Shown here: one piece after another, positions 1 to 40,454 of the stretch
Numbering within the stretch: the first letter of the stretch is position 1
Layout: every line of letters starts with the position of its first letter
Source: a virus
IMG/VR virus record: IMGVR_UViG_3300018046_000003
Location: 1-40,454 of that record
Strand: one strand, 5' to 3'
Length of the DNA stretch: 40,454 nucleotides
Notes under the pieces: generated by a model
The model's input: only the letters and a program-made list of their open reading frames with translations
Told to the model about the DNA's origin: nothing
The model's database searches: none
Program-made: the position numbers and the translations under genes

Positions 1-107
1 CCGCTCGCAAGTAGCAGTCAGTGGATTCGTCCTCTGTGCTGCGTTCGGCGGCAAGGGTGGGAACTGGTGGGGGACTAGGCCTCGCCCCTCCCCGCCGAAA
101 GCGTTCG

Positions 108-197
108 ATGCGCAAGACAGGAGGAGGGACGGACAAGTCAGCGTGGCAACACCTTGATCAACCGTCCCAAGTCCCACTTGAGGAGTTCAACCAATGA
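108..197 (+). CDS. putative micro-protein (29 aa)
   Basis: A short ORF starts at ATG 108 and ends in a TGA that overlaps the ATG of the next gene as ATGA (194-197), the coupling style used throughout this operon. The peptide is polar and has no domain I recognise. The ribosome site is weak (GAAAG about 8 bases upstream). It could instead be leader sequence. Bases 1-107 hold only short open frames running in from the left edge, and I cannot assign a gene to them. Confidence 0.3.
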   Translation: MRKTGGGTDKSAWQHLDQPSQVPLEEFNQ

Positions 198-295
198 AAA
201 CGATGAAGTCCGAAGTAGGAACCAAACGCGCGGTAGCCAGGATGACCCGAAAGGTCGAGCGCCGCGTAGGCAAGAGCAGCGTGGGCAGGAAGTAG
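194..295 (+). CDS. small basic protein (33 aa)
   Basis: ATG 194 has a good GAGGAG ribosome site 8 bases upstream, and TAG ends the frame at 295. The peptide is strongly basic (about a third Lys/Arg, with a KRAVARMTRKVERRVGK stretch) and would bind nucleic acid or an acidic surface. Its place at the front of the capsid operon suggests a minor head-associated role, but nothing specific is recognised. The overlap with the preceding frame and the clear ribosome site argue that it is translated. Confidence 0.5.
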   Translation: MKTMKSEVGTKRAVARMTRKVERRVGKSSVGRK

Positions 296-344
296 CCTGA
301 CCAGCAACCAGCAACTAGCAACCAAAGCAGCGAGGAGCACAGAG

Positions 345-521
345 ATGGCAAAGATTAAGGAAGCGATGGGCAACACCTTCGATGAGAAGGTCCTTAAATC
401 CCCCCTGACTGTCGGTCGCGTTGGCAACGAGCCCGGCCCTGACGTGAACAACAATCCGATCGCGCAGCCTAAGGACCCGCTTGGACTCATCCCTGAAGGC
501 GGGCCGAAGCCGGGTTGGTAG
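345..521 (+). CDS. small conserved-looking protein (58 aa)
   Basis: ATG 345 follows GAGGAG with normal spacing. The product starts MAKIKEAMGNTFDEKV and then carries a Gly/Pro/Asn-rich tail ending KPGW. There is no membrane segment and no recognised domain. It lies 49 bases after the basic micro-protein and 80 bases before the Gly/Pro-rich gene, in the same direction, so it is probably part of the head operon. The function is unknown. Confidence 0.55.
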   Translation: MAKIKEAMGNTFDEKVLKSPLTVGRVGNEPGPDVNNNPIAQPKDPLGLIPEGGPKPGW

Positions 522-600
522 ACGCGTTGTCAAGCGAGTGCGTAGTCAACCAAGCCTGACTCGGCCCAACCTAACCGTAACCGATTCAAGAGGGAATCCA

Positions 601-1113
601 ATGGCAACCTCCAATCCCGCTCTCGTGCAGATGATGGCCCGGCAATTGATCGGGAAGCTTGCAGGCGGGGCGGGCGGGCCTGGTGGACCTCCAATTGGCC
701 CTGGCGGACCTATGCCGCCTCCTCCGGGAATGGTCGGTCAGTCTGGACCTCCTGGACCCGGCGGCCCTGGCGGTTCCAGTCCCGACTCTCCTCCCACAAC
801 TCCCGCCGGTCTTCAACTCTCTCAACAGCTGGCCGAGCTCCAAGGCGCGGACCCCGACGCGATGGTCAAGTCTCTGACCTCTCAGAAGTCCCTTGCCGTG
901 CAGACCTACACGCGAGCTGTCTTCACGATGCCCGGCGTGTCGCGCAATATGGCCAACGTCGTAAAGTACCTCGACAACGCAATCCAAGAAGCGGAGAAGG
1001 CCGCAGCCACCACGGCCGCCGCCGGTCCGATCGCCAACAACGCAGCCATTCCGAACCCGGCCGGACAACCTGGTATGACCGGAATGGACATGGCTTCACA
1101 GCCGAGCGCATAG
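601..1113 (+). CDS. Gly/Pro-rich structural protein with collagen-like segment
   Basis: The frame is open from 481, but ATG 601 (MATSNPALVQMM) is the likely start because AGAGGGA sits just upstream and the preceding gene occupies the earlier part. The 170-aa product has a helical N-terminus (about residues 1-20), then about 40 residues dominated by Gly and Pro with short GPP/GGP triplets, then a helical Ala-rich C-terminal half (about 70-150) and a Gly/Met-rich tail. Gly-Pro stretches of this kind occur in phage fibres and linkers, but the repeat is too irregular to call a true collagen triple helix. Its position directly before scaffold and capsid suggests a head or portal-associated protein. 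No family is recognised. Confidence 0.6.
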   Translation: MATSNPALVQMMARQLIGKLAGGAGGPGGPPIGPGGPMPPPPGMVGQSGPPGPGGPGGSSPDSPPTTPAGLQLSQQLAELQGADPDAMVKSLTSQKSLAVQTYTRAVFTMPGVSRNMANVVKYLDNAIQEAEKAAATTAAAGPIANNAAIPNPAGQPGMTGMDMASQPSA

Positions 1114-1146
1114 TTCGGCCATCTAGATCAGAAGGAGCAGTCCCCC

Positions 1147-2133
1147 ATGGCCCTTAGTGACATTCTCAAGAACGGCAAGTATCCGGACGACATGGTGCTG
1201 AACCTGCCAGACGGGTCCACAGTTCAAGTCGGCGAGATCCGCGCTCTGCCAGCAGCTGAACGTGCAGCCTTGACTCGGCAAATCGAAGAGCGCCAGAACA
1301 CACTCGGCCACGCCGAACTTGCCTTTGCAGCCAAGTTCCAGCAGGCTCTGGCCGCTGGATGGATGGATGACAAAGGAAATATCGTCCCGCCCACGACACG
1401 CCAGACTGCCACGGACGCTACAGCCGCCACACACGCGACCGCTGACCTCCGTCGTGCCGCCGCTGCCGAATACAACCTTGACGAGAACGACCCTCTCCTT
1501 GGCCCCGTGGTCAAGGCGATGAAGCAGGAATTGGCCGAGCGTGACAAGACCCTGACCGAACTTCGCACCAAGCTCGACGCCCTTCCCTCTCAGTTCGACT
1601 CACTCAAGAACACCTTTACCGACTCTCTCGGCAAGGTTACCGGTGTCGTGAACACCTCGGTCGGGCGCTACCTGAACGATCAGTACCAATCACAATTCGC
1701 CCAGGCCACCAAGGACCTCCCCAAAGGCGTCACAGTGGACTACGAGGCCGCTTACAAGTACGCCCACGACCACCAGCTCAAAGATAAGGACGGCTTCCTT
1801 CAGATCAACGAAGCAGTAGACCGGCTGACCTGGGACGCGCGAAAGAAGGCCGAGCAGAACGAATGGCGAGAGGCTGAGAAAACCCGCCTCGCCAAGGAAC
1901 TGGAGCAGAATAATAAGTTATCCGCCCTGACTCCTCCTCAATCGCGTAATCCACTCCATTCCTTGGCTAAGGTTGCTGAAGGCGAATTCAATCCGTTCAA
2001 CGAACGGAAGAACGCCAAGGGCGAGACAGTCAAGGTTGTCAAGACGTTTGATGAAGCGATGGCCGCAGCCATGTCGGACGAGGATGTGCTCAAGTCAGCG
2101 CTCTCCTCGGCCGGCCTCGGTACAGTGCAGTAG
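1147..2133 (+). CDS. putative capsid scaffolding protein
   Basis: 328 aa, ATG 1147 preceded by AGAAGGAG. The protein is highly charged and mostly helical. A strong heptad-like region rich in Glu, Lys and Leu lies at about residues 120-165, and a second charged helix (about 225-260, ARKKAEQNEWREAEK) follows. The C-terminus has an acidic/Ala helix. There are no Cys residues, no membrane segment and no enzyme motif. Scaffolding proteins of tailed phages typically have this composition and sit immediately upstream of the major capsid gene, as here (capsid starts 104 bases later). The call therefore rests on context and composition rather than a family match. Confidence 0.55.
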   Translation: MALSDILKNGKYPDDMVLNLPDGSTVQVGEIRALPAAERAALTRQIEERQNTLGHAELAFAAKFQQALAAGWMDDKGNIVPPTTRQTATDATAATHATADLRRAAAAEYNLDENDPLLGPVVKAMKQELAERDKTLTELRTKLDALPSQFDSLKNTFTDSLGKVTGVVNTSVGRYLNDQYQSQFAQATKDLPKGVTVDYEAAYKYAHDHQLKDKDGFLQINEAVDRLTWDARKKAEQNEWREAEKTRLAKELEQNNKLSALTPPQSRNPLHSLAKVAEGEFNPFNERKNAKGETVKVVKTFDEAMAAAMSDEDVLKSALSSAGLGTVQ

Positions 2134-2237
2134 CGAGTTTCGTTAGGAGGCAGGCCTGTCCCTCGGTCCCCTCCCTAAACCTCAACCCTTAACCCCGTCG
2201 GCGACCTCCCCCGTTCGTTCGACCAGGAGCAGCCATC

Positions 2238-3224
2238 ATGGCAAATAGCGTGGTTGGACTGGGACTAGCATCGCCGCCGGTACAGCTCTCAAACACCGTC
2301 AACGCGATCTCCCAGAAATTTATCGTCCCCGTCCTCGGCGACAACGTGTTCAAACCCTCTCCGGTATTCTGGGCCTTGACACGCGAGGGCAAGCGGTTCG
2401 GAGCTGGTGAACTGATCTTTCCAGAGATCTACCAAGAGGAACTGCCGGGCGGCGCCTACTACGGCGACCAGCTTCTCGACACCTCGGTGGTAGACTCAGT
2501 GCAGCCGGCGAACCAACAGTGGAAGCCATACCGTCAGCCGGTAGTCATTCCGATTACCGACATCATCCTGAACCGCGGCGGCTCGAACAATCTCGACATC
2601 ATCCGCGCCAAGTTCCAGACGGCCTCGGGCTCCTTCCTTCAGAAGCTCTCGCGCGCTCTCTGGCACAGCTCGCCGCAGAACACCTCGCTTGATGTGGACG
2701 ATCTGAATTCGTGGGTTGTCACCACCACGAACACGATCGCCGGTATCAACCGCGCGCTATCGGCGAACTCGTGGTGGCTACCAGCTACGTCCGTCTCAGG
2801 CTCTTCCACTGCACTCTCCTCGACCATCGCCGAGGCTCCGTACCAGTCCGTCACCTGGGGCTACGACGAGCCTGACCTGTTCGTGATGAATCGCACCAGC
2901 TACGCGGCCTTCAAGAACAACTTCGTCTCCAACATTCGCTTCGGCCAGGGAATGCAGGATGATGAGGCGTTGCAGGTAGGCTTCCGCAATCACTTCCTGT
3001 TCAACAACGCGGTTACGGTCGCTGATTACTTCGCAACCGCCAATCAGGCTCTGTTGCTGAACTCGAAGTATATCTTCCCAGTTTTCCACGAGGCGGATTA
3101 CTTCAACGTCGATCCGTTCCTCAAACCCTCGAACCAGCGCGTTCTCGTGTCGTGCATGTACCTGACTTGGAATCTCTCGTGCATCTCGCCGCGTATGAAC
3201 GTTGCCATCACCTCGATCACTTAA
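2238..3224 (+). CDS. major capsid protein (putative)
   Basis: 328 aa, ATG 2238 with AGGAG 11 bases upstream. The sequence fits a HK97-fold type capsid protein: a mixed alpha/beta protein with few Cys, an N-terminal arm (residues 1-40), an FWALTREGKRFGAGE segment, an extended E-loop-like strand region (about 60-110, EELPGGAYYGDQ then QQWKPYRQPVVIPITD) and a C-terminal half with WNLSCISPRMNVAI near the end. The DPF and NQR motifs near the C-terminus resemble other phage capsid proteins that lack a prohead protease. Position after the scaffold-like gene and before small head genes supports the call. A hairpin-rich spacer follows the gene. Mass spectrometry of virions would show it as the most abundant protein. 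Confidence 0.75.
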   Translation: MANSVVGLGLASPPVQLSNTVNAISQKFIVPVLGDNVFKPSPVFWALTREGKRFGAGELIFPEIYQEELPGGAYYGDQLLDTSVVDSVQPANQQWKPYRQPVVIPITDIILNRGGSNNLDIIRAKFQTASGSFLQKLSRALWHSSPQNTSLDVDDLNSWVVTTTNTIAGINRALSANSWWLPATSVSGSSTALSSTIAEAPYQSVTWGYDEPDLFVMNRTSYAAFKNNFVSNIRFGQGMQDDEALQVGFRNHFLFNNAVTVADYFATANQALLLNSKYIFPVFHEADYFNVDPFLKPSNQRVLVSCMYLTWNLSCISPRMNVAITSIT

Positions 3225-3233
3225 CCACGAGCC

Positions 3234-3284
3234 GGGCGGGAGAGGCAGACTAGGCGCGGCCTAGATTCAACCTCCTTCCCGCCC
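3234..3284 (+). other. nested hairpin between capsid and next gene
   Basis: GGGCGGG (3234-3240) pairs perfectly with CCCGCCC (3278-3284), and inside this lies a second perfect hairpin, CTAGGC (3250-3255) with GCCTAG (3259-3264) around a GCG loop. No T-run follows, so it is not a simple rho-independent terminator. It may protect the capsid mRNA 3' end or cause partial termination so that capsid message is in excess. This is inference. Confidence 0.5.
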
Positions 3285-3303
3285 TCCCCCAAGGAGAACT
3301 CTC

Positions 3304-3738
3304 ATGGCGCTACCTTTTGCAAATCCAGTTTCACAGTGCATGCCGGGGTTCGGCTCGCCGTCGTACTATGGGTCAGCCACCTCCGGCACCTCGAACACAT
3401 CGGCGGTCACGATCATCATCGGTAATACCGCAACCACACCTGTTACCGGCGGTACTGGGTTTAACCTTTCCGGTGGCCCGACCCCAACCTCCGGCAAGTG
3501 GCATCTGCGGCTGGTCGGCGCGACTTCGACCTCAGTCCTCTCGCTCGCCGTACAGGTTACCGACGGCAACACCCTCTGGACTGTTGCGACCATTCCAGTA
3601 GCTGCGGCCGGCGGCAACGTTGACTATACCGGTGAGTTCAAGACCGACGTCGCGATCACGCAGGTCTGGTTCAACGTCGGGCTGAGCACAGGCACGAGTT
3701 CGCTGGTGCCTATCGACGCAGAGGTATCACTGGTATAG
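3304..3738 (+). CDS. putative head decoration or fibre protein (144 aa)
   Basis: ATG 3304 has AAGGAGA upstream. The product is dominated by Thr, Ser, Gly and Val, with alternating polar and hydrophobic residues that predict beta strands over almost its whole length. It lacks long helices, membrane segments and catalytic motifs. A small beta-rich protein just after the major capsid gene is commonly a decoration or head-fibre protein, which is the best guess here. I do not recognise a family, and a minor tail role is possible. Confidence 0.55.
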   Translation: MALPFANPVSQCMPGFGSPSYYGSATSGTSNTSAVTIIIGNTATTPVTGGTGFNLSGGPTPTSGKWHLRLVGATSTSVLSLAVQVTDGNTLWTVATIPVAAAGGNVDYTGEFKTDVAITQVWFNVGLSTGTSSLVPIDAEVSLV

Positions 3739-3749
3739 TTCGACTGAAT

Positions 3750-3769
3750 CGGCGAGTCTCGGCTCGCCG
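3750..3769 (+). other. hairpin in intergenic spacer
   Basis: CGGCGAG (3750-3756) pairs with CTCGCCG (3763-3769) around a six-base loop, 11 bases after the stop codon of the decoration-like gene. It has no T-run. The 147-base spacer to the next gene holds nothing else that I recognise. It may be an mRNA-stabilising structure. Confidence 0.4.
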
Positions 3770-3885
3770 CGTTCGCCGCGTTCGCTGCTGTCTCCTGTCG
3801 CCTAACCGCTGCCCACTATCCGGCGGGGGGTCCTACTGACCGAGGGCCGCCCGCCACTTTTTCTTGAGGGAGAAGGGAGTCTGCC

Positions 3886-4179
3886 TTGGCTCAACGTGAT
3901 GGATACCAAATCGTAGGAACACGCAATGCGAAGGACTATGCATGGCGCGGTGCACCGGGTGAACGTCGTGCGTGGTCCAGCGCTTATGCAGACGCCAAAG
4001 CCCCAGACAACTGGAACGACAACAAGAACTACATGCGTGATGTCGCCCGTGGTGGGCAAGTCTATGACCAAGCTCGTATGAGCCAAGATGCGGACGCCGA
4101 AGACGCTCGTATCCAGCGTCGTAAGGCAACGCGTACACCTACCAAGCGCACTCCTCCGCGCGCCGCAGGAAGGAAGTAG
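3886..4179 (+). CDS. small basic protein (97 aa), TTG start
   Basis: The only sensible start is TTG 3886, with GAGGGAGAAGGGA ending about 7 bases upstream; the next in-frame ATG is deep in the gene. The product begins AQRDGYQIVGTRN, has an aromatic middle (WSSAYADAKAPDNWND) and ends in a strongly basic tail (about the last 20 residues, rich in Arg, Lys, Thr and Pro). Basic tails in head genes often contact packaged DNA. It lies 2 bases from the next gene and is clearly in the same transcript. No family is recognised. It could be a head-completion or minor capsid component. Confidence 0.6.
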   Translation: MAQRDGYQIVGTRNAKDYAWRGAPGERRAWSSAYADAKAPDNWNDNKNYMRDVARGGQVYDQARMSQDADAEDARIQRRKATRTPTKRTPPRAAGRK

Positions 4180-4181
4180 TC

Positions 4182-5477
4182 ATGTCCCAATGGTCCCTCG
4201 TAGGCGACGTTCTGATGGCCCTGCGCGAAATGGCTGCAGATCCACCTACCTCTCTCCCCCCTCCTTCCTCTGTAACCGTCACTCCCACGCCTCCGGGCTC
4301 GCTCTCGATCTGGTTTACCGTCACCCAGCTAACCCCCTGGGGAGAATCCGCCCCCTCAACTGAGGTCGTCCTTACGACCGGCGCGATCGGAGCCACCTTT
4401 ACCGTGGCCGGCAACTGCTCCTACACGGCAACTGCAATCCGGGTTTACTTCACTCTTGCCGGCACCGGCCTGGAAGATCGTTACTCCTCCTACACAGTCC
4501 CTGCCGGAGGTGTTGGCGCATTCTCGCTAGCGTTTACTCTCTCAGGCACAGGCGCTGGTCAGGGCGCGATCACGCCAGGCTTCGACCCTACTCGCTCCTC
4601 GGCCTGGTTACCTGACACCGACGGAACTGCGCTCTCTGCTGCGGCGCTCTATCGATGGATCAACGAGGGACTGGACGTACTGACCGGCCTGACTGAAGGC
4701 ATTCGCGACGTGACCGGCATCCCGAGCACCTCTGGCCAAGCCCAATACCAACTGATCTCCAACTGGCGCAAGATCGACAACCAGTTCTACGACGGTTGGC
4801 CGATGACCTCCGGGAACAAATCTGATGTCTTCCGGCACGCCAATGTCGTTGGGATCTCAGGAACGGGTGTGATCAACCAAGACTCGGTGATTCAGCAGGT
4901 TGAGTTCTATCCGCAGTCTTCGCGTACGTCAGGCAACGGCACGCTTTCTGGTGCGCTCTCGACCAGTGCCACCTCGATCCCTTATACGTCTGGATCGTCA
5001 GGATGGGTTCTGGGGTTCGGACTGGCCCTCCTCGGTCCCTATCCCTCTGATCCTTCTGCCTGCGAACTGGTCTACTACTCAGGCAACGCATCGAATCAGT
5101 TGACTGGAGTATCGCGCGGCATGGGCGGGACATTCGCGACGGCTTGGCCGTTGGGAACCCAGCTGCTCGAATGCAACCTCTACCTGACCGGCCTGCGCTA
5201 CCCGACTCACTACACGCAAGGGCAGGCGGCCAACCAACTTGGCCTCCCTCCGGCTTGGATCGACGCCTTGAAGGATTACCTCTCGTCGCGGTTCAAGGGA
5301 GCTGAACAGGACGTAGAGGGTCAAGCCGGGTTGCTCAAGTCAGTCGAGCAGAAATGTCTCGCGATAAAGGGGAACAGGCAGGTTATGACGAGGCAGAGGG
5401 TGCAGGCTGGCGGGGCGACAGGGGTTGAAACAGTTTCGGGTGCAGGGGGGATGTTTGGGGGCGTGATTTTGCCATGA
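4182..5477 (+). CDS. putative neck/adaptor protein with beta-sandwich domain
   Basis: 431 aa, ATG 4182 two bases after the previous stop, which ends GGAAGGAAG and supplies the ribosome site. Residues about 1-130 form a Thr/Pro-rich, fibronectin-like beta region. A middle part (about 140-215) has helical, aromatic sequence including ALYRWINEGLDVLTGLTEGI and a WRKIDNQFYDGWPM stretch. A second beta-rich domain follows at about 220-340, and the C-terminus (about 345-400) is a charged helix (WIDALKDYLSSRFKGAEQD). A helical core like this, directly before a nozzle-like tail gene, fits a head-to-tail adaptor. Its stop overlaps the next start as ATGA. The exact role is inferred from order. Confidence 0.5.
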   Translation: MSQWSLVGDVLMALREMAADPPTSLPPPSSVTVTPTPPGSLSIWFTVTQLTPWGESAPSTEVVLTTGAIGATFTVAGNCSYTATAIRVYFTLAGTGLEDRYSSYTVPAGGVGAFSLAFTLSGTGAGQGAITPGFDPTRSSAWLPDTDGTALSAAALYRWINEGLDVLTGLTEGIRDVTGIPSTSGQAQYQLISNWRKIDNQFYDGWPMTSGNKSDVFRHANVVGISGTGVINQDSVIQQVEFYPQSSRTSGNGTLSGALSTSATSIPYTSGSSGWVLGFGLALLGPYPSDPSACELVYYSGNASNQLTGVSRGMGGTFATAWPLGTQLLECNLYLTGLRYPTHYTQGQAANQLGLPPAWIDALKDYLSSRFKGAEQDVEGQAGLLKSVEQKCLAIKGNRQVMTRQRVQAGGATGVETVSGAGGMFGGVILP

Positions 5478-7768
5478 GTGCGAAAATCGTAAGTCAAAAA
5501 AAGTTTTCAAAACTTGTGGCATCGACTGGAGTTTTGGCACAGCCTCCCGGTGCCTTGACTCGCCTCTCCAATCTCCTCTTCACGCAGCGCGGCTCTCTCC
5601 AGGTTGCTGACGGTTCGCTCTCTATCGGCCAGATCCCCTCGACGCTTCTCGCCGCCTTATCCGCCTTCGCCAATCTCAACATCAGCCAATACCCCTGGTA
5701 CGTCGCACTAGCCTACCCGGCCACGCCTTTTCTGGCCAATGTTACCGGGTTCACGGCCACTCCCATCGCCGGGGCGAACAACGCTGCCGGAACTTACCAG
5801 TTCGCAATCGTAGCCAACTACACCTCAGGCAACACAGCCGCACAGACGGCCCAGTTTACCACCGGCTCCACATTCTCTGGTGTGACTTTTAACTGGAATG
5901 CTGTGGCCAACGCTATCGGGTATAGCATTTATTACGTGTTCACCACAGGACACGGAGCTTCTCAGAAAACCAATTACGTCTTCTTGTTGTCGGTAGCAGT
6001 TGTCACCACGGCCACCTTTACTGGAGTTCTTCCTGTTACTCCGCCGGTCATTCCCCTGCCTATTGTCAACACGACTTACATAATCCAGCTCTACTCTGGC
6101 GCTCCGGTCGTTGTTGGGCTTGGCTACACCATCTCCTTTACGGCGGTCACTGCGGGGCTATTTCCGTTCTCTGGGGTTCAGCCTGTGCCGCCTTCCAACA
6201 TCGGCGCGTGGCCCGCGAACATTGCACCAGGCAGTCCTACCTTTACGCCGCAACTCCTTCCGGGGTTCTCTCCTTACGGAGGACTGACCGGCACCGTAGG
6301 GCCTATCCCCCAAATCATTCAGTTTGCCGGAAAATCCATCCTGATTCTCGGCAACGGCTATGCTCCTCAACTAGTAGATCCCTCTCAAGGTGCAAGCGCT
6401 ACAGTGTCCGCGCTCGCGAACACCTTCACAGCTGCCTATCCAGCTTGGCAGGCCGGTGTAGACTGGCTGACCGGATCGCAGGTGACCGACGGCGCAGGCA
6501 ACTACTACACGGCGACGCAGGGTGGAGTGTCGCATACTCCGGGGCCTCCATCCTGGAATACCGGGCTGGGAGCCGAGACCGCCGATGGCTCTGTAATCTG
6601 GACCTCGCAGGGACCTATCGTCGCCACTACTGCTCCCCGTGGTGCCGCGCACGCCGTGTCCTACGCGGGATCGCTCTGGCTGGCCAACACTTCCCCAGCT
6701 GACACCTTCGATGGGCTCGACGGACCATCCTGTTTGAAGATGTCTGACTCGAACAACCCGAACTCGTGGAACCCAGTCAACACTGCGTTCATCGGGCGTA
6801 ATGACGGAACTCAAATCACCGGCCTGCAAACATTCACGATCGCTGCCTTGGGGATCTCTCCGACCGGATCTCTCTGTGTGTTCAAGGAGTTTACGACCTA
6901 TCAGGCCATTGGAGTGTTTGGGTCGACCTCATTCGAGATTCAACCGGCACAGACCAATCTGGGTTGCATTGCGGCGCGCTCGATTCAGTTCCTTCCGGGA
7001 TTCGGCGTAGTACGTTTCACCCACCTCGGGTTTGCTGTGTTTGATGGAATCAACGACCGGCTGATTTCAGAAGACATCCGGCCTTACCTGTTTGGTGGAG
7101 TAGACTCCGAGAAAGACCTAACTCCAATCAGCCCATTATATGTCTATCTTTCACAATCTGCGCAGTCTACTACTCCTCCAATGTACCTGTGCGCGATGCC
7201 GCTGGTTGCTGCAACCACGGCACCGGGAGGCGTGTTGACTCGTCTCTTCTGCTACGACTTGGTGATGAAATCCTGGGCCGTACTTGATCTTCCCTGGCAG
7301 ATTACCACTCTCTCAACTATGTCAACCGGAGAGGGATACCCGCTGATTCTGGCTGGCAAATCCGACGGCAGCCTGCAACGCATGCAAGCGGGAGACACTA
7401 CCTGGGACACAGGCGCGTCGGATCAGAGCAACGTTCAGTGGTCTTTTCGCACACCAGACGTGTTCGGCGAGGGCCAGACTCAGCGCATCTTCTACGAGCA
7501 GGCCACGATTACCGGCTATGGGTCAGTCGCCATGGTTCAATCGATCATTGCCTCTCTCTGGCTGGATGGGACCAACCTCGGCTCGTGCGCGATTGACGTT
7601 GTCCCGCAAGGGGATTCGATGTTCGTAGCCAGGATAAACATTATGCGCTCGGGGCAGCGCGCTCATCTTGACATCTCCGGCTCGAATGGCGGCGCGGCGG
7701 GGGTGATCGACTCAGTGGACTGGGCCATTGTGCCGAAGTCGGCGATGGCCAGGAGGGTTATCTCGTGA
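5474..7768 (+). CDS. putative tail nozzle/hub protein, beta-propeller-like
   Basis: 764 aa, starting at ATG 5474 inside the ATGA overlap with the adaptor-like gene. It is almost wholly beta-rich. An N-terminal part (about 1-75, RLSNLLFTQRGSLQV) is followed by Ig/fibronectin-like stretches (about 85-250) and then a long region with blade-like repeats (about 270-640: GKSILILGNGYAPQLVD, YAGSLWLANTSP, LCVFKEFTTYQAIGVFGS, VVRFTHLGFAVFDGINDRLI, WAVLDLPWQI). T7 gp12-like and P22 gp10-like nozzle proteins close the tail tube with a beta-propeller, and this protein has the length, position and local patterns expected. The pattern of instance-counting aromatic turns is suggestive only, and a structure prediction would settle it. 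Confidence 0.6.
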   Translation: MSAKIVSQKKFSKLVASTGVLAQPPGALTRLSNLLFTQRGSLQVADGSLSIGQIPSTLLAALSAFANLNISQYPWYVALAYPATPFLANVTGFTATPIAGANNAAGTYQFAIVANYTSGNTAAQTAQFTTGSTFSGVTFNWNAVANAIGYSIYYVFTTGHGASQKTNYVFLLSVAVVTTATFTGVLPVTPPVIPLPIVNTTYIIQLYSGAPVVVGLGYTISFTAVTAGLFPFSGVQPVPPSNIGAWPANIAPGSPTFTPQLLPGFSPYGGLTGTVGPIPQIIQFAGKSILILGNGYAPQLVDPSQGASATVSALANTFTAAYPAWQAGVDWLTGSQVTDGAGNYYTATQGGVSHTPGPPSWNTGLGAETADGSVIWTSQGPIVATTAPRGAAHAVSYAGSLWLANTSPADTFDGLDGPSCLKMSDSNNPNSWNPVNTAFIGRNDGTQITGLQTFTIAALGISPTGSLCVFKEFTTYQAIGVFGSTSFEIQPAQTNLGCIAARSIQFLPGFGVVRFTHLGFAVFDGINDRLISEDIRPYLFGGVDSEKDLTPISPLYVYLSQSAQSTTPPMYLCAMPLVAATTAPGGVLTRLFCYDLVMKSWAVLDLPWQITTLSTMSTGEGYPLILAGKSDGSLQRMQAGDTTWDTGASDQSNVQWSFRTPDVFGEGQTQRIFYEQATITGYGSVAMVQSIIASLWLDGTNLGSCAIDVVPQGDSMFVARINIMRSGQRAHLDISGSNGGAAGVIDSVDWAIVPKSAMARRVIS

Positions 7769-8247
7769 GATCGGATGTGGAGCAGGCAGGTGAGCGATCA
7801 GGTGATCGATCAGGCAGCCAGAGCAGTCGAGTCAGGGTCGTCCGCGCACGTAACCTGCGCGAGGACGAGCAAACTACGCTTCCCGTCGCGCTGCTTGACA
7901 CAGGCATGCCCTACCTTGTTCCTGAATGGGTCTGGGTTGTTGAAGCCGACATCAACAACCACACCTGTCCTTTCGCTGTCGTCGTCACCTCTTTCTCGCA
8001 CGGCTGGTTGGTGTTGTGGCGAGTTTTGTCCCTAACCCCACTCCCGCTTGAAATTCCGCTAAACTGGTTTATGGAAGCTCTGCCGCAGGTTTTCGCCGAG
8101 GCGGCTAGCCGCGGCTGCGTCGGGTTCCTTACCCTCCTTGCGGATAACCGTCCTGAGGAGGTCAAGCTGGCCCGAATCATTGCCTCGCTGCCCGGCGCGG
8201 CAATTCTTCCCTTCCAAGGGTCGATGGGCGTGGGGAGGTTGATGTGA
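7765..8247 (+). CDS. phage protein, possibly degenerate GNAT-like (160 aa)
   Basis: GTG 7765 overlaps the previous stop as GTGA and has AGGAGGG seven bases upstream. After a polar, Ser/Gly/Arg-rich leader (about 1-30), the sequence alternates strands and helices: VRARNLREDE, then VWVVEADINNHTCPFAVV, a WFMEALPQVFAEAASRGC helix and a C-terminal NRPEEVKLARI segment. The order loosely follows that of phage GNAT-fold proteins, and a clear GNAT gene overlaps it downstream, but the pyrophosphate-binding loop is not visible. It may be a partner or a diverged copy of that enzyme. The start-stop overlaps on both sides make translational coupling likely. Confidence 0.45.
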   Translation: MRSDVEQAGERSGDRSGSQSSRVRVVRARNLREDEQTTLPVALLDTGMPYLVPEWVWVVEADINNHTCPFAVVVTSFSHGWLVLWRVLSLTPLPLEIPLNWFMEALPQVFAEAASRGCVGFLTLLADNRPEEVKLARIIASLPGAAILPFQGSMGVGRLM

Positions 8248-8762
8248 TTGCTGATAGCGTTGAGGTTGAGGTCGAGGCTGAAGTTGAGACTGATATTCCG
8301 ATCGACACCAGAGCCGGGTCTGAGATCAAACCAGTCAGCGTCCTCGACATCTTCAACGATGCGAACTATCCTACACTGCTTCAAGCCTATGCCGAAGAGT
8401 GCACAGAGCCCGACTCCAACCCACAACAAACAGTCTACGTAGCGATGGAACAAACTGGAGTGCTACGCTGCTTTGCTGCCTACTCGAACGACACGCTGAT
8501 TGGTTTCGTGTCCGTTCTTGTCAGTGCCATGCCACACAACGGTCAGCGGATGGCTGTAGTTGAGAGCTTGTTTGTAGCACCGGACTACCGCAGTACTGGA
8601 GCAGGAGAGAAACTGATCGCTGCTGTGGAGGAGTTCACTGCAGAATCAGGTTGCGCGAGGCTGACTTTCTTGCCTCGGACTGGAAGTAAACTAGACAAAG
8701 TTCTCTCTCGTCGCGCCGGTTACAGCCTGACCCACTTGCAGTACACGAGGAGATTTGTGTGA
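8244..8762 (+). CDS. GNAT-family N-acetyltransferase
   Basis: 172 aa from GTG 8244 (GTGA overlap, GGGGAGG upstream). Residues about 1-30 are acidic and Val/Glu-rich. The GNAT core follows: a beta strand pair (LRCFAAYSNDTLIGFVSVLV), then motif A with VVESLFVAPDYRSTGAGEKL, in which the R-S-T-G-A-G loop would bind the acetyl-CoA pyrophosphate, the helix after it, and a C-terminal strand/turn (LSRRAGYSLTHLQY). GNAT enzymes transfer acetyl groups from acetyl-CoA to amines. In podoviruses such genes often sit among internal virion genes, as here, perhaps modifying a virion or host protein, but the substrate cannot be read from sequence. Confidence 0.8.
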   Translation: MIADSVEVEVEAEVETDIPIDTRAGSEIKPVSVLDIFNDANYPTLLQAYAEECTEPDSNPQQTVYVAMEQTGVLRCFAAYSNDTLIGFVSVLVSAMPHNGQRMAVVESLFVAPDYRSTGAGEKLIAAVEEFTAESGCARLTFLPRTGSKLDKVLSRRAGYSLTHLQYTRRFV

Positions 8763-9286
8763 GCGCTGGAACTACGGCCATCTCGACCTCTGCTACTGGG
8801 GCTGCTGCGACCATCCTGACTTTGCCTCCTGTTCTTCCTCCGATCCTCGCCGCATTGATCCCTCCAACTCCGGCCATGCTTGCTCAATTGGATGAGATCA
8901 ACCAACTCATCTCAGCCTGTCCGCAAATACCTCTTACTACCGAACATCTCTTTCACGGCAGCATGTATGCCCGTACGATCCGGCTTCCGGCCAACACGAA
9001 AATGATGGGCTCGCTTATCCGGCTTGCCACCATGTTGATCGTCCACGGGGACTGCTCGGTGTTGATCGGCGACGAGCGGATAGAACTTACCGGCTACAAC
9101 GTCGTTCCCGGCTGTGCCGGCCGGAAGCAATTCTTCTGGACTCACGGTCCGGTCGAGATGACGATGATTTTCCCGACCACAGTCCAATCCGTTGCCGAAG
9201 CTGAAGACCTAGTCTTTGCCGAGGCAAACCAGCTCCTATCGCGCAAGGACGGAAGCCACGATACGGTCACAATTACTGGACAATAG
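8759..9286 (+). CDS. cupin-like phage protein (175 aa)
   Basis: GTG 8759 overlaps the GNAT stop as GTGA, with GAGGAG upstream. Residues 1-45 are Ala/Thr/Pro-rich and poorly structured. The region from about 60 to 145 reads as a small double-stranded beta-helix: LFHGSMYARTIRLPANTKM, then LIVHGDCSVLIGDERIELTGYNVV, then GRKQFFWTHGPVEMTMIFPT. The strand spacing, the HGD turn and the gly-pro-gly-like turn match cupin barrels seen in phage genes near tails. Only one or two candidate metal His residues are visible, so a catalytic role is doubtful. It may be a structural or binding protein. It is probably made in fixed ratio with the GNAT enzyme through coupling. Confidence 0.5.
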   Translation: MSAGTTAISTSATGAAATILTLPPVLPPILAALIPPTPAMLAQLDEINQLISACPQIPLTTEHLFHGSMYARTIRLPANTKMMGSLIRLATMLIVHGDCSVLIGDERIELTGYNVVPGCAGRKQFFWTHGPVEMTMIFPTTVQSVAEAEDLVFAEANQLLSRKDGSHDTVTITGQ

Positions 9287-9308
9287 CCCAGAGAAAGGAA
9301 TCCACTCA

Positions 9309-9857
9309 ATGTCAGGCACGATCTCAGCTACTGTAGCCACTCTGATCTCTGCTGCTGTTGGCGCGGCCGGAGTCGGAACTTCGATTTACGAAGGCGTCAA
9401 GTCGGGAGACGAGCAGGCTGACGCGCAGAAGGCCAATGCCGCCGCGCTGCTTCAACAGCAACAAGCTGCGGCCAACCAAGCCAACCTGACCAAGCAGGAA
9501 GCGGTTCTTGGGGCGCAGGGCCAAACTCAAGCGCAGACCGGTGGATCGCTGACTGACTCGGGAACCTCGGCGTTGACTGATCTGCTGGCTGGGTATCCAG
9601 GGTATCAGGGTGGAAGTAGCGCAGGGGCAGGCACCGCCGGTGGTGTAGGCACGACCAGTTCTCCTGTCACGCCTGATGCAACCTCTGCCGCCGCGGGGTC
9701 ACCCAATATCGCGGCAATTCTGGCTGCCTTGCGCAACGGAGGAGGTGGAGGAGCGCTCGGCAGCGGAGCAGGATCTTCGGCAATCTCCGGCGGCAACTGG
9801 CAGACGCCGCCGGCGCAGCCTCAAGCTAAGTTTGAACTGTCCAATCCAGTTTTCTAG
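9309..9857 (+). CDS. putative internal virion/ejection protein (182 aa)
   Basis: The frame is open from 9216, but ATG 9309 is preferred because GAAAGGA lies about 9 bases upstream and the preceding gene ends at 9286. The N-terminus (MSGTISATVATLISAAVGAAGVG) is an Ala/Gly-rich hydrophobic helix, which could insert into a membrane. A Gln/Ala-rich helical stretch (about 35-75) follows, then a Gly/Ser/Thr-rich, flexible region. This amphipathic, low-complexity pattern is common in podovirus ejection proteins that form a channel through the cell envelope. I infer that role from composition and from the similar genes on both sides. Confidence 0.5.
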   Translation: MSGTISATVATLISAAVGAAGVGTSIYEGVKSGDEQADAQKANAAALLQQQQAAANQANLTKQEAVLGAQGQTQAQTGGSLTDSGTSALTDLLAGYPGYQGGSSAGAGTAGGVGTTSSPVTPDATSAAAGSPNIAAILAALRNGGGGGALGSGAGSSAISGGNWQTPPAQPQAKFELSNPVF

Positions 9858-9880
9858 GTCAGAAGAAGGAGTCTAATTCA

Positions 9881-10495
9881 ATGCCGGAAATCATGAGTTC
9901 GCTTGCTCCCATCCTTGGCCCGGCCACGCAAGTTGCATCGCTCGGCTCCTCGGCCTATAACCTTTACAACCAGTATCAAAACCAGCAATACCAGAATCAA
10001 CTCCGCTCCTATGCGCAGAATCCAGCCAAGATGAACGCCTACGCCGCGCAATTCACCCAGCCACTGACCGCTGGCCTACAAACTGGAGTCGCCAACCAGG
10101 CTCAGGCCGACTTAGCCACACGCGGCCTGACCGATTCGCCTGAAATCTCCCAGCAGGTCTACGCGCAAGCGATCGCGCCTTACATTCAACAGAACCAGCA
10201 GCAGGGTTACCAGAACGCGCTGCAGGCGCTTAACCTCGGCGGCGGAGCGGTCAATCCCAACACCCAATCCACCAATGCGATCTCGTCGCTGGCAAAGATT
10301 TTCTCGACCTTGCCTGGTGCAGGCGGTGGAATGAACCCAGCCGTCTTCCGCCAACTTTTGCAGCAGGGTACAGTCCAGCCAGAGCAGCTAAGCGCAGATA
10401 TCTATCAGCCGGACTACAGCGCGATGCTGACCCCGACAACGACTCCGGGAGCAGGCGCGAACGATCTTCCCGACTGGTCCGCGAGCGTGGCCTAA
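9881..10495 (+). CDS. putative internal virion/ejection protein (204 aa)
   Basis: ATG 9881 has AGAAGGAG about 10 bases upstream. The N-terminal 25 residues are mildly hydrophobic and are followed by a Gln/Asn/Tyr-rich stretch (NLYNQYQNQQYQNQLRSYAQ), then long amphipathic helices (about 45-125) rich in Gln and Ala, including GLTDSPEISQQVYAQAIAPY. The C-terminal part is Gly/Asn/Pro-rich. Composition and gene order match ejection proteins placed after the tail nozzle gene. The pair with the preceding gene looks like two members of one injection apparatus. No named family is claimed. Confidence 0.55.
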   Translation: MPEIMSSLAPILGPATQVASLGSSAYNLYNQYQNQQYQNQLRSYAQNPAKMNAYAAQFTQPLTAGLQTGVANQAQADLATRGLTDSPEISQQVYAQAIAPYIQQNQQQGYQNALQALNLGGGAVNPNTQSTNAISSLAKIFSTLPGAGGGMNPAVFRQLLQQGTVQPEQLSADIYQPDYSAMLTPTTTPGAGANDLPDWSASVA

Positions 10496-10519
10496 CGTAG
10501 GAGAAGAAGGAGGAATCAC

Positions 10520-10813
10520 TTGGAAACTAAGCCTAAAGGTTATCGCAGGCCAGCAGTGGAGACGTTTCCTTACTACGCCTGTGGTAATAAGGACAGTGAA
10601 AATCATATCTGCTTCGTTTTTGCCAACCGGTACATAGTCCATATTGATCTTGGCAAGAAATGGGCGGCGCATCTTCCGAAAGTATCTTGTGCTGATATGG
10701 ACACCGGCGAGTCTATTCTCAAATTAAGACGTATGACCGAAACCAAATTGGCGATTTTTCTGGGAAAAATAGCATGCAAAGAGAACCCGGGATTACGCGC
10801 CAAGAAAGAATAG
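10520..10813 (+). CDS. small unknown protein inserted among ejection genes (97 aa)
   Basis: TTG 10520 is chosen because AGAAGGAGG sits about 6 bases upstream. The product (ETKPKGYRRPAVETF...) has a beta-rich, Cys-containing middle (ICFVFANRYIVHIDLGKKW) and a Lys/Arg-rich helical end. It is unlike its neighbours: there is no Ala/Gln-rich low complexity, it has four Cys, and its codons are visibly more A/T-rich. That suggests a later insertion (a moron). It sits in the same direction with 11 bases before the next gene. No function can be assigned. Confidence 0.55.
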   Translation: METKPKGYRRPAVETFPYYACGNKDSENHICFVFANRYIVHIDLGKKWAAHLPKVSCADMDTGESILKLRRMTETKLAIFLGKIACKENPGLRAKKE

Positions 10814-10824
10814 GGAGCTGAAAT

Positions 10825-12180
10825 ATGGGATTCTGGAATGCGCTTTCGATACTCGCTCCTGTGACTCCTGCCATGTCCGACGCCAAGGATATCCGCGCTG
10901 CTCGTGCGCAAGACGAGCAGGATCTAGCGATGAAGAAACTGGCCGCCGAGGGCGCACGTCAACAGAACGCGCTTGCGGCCCGTGACGCACAGGAACAGGA
11001 GACAGTGCGGCAGCAGCTCGGGATTCCACTGCGGCATTACAAAGGGGCGGACGGCGCGGATTACACTGACTACTTCACCCCGAGCGGAGTCAAGGCCGTC
11101 GCTGACACGCCGTCGAACGAGGATCGGCTGCAGAACTATTTCTCGTCGCTGAAGAAGCTTGGGATCTCGCTTACGCCAGAGCAGCAGGCCGAAATTTCAC
11201 CAGAGTTCTTTGGTGGGCGAGCATTAACCAGCAAAATCACGCAGTTGAGCGGCGACGCAGGCAAGCCCTACAAAGGTAGCGACGGGCAGTGGTATGTCAA
11301 CGAAAAAGATGAGAGCGGGGCGATTGTAGGAAAACCGCTCGGCCCCAACTACCAGCCTCCAGCGCCGAAACCCACCTCCCCCTCTGCGCAGTACGCCAAC
11401 CTGCTCGCCAAGCAGATTCTTGCCAACAAGAAGCAAGGTCCTCCCCTGACCAACGAGGAAGCAGCACAGTTGCAAGGGGCGCAGGGAGCACTGACCATCC
11501 CAGGCATTGCTCGCATGAAGGCTATGGCAGAGTTCGCGGCGCAGAACCATCTTCAGGTTGTCACTGGGGACGATGGACAGGACATTCTTATTCCAGTCGC
11601 TCAGGCTGTGTCTGCGGCCAACACCGGTCAACCTTACGGTGGACCTGGCATCGGTGCCGCTACCGGCATGGACAAGAAAAATCAAATGCTCGCTGAATCG
11701 GCGATCCAGCAAGTCAACCGTATGCAGGCCATTCTCAGAACCGATCCCAACCTGACTGGTCCTGGCGCTGGTCAGCTTACTCGGCTGCAAGTCTTGCTCG
11801 GATCACAAGACCCGGACGCGCAGCAGTTCCTAATCTCGTCGCTGCTGGCTTCTGAGCATGGCGTGGCGGTATTCGGCGGCAGGAACATTCATACGATTAA
11901 CGACCTGAACGACGCGCTTGGTAGCATGAAGACCAATCCGGCAGCACTCTCATCTGCACTGGACGTAGTCAAGGAGACTATGACTCCGTGGCTGACTGCG
12001 AACGGCAGGCTGACAAATCCGCGATCGGGAAGTGGAAATGGCAAATCAGGCGGCAAAGGTAGCGACAGTGGTAAGCAGCACTCTCTTCGCACCGCCATGT
12101 CCCTCCCCTTCAACAAAGGCAAGACAGCAGCGCAGGTCAAGGCTGACCTTGAAGCACATGGCTACACGGTGACTCCATAA
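10825..12180 (+). CDS. putative ejection/internal virion protein (451 aa)
   Basis: ATG 10825 has GGGAGC about 6 bases upstream. The N-terminus (MGFWNALSILAPVTPAMS) is short and hydrophobic. It is followed by a charged helical coiled stretch (about 20-65: ARAQDEQDLAMKKLAAEG), a linker with Lys/Gly/Tyr motifs (YKGADGADYTDYF and a related YKGSDGQWYV at about 150) and a helical C-terminal half containing the Met/Gln-rich GMDKKNQMLAESAIQQVNRMQAI region. The last 60 residues are Gly/Ser/Lys-rich. The two YKG.DG..Y copies hint at a repeated small domain. It overlaps the next start by one base. Role inferred from context. Confidence 0.55.
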   Translation: MGFWNALSILAPVTPAMSDAKDIRAARAQDEQDLAMKKLAAEGARQQNALAARDAQEQETVRQQLGIPLRHYKGADGADYTDYFTPSGVKAVADTPSNEDRLQNYFSSLKKLGISLTPEQQAEISPEFFGGRALTSKITQLSGDAGKPYKGSDGQWYVNEKDESGAIVGKPLGPNYQPPAPKPTSPSAQYANLLAKQILANKKQGPPLTNEEAAQLQGAQGALTIPGIARMKAMAEFAAQNHLQVVTGDDGQDILIPVAQAVSAANTGQPYGGPGIGAATGMDKKNQMLAESAIQQVNRMQAILRTDPNLTGPGAGQLTRLQVLLGSQDPDAQQFLISSLLASEHGVAVFGGRNIHTINDLNDALGSMKTNPAALSSALDVVKETMTPWLTANGRLTNPRSGSGNGKSGGKGSDSGKQHSLRTAMSLPFNKGKTAAQVKADLEAHGYTVTP

Positions 12181-14390
12181 TGGCTGACCAGACTTCAGAT
12201 CCATACGCAGCGACGGCGATCAAACCAGCGAAGTCAAAGACCAAGACTGCGCCCGCGCCCACGCCTATGGAAGATCCCTATGCAGCAACTGCAATGCGGA
12301 CTACCTCCGCTGCGCCGACGGCCTCTTCCTCCTCCCCTACCTCTTCCCTTCCTTACACCACAGGCACCATTCGCCCTTTGACCGAGCGCGAACGGTTTCT
12401 CAATCCCAATCTCTACCCAGTCGGCTTGCCGAACGAAGGGCTTGGCGAGAACCTTTACAACATTGCCCAGCGGGGCGGCGTAGGCATCTTCCAACTAGCT
12501 GACGCCGCGACCCACCCGCGCGACACGGTTGCTGGAATCCTCGCTTCGCTCCTGCCTGAGCCTGCCGTGCATGTCGTCAATCGTGTAGCGAACTGGGGCA
12601 AGAGTCTTCCCATCCCCGGCTCTAAATACATGTGGACCAATCTTCCTGAACAGACCGAAAACCCTCTTCACGCTGCTTATCAAGCCGTTGCTACCTCGCG
12701 CGGACCGATGGAACTGGCCGGCAAGGCCGCTCCTCTGGCTGGTCAGGCTCTTGCCGGCGATGTCTTCGGGGTTATCGTGCCGGAAGTCTTCCGGGATGTG
12801 CGCGTCGTGCCTGAGAAGGTTGCCCGTGCCATGACTAACACTGGCGCGGCTCCGGTCGAGCAATTAGTAGAGGACACTCGTCTAGCCAATGAGAAGATAG
12901 ATGCAGTAAACGCAGATCGTACTGAGGCTCACGCCAAGGCCAATGCTACAGCCACGGCTGAATACAACAAGGCGGTCGGCAAGGTTATCCAAGACCGTCG
13001 CGCTGCTGCTGCTACCACGCAGGCCCGCGCACATGCCGCCGCTCAGACCCGGGTCGTCGGTTCGCAACTGATCTACCGTATCAACCGCCTGAACGAATCC
13101 CTGCGCACGCACGCCAACCAACTCTACAGCGCTGTTCAAGAGCATATGGCGGGAGCCTCGATCCCCTCTGACACTCTTGCCAACGCCGTTAAGGCAGCAC
13201 AGGACCGGTGGATTCGAGGCTCGCCTGAGAAAGTCCGCGAGTTCAACGCGATGGTATCCCCCGGTCAACCCGGACCGGAACTCGTACTCGCCGACCAGAC
13301 CGCACAGAACATGGGCTATAAGGATTTCCGCACGGCGATCACCAACCCGGCGATCCGCTCGACCCTCTCGCGTGCCCTTCCACCCGACGTGTGGGAGGCG
13401 GCAATCGGTCAGGGAACTCGTCCAATTTCCTGGAACGATCTTCAGGGATTCTACGAGGAGACTGGTGCACGGATTGCTGACGGCCCTCAACCCGGCAAGA
13501 GTGACATCTACAAGGCACTCCAGCAAGTCCACCAGTTCGTCGGCGACCAGATGCAGCAACTGGCCGGTGCGCGAGACGTCGGCGACCAGTTTCGCGATGC
13601 ACGCAACTTCTATCGTGAGTACATGCAGACTTTCCATACGCCGACTGGTCCCTCGTCGTCCGGTTCCGCGGTCGCGCAAGTTCTCCGTGCTAAGGACCCC
13701 GCTGTCGCCGTCCAGAAATTTTCTGGCACTGCCGCCGACCGCGCCATTTCCGACCTTAACCGCTACGATCCGGCGCTGGCACAACTGGCTCGACAAGCGC
13801 AAAAGATCAAGCAGGAGACTCCGACCGCTACTGCGGCTGCCCGTATGCCGAAGTCCATCACCTCGGTCCCCGTGCCGACCACCGTCCCACTCGAACTTCG
13901 TCCTCACGAGACGATCTCTTCGCCGGACATCGCCGCAGCTCGTCGTGCCGCTGCCGAAGCCCGCGCCAACAAGATTTGGAACCGCGGACAGTGGGCTGCA
14001 ACTTGGCCTATCTTTCAAGCCGCGCGCGCGTTTTGGGGAGGACACATACCATCAATCCCAACTATGGCGTTGGAATCAGCGGGGATGTTAGCAGCCGTTC
14101 AAGCCACAACCCATCTCATGCGCTACCCACCAATGCTCAGGTTTCTGGAGAAGGCTCGTCCAGAGGATATTCCGTTAATTCCGCCAGAGATGCGCGGTGA
14201 TTTGCCTGGATTAGTACACCTTGCGCAGCAGCAGGGAATTAAGGTAGCTCCGGCGCTTGTTGCGGCGGCTGCAGCTACTCCGTCTGACCAGCAATCTATG
14301 CAGTCAACTATTACTCCTACACAGGCCATTCAAGCCATGCAATCCGGTCAGTCCAACCAATCAGCAGCACAGAACGGAGTATCACAATGA
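12180..14390 (+). CDS. large internal virion/ejection protein (736 aa)
   Basis: ATG 12180 shares its first base with the previous stop (TAATG). The first 65 residues hold two copies of a DPYAATA motif (about 7-13 and 33-39) in a Thr/Pro/Ser-rich leader. Then come amphipathic helices (FQLADAATHPRDTVAGILASLLPEP) and a very Ala-rich long-helix region (about 240-330) with a coiled appearance. A helical domain (about 340-500) includes the RDVGDQFRDARNFYREYMQ segment. Near the C-terminus a WGGHIPSIPTMALESAGMLA hydrophobic helix occurs before a Gln/Ser-rich tail. Size, helicity and position just before the tailspike fit a large pore or ejection protein. No lytic transglycosylase motif is visible. 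Confidence 0.6.
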   Translation: MADQTSDPYAATAIKPAKSKTKTAPAPTPMEDPYAATAMRTTSAAPTASSSSPTSSLPYTTGTIRPLTERERFLNPNLYPVGLPNEGLGENLYNIAQRGGVGIFQLADAATHPRDTVAGILASLLPEPAVHVVNRVANWGKSLPIPGSKYMWTNLPEQTENPLHAAYQAVATSRGPMELAGKAAPLAGQALAGDVFGVIVPEVFRDVRVVPEKVARAMTNTGAAPVEQLVEDTRLANEKIDAVNADRTEAHAKANATATAEYNKAVGKVIQDRRAAAATTQARAHAAAQTRVVGSQLIYRINRLNESLRTHANQLYSAVQEHMAGASIPSDTLANAVKAAQDRWIRGSPEKVREFNAMVSPGQPGPELVLADQTAQNMGYKDFRTAITNPAIRSTLSRALPPDVWEAAIGQGTRPISWNDLQGFYEETGARIADGPQPGKSDIYKALQQVHQFVGDQMQQLAGARDVGDQFRDARNFYREYMQTFHTPTGPSSSGSAVAQVLRAKDPAVAVQKFSGTAADRAISDLNRYDPALAQLARQAQKIKQETPTATAAARMPKSITSVPVPTTVPLELRPHETISSPDIAAARRAAAEARANKIWNRGQWAATWPIFQAARAFWGGHIPSIPTMALESAGMLAAVQATTHLMRYPPMLRFLEKARPEDIPLIPPEMRGDLPGLVHLAQQQGIKVAPALVAAAAATPSDQQSMQSTITPTQAIQAMQSGQSNQSAAQNGVSQ

Positions 14391-17300
14391 AGCTAGTTCA
14401 ATTCCCTACTAGGTCTTGCTTTTTCAGCCTTGTGATATTTTTGTCTCTACTCTCGTCCTATCCTCTCGCTCACGCTCAGATCCCCTCTGGCTATGTCCAA
14501 ACTACCGCTACAGTTCCCCCCTTGGCTGGCGGTCAGTTCGGCGCTGCGTGGACCAACCTCTCCACTTCCCCACAGCTCGGACTCCTTGGCTGCGTGTCGA
14601 CCTTTCAAACTACAGTCTCTGGAACGATCGACTCCAACGGCCACTTCTCGACCTTGCTGGCCGATACCGCGCAAATCTGTCCATCGCCATCAACCTGGAC
14701 TTTTACGCTTACCTTCGCCTGCCCAACAGGTACGCCCCCCAGTGGGTTCCGGACACAAGTCGCGGTCACCGGCGGCGGAGGAACTGAGGATATATCTTCG
14801 CAAATTATCGCCGCACTTCCGACCAATCCATGCGGCGGCAGCGGTGGTACAGTCAATCCCGGCCTTACAGGGCAGATCGCGTTCTATGCGACAGGTGGGA
14901 AAACCGTCTCGGGAGAAAACACTATTACTGTGAATCAGGGAGGATCTGCCAATTTGAAAATCAACATTCAGGCTCCTCCCTACAGCGCGGTGTGCGACGG
15001 AGTTACTAACGACGCCGTGGCGATTCAGTCGGCTCTCTTCGCGGCAGGAGCGAATTCGTTCTCCACAATTCCGACGATCACTTACGCGACAAATGTAGGT
15101 AATGCGCAGCAAGGAGTGGTAGTTTTTCCCTATGGAAAAACCTGCAATATCACCACGCCGCTGATCGTTCCTCCTGGAGTCAAGATCGACCTGAACTGGT
15201 CGACTCTGCTGCAAACAGGCACAGGCGACGCGCTCGAACTCTCGTACTACAACATCACGGGAACTCCCACATGGTACGGCTTCGCCTTCAACTCGATCCG
15301 CGACGGCCAGATCGTGGGACCAGGCGCAGGGACCTCGACCGGCAGCGGAGTTTTCATGTCGCTGGCCTCGTGGGGAACCTACCAGAACCTGAGCGTGACG
15401 GGCTTTAAGTACGGCATGCAAGGGCAGGAAGTGCAGTACAACACCTTCAGCCACGTCTACACTAACTCAAACGTGGTCGGAAAATACTTCACGGCGCGCG
15501 CGGCGGCCACGACGCTGACATCGATCGACAACACCTGGCTCGACGACGAGTCGGACTACAACACGAAGTATGGCTTCTGGTGCCAGGCATGCTCGGCGCG
15601 CGGAGTCTATTCGGCCGACTGGTCGCGCAACGGCGTGCAGGACGCGGTGCTGGGCGCGCAGTGGGGCTGGATCGACTCGACGCACGCAGAGTACGTCGAC
15701 CACTACACCTTCACCGGCGGAACAGGATGCACGATCAATTCGGCGTTGCCTCTGACTGTAGTGGGCACAACGACCGGACAGTCGGCTACCGGCTATGCGC
15801 AAACGAACGGATCAGGCGTGGTGACCGGCGTGTGGGGTGTCACAAGCGGCACTGGCTACACCGGAGCGATCACAGCCACCGTCGCAGGATGCAGCTCGGC
15901 GCCGACGATCACGCCTGTGGTGGCGAACGACTCGGCGCTTGGCGCCTGGGCAGGTGCCTCGGCGATCTCGCGCGGCGGAATGACCTTCAAAAACGTCAAG
16001 GTCGAGCATACGATCGGCCCGTATAATCCGCCGACCAGCGACGGGCCGACGTCAGGCTACGCAATCGGGATCAACTCGAATACAATCAGGGCGAATAACT
16101 TTGAGGATTTGATGTTCCAGCGTCAGGCCGGTGTGGGAGCAGCTCCCGTGTCTTACGCGCAGATGATGATCAATGCCGGCTTCCAGAATGCGCTGAAGAC
16201 ACCCGGCGATCCGGACAACCTATGGAGCGCGATAGCTAACCCTATTACGGGAGGGCTCTGCGCATCGACCGATCTGGTGACCGGCCAGCTTACCTCGACG
16301 TGGGGTTCGGGAGCCGGAACAAACCCACTACTGTATCAATGTAACGCCGCACAGTCTGTCGAGTGGGAGAATATGCCGGCAAGCGGATGGTCTCCCGCTT
16401 CCGGTAGTGAGGTTATGCTTGCGGAAGGCTATCAGGGCATGACCAACTTCTCCGGCGACCCGCTGCTACAAGGCGGACTGGCCGGAGACACGACGGCGCG
16501 CGTAAACATCCACGAGGACGGGCAGACGAACTATGGCGGCGGCAGCTCGGTTGACGCAGGCACCTGCAGGTTCGGCCCGCAAACCCTGGCCGCCACTGAC
16601 GGACTAGGCTGCAACGTCAACGGTAAATGGTTCGCCACCCAGTTCAACGTTCCCAACCCAGGCACAGGGTTTACGATCGGCGGAACCGCATTCGTCAGCT
16701 TCGTCGGCGGCGGGCCGGACCTGCATCTATTCGGATCGACCATCCAAGCCAGGAACTTCGGCGACACAACCTTCGTCCCATTTAACGGAGCCAGTTACCA
16801 AATCGCCGGAACCACCGTTATCTCCTCCGGCACAGGCGCGCCGCACGGCACCCAGGCTCATATCCAAATGAGCGACAACACCGGCACCTCCGGCCACTGC
16901 GCTACGTTCAACGCAGACGGCAGCCTGACTGACGGGCCTGCCGGTTGCGGCGGGTCGACCCCAACCTTCTCGACCATTACCTCGCCGATCGTCTACGGAG
17001 GTAACGCAGTTGGATCCACCTTGACCCTGAACGGCAGCTCCAACGGTTCCCCGGTCAACGCATATGTACTGCTGAACCCAGCCGGCACTGGCGGAATCTG
17101 CGTCTGGTGTTCCAGCACCGCCTCAGCGTTCGAGGTCAACGGCACGGCCAAGTTCGATGCCGGCGGCACGCTGACCGGGCCGCTGAATGGGACTAGCGCG
17201 AATTTTTCAAGTACCGTCGGGATTGGGACGTCAGGACCATTAAGTGCCTTAAATATCGAAAGTGCGGGTACAAATGCAATAAGAATGGGTGCGGCGAGTG

Positions 17301-17809
17301 ATCAAACCTACGACTCTGCGATTCAGTACCGTTTTGCTACCGGCATTGGCGCTTACACGGATATTGGCTATTATGCGGGCTCAGCTACTTTTTATCCAAC
17401 ACTTACTCTTTCGCCAAATATGACCGGTACGGGAGCTGGCGATGTCGGCATCGGCACGACGAACCCAGGCGCAAATCTCGAGGTCAACGGCACGGCCAAG
17501 TTCGATTCAACCAGCACCTTCAACGGATTCGTTGACGGCGGCACCAAGTTCACGATCTCCTCCGGCTGCTCGACCTCGGTAACCACTGGCGGCGCTCTCG
17601 GCGGCGGATTCACGGCAACCTCATCAACCTGCTCGCCTGTGATCTCAACCGGTCTTACCGCACCCAACGGCTACTACTGCGGCATCAACGACGTCACCAC
17701 CCCTGCGGCTTCGATCAAGGAAACCGCATTCACCCTAACCACCGTCACCTTCACCGGATCAAGCTTAGGAACCACCGATGTGTTTGTCTTCCATTGCACG
17801 GAATTCTAG
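14387..17809 (+). CDS. tailspike with pectate-lyase-type domain and N-terminal signal peptide
   Basis: 1140 aa, starting in an ATGA overlap (14387). Residues 1-30 look like a classical secretion signal (basic start, hydrophobic FFSLVIFLSLLSS core, AHA-Q cleavage site), which is odd for a virion protein. A small beta domain (about 35-150) follows. The pectate-lyase-3 type opening (YSAVCDGVTNDAVAIQSAL, about 198-216) leads into a right-handed beta-helix (to about 650) typical of polysaccharide-degrading spikes, with FPYGKTCNIT and PGVKIDLNWSTLLQTG rungs. The C-terminal stalk carries two copies of an [FL]EVNGTAKFD motif and a VGIGTTNPG turn, common in trimeric phage fibres. It probably binds and cuts host capsule or O-antigen. 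The catalytic residues cannot be assigned by eye. Confidence 0.75.
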   Translation: MKLVQFPTRSCFFSLVIFLSLLSSYPLAHAQIPSGYVQTTATVPPLAGGQFGAAWTNLSTSPQLGLLGCVSTFQTTVSGTIDSNGHFSTLLADTAQICPSPSTWTFTLTFACPTGTPPSGFRTQVAVTGGGGTEDISSQIIAALPTNPCGGSGGTVNPGLTGQIAFYATGGKTVSGENTITVNQGGSANLKINIQAPPYSAVCDGVTNDAVAIQSALFAAGANSFSTIPTITYATNVGNAQQGVVVFPYGKTCNITTPLIVPPGVKIDLNWSTLLQTGTGDALELSYYNITGTPTWYGFAFNSIRDGQIVGPGAGTSTGSGVFMSLASWGTYQNLSVTGFKYGMQGQEVQYNTFSHVYTNSNVVGKYFTARAAATTLTSIDNTWLDDESDYNTKYGFWCQACSARGVYSADWSRNGVQDAVLGAQWGWIDSTHAEYVDHYTFTGGTGCTINSALPLTVVGTTTGQSATGYAQTNGSGVVTGVWGVTSGTGYTGAITATVAGCSSAPTITPVVANDSALGAWAGASAISRGGMTFKNVKVEHTIGPYNPPTSDGPTSGYAIGINSNTIRANNFEDLMFQRQAGVGAAPVSYAQMMINAGFQNALKTPGDPDNLWSAIANPITGGLCASTDLVTGQLTSTWGSGAGTNPLLYQCNAAQSVEWENMPASGWSPASGSEVMLAEGYQGMTNFSGDPLLQGGLAGDTTARVNIHEDGQTNYGGGSSVDAGTCRFGPQTLAATDGLGCNVNGKWFATQFNVPNPGTGFTIGGTAFVSFVGGGPDLHLFGSTIQARNFGDTTFVPFNGASYQIAGTTVISSGTGAPHGTQAHIQMSDNTGTSGHCATFNADGSLTDGPAGCGGSTPTFSTITSPIVYGGNAVGSTLTLNGSSNGSPVNAYVLLNPAGTGGICVWCSSTASAFEVNGTAKFDAGGTLTGPLNGTSANFSSTVGIGTSGPLSALNIESAGTNAIRMGAASDQTYDSAIQYRFATGIGAYTDIGYYAGSATFYPTLTLSPNMTGTGAGDVGIGTTNPGANLEVNGTAKFDSTSTFNGFVDGGTKFTISSGCSTSVTTGGALGGGFTATSSTCSPVISTGLTAPNGYYCGINDVTTPAASIKETAFTLTTVTFTGSSLGTTDVFVFHCTEF

Positions 17810-17892
17810 TAACTCACACATGCCTGTCCTGTACATAGGAGTCACGAAACAGGTGACAGCCCGCAAGGGCGGCATAATTCTGGAGACCGGAG

Positions 17893-18102
17893 ATGTATAT
17901 GACCGTCAGCAAACCGAAACCGATAGTCCATGAATGGGTTCCGCAATGGATATCGATCTGCCTGGTGATCATAAGTGGATTCGGTGGATTGGTTTGGAAG
18001 ATTGGTGGAGACTACACCGCGCTGAAACTGGAAGCGGAGAATCAGAAAGCGGAAATAAAATCCATGCGCCAGGACGTGTCAGAGATCCTGGTTGATGAGT
18101 AA
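17893..18102 (+). CDS. small membrane protein, single helix plus coiled coil (69 aa)
   Basis: ATG 17893, with GGAG about 8 bases upstream; ATG 17899 is an equally good start. Residues about 18-39 (WISICLVIISGFGGLVWKIGG) form one membrane segment, followed by a heptad-like charged helix (ALKLEAENQKAEIKSMRQDV). An N-terminal helix anchor with a coiled tail is the layout of inner-membrane spanins and some holin partners. It opens the small-membrane-protein cluster after the tailspike, so a lysis role is plausible, although its partner is not proven. Confidence 0.6.
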   Translation: MYMTVSKPKPIVHEWVPQWISICLVIISGFGGLVWKIGGDYTALKLEAENQKAEIKSMRQDVSEILVDE

Positions 18103-18164
18103 TACCCGGCAAACTCCAGTAATCGGGAGCCGGGGTTTGGAGAGTATGAGTGCAGGGGTGGGGA

Positions 18165-18623
18165 ATGGCCGACGCGGGAGAGCAGGATCAGCCGTTGGTG
18201 CAGATCGAACGCAGGAAAATTTATCAAGTTCCCTGCGAGGATGTTAAGAATTTGGGGGTAAAAGTGGCCGGTATGAGTGTGTTGCTTACTCAACTCGACA
18301 ACGATTTCAACAATCACGGCAAGGATGGTTTGAAAACCAAGTTCAACAATTTCGTATCTACCTATGAGGAGCGCGAAAAACAGAGAGAGTTGTCTCACGC
18401 GATTCTGGCCGAGCGGGATGTGAAGAACCGCGATAGGTTCAGATTCATCATCGCCACCGTCATCGCCATCGTCGGCCTGCTGATCTCGTTCATCGAACTC
18501 AACCGGCAGACTCATTGGATCACTTTTAACGAACCACAAATTCATGTTAGACAGAGTGACGGCGAGCGTATAATCGCTCACAGGAACACTCCCCCGGAAC
18601 TGTCATCGATGAGAGGTAGGTAA
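18165..18623 (+). CDS. membrane protein with N-terminal coiled coil (152 aa)
   Basis: The frame is open from GTG 18150, but ATG 18165 is more likely, with AGGGGTGGGG just upstream. Residues about 1-80 are polar, with helices containing LLTQLDNDFNNHGKDG and STYEEREKQREL. A single membrane helix (about 99-120, RFRFIIATVIAIVGLLISFI) follows, then a polar C-terminus with HVRQSDGERIIAH. No signal peptide is present, so a cytoplasmic N-terminus is likely. The pattern resembles phage hemolysin/holin-accessory or superinfection-exclusion membrane proteins. The adjacent membrane genes suggest a lysis cassette. Confidence 0.55.
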   Translation: MADAGEQDQPLVQIERRKIYQVPCEDVKNLGVKVAGMSVLLTQLDNDFNNHGKDGLKTKFNNFVSTYEEREKQRELSHAILAERDVKNRDRFRFIIATVIAIVGLLISFIELNRQTHWITFNEPQIHVRQSDGERIIAHRNTPPELSSMRGR

Positions 18624-18627
18624 GCGC

Positions 18628-18873
18628 ATGTCAACACCGCCAGTCAACCCGGACCCTGAGAACCCCGATCCAAGACCGGAACCTCCTACGCCAACGCCAT
18701 GCGTAGAGGCTCCATTTCCCGCCGACGCTGGCCCTGACGCGCGCGCTTTAATCGCCGGTCTGCGTCAGAATGGAGCCGAGCAGTTGCAAACCACCAACGA
18801 GCTGAGAGGATTACTTGATCGGGCGGAAACAGAGGTCGCAAGATTGCGTAATCTAGCACCGCCTGAGAATTGA
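18628..18873 (+). CDS. Pro-rich small protein with C-terminal helix (81 aa)
   Basis: ATG 18628 has AGAGGTAGG nearby and lies four bases after the previous stop. The first 35 residues are strongly Pro-rich (NPDPENPDPRPEPPTPTP). The rest is a charged helix with heptads (ELRGLLDRAETEVARLRNL). It could be a linker/coiled protein that spans a gap. No family is recognised. Its position between two membrane-protein genes suggests a link to the envelope or lysis set. Confidence 0.55.
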   Translation: MSTPPVNPDPENPDPRPEPPTPTPCVEAPFPADAGPDARALIAGLRQNGAEQLQTTNELRGLLDRAETEVARLRNLAPPEN

Positions 18874-18880
18874 GGACGCC

Positions 18881-19117
18881 ATGAACTTCGCACGCCAGCT
18901 ATGGCTCTCTGTTCGTAGCAATCCCTACGTCGTCACCGCATACAGCGGGGCGGCCGGCGCGGTCGTCTCCTACCTGCAAGGCGTGCTGGCGACCGGCCAG
19001 TTCAGCTTTGCGTCGATCAACTGGCAGCAGCTCGCGACCCTAGCAGGAACCGCCGCGCTCGCATCGCTGATCCATCTCTACCGCCCGGCACCGGGCGCCA
19101 ACCCAACGAAGGACTGA
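18881..19117 (+). CDS. putative holin, two membrane helices (78 aa)
   Basis: ATG 18881, seven bases after the previous stop, with GAGGACG upstream. Two hydrophobic segments are visible: about residues 16-38 (VVTAYSGAAGAVVSYLQGVLATG) and about 48-66 (QQLATLAGTAALASLIHLY), flanked by short polar ends, with Lys and Asp at the C-terminus. Small proteins with two membrane helices in this genomic position are typical class II holins, which open the inner membrane so the endolysin can act. The endolysin is 3.4 kb downstream, separated by an accessory island. A non-lytic membrane role remains possible. Confidence 0.55.
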   Translation: MNFARQLWLSVRSNPYVVTAYSGAAGAVVSYLQGVLATGQFSFASINWQQLATLAGTAALASLIHLYRPAPGANPTKD

Positions 19118-19128
19118 AAGGACATCGC

Positions 19129-19662
19129 ATGAAACGTTTCACCGCAATCTGCACCGGCCTGCTGATGTGGGCCTCGATCCTATCCGCGCCCATGATCGTT
19201 CCGGTTACCGGCTGCACATCCAGCCAAATCGAGAGCGCCGTCAATTCTGTCATCTCGGGCACGGAATCCATCTTGAAGGTCGTCGAGCCCAACGCGCCCT
19301 ATACGGCCCAGCTCCAAAGCGCCCTGAATGCCCTTGTAGCCGCCGAGGCGAGCTGGAAGGGTGGTAGCCCTGTTTCGGTCATCGAAAGCGCTCTGGCCAC
19401 GGTTGAAGCTGTCACGGCGGTCATTCCTCTCACCGCTTCCTACTCTCCGCTGATTGATGTCCTGGTTGCCACTATCGACGCCGCGCTGGCTCTGATTCCG
19501 CCATCGGCGGCAGTATCGGCTAGGGTCGTCGCCACCAACCCTCACATCGGGCGCGTGACCTTGGCAAAGCCTCACCTGTTCCAGAGCCGGAAAGCTGCGA
19601 TCGAGGAACAGTGGAACGCGATTGTGGACGCGAACCCGTCGCTGGCCGCTGCGAAGATCTAA
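19129..19662 (+). CDS. lipoprotein (177 aa)
   Basis: ATG 19129 has GAAAGGA about 8 bases upstream. Residues 1-28 form a signal peptide (KRFTAICTGLLMWASILSA) that ends in a lipobox, V-T-G-Cys29, so signal peptidase II should cut before Cys29 and a lipid anchor should form. The mature part is Ala/Val/Ser/Thr-rich, mostly amphipathic helix (about 30-140), with a polar end. A Ser follows Cys29, which favours the outer membrane. In this place it might be the outer-membrane spanin or a surface-exclusion lipoprotein. It is the last gene before the terminator-like hairpins. Confidence 0.65.
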   Translation: MKRFTAICTGLLMWASILSAPMIVPVTGCTSSQIESAVNSVISGTESILKVVEPNAPYTAQLQSALNALVAAEASWKGGSPVSVIESALATVEAVTAVIPLTASYSPLIDVLVATIDAALALIPPSAAVSARVVATNPHIGRVTLAKPHLFQSRKAAIEEQWNAIVDANPSLAAAKI

Positions 19663-19734
19663 CCACTTTGCGCGGGCGAACTAGTTCACACGACGAGCGC
19701 CTACAACGGCTCTGGACCGGTCCGCGCAATCCAC

Positions 19735-19803
19735 CTTCCCGGCTCACTCAACCGGGAAGCAGCAATGCAATCTTGGGCGGCTCGAAAGGGTCGCCCTCTT
19801 TTT
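19735..19803 (+). terminator. tandem hairpins with T-run after late operon
   Basis: CTTCCCGG (19735-19742) and CCGGGAAG (19752-19759) form a perfect 8-bp stem. Sixteen bases on, GGGCG (19775-19779) pairs with CGCCC (19792-19796), followed by TCTTTTT (19797-19803). The second hairpin with its T-run is a standard rho-independent terminator, and the first adds stability. It lies 70 bases after the lipoprotein gene and would end the late transcript before the accessory island. Confidence 0.7.
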
Positions 19804-19983
19804 ATGCCGAGCCGACAAAAACATCTCGACGTGGCGCTGCGGGATGCCGCGAAGTGCCTGCGCGTGGCCTCTGGCCTGTTGCGACCCGGTCAGACGCGCA
19901 TCGAGACTATACTCAAATCGAAGATCGACATCGCGCTACAAGCGCTGGGTAGTGGTGCAGTTTGGTTTTCGCTGAACAATTGA
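19804..19983 (+). CDS. possible small protein (59 aa)
   Basis: The frame is open from 19765, but that start would lie across the terminator hairpins; ATG 19804 immediately after the T-run is the more reasonable start. There is no ribosome site (the bases before it are the T-run). The peptide is basic at the front (PSRQKHLDVALRDAAKCLR) and helical. Its coding status is doubtful; if real, it would need to be leaderless or reached by read-through. Confidence 0.25.
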   Translation: MPSRQKHLDVALRDAAKCLRVASGLLRPGQTRIETILKSKIDIALQALGSGAVWFSLNN

Positions 19984-20032
19984 GATCAGACGCCGATATG
20001 TCCATTTGGTACGATTTTACAAAGGAGAGTTG

Positions 20033-20389
20033 TTGGCAGCTCACCCGCAGACATGGATAAAGGTCAATGCGCCAGTAGATGAGGGCGTAGCGGAGATCGT
20101 TGCGATTCTCAATACAATAGATGGATTAGAGACACTTCAAAGCTGCCAAGGCGAACCTGGCGAATGCGAAGGATATGTGTATTTTTCTTGCGGGGATTGG
20201 AAGAGTGTTTCAAGGCTTGTCTTTGAACGCATCGGGCCGGTTTTGAAGGGCCGATTGGATGAGGATGCAACCCTTGTAGTCCACGCCACCAATGCCGACG
20301 AGCCCATGGCAAAATTAAGCTTTAGGGCGGAGGCGTCCGATATGGTAGTATCCGCCCTAAAGGAAGTGTTGCGTTACGAGCGCCCGTAA
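20033..20389 (+). CDS. unknown protein with SCQG motif (118 aa), TTG start
   Basis: TTG 20033 (or TTG 20030) follows AAAGGAGAG; the only upstream in-frame alternative, TTG 20006, has no ribosome site. The product shows VNAPVDEGVAEIVAILNTID, then LQSCQGEPGECEGYVYFSC (three Cys) and a helical end (SDMVVSALKEVLRYE). The pattern 'hypothetical start-strand, SCQG, YV.F' appears in phage proteins of unknown function. It is A/T-richer than the virion genes and starts the accessory island. Function unknown. Confidence 0.6.
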   Translation: MAAHPQTWIKVNAPVDEGVAEIVAILNTIDGLETLQSCQGEPGECEGYVYFSCGDWKSVSRLVFERIGPVLKGRLDEDATLVVHATNADEPMAKLSFRAEASDMVVSALKEVLRYERP

Positions 20390-20628
20390 GTCTGGGTGCT
20401 CTCGTGGCAGGGGATGCAGAGCGCTTCACCGTTGCTTGCTACATCTTGCCCACCGGAGGCTACCGCTGTCTTGTGATGGGCGTGCCAGCGCCCGGCCACA
20501 AGTTTTGTGGGACAGCGGTACTCTTTGCGACTCCCGTCATGCGGACGATGGAATTTATGCTGCTCCCTTCCACGAGGGCGGCAACCACTTGGACACGTTT
20601 TGCAGTCTAAAGCCGATTCATAATGAAA
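20374..20628 (-). pseudogene. remnant: IS1-like transposase start fused to HNH nuclease end
   Basis: On the minus strand two frames hold recognisable fragments. From ATG 20621 the frame reads MNRL-stop-TAKRVQVVAALVEG and continues through SINSIVRMTGVAKST, matching the N-terminal helix-turn-helix of IS1-type transposases, with a TAG (20609-20607) in the fifth codon and an end at 20460. In another frame, ending TAA at 20374, the sequence YRCPTKLVAGRWHAHHKT leads to SGGQDVASNGEALCIPCHES, an HNH endonuclease ending (HH, GG.D, N, C..CH). That frame has no ATG, GTG or TTG before the match. The two fragments meet near 20520. I read this as a broken chimera left by insertion or recombination. It overlaps the convergent 20033 gene at its end. 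Confidence 0.5.
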
Positions 20629-20677
20629 TTATTATAATAAAATTATTATGCGCTGTCAAGAGGGGAGATAATAATTT
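20626..20677. promoter_or_regulatory. AT-rich repeat operator and promoter region of the toxin-antitoxin-like operon
   Basis: AAATTATTAT occurs at 20626-20635 and again at 20640-20649 in the same orientation, and its inverse ATAATAATTT is at 20668-20677. A perfect TATAAT lies at 20633-20638, although no good -35 is 17 bases upstream. The next gene starts at 20687. Toxin-antitoxin operons usually repress themselves through repeats overlapping the promoter, and the Xre protein encoded here is the obvious candidate to bind them. This is inference from layout. Confidence 0.5.
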
Positions 20678-20686
20678 TGTGATATT

Positions 20687-21079
20687 ATGAGCAAGTGGAC
20701 GATCTTCGACTACGTCGATCCGGCGGAAGGGAACCTATTCAGGGAATGGTCCGCCCGACTCCAGAAAAAGGAACTGGCCAAGCTGAACCAAAGGCTAGAT
20801 TCGCTGGCCATTCACGGGCCGGGACTGATCCCAGGAATTCTTTCGCCTACTGGTATGCCGTCAATCTTCAAATTGAAAATCCACGGCAAGGTTCAATTGA
20901 GGCCGATGTTATGCGAAGGTCCGGGCCGGGACGAAGAGTCTTTCACTCTTCTACTTGGGGCGAAAGAGGTGTCTGACGATTACGACCCAATCGGAGCACC
21001 ACTGATAGCATCACGGCTACGTGAATGCTTGATCAAAGACATGCGAAGGAGGGTATTTCATGAGCGAGTTAGTTGGTAA
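20687..21079 (+). CDS. HigB/RelE-like toxin (130 aa)
   Basis: ATG 20687 has no Shine-Dalgarno sequence; the 5' end may be short or leaderless. The fold pattern matches the phage-derived Gp49-like/HigB toxins: an N-terminal segment with charged helix (LFREWSARLQKKELAKLNQRL), then strands around FKLKIHGKVQLRPMLCEGP, a TLLLGAKEV strand and a C-terminal helix ending MRRRVFHERV. Members of the family cut mRNA at the ribosome. Upstream-placed toxin followed by an overlapping Xre antitoxin is the HigBA order. The basic and His residues expected for RNA binding are present near the C-terminus, but catalysis is not proven. Confidence 0.7.
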   Translation: MSKWTIFDYVDPAEGNLFREWSARLQKKELAKLNQRLDSLAIHGPGLIPGILSPTGMPSIFKLKIHGKVQLRPMLCEGPGRDEESFTLLLGAKEVSDDYDPIGAPLIASRLRECLIKDMRRRVFHERVSW

Positions 21080-21626
21080 ATTACGTTCCGAATTTCAAGA
21101 TGAGGAATACAGGCATTCATACGCTGAAGAGTGCCTGAACACGATGATTGCAACCCAAATCAAGGTGCTGAGAGAGCAAAGAGAAATGACGCAATCTACC
21201 TTAGCTAAAAAAGCTGAGATGCTCCAGCCGCGCCTCTCCGTGATGGAGAACGCAGATTACTCAAGTTGGAGTGTAAGCACTCTAAAGAGATTGGCGCGGG
21301 CGTTCGATCTAGCTATTACGGTGAAGTTCGAGGAGTTCTCGGAAGTGGTGCTCGATTTTGAGGAGATGAGTAAGGAGACACTTTCGCGTCTTTCGTTCAA
21401 AGATGATCCGATGTTTCGATCTGCAAAAGTGAAGACTCATCGAGCTTTCCGTCGGAGACGGTATTCAGAATCCGACAGGCAAACAGCCGAGGGCCTACAA
21501 ATGAATAGCCCATTCATGGGGCAGGTGGTTGAATTGCCTCATCCTGTTTCCAGAAACAATGCGGAGTACTCCCAAAATCTAGTAAGAGAGGATTCAAATG
21601 AATCTTGCGTCGGTATCGCTGGCTAG
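21060..21626 (+). CDS. Xre-family antitoxin/regulator with long C-terminal extension (188 aa)
   Basis: ATG 21060 is preceded by AAGGAGGG and overlaps the toxin end by 20 bases. Residues about 28-85 form a Cro/CI helix-turn-helix: TQIKVLREQREMTQSTLAKK, then AEMLQPRLSVMEN and VSTLKRLARAFDLAITVKFE. The C-terminal 100 residues are not normal for HigA; they hold an acidic helix (EVVLDFEEMSKETLSRLSF) and a basic stretch (KTHRAFRRRRYSESDRQ). The N-terminal part should bind the operator and the remainder may hold the toxin. The extension overlaps the third gene by 29 bases. The fusion-like tail could connect the third gene's product. Confidence 0.75.
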   Translation: MSELVGKLRSEFQDEEYRHSYAEECLNTMIATQIKVLREQREMTQSTLAKKAEMLQPRLSVMENADYSSWSVSTLKRLARAFDLAITVKFEEFSEVVLDFEEMSKETLSRLSFKDDPMFRSAKVKTHRAFRRRRYSESDRQTAEGLQMNSPFMGQVVELPHPVSRNNAEYSQNLVREDSNESCVGIAG

Positions 21627-22257
21627 ATATTACGGATTGGTTCAAATCGAGGATCTGAATCTTGGGGGAACCGTCTATCTCCCCGAGGTCGGAGCTGCAC
21701 TGGTTCAACGATACGGGTTTCTAAAATATCCCACCAAGCCTGAAGAGTTTAACGAAGGCAAGGGAATTGAATTCTTGAATGGCCGCTTGGGTAAACGTGT
21801 AATCGATAAGCTCATGATCATCGATAGCGGGGTGTACCTCGATACGCAAATCGATACAGCGGCATCGGAAGAACTTTGGTATGAACTGATGAACTGGGCG
21901 GTAGAGACATTCGGTGTCACGTTTAAAAGGGAAATGGTGAAGCACGCTGCCTATGTAAGCACCGTCACGTTCTTTTCGGATGCTCCTATGCTGAAGTTGA
22001 ATTCGATATTTGACGAGATTGGATCTGTCGTGACTTCTGAAGTGGAAAGAAATTTCGGGCGGAAACTAGAATATCAGCCGGCGGTGGTGAGCATTACCTA
22101 TGACCAACTTCTAACGAAGTTTGGAACTGCAGCATTCACAGTGCAAAGAAGAGAGGGCGTGTCATTTGGAGATGGGAAATATTTCTCTACCGCCCCTGTA
22201 AAGACAGAAATCCATCTTGAACTATTGGAGAAATGGGAGAGGGCCGTGGCTCACTAG
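21598..22257 (+). CDS. unknown third gene of the toxin-antitoxin-like operon (219 aa)
   Basis: ATG 21598 lies inside the end of the Xre gene, with GAGAGGA 6 bases upstream, so translation is probably coupled. The product is a mixed alpha/beta protein without membrane segments: VSLARYYGLVQIEDLNLGG at the start, a helical core (ASEELWYELMNWAVETFGV), a MLKLNSIFDEIGSVVTSEVE helix and a beta-rich end (FTVQRREGVSFGDGKYFSTA). No nuclease, kinase, ATPase or zinc motif is visible, and no metallopeptidase HExxH, so it is not an ImmA-type protein. I do not recognise the family. Operon structure suggests that it modulates or works with the toxin pair. Confidence 0.7.
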   Translation: MNLASVSLARYYGLVQIEDLNLGGTVYLPEVGAALVQRYGFLKYPTKPEEFNEGKGIEFLNGRLGKRVIDKLMIIDSGVYLDTQIDTAASEELWYELMNWAVETFGVTFKREMVKHAAYVSTVTFFSDAPMLKLNSIFDEIGSVVTSEVERNFGRKLEYQPAVVSITYDQLLTKFGTAAFTVQRREGVSFGDGKYFSTAPVKTEIHLELLEKWERAVAH

Positions 22258-22487
22258 AGACGATTCGTCGCTTCTGTAACGATCCGCGCGGCGGCCTGGT
22301 TCACGTCCTCTTTGATAAGATGAATTGCGCTAAACGGGATGCCTTGCAAATGGATTGCTGCATTGCTTTCCAATTTGAGAACGGCAACGCCCCCGGTTTC
22401 ATCGACGCTACCGATGACGTATACGCTCTTTCCGTGTCCGTCTACTAAGTTCTTTTCGCCTATGCGTGGAACGCGTGGAGATGTCAT
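22254..22487 (-). CDS. possible small minus-strand protein (77 aa)
   Basis: ATG 22487 reads leftward to a stop at 22254, overlapping the end of the convergent third gene by four bases. The peptide is protein-like: a basic start, alternating strands (SVYVIGSVDETGGVAVLKLE) and a helical end (LIKEDVNQAAARIVTEATNR). The ribosome site is poor, with AAGG only a couple of bases away. It would sit alone between rightward genes. If it is not coding, the 317 bases between 22257 and 22575 hold no other feature I can support. Confidence 0.35.
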   Translation of the reverse strand: MTSPRVPRIGEKNLVDGHGKSVYVIGSVDETGGVAVLKLESNAAIHLQGIPFSAIHLIKEDVNQAAARIVTEATNRL

Positions 22488-22574
22488 GCCTTAATCATCC
22501 CACCGCCAGACCAAACGCGCTAGACCTGTGGAAATCCAAACTGCACCACTACCAAGCGCTGACATGGGAGCAAG

Positions 22575-23111
22575 GTGGCAAACTGGAAGACGTGTTACGA
22601 CTTCATGATGCAGAACGAAGACTCGCGCCGCGAGCACGCGATAGAGCCGGACGCGGGCGGGCAGGCGATCAGCGGGATTAACTCGGCTGCGTTTCCGCTT
22701 CAGTTCGCCAAGATAGCGGCGCTTCCCCAGGCCGAGCGCGGGCCGGAGGTTGAGGCTTTCTACAGCGCGGCGTTCTGGAACCTATGGTTTGACAAGATCG
22801 ATAGCGATGAAGTCGCAAAGCGCGTGTTTGACGCTGTGGTAAATATAGGAATCGTGCCGGCGGTGAAGTGCCTGCAGATCGCGATTAACAGCCTAAAGAG
22901 GAAAGATCCTTCCGGTCTGCCTGCGGAGATGATGATTGATCAGGATGGTCATTGGGGTCCAGATACCGTCTCTCATGCGAACTACGCGCCACCGGACCAG
23001 CTCGTATCTGCTTTCCGCACCGCCCGAGAGGCCCACTACCGCGCTATCGTCGCCGCGCATCCTGAGAAGGCGGTCTACCTCGACGCTTGGCTGGCGCGGG
23101 CGAGGAAGTAG
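22575..23111 (+). CDS. endolysin, GH108-type lysozyme
   Basis: 178 aa from GTG 22575 with GGGAG six bases upstream. The sequence follows the glycoside hydrolase 108 plan: ANWKTCYDFMMQNEDSRREH with the likely catalytic Glu in NED (about residue 14), then DAGGQAISGINSAAFP, a helix with FYSAAFWNLWFDKI (about 57-70), VAKRVFDAVVNIGIVPAV and LQ helices, then DQDGHWGPDTV (the peptidoglycan-binding type 3 loop), and RTAREAHYRAIV near the end. It would cut the glycan backbone of peptidoglycan. There is no signal peptide, so a holin is needed to release it; the two-helix gene at 18881 is the candidate. Confidence 0.85.
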   Translation: MANWKTCYDFMMQNEDSRREHAIEPDAGGQAISGINSAAFPLQFAKIAALPQAERGPEVEAFYSAAFWNLWFDKIDSDEVAKRVFDAVVNIGIVPAVKCLQIAINSLKRKDPSGLPAEMMIDQDGHWGPDTVSHANYAPPDQLVSAFRTAREAHYRAIVAAHPEKAVYLDAWLARARK

Positions 23112-23179
23112 ACTATGCGGCTTCTTCGTATGCGTCCATTGAATCAGTAAGGTAGCAGGACCCATTGCCACGCTTCATA

Positions 23180-23196
23180 TTGGCCCTTGCGGCCAA
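23180..23196. other. hairpin in the convergent intergenic gap
   Basis: TTGGCC (23180-23185) pairs with GGCCAA (23191-23196) around a five-base loop, midway between the endolysin stop and the end of the first leftward gene. No T-run follows on either strand, so termination is only a possibility. The rest of the 137-base gap shows no gene. Confidence 0.3.
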
Positions 23197-23248
23197 ACTG
23201 AGCGCCACACGCCGAAGCCAAATCCTCCGAACCACCATATAGCCCAAA

Positions 23249-24139
23249 TCACTTCTGCTCCTTTGCTAGTTCGGCGCACAACCCAGCGGCAGATGCTTGA
23301 GCTTTGTATTCCGTGTCCAAGGTCGCCCACCACTTTCCGTCAAGCACTACAATCCAAGACTGTCCGCTTTGTTCCACTATCACGCGCTCCACCGGCTTGC
23401 GCGGCGCGGTGAGACGGGCGCAAAGTTCATCTGTTATATCCTGAGAACAATTTATACCCACATGATTCGAGCGTAGTACTTCTTGCAGAGACTCCCGCAC
23501 AGCATCTAGTGTGACCATGCCGGCGGTGGCGACCTTCGTTCTCGGACAAGGATCCGTTTGCGTGTTCTCTATCCGCTTCGCCGCTCGCCGTCCAATCGCC
23601 ATCTCAGCGATTGCTATCGGATCCGACAAACCTTGATACTCTCTGTGGTCGCGTATGGCCATTAGGGCGGAGATTAGGGGGTCGAGCATAACTGGTTTAG
23701 GTGTCTCCTGCGGCTCTGGCGCTTCCTCTCCTGTCGCGTAGGCGATTTCCTGGTCAGTGAGCGCGGTTTTCTGCGGGCTGTGTGTTGGGCAGAAGCCTTT
23801 GCCGTCGCTATCACCACACACTGAGCACGGGCCGTTTGTCTGCGGCTGCGCGATGCGGCGGGATAACACGCCGCGTACTGCTTCTCGTATATCACCAATG
23901 AGTTGGTTGCGCGATTCTTTTGGACCCCAGCTACACAAGTCCTGAAAACGATTGATGCGCGCGCATACCTCATCCGTCAGTGTGGTCGGCTGGGGTTGCC
24001 GAACTACTGTGAAGCTCACCGAGTTAAATTTCTTGTCGGGGAATTCCTTGACCGTCAGCAATTGACGAGGATCGTCGTTTCCTCCCCAATTTACTTGTGC
24101 GTCGTCTGCTCCGTTGAAAATCACTTTAGTAACTTCCAT
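23249..24139 (-). CDS. unknown early protein with Cys cluster (296 aa)
   Basis: ATG 24139 (MEVTKVIFNGAD) is the start because a perfect AGGAGG lies a few bases ahead of it; a start six codons earlier would put that ribosome site inside the gene. The protein has an N-terminal beta stretch (about 20-45), helical middle segments (about 60-85 and 90-100), a CSVCGDSDGKGFCPTHSP cluster (about residues 104-121) that may bind zinc, a Pro-rich linker, and a C-terminal SGQSWIVVLDGKWWATLDTEYKAQ region. Repeated helix motifs (TDEVCARIN and TDELCARLT) suggest two related halves. No function is recognised. Confidence 0.6.
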   Translation of the reverse strand: MEVTKVIFNGADDAQVNWGGNDDPRQLLTVKEFPDKKFNSVSFTVVRQPQPTTLTDEVCARINRFQDLCSWGPKESRNQLIGDIREAVRGVLSRRIAQPQTNGPCSVCGDSDGKGFCPTHSPQKTALTDQEIAYATGEEAPEPQETPKPVMLDPLISALMAIRDHREYQGLSDPIAIAEMAIGRRAAKRIENTQTDPCPRTKVATAGMVTLDAVRESLQEVLRSNHVGINCSQDITDELCARLTAPRKPVERVIVEQSGQSWIVVLDGKWWATLDTEYKAQASAAGLCAELAKEQK

Positions 24140-24190
24140 CTCATCCTCCTGCCGCATCGCGCGGCGGTTACGGTCCTGGTCAGGACACAG

Positions 24191-24286
24191 CTATCGGCAA
24201 GACCTCAACAAAAACGGCGCGATAAACAGAGTAAGAAGACCTATAGCTATCGCGACAATCCCGGAGTAATTATCAGTTTTGCTCAC
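24191..24286 (-). CDS. single-helix membrane micro-protein (31 aa)
   Basis: GTG 24286 overlaps the upstream stop as GTGA and has AAGGAGG with short spacing. The 31-residue product is MSKTDNYS followed by one hydrophobic helix (GIVAIAIGLLTLFIAPFLL) and a basic end, RSCR. This polar-helix-basic layout would place it in the inner membrane. It joins similar micro-proteins elsewhere in the early region. Role unknown. Confidence 0.55.
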   Translation of the reverse strand: MSKTDNYSGIVAIAIGLLTLFIAPFLLRSCR

Positions 24287-24720
24287 AACCCCTCCTTGTC
24301 CCGCGCCTCTGCGACCGGGGGCGCGAATCCGAACTGCCGCAATTCATGTTTCAAACGCTCCACCTGGGCCTTCAGTGCGGAGTAAGTCGGTGCGTTAACC
24401 ACCCCACCAAGGACCTCGTCGCGCAACTGTTTCGCGCACTCGCCAGCATCCAGAGCGCCGAGTTCATTAGCGAAGAGTTCAATCCGTTCCTTCAGCGCCC
24501 CCACCTGAGCCTCTGCTCGCTCAAGCTCATTTTCCAAATCGCAGGTGTGACAGGAAGGAACCGCGCCAATTTCTGTGCAAGCGTGGCAAAGGCACTCCAC
24601 ATGCCAATCCTTACCACAAACACCTTTGTTCTTCTTAGCCATCTCCGCGAGGTAGTCGGTGTGCTTGACCCAAGGACCACCCTCATCGAACTGCTGCAAT
24701 GAATCATAACGCTGTATCAT
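24283..24720 (-). CDS. unknown early protein with Cys/His motif and coiled coil (145 aa)
   Basis: ATG 24720 overlaps the upstream stop as ATGA; GTG 24729 is an alternative, but its ribosome site is too close. A Cys/His-rich segment (about 35-60: CGKDWHVECLCHACTE and CHTCDLENELER) could bind zinc. It is followed by a strong coiled-coil (about 60-110, AEAQVGALKERIELFANELG) and another charged helix near the end. It belongs to a run of coupled leftward genes. Similar Cys-cluster plus coiled-coil proteins occur in phage early regions, with no known function. Confidence 0.6.
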   Translation of the reverse strand: MIQRYDSLQQFDEGGPWVKHTDYLAEMAKKNKGVCGKDWHVECLCHACTEIGAVPSCHTCDLENELERAEAQVGALKERIELFANELGALDAGECAKQLRDEVLGGVVNAPTYSALKAQVERLKHELRQFGFAPPVAEARDKEGL

Positions 24721-25079
24721 CCCCGCCACCCCTTCCGTAACTCGGCCAGCCGCGCCTGCTCGTGCACGAGGACTCTAGCTTGCCAGCAGCGCCGCCTGAT
24801 GCATTCAACATGATCAAGGCATTCGCGGTGCGATAGTAAATCTTCGAGTTGCTTTATGTTCTCCCCCCCCTGCCGAATCTCTTCCTCGCGCTCGACGGTG
24901 AAGTCGTAGGCGGCTTGCCAACACTCGTTCGCAGTCTCCTTGATGAACCGCTTGCCGGTGCCAAGAAGATACAGGCACCACTCGCCGTCGAAGTCTACTG
25001 TCGTCGGTTGTGTGCTTACCACCCGCTCCCAACGCTCCCGCACATACTCTTCCATCTCGCGCACACTTAGATCGGCCAT
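24717..25079 (-). CDS. unknown early protein (120 aa)
   Basis: ATG 25079 (MADLSVREMEEYVRERWERV) is preferred; an in-frame GTG at 25097 would add six residues and overlap the upstream stop. GAGGGG upstream serves either. The product begins with a charged helix, has a VDFDGEWCLYLLGTGKR strand-turn segment (about 25-45), a Glu-rich helix and a final Cys/His/Arg-rich helical portion (HVECIRRRCWQARVLVHEQA). Stop overlaps the next start as ATGA. Function unknown. Confidence 0.55.
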   Translation of the reverse strand: MADLSVREMEEYVRERWERVVSTQPTTVDFDGEWCLYLLGTGKRFIKETANECWQAAYDFTVEREEEIRQGGENIKQLEDLLSHRECLDHVECIRRRCWQARVLVHEQARLAELRKGWRG

Positions 25080-25093
25080 CACTTCACCGCCCC

Positions 25094-25321
25094 TCACTGC
25101 TCAAACCAGTTCACCAGCCATCCCAACGCAGGCAGGATCACGAACACAACGAACAAACACGCCAACGCGAAAACGCACCGCCGCGCCCAGACCGGCCACG
25201 GCCTGTCCTCGCCCTCCACGCCGTCGTCGCTCAATCCCACCTCGCGCAATGGATCGGGCTCAGTGTCAACGTCATATTCCCTGTGTTGCCACGCTGCGTC
25301 TTGATGCTCTCTAGGTGTCAT
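25094..25321 (-). CDS. small tail-anchored-type membrane protein (75 aa)
   Basis: ATG 25321 has a weak GAGAAAAG upstream. The first 40 residues are highly charged (EHQDAAWQHREYDVDTEPDP) and the last 30 form one membrane helix (CVFALACLFVVFVILPALGW) ending NWFEQ. That is a tail-anchored layout, with the charged part in the cytoplasm. No family is recognised. Its position suggests coupling with the downstream early genes. Confidence 0.55.
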   Translation of the reverse strand: MTPREHQDAAWQHREYDVDTEPDPLREVGLSDDGVEGEDRPWPVWARRCVFALACLFVVFVILPALGWLVNWFEQ

Positions 25322-25382
25322 TGCTTTTCTCTTTCAGCGCCTTGGTCGATAGTTTGACCGTAGGCGCATGAATTGTGTTCAT
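25311..25382 (-). CDS. possible micro-protein (23 aa)
   Basis: ATG 25382 has GAAGGGCTGAG upstream, and the frame ends at TAG 25311, inside the start of the next gene. The peptide MNTIHAPTVKLSTKALKEKS is short and basic. It fills the only gap between two early genes. The ribosome site is good, but the length makes chance hard to exclude. Confidence 0.35.
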   Translation of the reverse strand: MNTIHAPTVKLSTKALKEKSNDT

Positions 25383-25405
25383 CAACTCAGCCCTTCAATT
25401 CTGCG

Positions 25406-25606
25406 CTACCACACGTCCTGCCGAAACTGCTGCGGGCGCCTACACCCTTCCAGTGATCGGTAGGCTTGCATCATTTTCCGGCCTGCACCGGCCCGAGTCA
25501 TAAACCTGAATAGTGGACTCGGATGGAAGAAATTACTGGCTAGCCGCTCGATCGCGTGCTGGTATTTGGCCTGGCTTGGCCGGCCACGTTGCTTTTTCTG
25601 GTGCAT
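25406..25606 (-). CDS. small basic protein (66 aa)
   Basis: ATG 25606 follows GAGGG by about eight bases; ATG 25681 would add 25 residues in frame but has no ribosome site. The product is basic (KKQRGRPSQAKYQHAIERL) with an aromatic segment (ASNFFHPSPLFRFMTRAG) and a final RSLEGCRRPQQFRQDVW. It overlaps the end of the HTH gene upstream by about 74 bases in another frame, more than elsewhere in this operon. The composition suggests nucleic acid binding, but no family is recognised. Confidence 0.45.
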   Translation of the reverse strand: MHQKKQRGRPSQAKYQHAIERLASNFFHPSPLFRFMTRAGAGRKMMQAYRSLEGCRRPQQFRQDVW

Positions 25607-25871
25607 TGCGATTGCCCTCGCATAGTGGTTGCTTTGCTCGACCTGCCTGCGCCTGCTCGACCCTGACCCAGCGCAACTCATACCCCAGAGCCCGCGCTAC
25701 CTTCGCGCTCATCCGCTGCCCGCCATACAACATTCCCTGCACGTACTCGTGTGTGAAACCTACGCGCCTTGCGAACCTGACCACTCCGCCATACCCCTTG
25801 GTAGCGGCGCAAAGAGCCGTGTGCACTTCACCTTCGTTGACGGCTTCGCGAACGGAATAACCGTGAGGCAT
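25533..25871 (-). CDS. putative HTH DNA-binding protein (112 aa)
   Basis: ATG 25871 lies seven bases after the upstream stop and has no good ribosome site; GTG at about codon 16 (VHTALCAATKG) with GAAGGTGAA ahead is a good alternative. Residues about 20-70 fit a Cro/YdaS-like helix-turn-helix: ALCAATKGYGGVVRFARRVG, THEYVQGMLYGGQRMSAKVA and RALGYELRWV. The last 40 residues (Gln/Ala/Pro-rich) look non-globular and may be an artefact of overlap with the next gene. It could be an early regulator. Confidence 0.5.
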   Translation of the reverse strand: MPHGYSVREAVNEGEVHTALCAATKGYGGVVRFARRVGFTHEYVQGMLYGGQRMSAKVARALGYELRWVRVEQAQAGRAKQPLCEGNRNAPEKATWPAKPGQIPARDRAASQ

Positions 25872-25877
25872 GGCTGG

Positions 25878-26093
25878 TTATATCTCGGATGTGGGTTGTA
25901 CGGGTGAGGATGTGAGTGCAGACGACGAGGGCGGCGCGGATGCGGACATGAGCGCAGTCGTCTTACCTGGCTCCCCCGGCTCAAAGTTACCATCCGGGTT
26001 ATGCTTGCCTGCATGCCCTCTCTCGCGCATGCAGTAAGTGTTATGACGGTGATTAGAATCGAACCACACCAGTTCCTGACAAAGTTTGAACAT
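25878..26093 (-). CDS. small Cys/His protein (71 aa)
   Basis: ATG 26093 overlaps the upstream stop (TAATG) and has GGAGGG eight bases earlier. The front half carries CQELVWFDSNHRHNTYCMRE and RGHAGKHN: a Cys...His...Cys...GH.G.H pattern common in small phage zinc-binding proteins. The rest is a Ser/Pro/Thr-rich tail. No enzyme activity is implied. Confidence 0.55.
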   Translation of the reverse strand: MFKLCQELVWFDSNHRHNTYCMRERGHAGKHNPDGNFEPGEPGKTTALMSASAPPSSSALTSSPVQPTSEI

Positions 26094-26308
26094 TACTGTC
26101 CCTCCCAACGTGCGCGTGCCTCAGGTGTGTCGTGAATGAATCCGAGGACGGCTAGAAGCTCGGAGCAAAGGCTACTCTTTTTATCGCCTTGCGCCACAGC
26201 GATCAATTCTCCCAGTCGCTTGATCTCTGCCTCGCGTTCTGCTTGGAGGTCAACAACCTCTTTGCGCGAGCCGGTGGACATCGTAGTGAACTCAGTTGAT
26301 GACAGCAT
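26093..26308 (-). CDS. small helical protein (71 aa)
   Basis: ATG 26308 (MLSSTEFTT) is preferred because GGAGG sits eight bases ahead; ATG 26323 in frame would lie upstream of that site. The middle is a charged helix (DLQAEREAEIKRLGELIAVA), then a LCSELLAVLGFIHDT helix. No domain is recognised. It is coupled to the next gene through TAATG. Confidence 0.55.
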   Translation of the reverse strand: MLSSTEFTTMSTGSRKEVVDLQAEREAEIKRLGELIAVAQGDKKSSLCSELLAVLGFIHDTPEARARWEGQ

Positions 26309-26382
26309 AAAGTGTTCCTCCATTTATTCCCGCGGCTCCCGCTTCAAGAACCGGGCCACGCGCGGAAGGTTCGCCAGAACCC

Positions 26383-26621
26383 TTACTCGTAGCCCGGCTC
26401 CTCGTCGCAGCCGTCAACCTTCCCAAGCGGGGAGTTGAGGTCCGGGCAAGACCTGCGCTCGGAGAGATCGTCGTTCCGCCCCGTGGGCACGCGGAGGGGC
26501 TGCGAAGCCTGTTCGTAAACAGTCTGCCAAAACCACTAGTCCGTTCATCAAGTTTTCCGTTGCCTTCGGTCCGCTCGATAGGTTGTTTACCCGGCTCTGT
26601 TATCCCTAGTGATTCTGACAT
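26383..26621 (-). pseudogene. frameshifted early gene, or -1 frameshift gene (79 aa if shifted)
   Basis: From ATG 26621 the frame reads 31 natural-looking residues (MSESLGITEPGKQPIERTEG ... DERTSGF). After that the same frame (open to 26292) becomes Arg/Ser/Gly/Pro-rich and unlike protein. If base 26529, in a run of four T on the minus strand (26529-26532), is read twice, the frame switches to WQTVYEQASQPLRVPTGR, then SCPDLNSPLGKVDGCDEEPG and ends YE at TAA 26383. That is a coherent 79-residue protein. Either the gene has lost one base or ribosomes slip back at the T-run. The remaining bases to 26308 have no clear gene. Confidence 0.5.
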
Positions 26622-26627
26622 ACCACC

Positions 26628-26656
26628 AACCTACACCCATTTCTTTCTCTTGTCAA
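26628..26656 (-). promoter_or_regulatory. candidate leftward promoter
   Basis: On the minus strand a perfect TTGACA -35 (forward TGTCAA, 26651-26656) is followed after 17 bases by TAGGTT (forward AACCTA, 26628-26633), a poor -10. The start would fall close to ATG 26621. It lies in the gap between the HTH gene and the frameshifted gene, and could drive the leftward run of small genes to 23249. Confidence 0.4.
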
Positions 26657-26696
26657 CCCCCAGAACGTCTTCGATACTGATTTTATTTGCAAACTT

Positions 26697-26900
26697 TCAT
26701 TTCTTTGTTCTCGGCCTGACAAATTCCGCGGCGATTCGCCGATCCAATTCGTACTGTTTTACATCCGACACGCAGTACACCACTCGCCGCCCGAGTTTGA
26801 TATAAGGGCAGCCTTTCCTTTGGTTCCGCAGATTCGCAAGGTAACCGACGCTGGTGTGCCATCTAGCGGCGAGTTGCTCGGGTGTAATCATTCGGTCCAC
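26697..26900 (-). CDS. excisionase-like helix-turn-helix protein (67 aa)
   Basis: GTG 26900 lies inside the end of the primase gene and has GGAGG six bases ahead, so it is preferred over ATG 26891, which overlaps the stop as ATGA. The sequence MITPEQLAARWHTSVGYLAN, RKGCPYIKLGRRVVY and SDVKQYEL matches the MerR/AlpA-type 'HTH_17' domain found in excisionases and small phage regulators. It may help the recombinase at 39461 or regulate transcription. Confidence 0.7.
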   Translation of the reverse strand: MDRMITPEQLAARWHTSVGYLANLRNQRKGCPYIKLGRRVVYCVSDVKQYELDRRIAAEFVRPRTKK

Positions 26901-29059
26901 GGCACACCTCCTCCGATATACTTATCAAACTCTCGTCGCAGGTCGTCGAGTGGAACTTTGAAATGCGCGTAGCTCGTATCGCTTTCCGTCATTCGCGCGC
27001 TGATCTTTCTCTTCTTGAAACTCGGAGCCATCTGGCAGAGTATCTTTCCGAAGTTCACGTCGTTAGGCAACCGGCCTTTGATGTTACGATTGCCAACCCA
27101 ACGGCGAAGCGCGTCTCGCAATCTGTTGGTTGGTATTGACTCCGGCCACTCTCCTCCCCAGTCTCCGCCGGCGATCGTGCCTGCTGCTAGGGTGTCGTAC
27201 CACCATTGAGGTACGGGTTCTAAAGATGAGATCTTCTGGGATACGAGGCCAACCGTATTGGGAGCCAGATTCACATCCTGGGTGATTTTGTAATCCATCA
27301 GATAACGGAGCAGATAAGCCGCTCCTCCCTGTTCGTCGAGACCGAGGCGCATCTCCTCGAAATACTTCCGGTCCTGTTTCCTGCCTTCACCGACCTCAAA
27401 AACCGCCCAACGGCGCTCGTCAGCGCTCGCCGGCACAAGCCATTCCTCATTGCCGATCACAACCACTCTGGTCAAGTTCCGAACCGTATACGACTCCTTA
27501 CCTTTCGGCTCGATCAAATGCTCTTCACCTGTCACCAGATCCTTAACTACACCTTCGGCCTCTTTATCTCCGCTCCAGAACGCTTCGTCAAGAATGAACA
27601 GCAATGTCTTCTGCAAATGCCCGGTAAAGTTGCTGACAAGGTATCGGCGCCGCGCCGTGGTCATGGCGTGACCACCGAGCAGCTTGCTAATCCTTTCAAC
27701 ACAGGCGTTTTTACCCACACCTTTCCCGCCGCGGAAGACGATCGCCACTAAGGGCTTCTCAAAAGGCCGTTGAATTAAATGAGCGAACCAACAAGTTAAC
27801 CAATCGGCCAATTTCTTATCTCGGCCGCAAACATTCTCAAGGACGTGTTCTTTCCATCGCTCAACCATCGGATGATCCCCGGTATCCGCTGGGTTGACGG
27901 CAAAACCGCGCCACATGTTGAACCAGCGGGCGCCGACATCCAAACCCGGTTCAAAAACCAGACCGTCGAAACTTCGTCTCCCGAGCCACTCCATCCACAT
28001 CTGAGCGGTAGGCTTGGTCTTGTCTCCGACCTGCATCTTGTTGGCTGCGTGAAGGTCTAAAAACGACTGCTTGCTCATCAAATGAAACGCGTAGTCGCCC
28101 TTACGATCAGTGGTCTCCCACAAAATGTTTCCGGTACCTCCAGCGAAGACGAACGCAAAACTCTGATTAAGTTTATCGAAAGGGTGGAGTTTGTCCTCGA
28201 TTGATTTGACTTCTTCAATCGGAGGAAAAACCGCCTCTGGAGCGGCAATGCCCGCGGGATCTTTTCCATACTTGAACGCGTTGCGAACTTTTGTTTCGAG
28301 TTCTTCCTGGCTCCAAGGAGGAGAACACCGTTCGTTCCATGAAGTCATCAGCTCAAGAGTCTGGTCGACGTCGCATCCGAAGTCTTTCAAATGTGCGGCA
28401 ACTTTGTATGTCTCGGCATCTCCCCCCTGGCCTTCGGTTGCCGTGGGAGCGTAAGATGCAAGCCACGCGGCGGCGCGCTGCGCGGCCCGGCCGGGCTCGA
28501 TACCAGTAAGAGGCTTAGAAGCGGTGCTAACGTGATTGCGGGCGGCGCCAAGCCGTCGAACAAGCCACTCAGGAGCTGGTGCGATGTGGGCTTTGTGAGA
28601 GATGATGTACTCTTTGCCGTCAATGTTTGATCCCGGCCCCAAAACATATCCGCCTCTACTGCGGATGTCTAGTCCGTTCCCCAAGGTGTCGGTCCCTTGC
28701 CTCAACGCTTTGGGAACCCGATAGTAGAGATGCCGGCCCTTCGACGGCGTGGTAATTTCAAAAGTCTCCGGCAGCTCGAAGCCATCCATCTCCAATTTAA
28801 GGAGGCTGATATCACCTCTCTTTTTGGCTTTCACATCGACATCCACCACCACCAGCGCCTCATTTTCTCCAAAATGAGTTGTGGAGATGCCAACATTTTT
28901 CGGCTGGCCGTTCCACCAAGCTTCGACTTGCGCTGGGTCTGTAGTCGCGCGGTTGGGAAAGTCTTTAATTGCTGGAAGCTTGGAATTTACAGCGCACGGA
29001 AAAACATGGAGGCCTCCAGCAGCCAGGCGGAGCGCGAATTCTGATTGAGGAGTTGACAC
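26888..29059 (-). CDS. primase-polymerase/helicase
   Basis: 723 aa from GTG 29059, directly after the previous TAA, with GGGGTGAG upstream. N-terminal prim-pol domain (about 5-185): LAAGGLHVFPCAVNSKLPAI, VGISTTHFGENEALVVVDVD with the acidic metal site, GRHLYYRVP and LDIRSRGGYVLGPGS. A PriCT-type helical linker follows (about 205-270, SWNERCSPPWSQEELETKVR). The C-terminal helicase part has Walker A FRGGKGVGKN (about 441-450), Walker B LLFILDEAFW (about 486-495), a VVVIGNEEW sensor and an ADERRWAVFE arginine motif, as in D5/VapE-like phage primase-helicases. It would open and prime the phage origin and work with the family A polymerase. Confidence 0.85.
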   Translation of the reverse strand: MSTPQSEFALRLAAGGLHVFPCAVNSKLPAIKDFPNRATTDPAQVEAWWNGQPKNVGISTTHFGENEALVVVDVDVKAKKRGDISLLKLEMDGFELPETFEITTPSKGRHLYYRVPKALRQGTDTLGNGLDIRSRGGYVLGPGSNIDGKEYIISHKAHIAPAPEWLVRRLGAARNHVSTASKPLTGIEPGRAAQRAAAWLASYAPTATEGQGGDAETYKVAAHLKDFGCDVDQTLELMTSWNERCSPPWSQEELETKVRNAFKYGKDPAGIAAPEAVFPPIEEVKSIEDKLHPFDKLNQSFAFVFAGGTGNILWETTDRKGDYAFHLMSKQSFLDLHAANKMQVGDKTKPTAQMWMEWLGRRSFDGLVFEPGLDVGARWFNMWRGFAVNPADTGDHPMVERWKEHVLENVCGRDKKLADWLTCWFAHLIQRPFEKPLVAIVFRGGKGVGKNACVERISKLLGGHAMTTARRRYLVSNFTGHLQKTLLFILDEAFWSGDKEAEGVVKDLVTGEEHLIEPKGKESYTVRNLTRVVVIGNEEWLVPASADERRWAVFEVGEGRKQDRKYFEEMRLGLDEQGGAAYLLRYLMDYKITQDVNLAPNTVGLVSQKISSLEPVPQWWYDTLAAGTIAGGDWGGEWPESIPTNRLRDALRRWVGNRNIKGRLPNDVNFGKILCQMAPSFKKRKISARMTESDTSYAHFKVPLDDLRREFDKYIGGGVPWTE

Positions 29060-29371
29060 TTACTCACCCCGAGAAAAGTAGAATTCCATCATGCAATTGA
29101 AAGCCGCTGCAGCCAGATGTGCCTGCAAAGTCCCTAGCTTGTCGTGTGGAACCCTAAGCAAGTAGTTCGTCAGATGGCCTCGGGCGTGGTAGATGTTTGA
29201 GTCTGTCTGGTGACGCGGAATCCTTCGTATTCCGTCGTTCGCTTCAAATGCATCGGCGCCGAACTTCTCGTGGCCCAGGCGGCCGATGTCGTTCATGAGG
29301 GTGAGAAAATCGTTGTCGAGAAATTCGTATTGTTTTCCACTACCTGTGGATTTGATGTTGATTTCGTCCAT
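29060..29371 (-). CDS. conserved-looking phage protein (103 aa)
   Basis: ATG 29371 has AAGGAG five bases upstream. The protein starts MDEINIKSTGSGKQYEFLDN, has LMNDIGRLGHEKFGADAFE, and ends with H..H...L and HDKLGTLQAHLAAAAFNCMM then EFYF. The spaced His/Asp residues and 'HLAAAAFN.MMEF' ending resemble small phage proteins related in layout to dATP/dGTP diphosphohydrolase-like families, but the match is only a pattern. It lies immediately before the primase gene. Confidence 0.55.
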   Translation of the reverse strand: MDEINIKSTGSGKQYEFLDNDFLTLMNDIGRLGHEKFGADAFEANDGIRRIPRHQTDSNIYHARGHLTNYLLRVPHDKLGTLQAHLAAAAFNCMMEFYFSRGE

Positions 29372-29380
29372 CAATTCTCC

Positions 29381-29632
29381 TTACCGATTCGCCAGCCTAA
29401 CAAGCACATCGCCGTGGCAAGACTTTGGGCTGCACCAGCAGCCGAGAACTTTTCCCCGCAATTCCGGCAAAGCGTTCATAAGCTGCGGTTGTGTTTCGAT
29501 CCACGTTTCATACTTGGCGATTACATCCTCGCGCGTGCCGTCTTTCCCGATGACGAACGGATTACCCCATTTGGACGGCCGTCCGATGTACACGTCGAAA
29601 GTTTCCCTTTTACAATGCACTACCCGTTCCAT
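29381..29632 (-). CDS. DUF4326 protein (83 aa)
   Basis: ATG 29632 with GAGGA upstream. The sequence VVHCKRETFDVYIGRPSKWG, NPFVIGKDGTREDVIAKYE, ELRGKVLGCWCSPKSCHG and DVLVRLAN is the classic DUF4326 pattern, found in many phages and bacteria. The Cys-rich C..C..C.HGDV end may bind metal or a nucleotide. No reaction is established. It overlaps the preceding zinc-ribbon gene by 13 bases. Confidence 0.8.
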   Translation of the reverse strand: MERVVHCKRETFDVYIGRPSKWGNPFVIGKDGTREDVIAKYETWIETQPQLMNALPELRGKVLGCWCSPKSCHGDVLVRLANR

Positions 29633-29784
29633 TGCTTCCTCTTCGGATCCGGTTTGATCCGCTCACCGCACTTACTGCAATATGCTTCGCGCTCCTCGAA
29701 GTCAAACAGAATACGCTCTCCTGGGTCAATGTCACGAGTGCAACTTACGCATTCACCTTTGAATTTGGCGTTCATCCAGTTCAT
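29620..29784 (-). CDS. zinc-ribbon-like small protein (54 aa)
   Basis: ATG 29784 overlaps the upstream stop as ATGA, with GAAGGGA ahead. The product has two Cys pairs: CVSC (about 12-15) and CSKC (about 36-39), separated by a RDIDPGERILFDFEEREAY stretch, and a basic end (PDPKRKQWNG). That is a four-Cys zinc-ribbon layout, likely DNA- or RNA-binding. It is coupled to both neighbours. Confidence 0.6.
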   Translation of the reverse strand: MNWMNAKFKGECVSCTRDIDPGERILFDFEEREAYCSKCGERIKPDPKRKQWNG

Positions 29785-29888
29785 CGGTTTTTTCCCTTCG
29801 TTGCCATTATGAATCTGTGCATGGCCACCGCTTCCTTCTTTCGGATAGCCACTTTAGCTCGCTTTGACTTGCGATTTGCTTTATACAT
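29781..29888 (-). CDS. basic micro-protein (35 aa)
   Basis: ATG 29888 is preceded by a perfect AGGAGG, which starts in the polymerase stop region, and ends in an ATGA overlap with the next gene. The product MYKANRKSKRAKVAIRKKEA ... is very rich in Lys and Arg, suggesting nucleic-acid binding. It links the polymerase gene to the zinc-ribbon gene. Confidence 0.6.
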   Translation of the reverse strand: MYKANRKSKRAKVAIRKKEAVAMHRFIMATKGKNR

Positions 29889-29897
29889 TCGAGCCTC

Positions 29898-31946
29898 CTA
29901 CTTGCGATATCTCTTTGCGTGGAATCCTTCTGCGGCCAACGGCAACCCTTTCGCCCATGCAGGCGTTTCCGACATGATCGCTGTCATCCGCTCCAACACA
30001 TACTGGGCGCGAAACTTTTGTACCTCGGCCACAATTTCGTCGTGAACGTGAAAAATTACAGAAAGATCCTCAGCTTCAGTCCTCACCATTGCCTCGGCCA
30101 GCAGATCCCGCGAGATCGCCTGAGTCATGTTCTCAGCGAGCGACCCCCCGTATGTAGAAACTCTCTGCCACCGTCCTTTGGAGTTCGGATCGGGCAGGAT
30201 CTTCGCCTTTTTCTTTTGAGTCTGGTCAACCACGGTCATGAAGGTGAGTTGCTCTTTTTCCTCACCCCAAGGGGTTGTGACCATTCTCAACTCAGGATAG
30301 GGATAGCACAGAACGCGGCCGGAGGGAAGCAGAGCCCACAGGAAGGAACCAGCCTTGCGGAACTTCACTTCCCGACCGCGCGCGCCGGCACTCGTGACGT
30401 TTCCGTTGCGCATGGCGCCAAGGACGGCCTCTTCAAGGTCGTACCAGTAACCGACGATCTTTTGATTCGCAGCGCGCCATGCTTTTTTAATCTCGTCAGC
30501 TTGCTCATCCGGGACATGAACGCTATAGGTTCGGGCCATCGCCTGAAAAGCGCCTAAGCCTCCTTGATATGCCATACTGAGCCGCACAACCTTGCCTATT
30601 TGACGTTGAGCCTTGGTAACCTCTTCCATCGGTACATGGAAGACACTCGCGGCATCATGCTCGTATATCTTCCCGTGTGTTCTGAAGACTTCCAGAACTG
30701 ACTCTTGCCCGGCCAACCAGGCGACAGCGCGCGCCTCGATGGCAGAGAAGTCACAGGCGACCAACTCATTTCCTTCGCCCGCAATCAGCATCCCGCGGAT
30801 ACAGTCAGAGATCGCCGCCATGCTCGGGCCATAGAACAGATCGAACATATCTTTGTCGCCGAGCATCGAGAACATGGACTCTATATCTTCCTGCGTGATC
30901 CTGGCACGAGTCCTAAAAAGATTGTGTGGCTGTATCCCCCGACCGGCCCACCGGCCTGTCGATGCGGTATGGAACTGGTGCATGTTGCGGATACGGCCGT
31001 CGGCCGAAGCCTTCTCTCTCATGGCGATCAGTTTAGCCGTGGAGGACTTAGCCGCCTCCTGGCGGAGTTCGAGAGCGCGACGGACCGCTAGAGGAAGGCC
31101 GATAGGCGCAATATCGCCTTCGTCTGAAAGACCGTCTTCGTCTTCAACCCCAGCCAGCGCATTCAACACATCCGCCTTGGCCAGGCCGTCCATCTGAACA
31201 CCTTGCGCAGCGATCCACTTGCCAAGCATTTGGACTTCGTTGCAGGAGCCAACAACTCCGCCCGTGACCTGATACATCTCGGCGTTCAAACGCTTCTGCT
31301 CCGATTGGATGATTGCAATCGCTTTGTCAACTGAAGCGAGATCGCACATGACGCCGCGGTTGTTGATCTTGTGATCCAACTCCCAAAGATCAAGTTCCGA
31401 AGGACTGAGTTCCATCAACCGATCGAGACAACCCAGCTCCGTGCGAACATCTTGCTTGTTGTAGGCGTAGAGAATCAGAAACTTGTCGAAGTCATCTTCG
31501 CGGCGCCACATTGAGCCGTCTTTTTTCGGCTTCGACAGTTGCAGCATGATCCTGTGACCAACGGCATCCTTGCGCTGGTCCACACCAAGCGCTGGCGCGG
31601 CGTCCTCCAAAGCGCCGGGCAGCGCCATGGCATAGGCCCGGACCATTGAACAGCGGACCTGAGTGATCGGTAGAGAAGGCCAGCCGTATTTGGGAACACA
31701 ACAGAGATTCCAGATCGACCACTCAAACGCGGCATTCCATGCCGTGATGATACCGCCGGCGGCGATGTGAGCCCTTAGATCTTCAGGGAAAGGCTCACCC
31801 TCCACCCAGGTTTTAATGTGCTCTGGATCAGGGCCATACGAGAAACAATGCGCTCCGGTGGAAGGATGGGTAGCATAGTTATGCAAGCCTGATTTCTTCA
31901 GGTCTACTTCGGAATAGGTTTCAAAATCACCACCGAGGCTTTGCAT
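29898..31946 (-). CDS. family A DNA polymerase with 3'-5' exonuclease domain
   Basis: 682 aa from ATG 31946, with GAGGA six bases upstream. The exonuclease half shows GGDFETYSEV (DxE, residues 7-9), ITAWNAAFEWSIWN (about 87-100) and YAYNKQDV (about 156-163). The polymerase half has HTASTGRWAGRGIQPHNL, motif A CDFSAIEARAVAW (about 397-409), motif B GKVVRLSMAYQGG (about 452-464) and motif C HVHDEIVAEV (about 630-640), all with the expected catalytic Asp and His. It lacks a 5' nuclease domain, as in phage polymerases. A likely terminator lies between it and the ssDNA-binding-like gene upstream, so it may have its own expression level. Confidence 0.92.
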   Translation of the reverse strand: MQSLGGDFETYSEVDLKKSGLHNYATHPSTGAHCFSYGPDPEHIKTWVEGEPFPEDLRAHIAAGGIITAWNAAFEWSIWNLCCVPKYGWPSLPITQVRCSMVRAYAMALPGALEDAAPALGVDQRKDAVGHRIMLQLSKPKKDGSMWRREDDFDKFLILYAYNKQDVRTELGCLDRLMELSPSELDLWELDHKINNRGVMCDLASVDKAIAIIQSEQKRLNAEMYQVTGGVVGSCNEVQMLGKWIAAQGVQMDGLAKADVLNALAGVEDEDGLSDEGDIAPIGLPLAVRRALELRQEAAKSSTAKLIAMREKASADGRIRNMHQFHTASTGRWAGRGIQPHNLFRTRARITQEDIESMFSMLGDKDMFDLFYGPSMAAISDCIRGMLIAGEGNELVACDFSAIEARAVAWLAGQESVLEVFRTHGKIYEHDAASVFHVPMEEVTKAQRQIGKVVRLSMAYQGGLGAFQAMARTYSVHVPDEQADEIKKAWRAANQKIVGYWYDLEEAVLGAMRNGNVTSAGARGREVKFRKAGSFLWALLPSGRVLCYPYPELRMVTTPWGEEKEQLTFMTVVDQTQKKKAKILPDPNSKGRWQRVSTYGGSLAENMTQAISRDLLAEAMVRTEAEDLSVIFHVHDEIVAEVQKFRAQYVLERMTAIMSETPAWAKGLPLAAEGFHAKRYRK

Positions 31947-31975
31947 CGCTCATCCTCTAGTCCTCTTTCTCGCTC

Positions 31976-32002
31976 AAAAATCAAGGGCCGTGTGACCGGC
32001 CC
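31976..32002 (-). terminator. rho-independent terminator before the polymerase gene
   Basis: On the minus strand GGGCCG (forward 31997-32002) pairs with CGGCCC (forward 31985-31990) around a six-base loop, followed by TTGATTTTT (forward AAAAATCAA at 31976-31984). It lies 18 bases after the DUF2815-like gene and about 30 bases before the polymerase start. It may reduce read-through and set lower polymerase levels, or act as an attenuator. Confidence 0.65.
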
Positions 32003-32020
32003 CTAAATAGCTGCGATTCC

Positions 32021-32596
32021 TCAGCCGAAGATCGAAGTCGCTGTCTTTCCCAGACCTGATGCTTCGGCGGGAACATCAACCGGTTCGAAGACCTTCGATG
32101 CTGGAATGCGGCCGCTGCCGAGAGGATCGTCGTCGCGCAGTTTCTGCACATTCTGAAGCCCGAAGCTGACGCCTTTGTTACCGGCGTTCTCGTAAGCAAA
32201 GGCGCGAACCTGGGCACGATACCAGGCGCCCGAGTACACATCGCTGTCGTCGATGATGTCCTGCAGCTTAGCATCGACGATGCCGGGCCGGCGGTCTTCG
32301 TTAGCGGAGAAGCTCATGATAATCCAATCGTCTCCAATGCCGACAACCGGATTCTCCAGTTCATCGTTGGTGCGGAAGGGGGAACGTAGGGTCTTCGGAA
32401 TCTTGTCTCCCCACTTCTCTTGAGCGGCGGTTTTAGCTTGCTTTTTGAGCGCATCCAGCTTGGCCGTCGGCGGAAACGCGGCGCGGATAGAGTACTTCGC
32501 TTTGTTGACGGTGCCATCCGCGTTCTTCATGCTTGTTGCCTTGAAGACGCTGATGAAAGCCGCGCGGAATTCGGGCGTGATAACGTTGTCGACCAT
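32021..32596 (-). CDS. DUF2815 protein, probable ssDNA-binding protein (191 aa)
   Basis: ATG 32596 with AAGGAGA about 11 bases upstream. The sequence follows the DUF2815 pattern: ITPEFRAAFISVFKATSM, KAKYSIRAAFPPTAKLDAL, LRSPFRTNDELEN, WIIMSFSANEDRRPGIVDA, SDVYSGAWYRAQVRAFAY and ENAGNKGVSFGLQNVQKLRD. The GW(Y)...F pattern with G.SFGL is typical of OB-fold T7 gp2.5-like phage single-strand binding proteins. The C-terminus is short and ends SIFG. It lies between the DUF2800 nuclease and the polymerase in the common phage gene order. Confidence 0.8.
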   Translation of the reverse strand: MVDNVITPEFRAAFISVFKATSMKNADGTVNKAKYSIRAAFPPTAKLDALKKQAKTAAQEKWGDKIPKTLRSPFRTNDELENPVVGIGDDWIIMSFSANEDRRPGIVDAKLQDIIDDSDVYSGAWYRAQVRAFAYENAGNKGVSFGLQNVQKLRDDDPLGSGRIPASKVFEPVDVPAEASGLGKTATSIFG

Positions 32597-32687
32597 TTTG
32601 AACTACTCTCCTTTGTGAGTTTTTGTTGGCAGTTGTCAGTGTCGGTTATCGGCTAGAGAGCGCAAATGCTCAGGCCTTACGAGATTG

Positions 32688-33923
32688 TCAATCGAGAATA
32701 CCGACTCCGGCCGCAATTGCCGGAGTCTCGGCACCAGAGAACGCAGCTTTCGCATCGATCCGAATCGGATCGCGCTTATCGCTCACGTGAACCAGAGTGT
32801 GACCGCTCGACTCTTTTTTGACAAACGGTTCGAGCATAGCATCCCGTTCCTTGGCGTTTTTGCCCGGCGCCAGTTTCACAGCATCGGTGATGCCGATCAG
32901 TTCTTTCGGCTTGTAGAGCAATTCCTCTTTGCATCCGAGATGCTTCGCCAAAGCGTAACCTATGTCCGGAAGTCCCTCTTTCCACTTACGGACGGCCTGC
33001 TTCTCGACCAGTTTGTAGTCGGGAATCTCCGTTCCCTTCTCAGCCTCGCTGTAAGCGAATTCGCGGGTATTCTTGATCCAGCCTTCCAAGATCGGAAGGA
33101 AGTCAAGGGTCCTCGCCAAGGACATGGGATCATAAGGAAGACCGGGGGCAAAGACCTGTTTGGCCAAAGACTGCGCCCTGCTTTTAAGCGCGGGACACTT
33201 GGGAGCGGCTAGGCACCAGCGACATCCTTTCTCTGAGGGCTTGAGAAAATTTCCCTCCCAATCTTTCGACCCTTTAGCCAGCTCCGCCAAGGCGACGCGC
33301 TCGACGGCTTCCAAGACATCCGCGTGCAAGTCCAGGAGTTCAGCCGCATCGAAGTCAACGCTACGCACCAGGCCATCGGGATGGTCATAACGTGGTTGGA
33401 CGATACCGATGTTGACCACTCGCGCCGGCAGCTTCATGGTCATCAATGCCGCCAAAGCGTAAATATGGAGTTGGACATTCCGCTCCACATTGACCGGCAC
33501 ACCGGCGCCATATTTGAAATCCCGGATGTAAAGCGTAGCTGTCTCCGGATGCCAAACAACAAAATCCGCAGTCCCGTAAACATCCTCATTGACCGCGACT
33601 TTCTTCTCGATGAAGACTTTGGAATCCCGAATCGCAAGACCGAGGCATTCGTCGATATAAACCTTGACGTGCTTCTCCATCTCCTGTTCTTCGGCATTAG
33701 CGGGGGAGGGTTTCCCCCCATGTTGCGCGAAGTGCATAATGAGCCATCGCTCGGCGAAGGCATGCGCACGGGTGCCTTCCGCCGCATACTCAGACTCATC
33801 CTGCGGCATCCCGGCACTCAGAACGACCGAGCCAGGGCAGGTCATCCAACGCTCCGCCCCGGAAGGAGGGAGTTTGGAGTGAGCGCTTGGACGGACTAGA
33901 GCGAGACCGGCCGCGCTATCCAC
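32688..33923 (-). CDS. DUF2800 protein, PD-(D/E)XK-type nuclease
   Basis: 411 aa from GTG 33923, overlapping the upstream gene end by 8 bases. N-terminal HSKLPPSGAERWMTCPGS and AAEGTRAHAFAERWL correspond to the opening of RecB/Cas4-like nucleases. The catalytic core shows EKKVAVNEDVYGTADFVVWH and LYIRDFKYGAGVPVN (Asp ... Asp-x-Lys). A Cys-rich segment, GCRWCLAAPKCPALKS (about 234-249), could carry a metal centre. DUF2800 genes sit beside DUF2815 and polymerase genes in phages and probably process DNA ends or recombination intermediates. Confidence 0.8.
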   Translation of the reverse strand: MDSAAGLALVRPSAHSKLPPSGAERWMTCPGSVVLSAGMPQDESEYAAEGTRAHAFAERWLIMHFAQHGGKPSPANAEEQEMEKHVKVYIDECLGLAIRDSKVFIEKKVAVNEDVYGTADFVVWHPETATLYIRDFKYGAGVPVNVERNVQLHIYALAALMTMKLPARVVNIGIVQPRYDHPDGLVRSVDFDAAELLDLHADVLEAVERVALAELAKGSKDWEGNFLKPSEKGCRWCLAAPKCPALKSRAQSLAKQVFAPGLPYDPMSLARTLDFLPILEGWIKNTREFAYSEAEKGTEIPDYKLVEKQAVRKWKEGLPDIGYALAKHLGCKEELLYKPKELIGITDAVKLAPGKNAKERDAMLEPFVKKESSGHTLVHVSDKRDPIRIDAKAAFSGAETPAIAAGVGILD

Positions 33924-34593
33924 GGAGGGCCTCAGCGAGAGCGTTCAGTTTGAGAGGTTCCAAAGCAAGCGCCTCGGTGACACGATTGCAACCGAAGGTC
34001 TTGAGCTGATTGATCGCCTCTTCCATCGAATGCTTGGCGATGTAACCGTTGAGCAGGGATCGCAGATCCTCCGCGGAAATCGGCTTGGCGGCAAGAGCGT
34101 CAGCAACGGCCTGGACGGCGGGTTGAGCCTGGACGGCAGGTTGAGTTTGGACGGCGGGTTGAGCCTGGACGGCGGGTTGAGCCTGGACGGCAGGTTGAGT
34201 TTGGACGGCGGGTTGAGCCTGGACGGCAGGTTGAGCCTGGACGGCAGGTTGAGCGACTGGAGATCCGGAGGCAAGAGCAGCCGCGGCTCGCGCTTGCGCT
34301 TCGTCAGCCGCAATCTCCGCCTTGGTACGCCGAGTGCGCTTAGGAGGGTCGGGGACCGGTCCGGCAGAGGGAACGGCAGGAGCGGTGTTAGGAGAGACTT
34401 CAGTGACAGCTGTCACAACGGAAGATCCAACTGAAGTGACTGCCATCACAGGAATGTCAGATCCCGTGGAAGGTAAGGCTTGTTGTGGATTGAAGCTGAC
34501 CAGTTGAGAATTTGGAAACAAGGAAGACAAGAGGGCAACAATTCCCTGAACTTCCGCCAGATTCATATAGTCGGTGTCGAAACTGATGTTCAT
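33916..34593 (-). CDS. unknown protein with Gln-Pro-Ala-Val repeats (225 aa)
   Basis: ATG 34593 (MNISFDTDYMN) is preferred, with GAAAGGT upstream; the in-frame ATG 14 codons earlier lacks a site. The first 100 residues include a short helix and a Thr/Val/Pro-rich stretch, then KRTRRTKAEIAADEAQARA. Eight copies of QPAVQ[A/T] follow, a flexible linker that varies in length by tandem duplication. The C-terminal 60 residues (PISAEDLRSLLNGYIAKHSM ... LNALAEALRG) form a helical domain. It has its own candidate promoter. It may tether two activities; the function is unknown. Confidence 0.65.
   Translation of the reverse strand: MNISFDTDYMNLAEVQGIVALLSSLFPNSQLVSFNPQQALPSTGSDIPVMAVTSVGSSVVTAVTEVSPNTAPAVPSAGPVPDPPKRTRRTKAEIAADEAQARAAAALASGSPVAQPAVQAQPAVQAQPAVQTQPAVQAQPAVQAQPAVQTQPAVQAQPAVQAVADALAAKPISAEDLRSLLNGYIAKHSMEEAINQLKTFGCNRVTEALALEPLKLNALAEALRG
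34110..34253 (-). repeat. eight tandem 18-bp repeats in the QPAVQ gene
   Basis: Eight 18-base units of the type CCTGGACGGCGGGTTGAG (forward) run head to tail at 34110-34253 with only a few base differences. They encode the QPAVQ[A/T] hexapeptides. The near identity and whole-codon period point to recent duplication or slippage. Confidence 0.9.
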
Positions 34594-34633
34594 TTTTACC
34601 TTTCGAATTTGTTCGTTGTGAAGATTCCAGTTC

Positions 34634-34662
34634 ACTGTAGATCACGTATGTTGCGGCGTCAA
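34634..34662 (-). promoter_or_regulatory. leftward promoter of the QPAVQ-repeat gene
   Basis: On the minus strand TTGACG (forward CGTCAA, 34657-34662) and TACAGT (forward ACTGTA, 34634-34639) lie 17 bases apart. The start would be about 34 bases before ATG 34593. It sits inside the gap after the helicase gene, so the downstream replication genes could be transcribed separately. Confidence 0.5.
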
Positions 34663-34673
34663 GAAGAAAATTT

Positions 34674-36023
34674 TCAGAAGATTTTTGCAAGCTCCTTGAC
34701 CTTGCGCATAAGTGCCTCGGAGACCCTTTCATCCGAGGATTTGAACAACGAAAACACCCTGACACGGACGAGGGATTTCTGATTGACTCCCTGCAATCGT
34801 TTGATCGCCTGAGCGTTATCCCCAGGAACGAAAGAGCATTCAAGGAGAGCGCATTCAGTGCACGGAGTAAGATCGATGCCCACACCGGCGGCGATCAAAT
34901 TTCCAACAAACACGCGCGTGTCTTTTTGGCGCTTGAAGGCGTCGATATTTTCCTGGCGCTTCTTCGCGGGTGTTTCACCGTTGAGGGTTACCACACCGAA
35001 CTTTTTCAAGCGCTCGGCCATCCAGGTGACACCTATTTTGAACACGCAGAAAATCACGATCTTGTCGATTTCGCCGCTTTCCAGATCAGCTTCAAGTTGA
35101 TCGCCGATTGACGGCAGCTTCATCATCAGAGTGAAGCGCCTTAAAGTTGTTAAGCTGCTCGCGGTACGCTCGATCATGCTGACCTGCTTATCTGGTGCGA
35201 GAGCGGCCAGAGCCGCCTGCAAGTCCTTGTCCTCTTGAGCGAGCTTCGGCAGTAAGGGGATGAAGGACGGGTCCAAAGCGACGTCCGACCGCGGCACGGT
35301 GACGATCTCGAAAGTGACAGGAGGCAGGTCGGGCATAACTTCCGCAAGAGTGCGCCTGCGCATGAACCCAGAGAGCCGGGCTTTCAACTCTTCAATGTTT
35401 TTGTTTCCGGAAATTTGGAATCCCCAATTCGTGTCAAACCCAGAACAAAAATGAAACGTAAAGTCCCAATAACTTTCCGGCGCCAGGCCAGCAGAGTGGA
35501 GGTGGGTCCAGAGTTCGGACGCATTATTCGGGCAAGGCGACCCGCTGAGACGCCAACAACGATCGGCGCTCGCGATGATACCAGGAGAATGCTTTCCATG
35601 GCCATAGAAAGCGCGAGTGCGCTTTGCCGTGCGCTCCTTGCATAGATGGATCTCATCCCCAACTACCAAGTCCCATCGGACTGATCTAAGAAGGTCTTTG
35701 TAAGTCACAAGCGTATCGTAGCTGACGATAACTATGTTAGAAGTGTTCGGCCTCATTCCTGGAAAGACCACCTGTGTCGGCCGATCTAAAGGCGAGAACC
35801 TCTGGATCTCCCTGGCCCAGTTGGCCCGCACACTCGCGGGACAAACAATCAGGCAATTCTTCAAGCCAAGCATATCGATTGCTCGAATCACACTTGGAGT
35901 TTTCCCGACTCTCATCTCATTGGCCAGAAAGGCTGAAGTCTTGGAAGTCAGCCATTTCGCGTCATCAATCTGAAAAAGGAACGGCGCTGCAAGTTCAGGG
36001 CGGAAGTCGGCGGTGAGAGTCAT
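34674..36023 (-). CDS. SNF2-like DEAD/DEAH-box helicase (449 aa)
   Basis: ATG 36023 overlaps the upstream stop as ATGA, with GAGG eight bases ahead. Motif I is NEMRVGKT (about 35-42), motif Ia CLIVCPASVRANWAREI, motif II GDEIH (DExH, about 120-124) and motif III RLSGSP. The C-terminal RecA-like half shows KIVIFCVFKIGVTWMAERLK, VVTLNGETPAKKRQENI and FVGNLIAAGVGIDLTPC. Motif VI reads QAIKRLQGVNQ, in which Gly stands where SNF2-type proteins normally have the second Arg of R..HR.GQ. ATP binding should work, but hydrolysis or coupling may be altered. It probably remodels or unwinds DNA during replication. Confidence 0.85.
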   Translation of the reverse strand: MTLTADFRPELAAPFLFQIDDAKWLTSKTSAFLANEMRVGKTPSVIRAIDMLGLKNCLIVCPASVRANWAREIQRFSPLDRPTQVVFPGMRPNTSNIVIVSYDTLVTYKDLLRSVRWDLVVGDEIHLCKERTAKRTRAFYGHGKHSPGIIASADRCWRLSGSPCPNNASELWTHLHSAGLAPESYWDFTFHFCSGFDTNWGFQISGNKNIEELKARLSGFMRRRTLAEVMPDLPPVTFEIVTVPRSDVALDPSFIPLLPKLAQEDKDLQAALAALAPDKQVSMIERTASSLTTLRRFTLMMKLPSIGDQLEADLESGEIDKIVIFCVFKIGVTWMAERLKKFGVVTLNGETPAKKRQENIDAFKRQKDTRVFVGNLIAAGVGIDLTPCTECALLECSFVPGDNAQAIKRLQGVNQKSLVRVRVFSLFKSSDERVSEALMRKVKELAKIF

Positions 36024-36160
36024 GAAAGAGCCTCATTTAGGCGCTTGGCTTTCTTAACTGCCATGTCGCCCATTAGTATCTCGTGCAGATCGTCGCGCGT
36101 GACCAAATCCGGAACTTCATCAATCGAGGCTGAGTAAACTTCAAATAATTCCGATTTCAT
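36020..36160 (-). CDS. small acidic protein (46 aa)
   Basis: ATG 36160, with GGAGGG six bases upstream; the end overlaps the helicase start as ATGA and the beginning overlaps the resolvase stop. The product MKSELFEVYSASIDEVPDLV ... is acidic at the front and basic in the last third (AVKKAKRLNEALS). It has no recognised domain. Perfect coupling on both sides argues that it is translated with the resolvase and helicase. Confidence 0.6.
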   Translation of the reverse strand: MKSELFEVYSASIDEVPDLVTRDDLHEILMGDMAVKKAKRLNEALS

Positions 36161-36711
36161 ATCTTTCCCTCCGTTTTGTTCGCAAAATACCTAGCAATCA
36201 GGCACGCCTCAGCGCGGCCGTCGTCTTTGATCCGCTTGAAATCCGCCACACGCTCCGGCCATAGCTTGGTTGCCACTTCTCTGGCCCGCGACTTGACATC
36301 TGCCTGGGTCTCTCCTAGTATCCTATGCAGGCCCATCGCGTTTTTCCAAACGCTTGGGGGCACCAAGGTAAAAAGCAGGCCCAAGGCGCCAAGGACTCCA
36401 TGGACCACGCCGGCGGAAACACCGAAATTAAATGCACCAGCCTGCCGCGGCATCGAAGAGACCAGCTCGACCGCAGCACGAATCGATCCTTGGATCTTGC
36501 ACATCTCGATGATCCCCGCCAGTTTCGCCGGATCAACCTTGCCGTCAGTGACAGGCATATCGAATACAGCTTTTACAGCTTTAGTCTCAAAGTCGAGCAA
36601 CGCTAGGGCGCCTCCGATTCCGGGGTCGACGCCCAACACATATTGAGGACACAGCAGAGGTTGACGCAGAGACTGGGACTGTGCTTCCTGCCCTCGCAAT
36701 GAATGTCTCAT
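36157..36711 (-). CDS. RuvC-like Holliday junction resolvase (184 aa)
   Basis: ATG 36711 overlaps the upstream stop as ATGA; a later GTG near codon 25 is possible because the first 23 residues are outside the domain. The RNase H-fold core has VLGVDPGIGGALALLD with catalytic Asp29, AAVELVSSMP with a Glu at about 82, an LVPPSVWKNAMGLHR region and a C-terminal RIKDDGRAEACLIARYFAN with the paired acidic residues. RuvC-like phage enzymes cut branched DNA before packaging. It is placed directly before the helicase in the early operon. Confidence 0.85.
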   Translation of the reverse strand: MRHSLRGQEAQSQSLRQPLLCPQYVLGVDPGIGGALALLDFETKAVKAVFDMPVTDGKVDPAKLAGIIEMCKIQGSIRAAVELVSSMPRQAGAFNFGVSAGVVHGVLGALGLLFTLVPPSVWKNAMGLHRILGETQADVKSRAREVATKLWPERVADFKRIKDDGRAEACLIARYFANKTEGKI

Positions 36712-36959
36712 TCAAAAATACTCTTGACTGCAGGTTGTGCAACACCGTCGACCCGCCAGACCATTACGGTGCCCTCGCCGGTGTTGCGAGTCTTCACCTT
36801 GGCGCCGACGCGCCGCGCACATGTATGAACGCTCGCGTGTTGTTCGAGCGGTATTACGATGCTGTCCCCGCATTCCATCTTGCGAAGGGTCGCGCACAAG
36901 CCGGCGGTCCGGCCTACAGGTATCCCTTTGCAAATTTCATAAATGTCTGCCAAAGTCAC
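36708..36959 (-). CDS. small early protein (83 aa)
   Basis: GTG 36959 is the reported start; TTG 36953 with GAGG five bases ahead is also good. The product has a short helix (LADIYEICKGIPVG), then KMECGDSIVIPLEQHASVHT, a basic RRVGAKVKTRNTGEGT stretch and VMVWRVDG. A strand-helix-basic-strand layout of this sort occurs in small phage DNA-binding or anti-host proteins, but no family is recognised. It is the first gene after the AT-rich control region. Confidence 0.55.
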   Translation of the reverse strand: MTLADIYEICKGIPVGRTAGLCATLRKMECGDSIVIPLEQHASVHTCARRVGAKVKTRNTGEGTVMVWRVDGVAQPAVKSIFE

Positions 36960-36990
36960 CTCTCTTCTGTGTCATACACAGGCATACACA

Positions 36991-37019
36991 AACGTACATG
37001 ATCAGTAACAGGAGGTCAA
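36991..37019 (-). promoter_or_regulatory. candidate leftward early promoter
   Basis: On the minus strand TTGACC (forward GGTCAA, 37014-37019) and TACGTT (forward AACGTA, 36991-36996) are 17 bases apart. Downstream lie two direct CATACACA copies (about 36973-36990 forward), which may be operator sites. It would start the main early operon 32 bases before the 36959 gene. The -10 is weak. Confidence 0.35.
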
Positions 37020-37067
37020 ATAAAAAAGAAAATGCAGGCTGGGGTGACTCGGATTCGGAGTAAGACC

Positions 37068-37344
37068 TAGAATCATTCGGGGTAGATTCTGGGTCGATTC
37101 TAGGTAGTTTGTTCTTTAGAATCAAAGACATGCGAAAAGTTCTAAGTAAACCCCGTTTTTGTTCGAATTGCTGGAGGAAAAACAGGTGCACAGCTTTTGT
37201 ATAATGTATACAATGTATTACAGTGTATTACAAAGTACAATTGTGTAAAGTTCTTCTATATATTTTGATATAATCTCTTCTCTAAGAATAAAGAGAATCT
37301 AAAGTAAATTGCTGATTCTAAAGATGTAATTTGTTCTAAGTAAA
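37068..37344. other. AT-rich non-coding region with repeated GATTCTA/TAGAATC words: control region or origin
   Basis: Between 36960 and 37433 there is no supportable gene. TAGAATC occurs at 37068-37074 and 37117-37123, GATTCTA at 37096-37102 and 37314-37320, with near-copies at 37085-37090 and 37293-37302. GTTCTAAGTAAA occurs exactly at 37139-37150 and 37333-37344. TGTATTACA is present twice in tandem at about 37214-37232. The stretch 37195-37350 is very A/T-rich. Clustered short repeats next to an AT-rich segment are typical of replication origins and of repressor operators. Confidence 0.5.
37205..37233 (-). promoter_or_regulatory. candidate leftward promoter in the AT-rich region
   Basis: On the minus strand TTGTAA (forward TTACAA, 37228-37233) and TATACA (forward TGTATA, 37205-37210) are exactly 17 bases apart, each matching four of six consensus bases. 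It overlaps the tandem TGTATTACA repeats. It would feed the early genes from 36959 leftward. Confidence 0.35.
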
Positions 37345-37433
37345 AGAGTTAATTCTCAGTGGCCCTTGGAATGAGATTTCGCCTCTCCCGCGCATGGTGA
37401 TTGATTGCGTTTATTTTCAATAGTTTGCGTGGT

Positions 37434-37523
37434 TTAATGTGAAGCAGAGTTTCCCGTCCCTCCAGCGCCTGCGGAGCTGACCAGGATCACGAGTACCGAG
37501 AGGATGAAGACTAGGTCGCTCAT
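37434..37523 (-). CDS. membrane or signal-like micro-protein (29 aa)
   Basis: ATG 37523 overlaps the end of the broken Lar-like gene as ATGA, with GAGGGA five bases upstream. The product is one hydrophobic segment (MSDLVFILSVLVILVSSAGA) and a short polar tail. It resembles a signal peptide or a single membrane helix. Role unknown. Confidence 0.5.
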   Translation of the reverse strand: MSDLVFILSVLVILVSSAGAGGTGNSASH

Positions 37524-37834
37524 TGGCGTCCCTCGGCGTGCGCGATGGCTGCGTGAATATCCACGAGATGTTCCCGAAGCTATTCCGGTATATCTCGTCC
37601 ATCGCACGCGCTGTTGCTGAGTTTATTCAGCGCCGCGAGCATCTCGTCTTCGAGCGGGCGTGTGTTTCACCATGCAACCGGATCGTCAGACCCCATCGGT
37701 GATTTGTACTCAGCCGATCTCGCGCCGCACTTGCGACACTGAACCCAGCTCATCATGCAGTCTTCTGCGACTTGCTCATGTTTGAGAACGGCCTTGCCAC
37801 CGCACCAGCACGGCTTCAACTTTGCGTCTGCCAT
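37520..37834 (-). pseudogene. Lar-like zinc-ribbon gene interrupted by two stop codons
   Basis: ATG 37834 (MADAKLKPCWCGGKAVLKHE) is preferred, with GGGGGAG upstream. The first 55 residues follow the restriction-alleviation Lar-like plan: CWCGG at about 9-13, then VQCRKCGARS at about 31-40 and SDDPVAW. The family normally continues WN.R, and the DNA does so: TGA (37669-37667) stands where the second Trp codon TGG is expected, followed by NTRPLEDEMLAALNKLSNSA and CDGRDIPE. TAG (37582-37580) then stands where Gln (CAG) would fit before LREHLVDIHAAIAHAEGRQ and the real stop TGA 37520. Both changes are single transitions. A short 55-aa product may still be made. Lar-type proteins reduce host restriction. 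Confidence 0.6.
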
Positions 37835-37845
37835 CTCACTCCCCC

Positions 37846-37947
37846 TCAGTTTGTCAGCGCCCACGCGCCAGCGAGTAGTACCACGAATGCGAACAACGGA
37901 ATGATTCCGTCGCGATGATCTTCTAGCCAGTCGTACACGGGCGTCAT
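37846..37947 (-). CDS. single-helix membrane micro-protein (33 aa)
   Basis: ATG 37947 has AAGAGG seven bases upstream and the frame ends at TGA 37846, 12 bases before the Lar-like start. The product is MTPVYDWLEDHRDG followed by a membrane helix (IIPLFAFVVLLAGAWAL) ending TN. It is one of several one-helix genes here, with a similar polar-start layout. Function unknown. Confidence 0.55.
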   Translation of the reverse strand: MTPVYDWLEDHRDGIIPLFAFVVLLAGAWALTN

Positions 37948-37981
37948 GCTGTGCCTCTTTCTGAGCTTCTTGCACTCCCAG

Positions 37982-38560
37982 TTATTTGAAGGGGTAGTGG
38001 ATGATTTTTCGGATAGTCGCAGCCGTCACGCGCTGGTATTTGGCCAACGCCGGAGCCGTCACGCGCTCGTATTCGGCCCACGCCGGAGCCGTCACGCGGT
38101 CGTATTCGGCCATCGCCGCAGCCGTCACGCGGTCGTATTCGGCCGACGCCGCAGCCGTCACGCGGTCGTATTCGGCCAACGCCGGAGCCTTCACGCGCTG
38201 GTATTCGGCCAACGCCGCAGCCGTCACGCGGTCGTATTCGGCCAACGCCGGAGCCGTCACGCGCTGGTATTCGGCCAACGCTGGAGCCGTCACGCGCTGG
38301 TACTCAGCCCACGCCGCAGCCGTCACGCGCTGGTATTTGGCCGACGCCGGAGCCGTCACGCGGTCGTATTCGGCCGACGCCGGAGCCGCCCATTGATAGT
38401 TGCATTCGGAGAGCAACCATTCAAGCCAATCGCCACGTTCGCAACTGTCCCAAGTTTCGCGCAGTGTCCTGCCGCGCTGCCATTTCAAAGCCTCTCTGCA
38501 AGCTTCCTGATCGTTCAGCCACTTCGCAAATGCAGCAGCGTCTTCCGGTGGGTTCTTCAT
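37982..38560 (-). CDS. 11-residue-repeat protein (192 aa)
   Basis: ATG 38560 follows GAGAGA. Residues 1-58 are a Trp-rich, helical, charged head (FAKWLNDQEACREALKWQRG and DWLEWLLSECNYQW). Residues 59-179 are eleven tandem 11-residue units of the type APALAEYDRVT, in which A, Y, R and V recur at fixed places. An 11-residue (hendecad) period fits a long amphipathic helix or right-handed coiled coil. The end (IRKIIHYPFK) is basic. The gene may bind DNA, membrane or another helix. The plus-strand readings of the repeat are shadows caused by the 33-base period. Confidence 0.7.
   Translation of the reverse strand: MKNPPEDAAAFAKWLNDQEACREALKWQRGRTLRETWDSCERGDWLEWLLSECNYQWAAPASAEYDRVTAPASAKYQRVTAAAWAEYQRVTAPALAEYQRVTAPALAEYDRVTAAALAEYQRVKAPALAEYDRVTAAASAEYDRVTAAAMAEYDRVTAPAWAEYERVTAPALAKYQRVTAATIRKIIHYPFK
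38024..38386 (-). repeat. eleven tandem 33-bp repeats
   Basis: Eleven head-to-tail 33-base units with the core GCCGTCACGCG (forward) run from 38024 to 38386 and encode the 11-residue units. They vary in a few positions only. There are no spacers, so it is not a CRISPR array. The number of units could change by slippage. Confidence 0.9.
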
Positions 38561-38612
38561 AAATCTCTCTTTCCGGTCTCTGCGACCGCTCCGTCGCCGG
38601 TTGTGCTGTGGG

Positions 38613-38930
38613 TTAGTTCATCTTCCGGATGTCGTTGATCGAGAACGGTTTCTCGGGCTCGTCGAACACAGGAGCGCCGATTGCCAAGTTATACCTCTCG
38701 CTGTCGAGCGGATGCTTGGCCTCGGGAAACCAGGTGCCTGCGGGAGGCCCCGCGTGCATGATGTCGCGACGAAGGCGGTCATAAGCGCGGCAACGCCGCT
38801 CGTGCTCATCCCGACGCGCCTTGCGATCACGCAGAGCCTCACGAATCGAGACGGCCGCCAGTAGTGCGATGGTGAACAAACTGAGAATTAGTGATGCTGC
38901 GCCGACGAGTGCGAGTAGTGTGATGATCAT
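38613..38930 (-). CDS. membrane protein with cytoplasmic tail (105 aa)
   Basis: ATG 38930 with AAGGAG eight bases upstream. Residues 1-30 form a membrane helix (IITLLALVGAASLILSLFTI). A basic helix (REALRDRKARRDEHERRCRA) then a mixed segment (PPAGTWFPEAKHPLDSERY) ends in the acidic/polar FDEPEKPFSINDIRKM. The positive-inside rule puts the tail in the cytoplasm. No family is recognised. Confidence 0.6.
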   Translation of the reverse strand: MIITLLALVGAASLILSLFTIALLAAVSIREALRDRKARRDEHERRCRAYDRLRRDIMHAGPPAGTWFPEAKHPLDSERYNLAIGAPVFDEPEKPFSINDIRKMN

Positions 38931-39015
38931 TTCGTGTCTCCTTTGACTGTTTGTTGACTGCCTTGTGGATGTATGCCTGCTCGTTCTTTACTCGGGGCCC
39001 GTGCCAGCCCGTGTC

Positions 39016-39126
39016 CTACCCCAGCACCAGCGCCACCATCCCCAGCACCACCGCCAGCGTGAACCAGAACAACGCGCGAAGCAGGTGACAGCGGTCACGG
39101 ACGTCCGAATCGATGGTGTGGCTCAT
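39016..39126 (-). CDS. single-helix membrane micro-protein (36 aa)
   Basis: ATG 39126 overlaps the HNH-like gene end as ATGA and has GGGAG seven bases upstream. The product MSHTIDSDVRDRCHLLRALF continues into one membrane helix (FWFTLAVVLGMVALVLG). A polar start followed by a terminal helix repeats the layout of other small genes in this region. Function unknown. Confidence 0.55.
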   Translation of the reverse strand: MSHTIDSDVRDRCHLLRALFWFTLAVVLGMVALVLG

Positions 39127-39464
39127 CTACGATCTCCCATCAACGTAACCACACGCAAGTTGGCCAAGTCGTTGTTGCTGAGGTCGCCGTCGATGTGGTC
39201 TACCGCCCGCCCCGCTGCGTGCGCCTCGTCTACCAACCGCTGTGCCTCGATTCGAGTCATTTCCACGACGAACTCGGCCGCCGTTCGAGTTGAGCACAGG
39301 TACGACTTCTCCCGGTTGGAGTACGTGGCTCCTGGCATTTGACTGATAATCAGAGCTGCCAGGGTCTTCCATCCTGTCCCGTCTGGGATGCAGCGTACGG
39401 CCAGCTTTCCCTTGGCGTATCGGCTCGGGCGGATCTGGTAGGTTGGTTGCAATTGTTCGTTCAC
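39123..39464 (-). CDS. protein with truncated HNH-like end (113 aa)
   Basis: GTG 39464 overlaps the recombinase stop as GTGA; upstream open frame is only the shadow of that gene. The product starts NEQLQPTYQIRPSRYAKGK, has VRCIPDGTGWKTLAALIISQ in the middle, and ends RAVDHIDGDLSNNDLANLRV then VTLMGDRR. The VDHIDGD..NN...NLR segment is the first half of an HNH nuclease motif; the second half (a His/Asn near the end) is missing, so activity is unlikely. It may be a DNA-binding remnant or a family with only this part. Confidence 0.6.
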   Translation of the reverse strand: MNEQLQPTYQIRPSRYAKGKLAVRCIPDGTGWKTLAALIISQMPGATYSNREKSYLCSTRTAAEFVVEMTRIEAQRLVDEAHAAGRAVDHIDGDLSNNDLANLRVVTLMGDRR

Positions 39465-40078
39465 GCTGCCACCGCCTGCCCTACTGCCTGTTTTGCCGCC
39501 GCCATATTCGAGTACACCGTCTGTCTCGAAACGTTCAGCCGTCGCGCGATCTCCGCCACTGGCACTTTCTCCTCGATCAGTTTGGCCAGTTCCGCCGCTT
39601 TCCCATTCCCGGTGCGGATTGCCGGCAATCTTCCACGATAACGCCCGGCCTTCTTCGCCAGCGCCACGCCCTCCCTCTGCCGCTCCCTGATATGCCCCAA
39701 CTCGCACTCATACACCGCAGAGAGCACAGTCAGTATCAGCCGATTCATCGGCGAGTCATCTCCACGAAAGGTCAGATGTTCTTTGACGAACTCGATGCTT
39801 ACTCCCTTGGCAGTCAAGTCGTCGATAATTCTCAGCATGTCTCGGGTTGATCGTCCAAGGCGGTCCATACTCCACACTACTAAGGTATCTCCAGCCCGAG
39901 CCCAGTCCATTGCGGACTGCAACCCAGGACGATCAGTATTTTTTCCGGTCGCGTGGTCCTCGAAGCAACGATCCAGAGCAACACCTTCTAACTGCCGGTC
40001 AGTATGCTGATCTGCTGTCGATACCCTGCGATAGCCTATCCGCTGCCCCTTGTTTGTCATTACTTCAGATGTCTCCAT
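39461..40078 (-). CDS. serine recombinase (resolvase/invertase type)
   Basis: 205 aa from ATG 40078 with AAAGGAG four bases upstream. The catalytic domain shows GYRRVSTADQHTDRQLEGVA with the active Ser, a RCFEDHATGKNTDRPGLQSA segment, DTLVVWSMDRLGRSTRDMLR with conserved Arg residues and the IEFVKEHLTF strand. The E-helix (LTVLSAVYECELGHIRERQR) and a C-terminal helix-turn-helix (VAEIARRLNVSRQTVYSNMA) complete the Tn3/Hin-type plan at the usual length. It could resolve dimers, invert a segment or derive from a transposon. No att site was identified. The stop overlaps the HNH-like gene start. Confidence 0.9.
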   Translation of the reverse strand: METSEVMTNKGQRIGYRRVSTADQHTDRQLEGVALDRCFEDHATGKNTDRPGLQSAMDWARAGDTLVVWSMDRLGRSTRDMLRIIDDLTAKGVSIEFVKEHLTFRGDDSPMNRLILTVLSAVYECELGHIRERQREGVALAKKAGRYRGRLPAIRTGNGKAAELAKLIEEKVPVAEIARRLNVSRQTVYSNMAAAKQAVGQAVAA

Positions 40079-40150
40079 GTGACTCCTTTCCGCGCGGTGT
40101 TCTGGTCCAAGGTGCTGACGCGTTTGTACGCTATACGTATTGGTTGTTCC

Positions 40151-40454
40151 TTAGCGGTAGATTATTGCGCCTTTTTTGGCTTTGATGATGAGCTTTGGGT
40201 TGCATCCCCTCGCGTAGATGTTTTTAGCCGCATCGGCCTTCAACTCCGTCAGGGCTGTGCATCCCCTTGCGTCGATGGTTTTAGCCGCATCGGCCTTCAA
40301 CTCCGTCAGGGCTGTGCATCCACTCGCGTAGATGTAGTCAGCCGCATCGGCCTTCAACTCCGTCAGGGCTGTGCATCCACTCGCGTCGATGTAGTCAGCC
40401 GCATCGGCCTTCAACTCCGTCAGGGCTGTGCATCCACTCGCGTAGATGGTTTTA
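40151..40454 (-). CDS. 19-residue-repeat protein, C-terminal part (5' end outside window)
   Basis: The frame is open to the right edge and ends at TAA 40151. Each repeat reads like CTALTELKADAADYIYASG (19 residues), with the Leu positions and Ala-Asp-Ala-Ala core nearly invariant, and the chain ends NPKLIIKAKKGAIIYR. The regular L..L..A pattern suggests a leucine-rich-repeat-like or beta-solenoid surface used for binding. The first codons in the window are not a start. The gene runs in the same direction as the recombinase, 72 bases ahead of it. Confidence 0.65.
   Translation of the reverse strand, partial: KTIYASGCTALTELKADAADYIDASGCTALTELKADAADYIYASGCTALTELKADAAKTIDARGCTALTELKADAAKNIYARGCNPKLIIKAKKGAIIYR
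40202..40454 (-). repeat. 57-bp tandem repeats (four full units and a part)
   Basis: Units start (forward) at 40202, 40259, 40316, 40373 and 40430, each 57 bases and nearly identical (GCATCCACTCGCGTAGATG at the front of a unit). The last runs past the right edge. They encode the 19-residue units, and the near identity points to recent duplication. Confidence 0.9.

Follow-up and report, generated by a model that had tools for sequence, protein, structure and literature searches.

A candidate tailspike or tail fibre, probably used by a soil phage to grip its host, begins with a classical Sec/signal-peptidase-I leader. The protein (1140 residues) is encoded by ORF 14387-17809 on the + strand of the window, i.e., the whole stretch of 40,454 nucleotides analysed here (IMG/VR record IMGVR_UViG_3300018046_000003), and at the level of sequence the assignment of residues 1-30 as a leader is confirmed. 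Tailed-phage virions are held to be completed in the cytoplasm. The reading preferred here, to which a probability of roughly 0.5 is given, is that the spikes are exported, folded in the periplasm (in the window clade, with disulfides) and docked onto the tails at lysis. The chances seem even that several short-tailed phage lineages export the spike through the host Sec system, mature it in the periplasm and fit it to the particle no earlier than lysis. Within the literature searched, such a split assembly line is not described for tailed phages.

The leader (14387..14476, + strand) is laid out in the translation as MKLVQFPTRS-CFFSLVIFLSLL-SSYPLAHA, followed by Q. The n-region MKLVQFPTRS has a net charge of +2, the h-region CFFSLVIFLSLL has a Kyte-Doolittle mean of 2.77, and the c-region SSYPLAHA has alanine at -1 and -3. 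Cleavage is predicted between A30 and Q31, the latter being the +1 residue (codon 14477-14479). A basic n-region, an uncharged h-region of 8 or more residues and an A-x-A site within about 15-35 residues, which were the features sought in a Sec/SPase-I leader, are all found in residues 1-30. Run on 10 E. coli leaders, a rule-based scorer detected 9 (cleavage was mostly exact, with a few sites 1-2 residues early). It gave cleavage after A30 in the window protein a score of 6.42, which was attained in 3 out of 5000 shuffled versions of residues 1-40. A lipoprotein leader (signal peptidase II) was ruled out, as +1 is Gln and there is no lipobox Cys; so was a Tat leader like that of WceF, as MKLVQFPTRS has no RR or twin-arginine motif. 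The sequence-only reading had claimed a Sec signal at residues 1-31 from the basic start, the hydrophobic core and the AHA-Q site, and it is borne out by the scorer, the shuffles and the homologues (18/18, see below).

The start codon itself seems well placed. A Shine-Dalgarno-like GGAG (14376..14379, + strand) lies 7 nt 5' of it, and the stop of the preceding gene overlaps the fibre start by 4 nt (ATGA). In most homologues AGGAG or GGAG is found at an equal distance from the start, and the -4 RTGA overlap is kept in 13 of the 15 viruses assessed. Because both signals are conserved, the start of the ORF is considered secure and not mis-called.

Homologues were searched for with the mature N-domain alone, the leader being left off the query, which yielded 16 other distinct viruses. 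A leader is present in 18/18 distinct N-domain sequences, the second copy of a tandem pair included. Its sequence diverges (median pairwise identity of 38% vs 69% for the mature domain), whereas its position and chemistry are constant throughout, and the A-x-A boundary followed by Q, or one of that type, is retained in most homologues. Homologues lacking the hydrophobic segment, which would speak against an export signal according to the earlier reading, number zero in the N-domain family of the window and are many for the Mx8-type fibre N-domain discussed below. An identical stretch is carried by a second contig of 34 kb (G001). No homologue was found among bacterial-genome contigs in two pattern-seeded scans, which may miss distant prophages, and none of the protein among cultured phages by tblastn.

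The gene also occupies the place of a fibre gene. All upstream features lie on the + strand, beginning with the major head protein (2238..3224; phrog_9953, E=2.1e-22; 26% identity to the Mx9 capsid protein) and a 764-aa virion structural protein, tail-hub-like by position and conserved in relatives (5474..7768; phrog_3287, E=2.8e-5). They are followed by genes for two internal or tail proteins of 213 aa (9216..9857) and 204 aa (9881..10495) and two ejection-like proteins of 451 aa (10825..12180) and 736 aa (12180..14390), the last an internal virion protein by this reading. These four were assigned by position and synteny (in 13 viruses for the 736-aa protein). As the upstream proteins had no profile match to the ejection proteins of T7, Mx9 or ct8d5349, the ejection-like role is assigned from their position and their lack of Cys. 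The genes from capsid to fibre are kept in the relatives. Among 17 distinct related viruses, leaders are carried by 31/31 large fibre-type genes 3' of ejection-like genes (26 called by rule and 5 by reading), and these genes span several unrelated N-domains. With loose-rule matches in 2/89 other structural proteins, leaders on fibre-type genes are more frequent than chance.

The modular architecture of the protein is that of a tailspike or fibre. The mature N-terminal domain (residues 31-149; 14477..14833, + strand), a conserved beta-sandwich and the proposed virion-docking module, is 61-82% identical to that of the 16 other viruses. AF2 modelled it with a pLDDT of 79.5 and a pTM of 0.73. A fold search gave weak matches, some of them to phage tail-fibre proteins (BFVD best E=2e-4, TM 0.56), and nothing significant in the PDB; the domain is therefore called just "beta-sandwich, fibre-like". 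A Gly-rich linker and a variable receptor-binding or spike region follow in the translation (14834..17806, + strand). The spike region contains a DGVTNDAVAIQSAL motif, typical of where tailspike beta-helices begin, and the protein matches the pectate-lyase-like PF12708 below the cut-off (E=0.0041). Apart from the identical virus, no relatives of the beta-helix region were found, and from single-sequence input AF2 reached a pLDDT of 30 there. The C-terminal parts are unrelated among homologues sharing the N-domain, so that a conserved adaptor is joined to exchangeable ends, directly after genes whose ejection role is itself proposed. Among leader-bearing relatives, L032:2964-6068 ends in a K1-lyase_C domain (PF24146, E=1.4e-6, above the cut-off) and L034:4744-6774 matches tail-spike phrog_4636 (E=4.3e-10). 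The name tailspike, as first proposed, is thus upheld by where the gene lies, by the modular build of the protein and by its relatives, and a clear domain match on the window protein itself is missing. P22 gp9 and T7 gp17 likewise combine a conserved N-terminal adaptor with a variable receptor-binding part, and T7 has the same gene order (capsid, hub, ejection, fibre, lysis). In contrast to the window protein, T7 gp17 has no signal peptide (checked here) and few Cys.

In an independent example, a leader is also borne by the tail-fibre N-domain of the cultured Myxococcus phages Mx8 and Mx9, whose fibre proteins (Mx8 p64, p66 and p67; Mx9 p14 and p15) were compared with the window fibre. Besides the capsid similarity of Mx9, both phages resemble the window virus in being short-tailed, in their structural gene order, GNAT gene included, and in having a fibre-type gene with a classical leader (MRYLPSAAGLAVGVLLGVIISVSTPASA followed by TRN...), on which their annotation makes no remark. 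The window N-domain, however, is not of the Mx8-type (RNGSGTYSLPAGNPVVTGTTISSSW-type) family and is unrelated to it in sequence; the leader arrangement alone is common to both. The Mx8-type N-domain has a leader in viral contigs L078 and L081 too, and it is leader-less at 42 of the 45 viral loci. It also begins without a leader in Bradyrhizobium phage ppBjS10J-1 and Stenotrophomonas phage BUCT555, where it follows a Cys-free ejection-like gene. A hand-written motif query recovered only the Mx8, Mx9 and Bradyrhizobium fibres. Since the same fibre domain occurs with and without it, the leader, as read from these sequences, has been added more than once to genuine tail-fibre genes and is not an artefact.

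For the window spike, we infer translocation, cleavage, disulfide formation, trimerisation and late docking in the following order. The fibre would be translated late in infection, coupled to the last ejection-like gene, and the leader would route the chain through SecYEG, with signal peptidase I cleaving between A30 and Q31. The mature protein would trimerise and, in the window clade, form disulfides in the oxidising periplasm. It would stay there, since no outer-membrane export signal was seen; the C-termini of the homologues share no autotransporter-type signal by eye. Finished spikes pooled there would meet fibre-less virions when the cell lyses and dock via the conserved N-terminal domain. 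Late docking seems chemically plausible, as P22 tail parts were reportedly able to complete heads in vitro in work attributed to Israel et al. in 1967 (reference 14 in PMC3741392).

The fibres are Cys-rich (23 Cys, 2.0%, in the window protein), and the four genes preceding the fibre encode 0 Cys in every record. The window N-domain has four Cys, at 69, 98, 112 and 149, and two disulfides are predicted in it. Cys1 and Cys2 are either both there or both missing, with a single change on the tree, and their covariation was dropped as strong disulfide evidence because it amounts to one evolutionary event. This single event speaks against late docking, as do the fibres Mx8 p64 and L078, which are not Cys-rich, and T7 gp17 and the LIT1 tail proteins, which have no leader. 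Moreover, an exported protein is kept apart from the cytoplasmic virions until lysis, a costly route. P22 gp9 is not known to have a signal peptide, and both it and T7 gp17 are assembled in the cytoplasm, unlike the proposed window spike. To our knowledge, an export route is undocumented for any tailed phage.

The main rival, considered less likely, is that the spike is secreted as a free depolymerase or adhesin and that the virion attaches by another protein. Such a spike might strip or mask receptors, sparing progeny from debris and superinfection, or release them from surface polysaccharide. A Sec leader is the usual mark of secreted depolymerases and adhesins, and leader-bearing neighbours include GDSL-lipase-like domains. 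The leader-bearing fibre of ct8d5349 and of L078/L081 comes after a T7-gp17-like or short fibre-like protein that has no leader, and it therefore need not be the virion adaptor there. Precedents exist as well. Lambda Lom, like the window protein, is a leader-bearing product of the tail-fibre region, its gene lying between the tail spike and tail fibre genes, but it is an outer-membrane beta-barrel and not a modular fibre (PMC12309495). Pantoea stewartii WceF is a glycan hydrolase with a tailspike fold and an export leader; in contrast to the window protein, it is encoded in a bacterial EPS cluster, has a Tat leader and is a trimeric beta-helix by crystal structure (PMC7949094). Phage DGR target proteins have no signal peptides (PMC6199706). 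Against secretion, leaders are present on all fibre-type genes of the window clade, so that no candidate is left for receptor binding by the virion (a leader-less one was not seen in the structural module of the window), and no outer-membrane export or anchoring signal was seen. An N-domain that is conserved while the C-terminal parts behind it vary widely is characteristic of a virion adaptor, and the Mx8-type N-domain is common to leader-less tail fibres. Post-lysis assembly is favoured over a secreted depolymerase.

The suggestion that the hydrophobic N-terminus is an uncleaved anchor, fixing the fibre in the tail or a membrane without any export signal, is disfavoured and appears improbable. 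Some virion proteins do have hydrophobic N-terminal segments, and cleavage is a prediction. However, the cleavage boundary is mostly kept while the leader diverges, the positive n-region and the length are typical of Sec, and most Mx8-type loci lack the segment. An artefact, whether from a mistaken start codon, from hydrophobicity arising by chance or from mis-binning of a contig with a secreted host protein, is very improbable even for an uncultured viral contig whose protein has no cultured-phage match, given the kept start signals, the identical G001 stretch, the 16 diverse syntenic relatives, the pattern-based bacterial scans without a match and the same arrangement in the complete, cultured Mx8 and Mx9.

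No description of leader-bearing tail fibres was found in the literature searched, which comprised papers outside subscription. The export question is testable at once with Mx8 and Mx9 in Myxococcus xanthus. If prior export of receptor-binding spikes is routine, phage assembly would be split between compartments, and host Sec and oxidative folding would be host factors for infectivity. Furthermore, annotation pipelines in which a leader counts against a virion role would be misled, and co-infecting phages could swap spikes in the lysate, a phenotypic mixing of host range.

The sequence-only reading had proposed that a putative tailspike starts with a Sec-type leader (14387-14480), and this is borne out by composition, a leader scorer, a firm start and conservation. 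The open reading frame (14387-17809, plus strand) encodes 1140 amino acids. Residues 1-30 read MKLVQFPTRS CFFSLVIFLSLL SSYPLAHA and are followed by QIPSGY. A net charge of +2 stands ahead of a core with a mean hydropathy of 2.77, and alanine occupies positions -1 and -3. The purpose-written, rule-based scorer, which detected 9 of 10 leaders from E. coli, placed the cleavage after A30; when the first 40 residues were shuffled 5000 times, 3 shuffles equalled the score. A lipoprotein leader is ruled out by the lack of a cysteine at +1 and a Tat leader by the lack of a twin arginine, so Sec/signal peptidase I is the natural class. The start itself is firm: GGAG precedes the ATG by 7 nt, and the ATG shares bases with the stop codon of the gene before it (ATGA). 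A -4 overlap of the fibre start (ATG or GTG) with the preceding gene was found in 13 of the 15 viruses assessed.

The window itself is a 40,454-base IMG/VR record. Homologues were sought with the mature N-domain alone; as the leader was excluded from the query, the result is unbiased by it. The search returned 17 viral contigs: one matches the window exactly wherever the two overlap, and the other 16 are distinct. In all 17 a leader runs up to the QIP boundary, and the second tandem N-domain copy of contig G009 is likewise leader-bearing. Median pairwise identity is 38% for the leaders against 69% for the mature N-domains. Chemistry and cleavage point are thus preserved while the letters drift, as would be expected of working leaders. 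No N-domain homologues were found in cultured phages or in bacterial genomes (pattern-seeded scans, which distant ones may escape).

Across relatives, the spike gene is preceded by a conserved series of structural genes, for the capsid (phrog_9953), a hub-like protein (phrog_3287) and then small and large ejection-like proteins; the window has, in addition, a GNAT gene (8244-8762) after the hub-like one. The ejection-like proteins are named by position, since profile comparison gave no link between those of the window and those of T7 or Mx9. T7 is likewise ordered (11, 12, 14, 15, 16, 17 fibre, 17.5 lysis protein). The first 120 mature residues of the spike are conserved and the C-terminal parts are unrelated between viruses, a pattern typical of an adaptor that carries interchangeable receptor-binding regions. 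For the spike region of the window itself, a match to a pectate-lyase-like Pfam family stays below the cut-off, and AF2 gave no usable model. Two leader-bearing siblings are better evidence for a tailspike: one (L032, 2964-6068) ends in a phage-tailspike K1-lyase C-terminal domain (PF24146), and the other (L034, 4744-6774) matches a tail-spike PHROG. The N-domain is predicted to be a beta-sandwich (pLDDT 79.5), and its fold search gave weak matches, phage tail-fibre proteins among them. In position and build, the window protein is like a podoviral tailspike, and it is a putative virion component.

A leader is the rule for fibres in the window's group. The 17 distinct viruses have 31 large fibre-type genes 3' of the ejection-like genes; these frequently stand in tandem sets of two or three, and their N-domains are of several unrelated types. 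Each of the 31 bears a leader (26 by rule, 5 by eye or from another start); 2 of 89 other structural proteins in the same records trip a loose leader rule. The fibre of virus G004 (L014, 4854-9074) has an unusually long, 49-aa leader and long NTANGYQALSANTTG repeats resembling YadA-type adhesin heads.

An independent case comes from Myxococcus phages. Mx9 is the one cultured relative of the window capsid protein (26%), and the fibre proteins Mx9 p14 and Mx8 p64 start with a textbook leader, MRYLPSAAGLAVGVLLGVIISVSTPASA, with predicted cleavage before TRN. Their N-domain (RNxxGTYTLPxGNPVVSGTTISSSW) belongs to a different family from the window's. It occurs at 45 viral loci, 42 of which begin at the domain itself, without a leader; the leader-bearing ones are Mx8 and two related contigs (L078, L081). 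Bradyrhizobium phage ppBjS10J-1 and Stenotrophomonas phage BUCT555 have the leader-less form, immediately 3' of a Cys-free ejection-like gene. Another leader-less member, L069, has many tail-fibre PHROG matches and an endosialidase-chaperone domain. Since this N-domain occurs with and without a leader, in recognised fibres, tail-fibre genes have acquired a leader more than once. At two loci, a short, leader-less fibre-like gene (L053, 5857-6774, T7-gp17-N-like; L078, 2156-2974) is followed by a leader-bearing fibre (6734-9487 and 2983-4683, respectively). This arrangement suggests a cytoplasmic adaptor with an exported distal part.

No description of leader-bearing tail fibres was found in the open-access literature. 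Tailspike folds can be exported, as in Pantoea WceF (PMC7949094), and leader-bearing proteins can sit among fibre genes, as lambda Lom does (PMC12309495). Phage DGR target proteins are without leaders according to one survey (PMC6199706). The window spike may be exported via SecYEG, cut between A30 and Q31, and folded in the periplasm, where disulfides would form in the window's clade. As no signal for outer-membrane export was noticed in the protein, exported spike should wait in this compartment and would dock onto tails once lysis mixes the compartments. Late docking is made plausible by P22, whose heads and tail parts reportedly combine in vitro (Israel et al. 1967, cited in PMC3741392). 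We give export with late docking roughly even odds.

Fibre cysteine content is 1.1-3.6% (23 residues in the window), against zero in the four genes directly 5' (9216-14390 in the window) in all records. T7 gp15/gp16 and Mx9 p90/p91 are Cys-free too. The N-domain has four cysteines, the first pair being both present or both absent in 18 of 18 sequences; as one change suffices on the tree, this lends modest support to a disulfide. The main rival is a secreted spike that is not part of the virion. It is weakened by the window's structural module, which holds no other receptor-binding candidate. It gains from ct8d5349 and L078/L081, where a leader-less fibre-like protein comes before the leader-bearing one, so roles may differ between groups.

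Other features of the window deserve mention. A serine recombinase of the DNA-invertase/resolvase type is encoded at 39461-40078 (minus strand; phrog_125, E=4e-56; PF00239); no invertible fibre segment was obvious in the window. A 30-nt inverted repeat (19941-19970 and 22531-22560; 93% complementary, 2.56 kb apart) flanks a block including an HTH regulator gene (21060-21626) and could provide recombination sites for this enzyme. The product of 19129-19662, 3' of the fibre gene, has a lipoprotein-like leader with a TGC lipobox, and similar leaders occur in relatives (L035, 12647-13228, minus strand; L022, 9758-10366). It might be a spanin of the outer membrane or some other lipoprotein of lysis or exclusion. 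Podoviruses that are otherwise distant also have a GNAT acetyltransferase gene close to those for hub and ejection proteins (L051, 39752-40159, Mx9 p87; L052, 28588-29019; L055, 84-368).

It is established that the leader exists, that its start is sound, that it is conserved, and that more than one lineage carries it on fibre-type genes. Leader-bearing fibres are a real, reproducible and surprising finding, and a cultured test bed exists for them.
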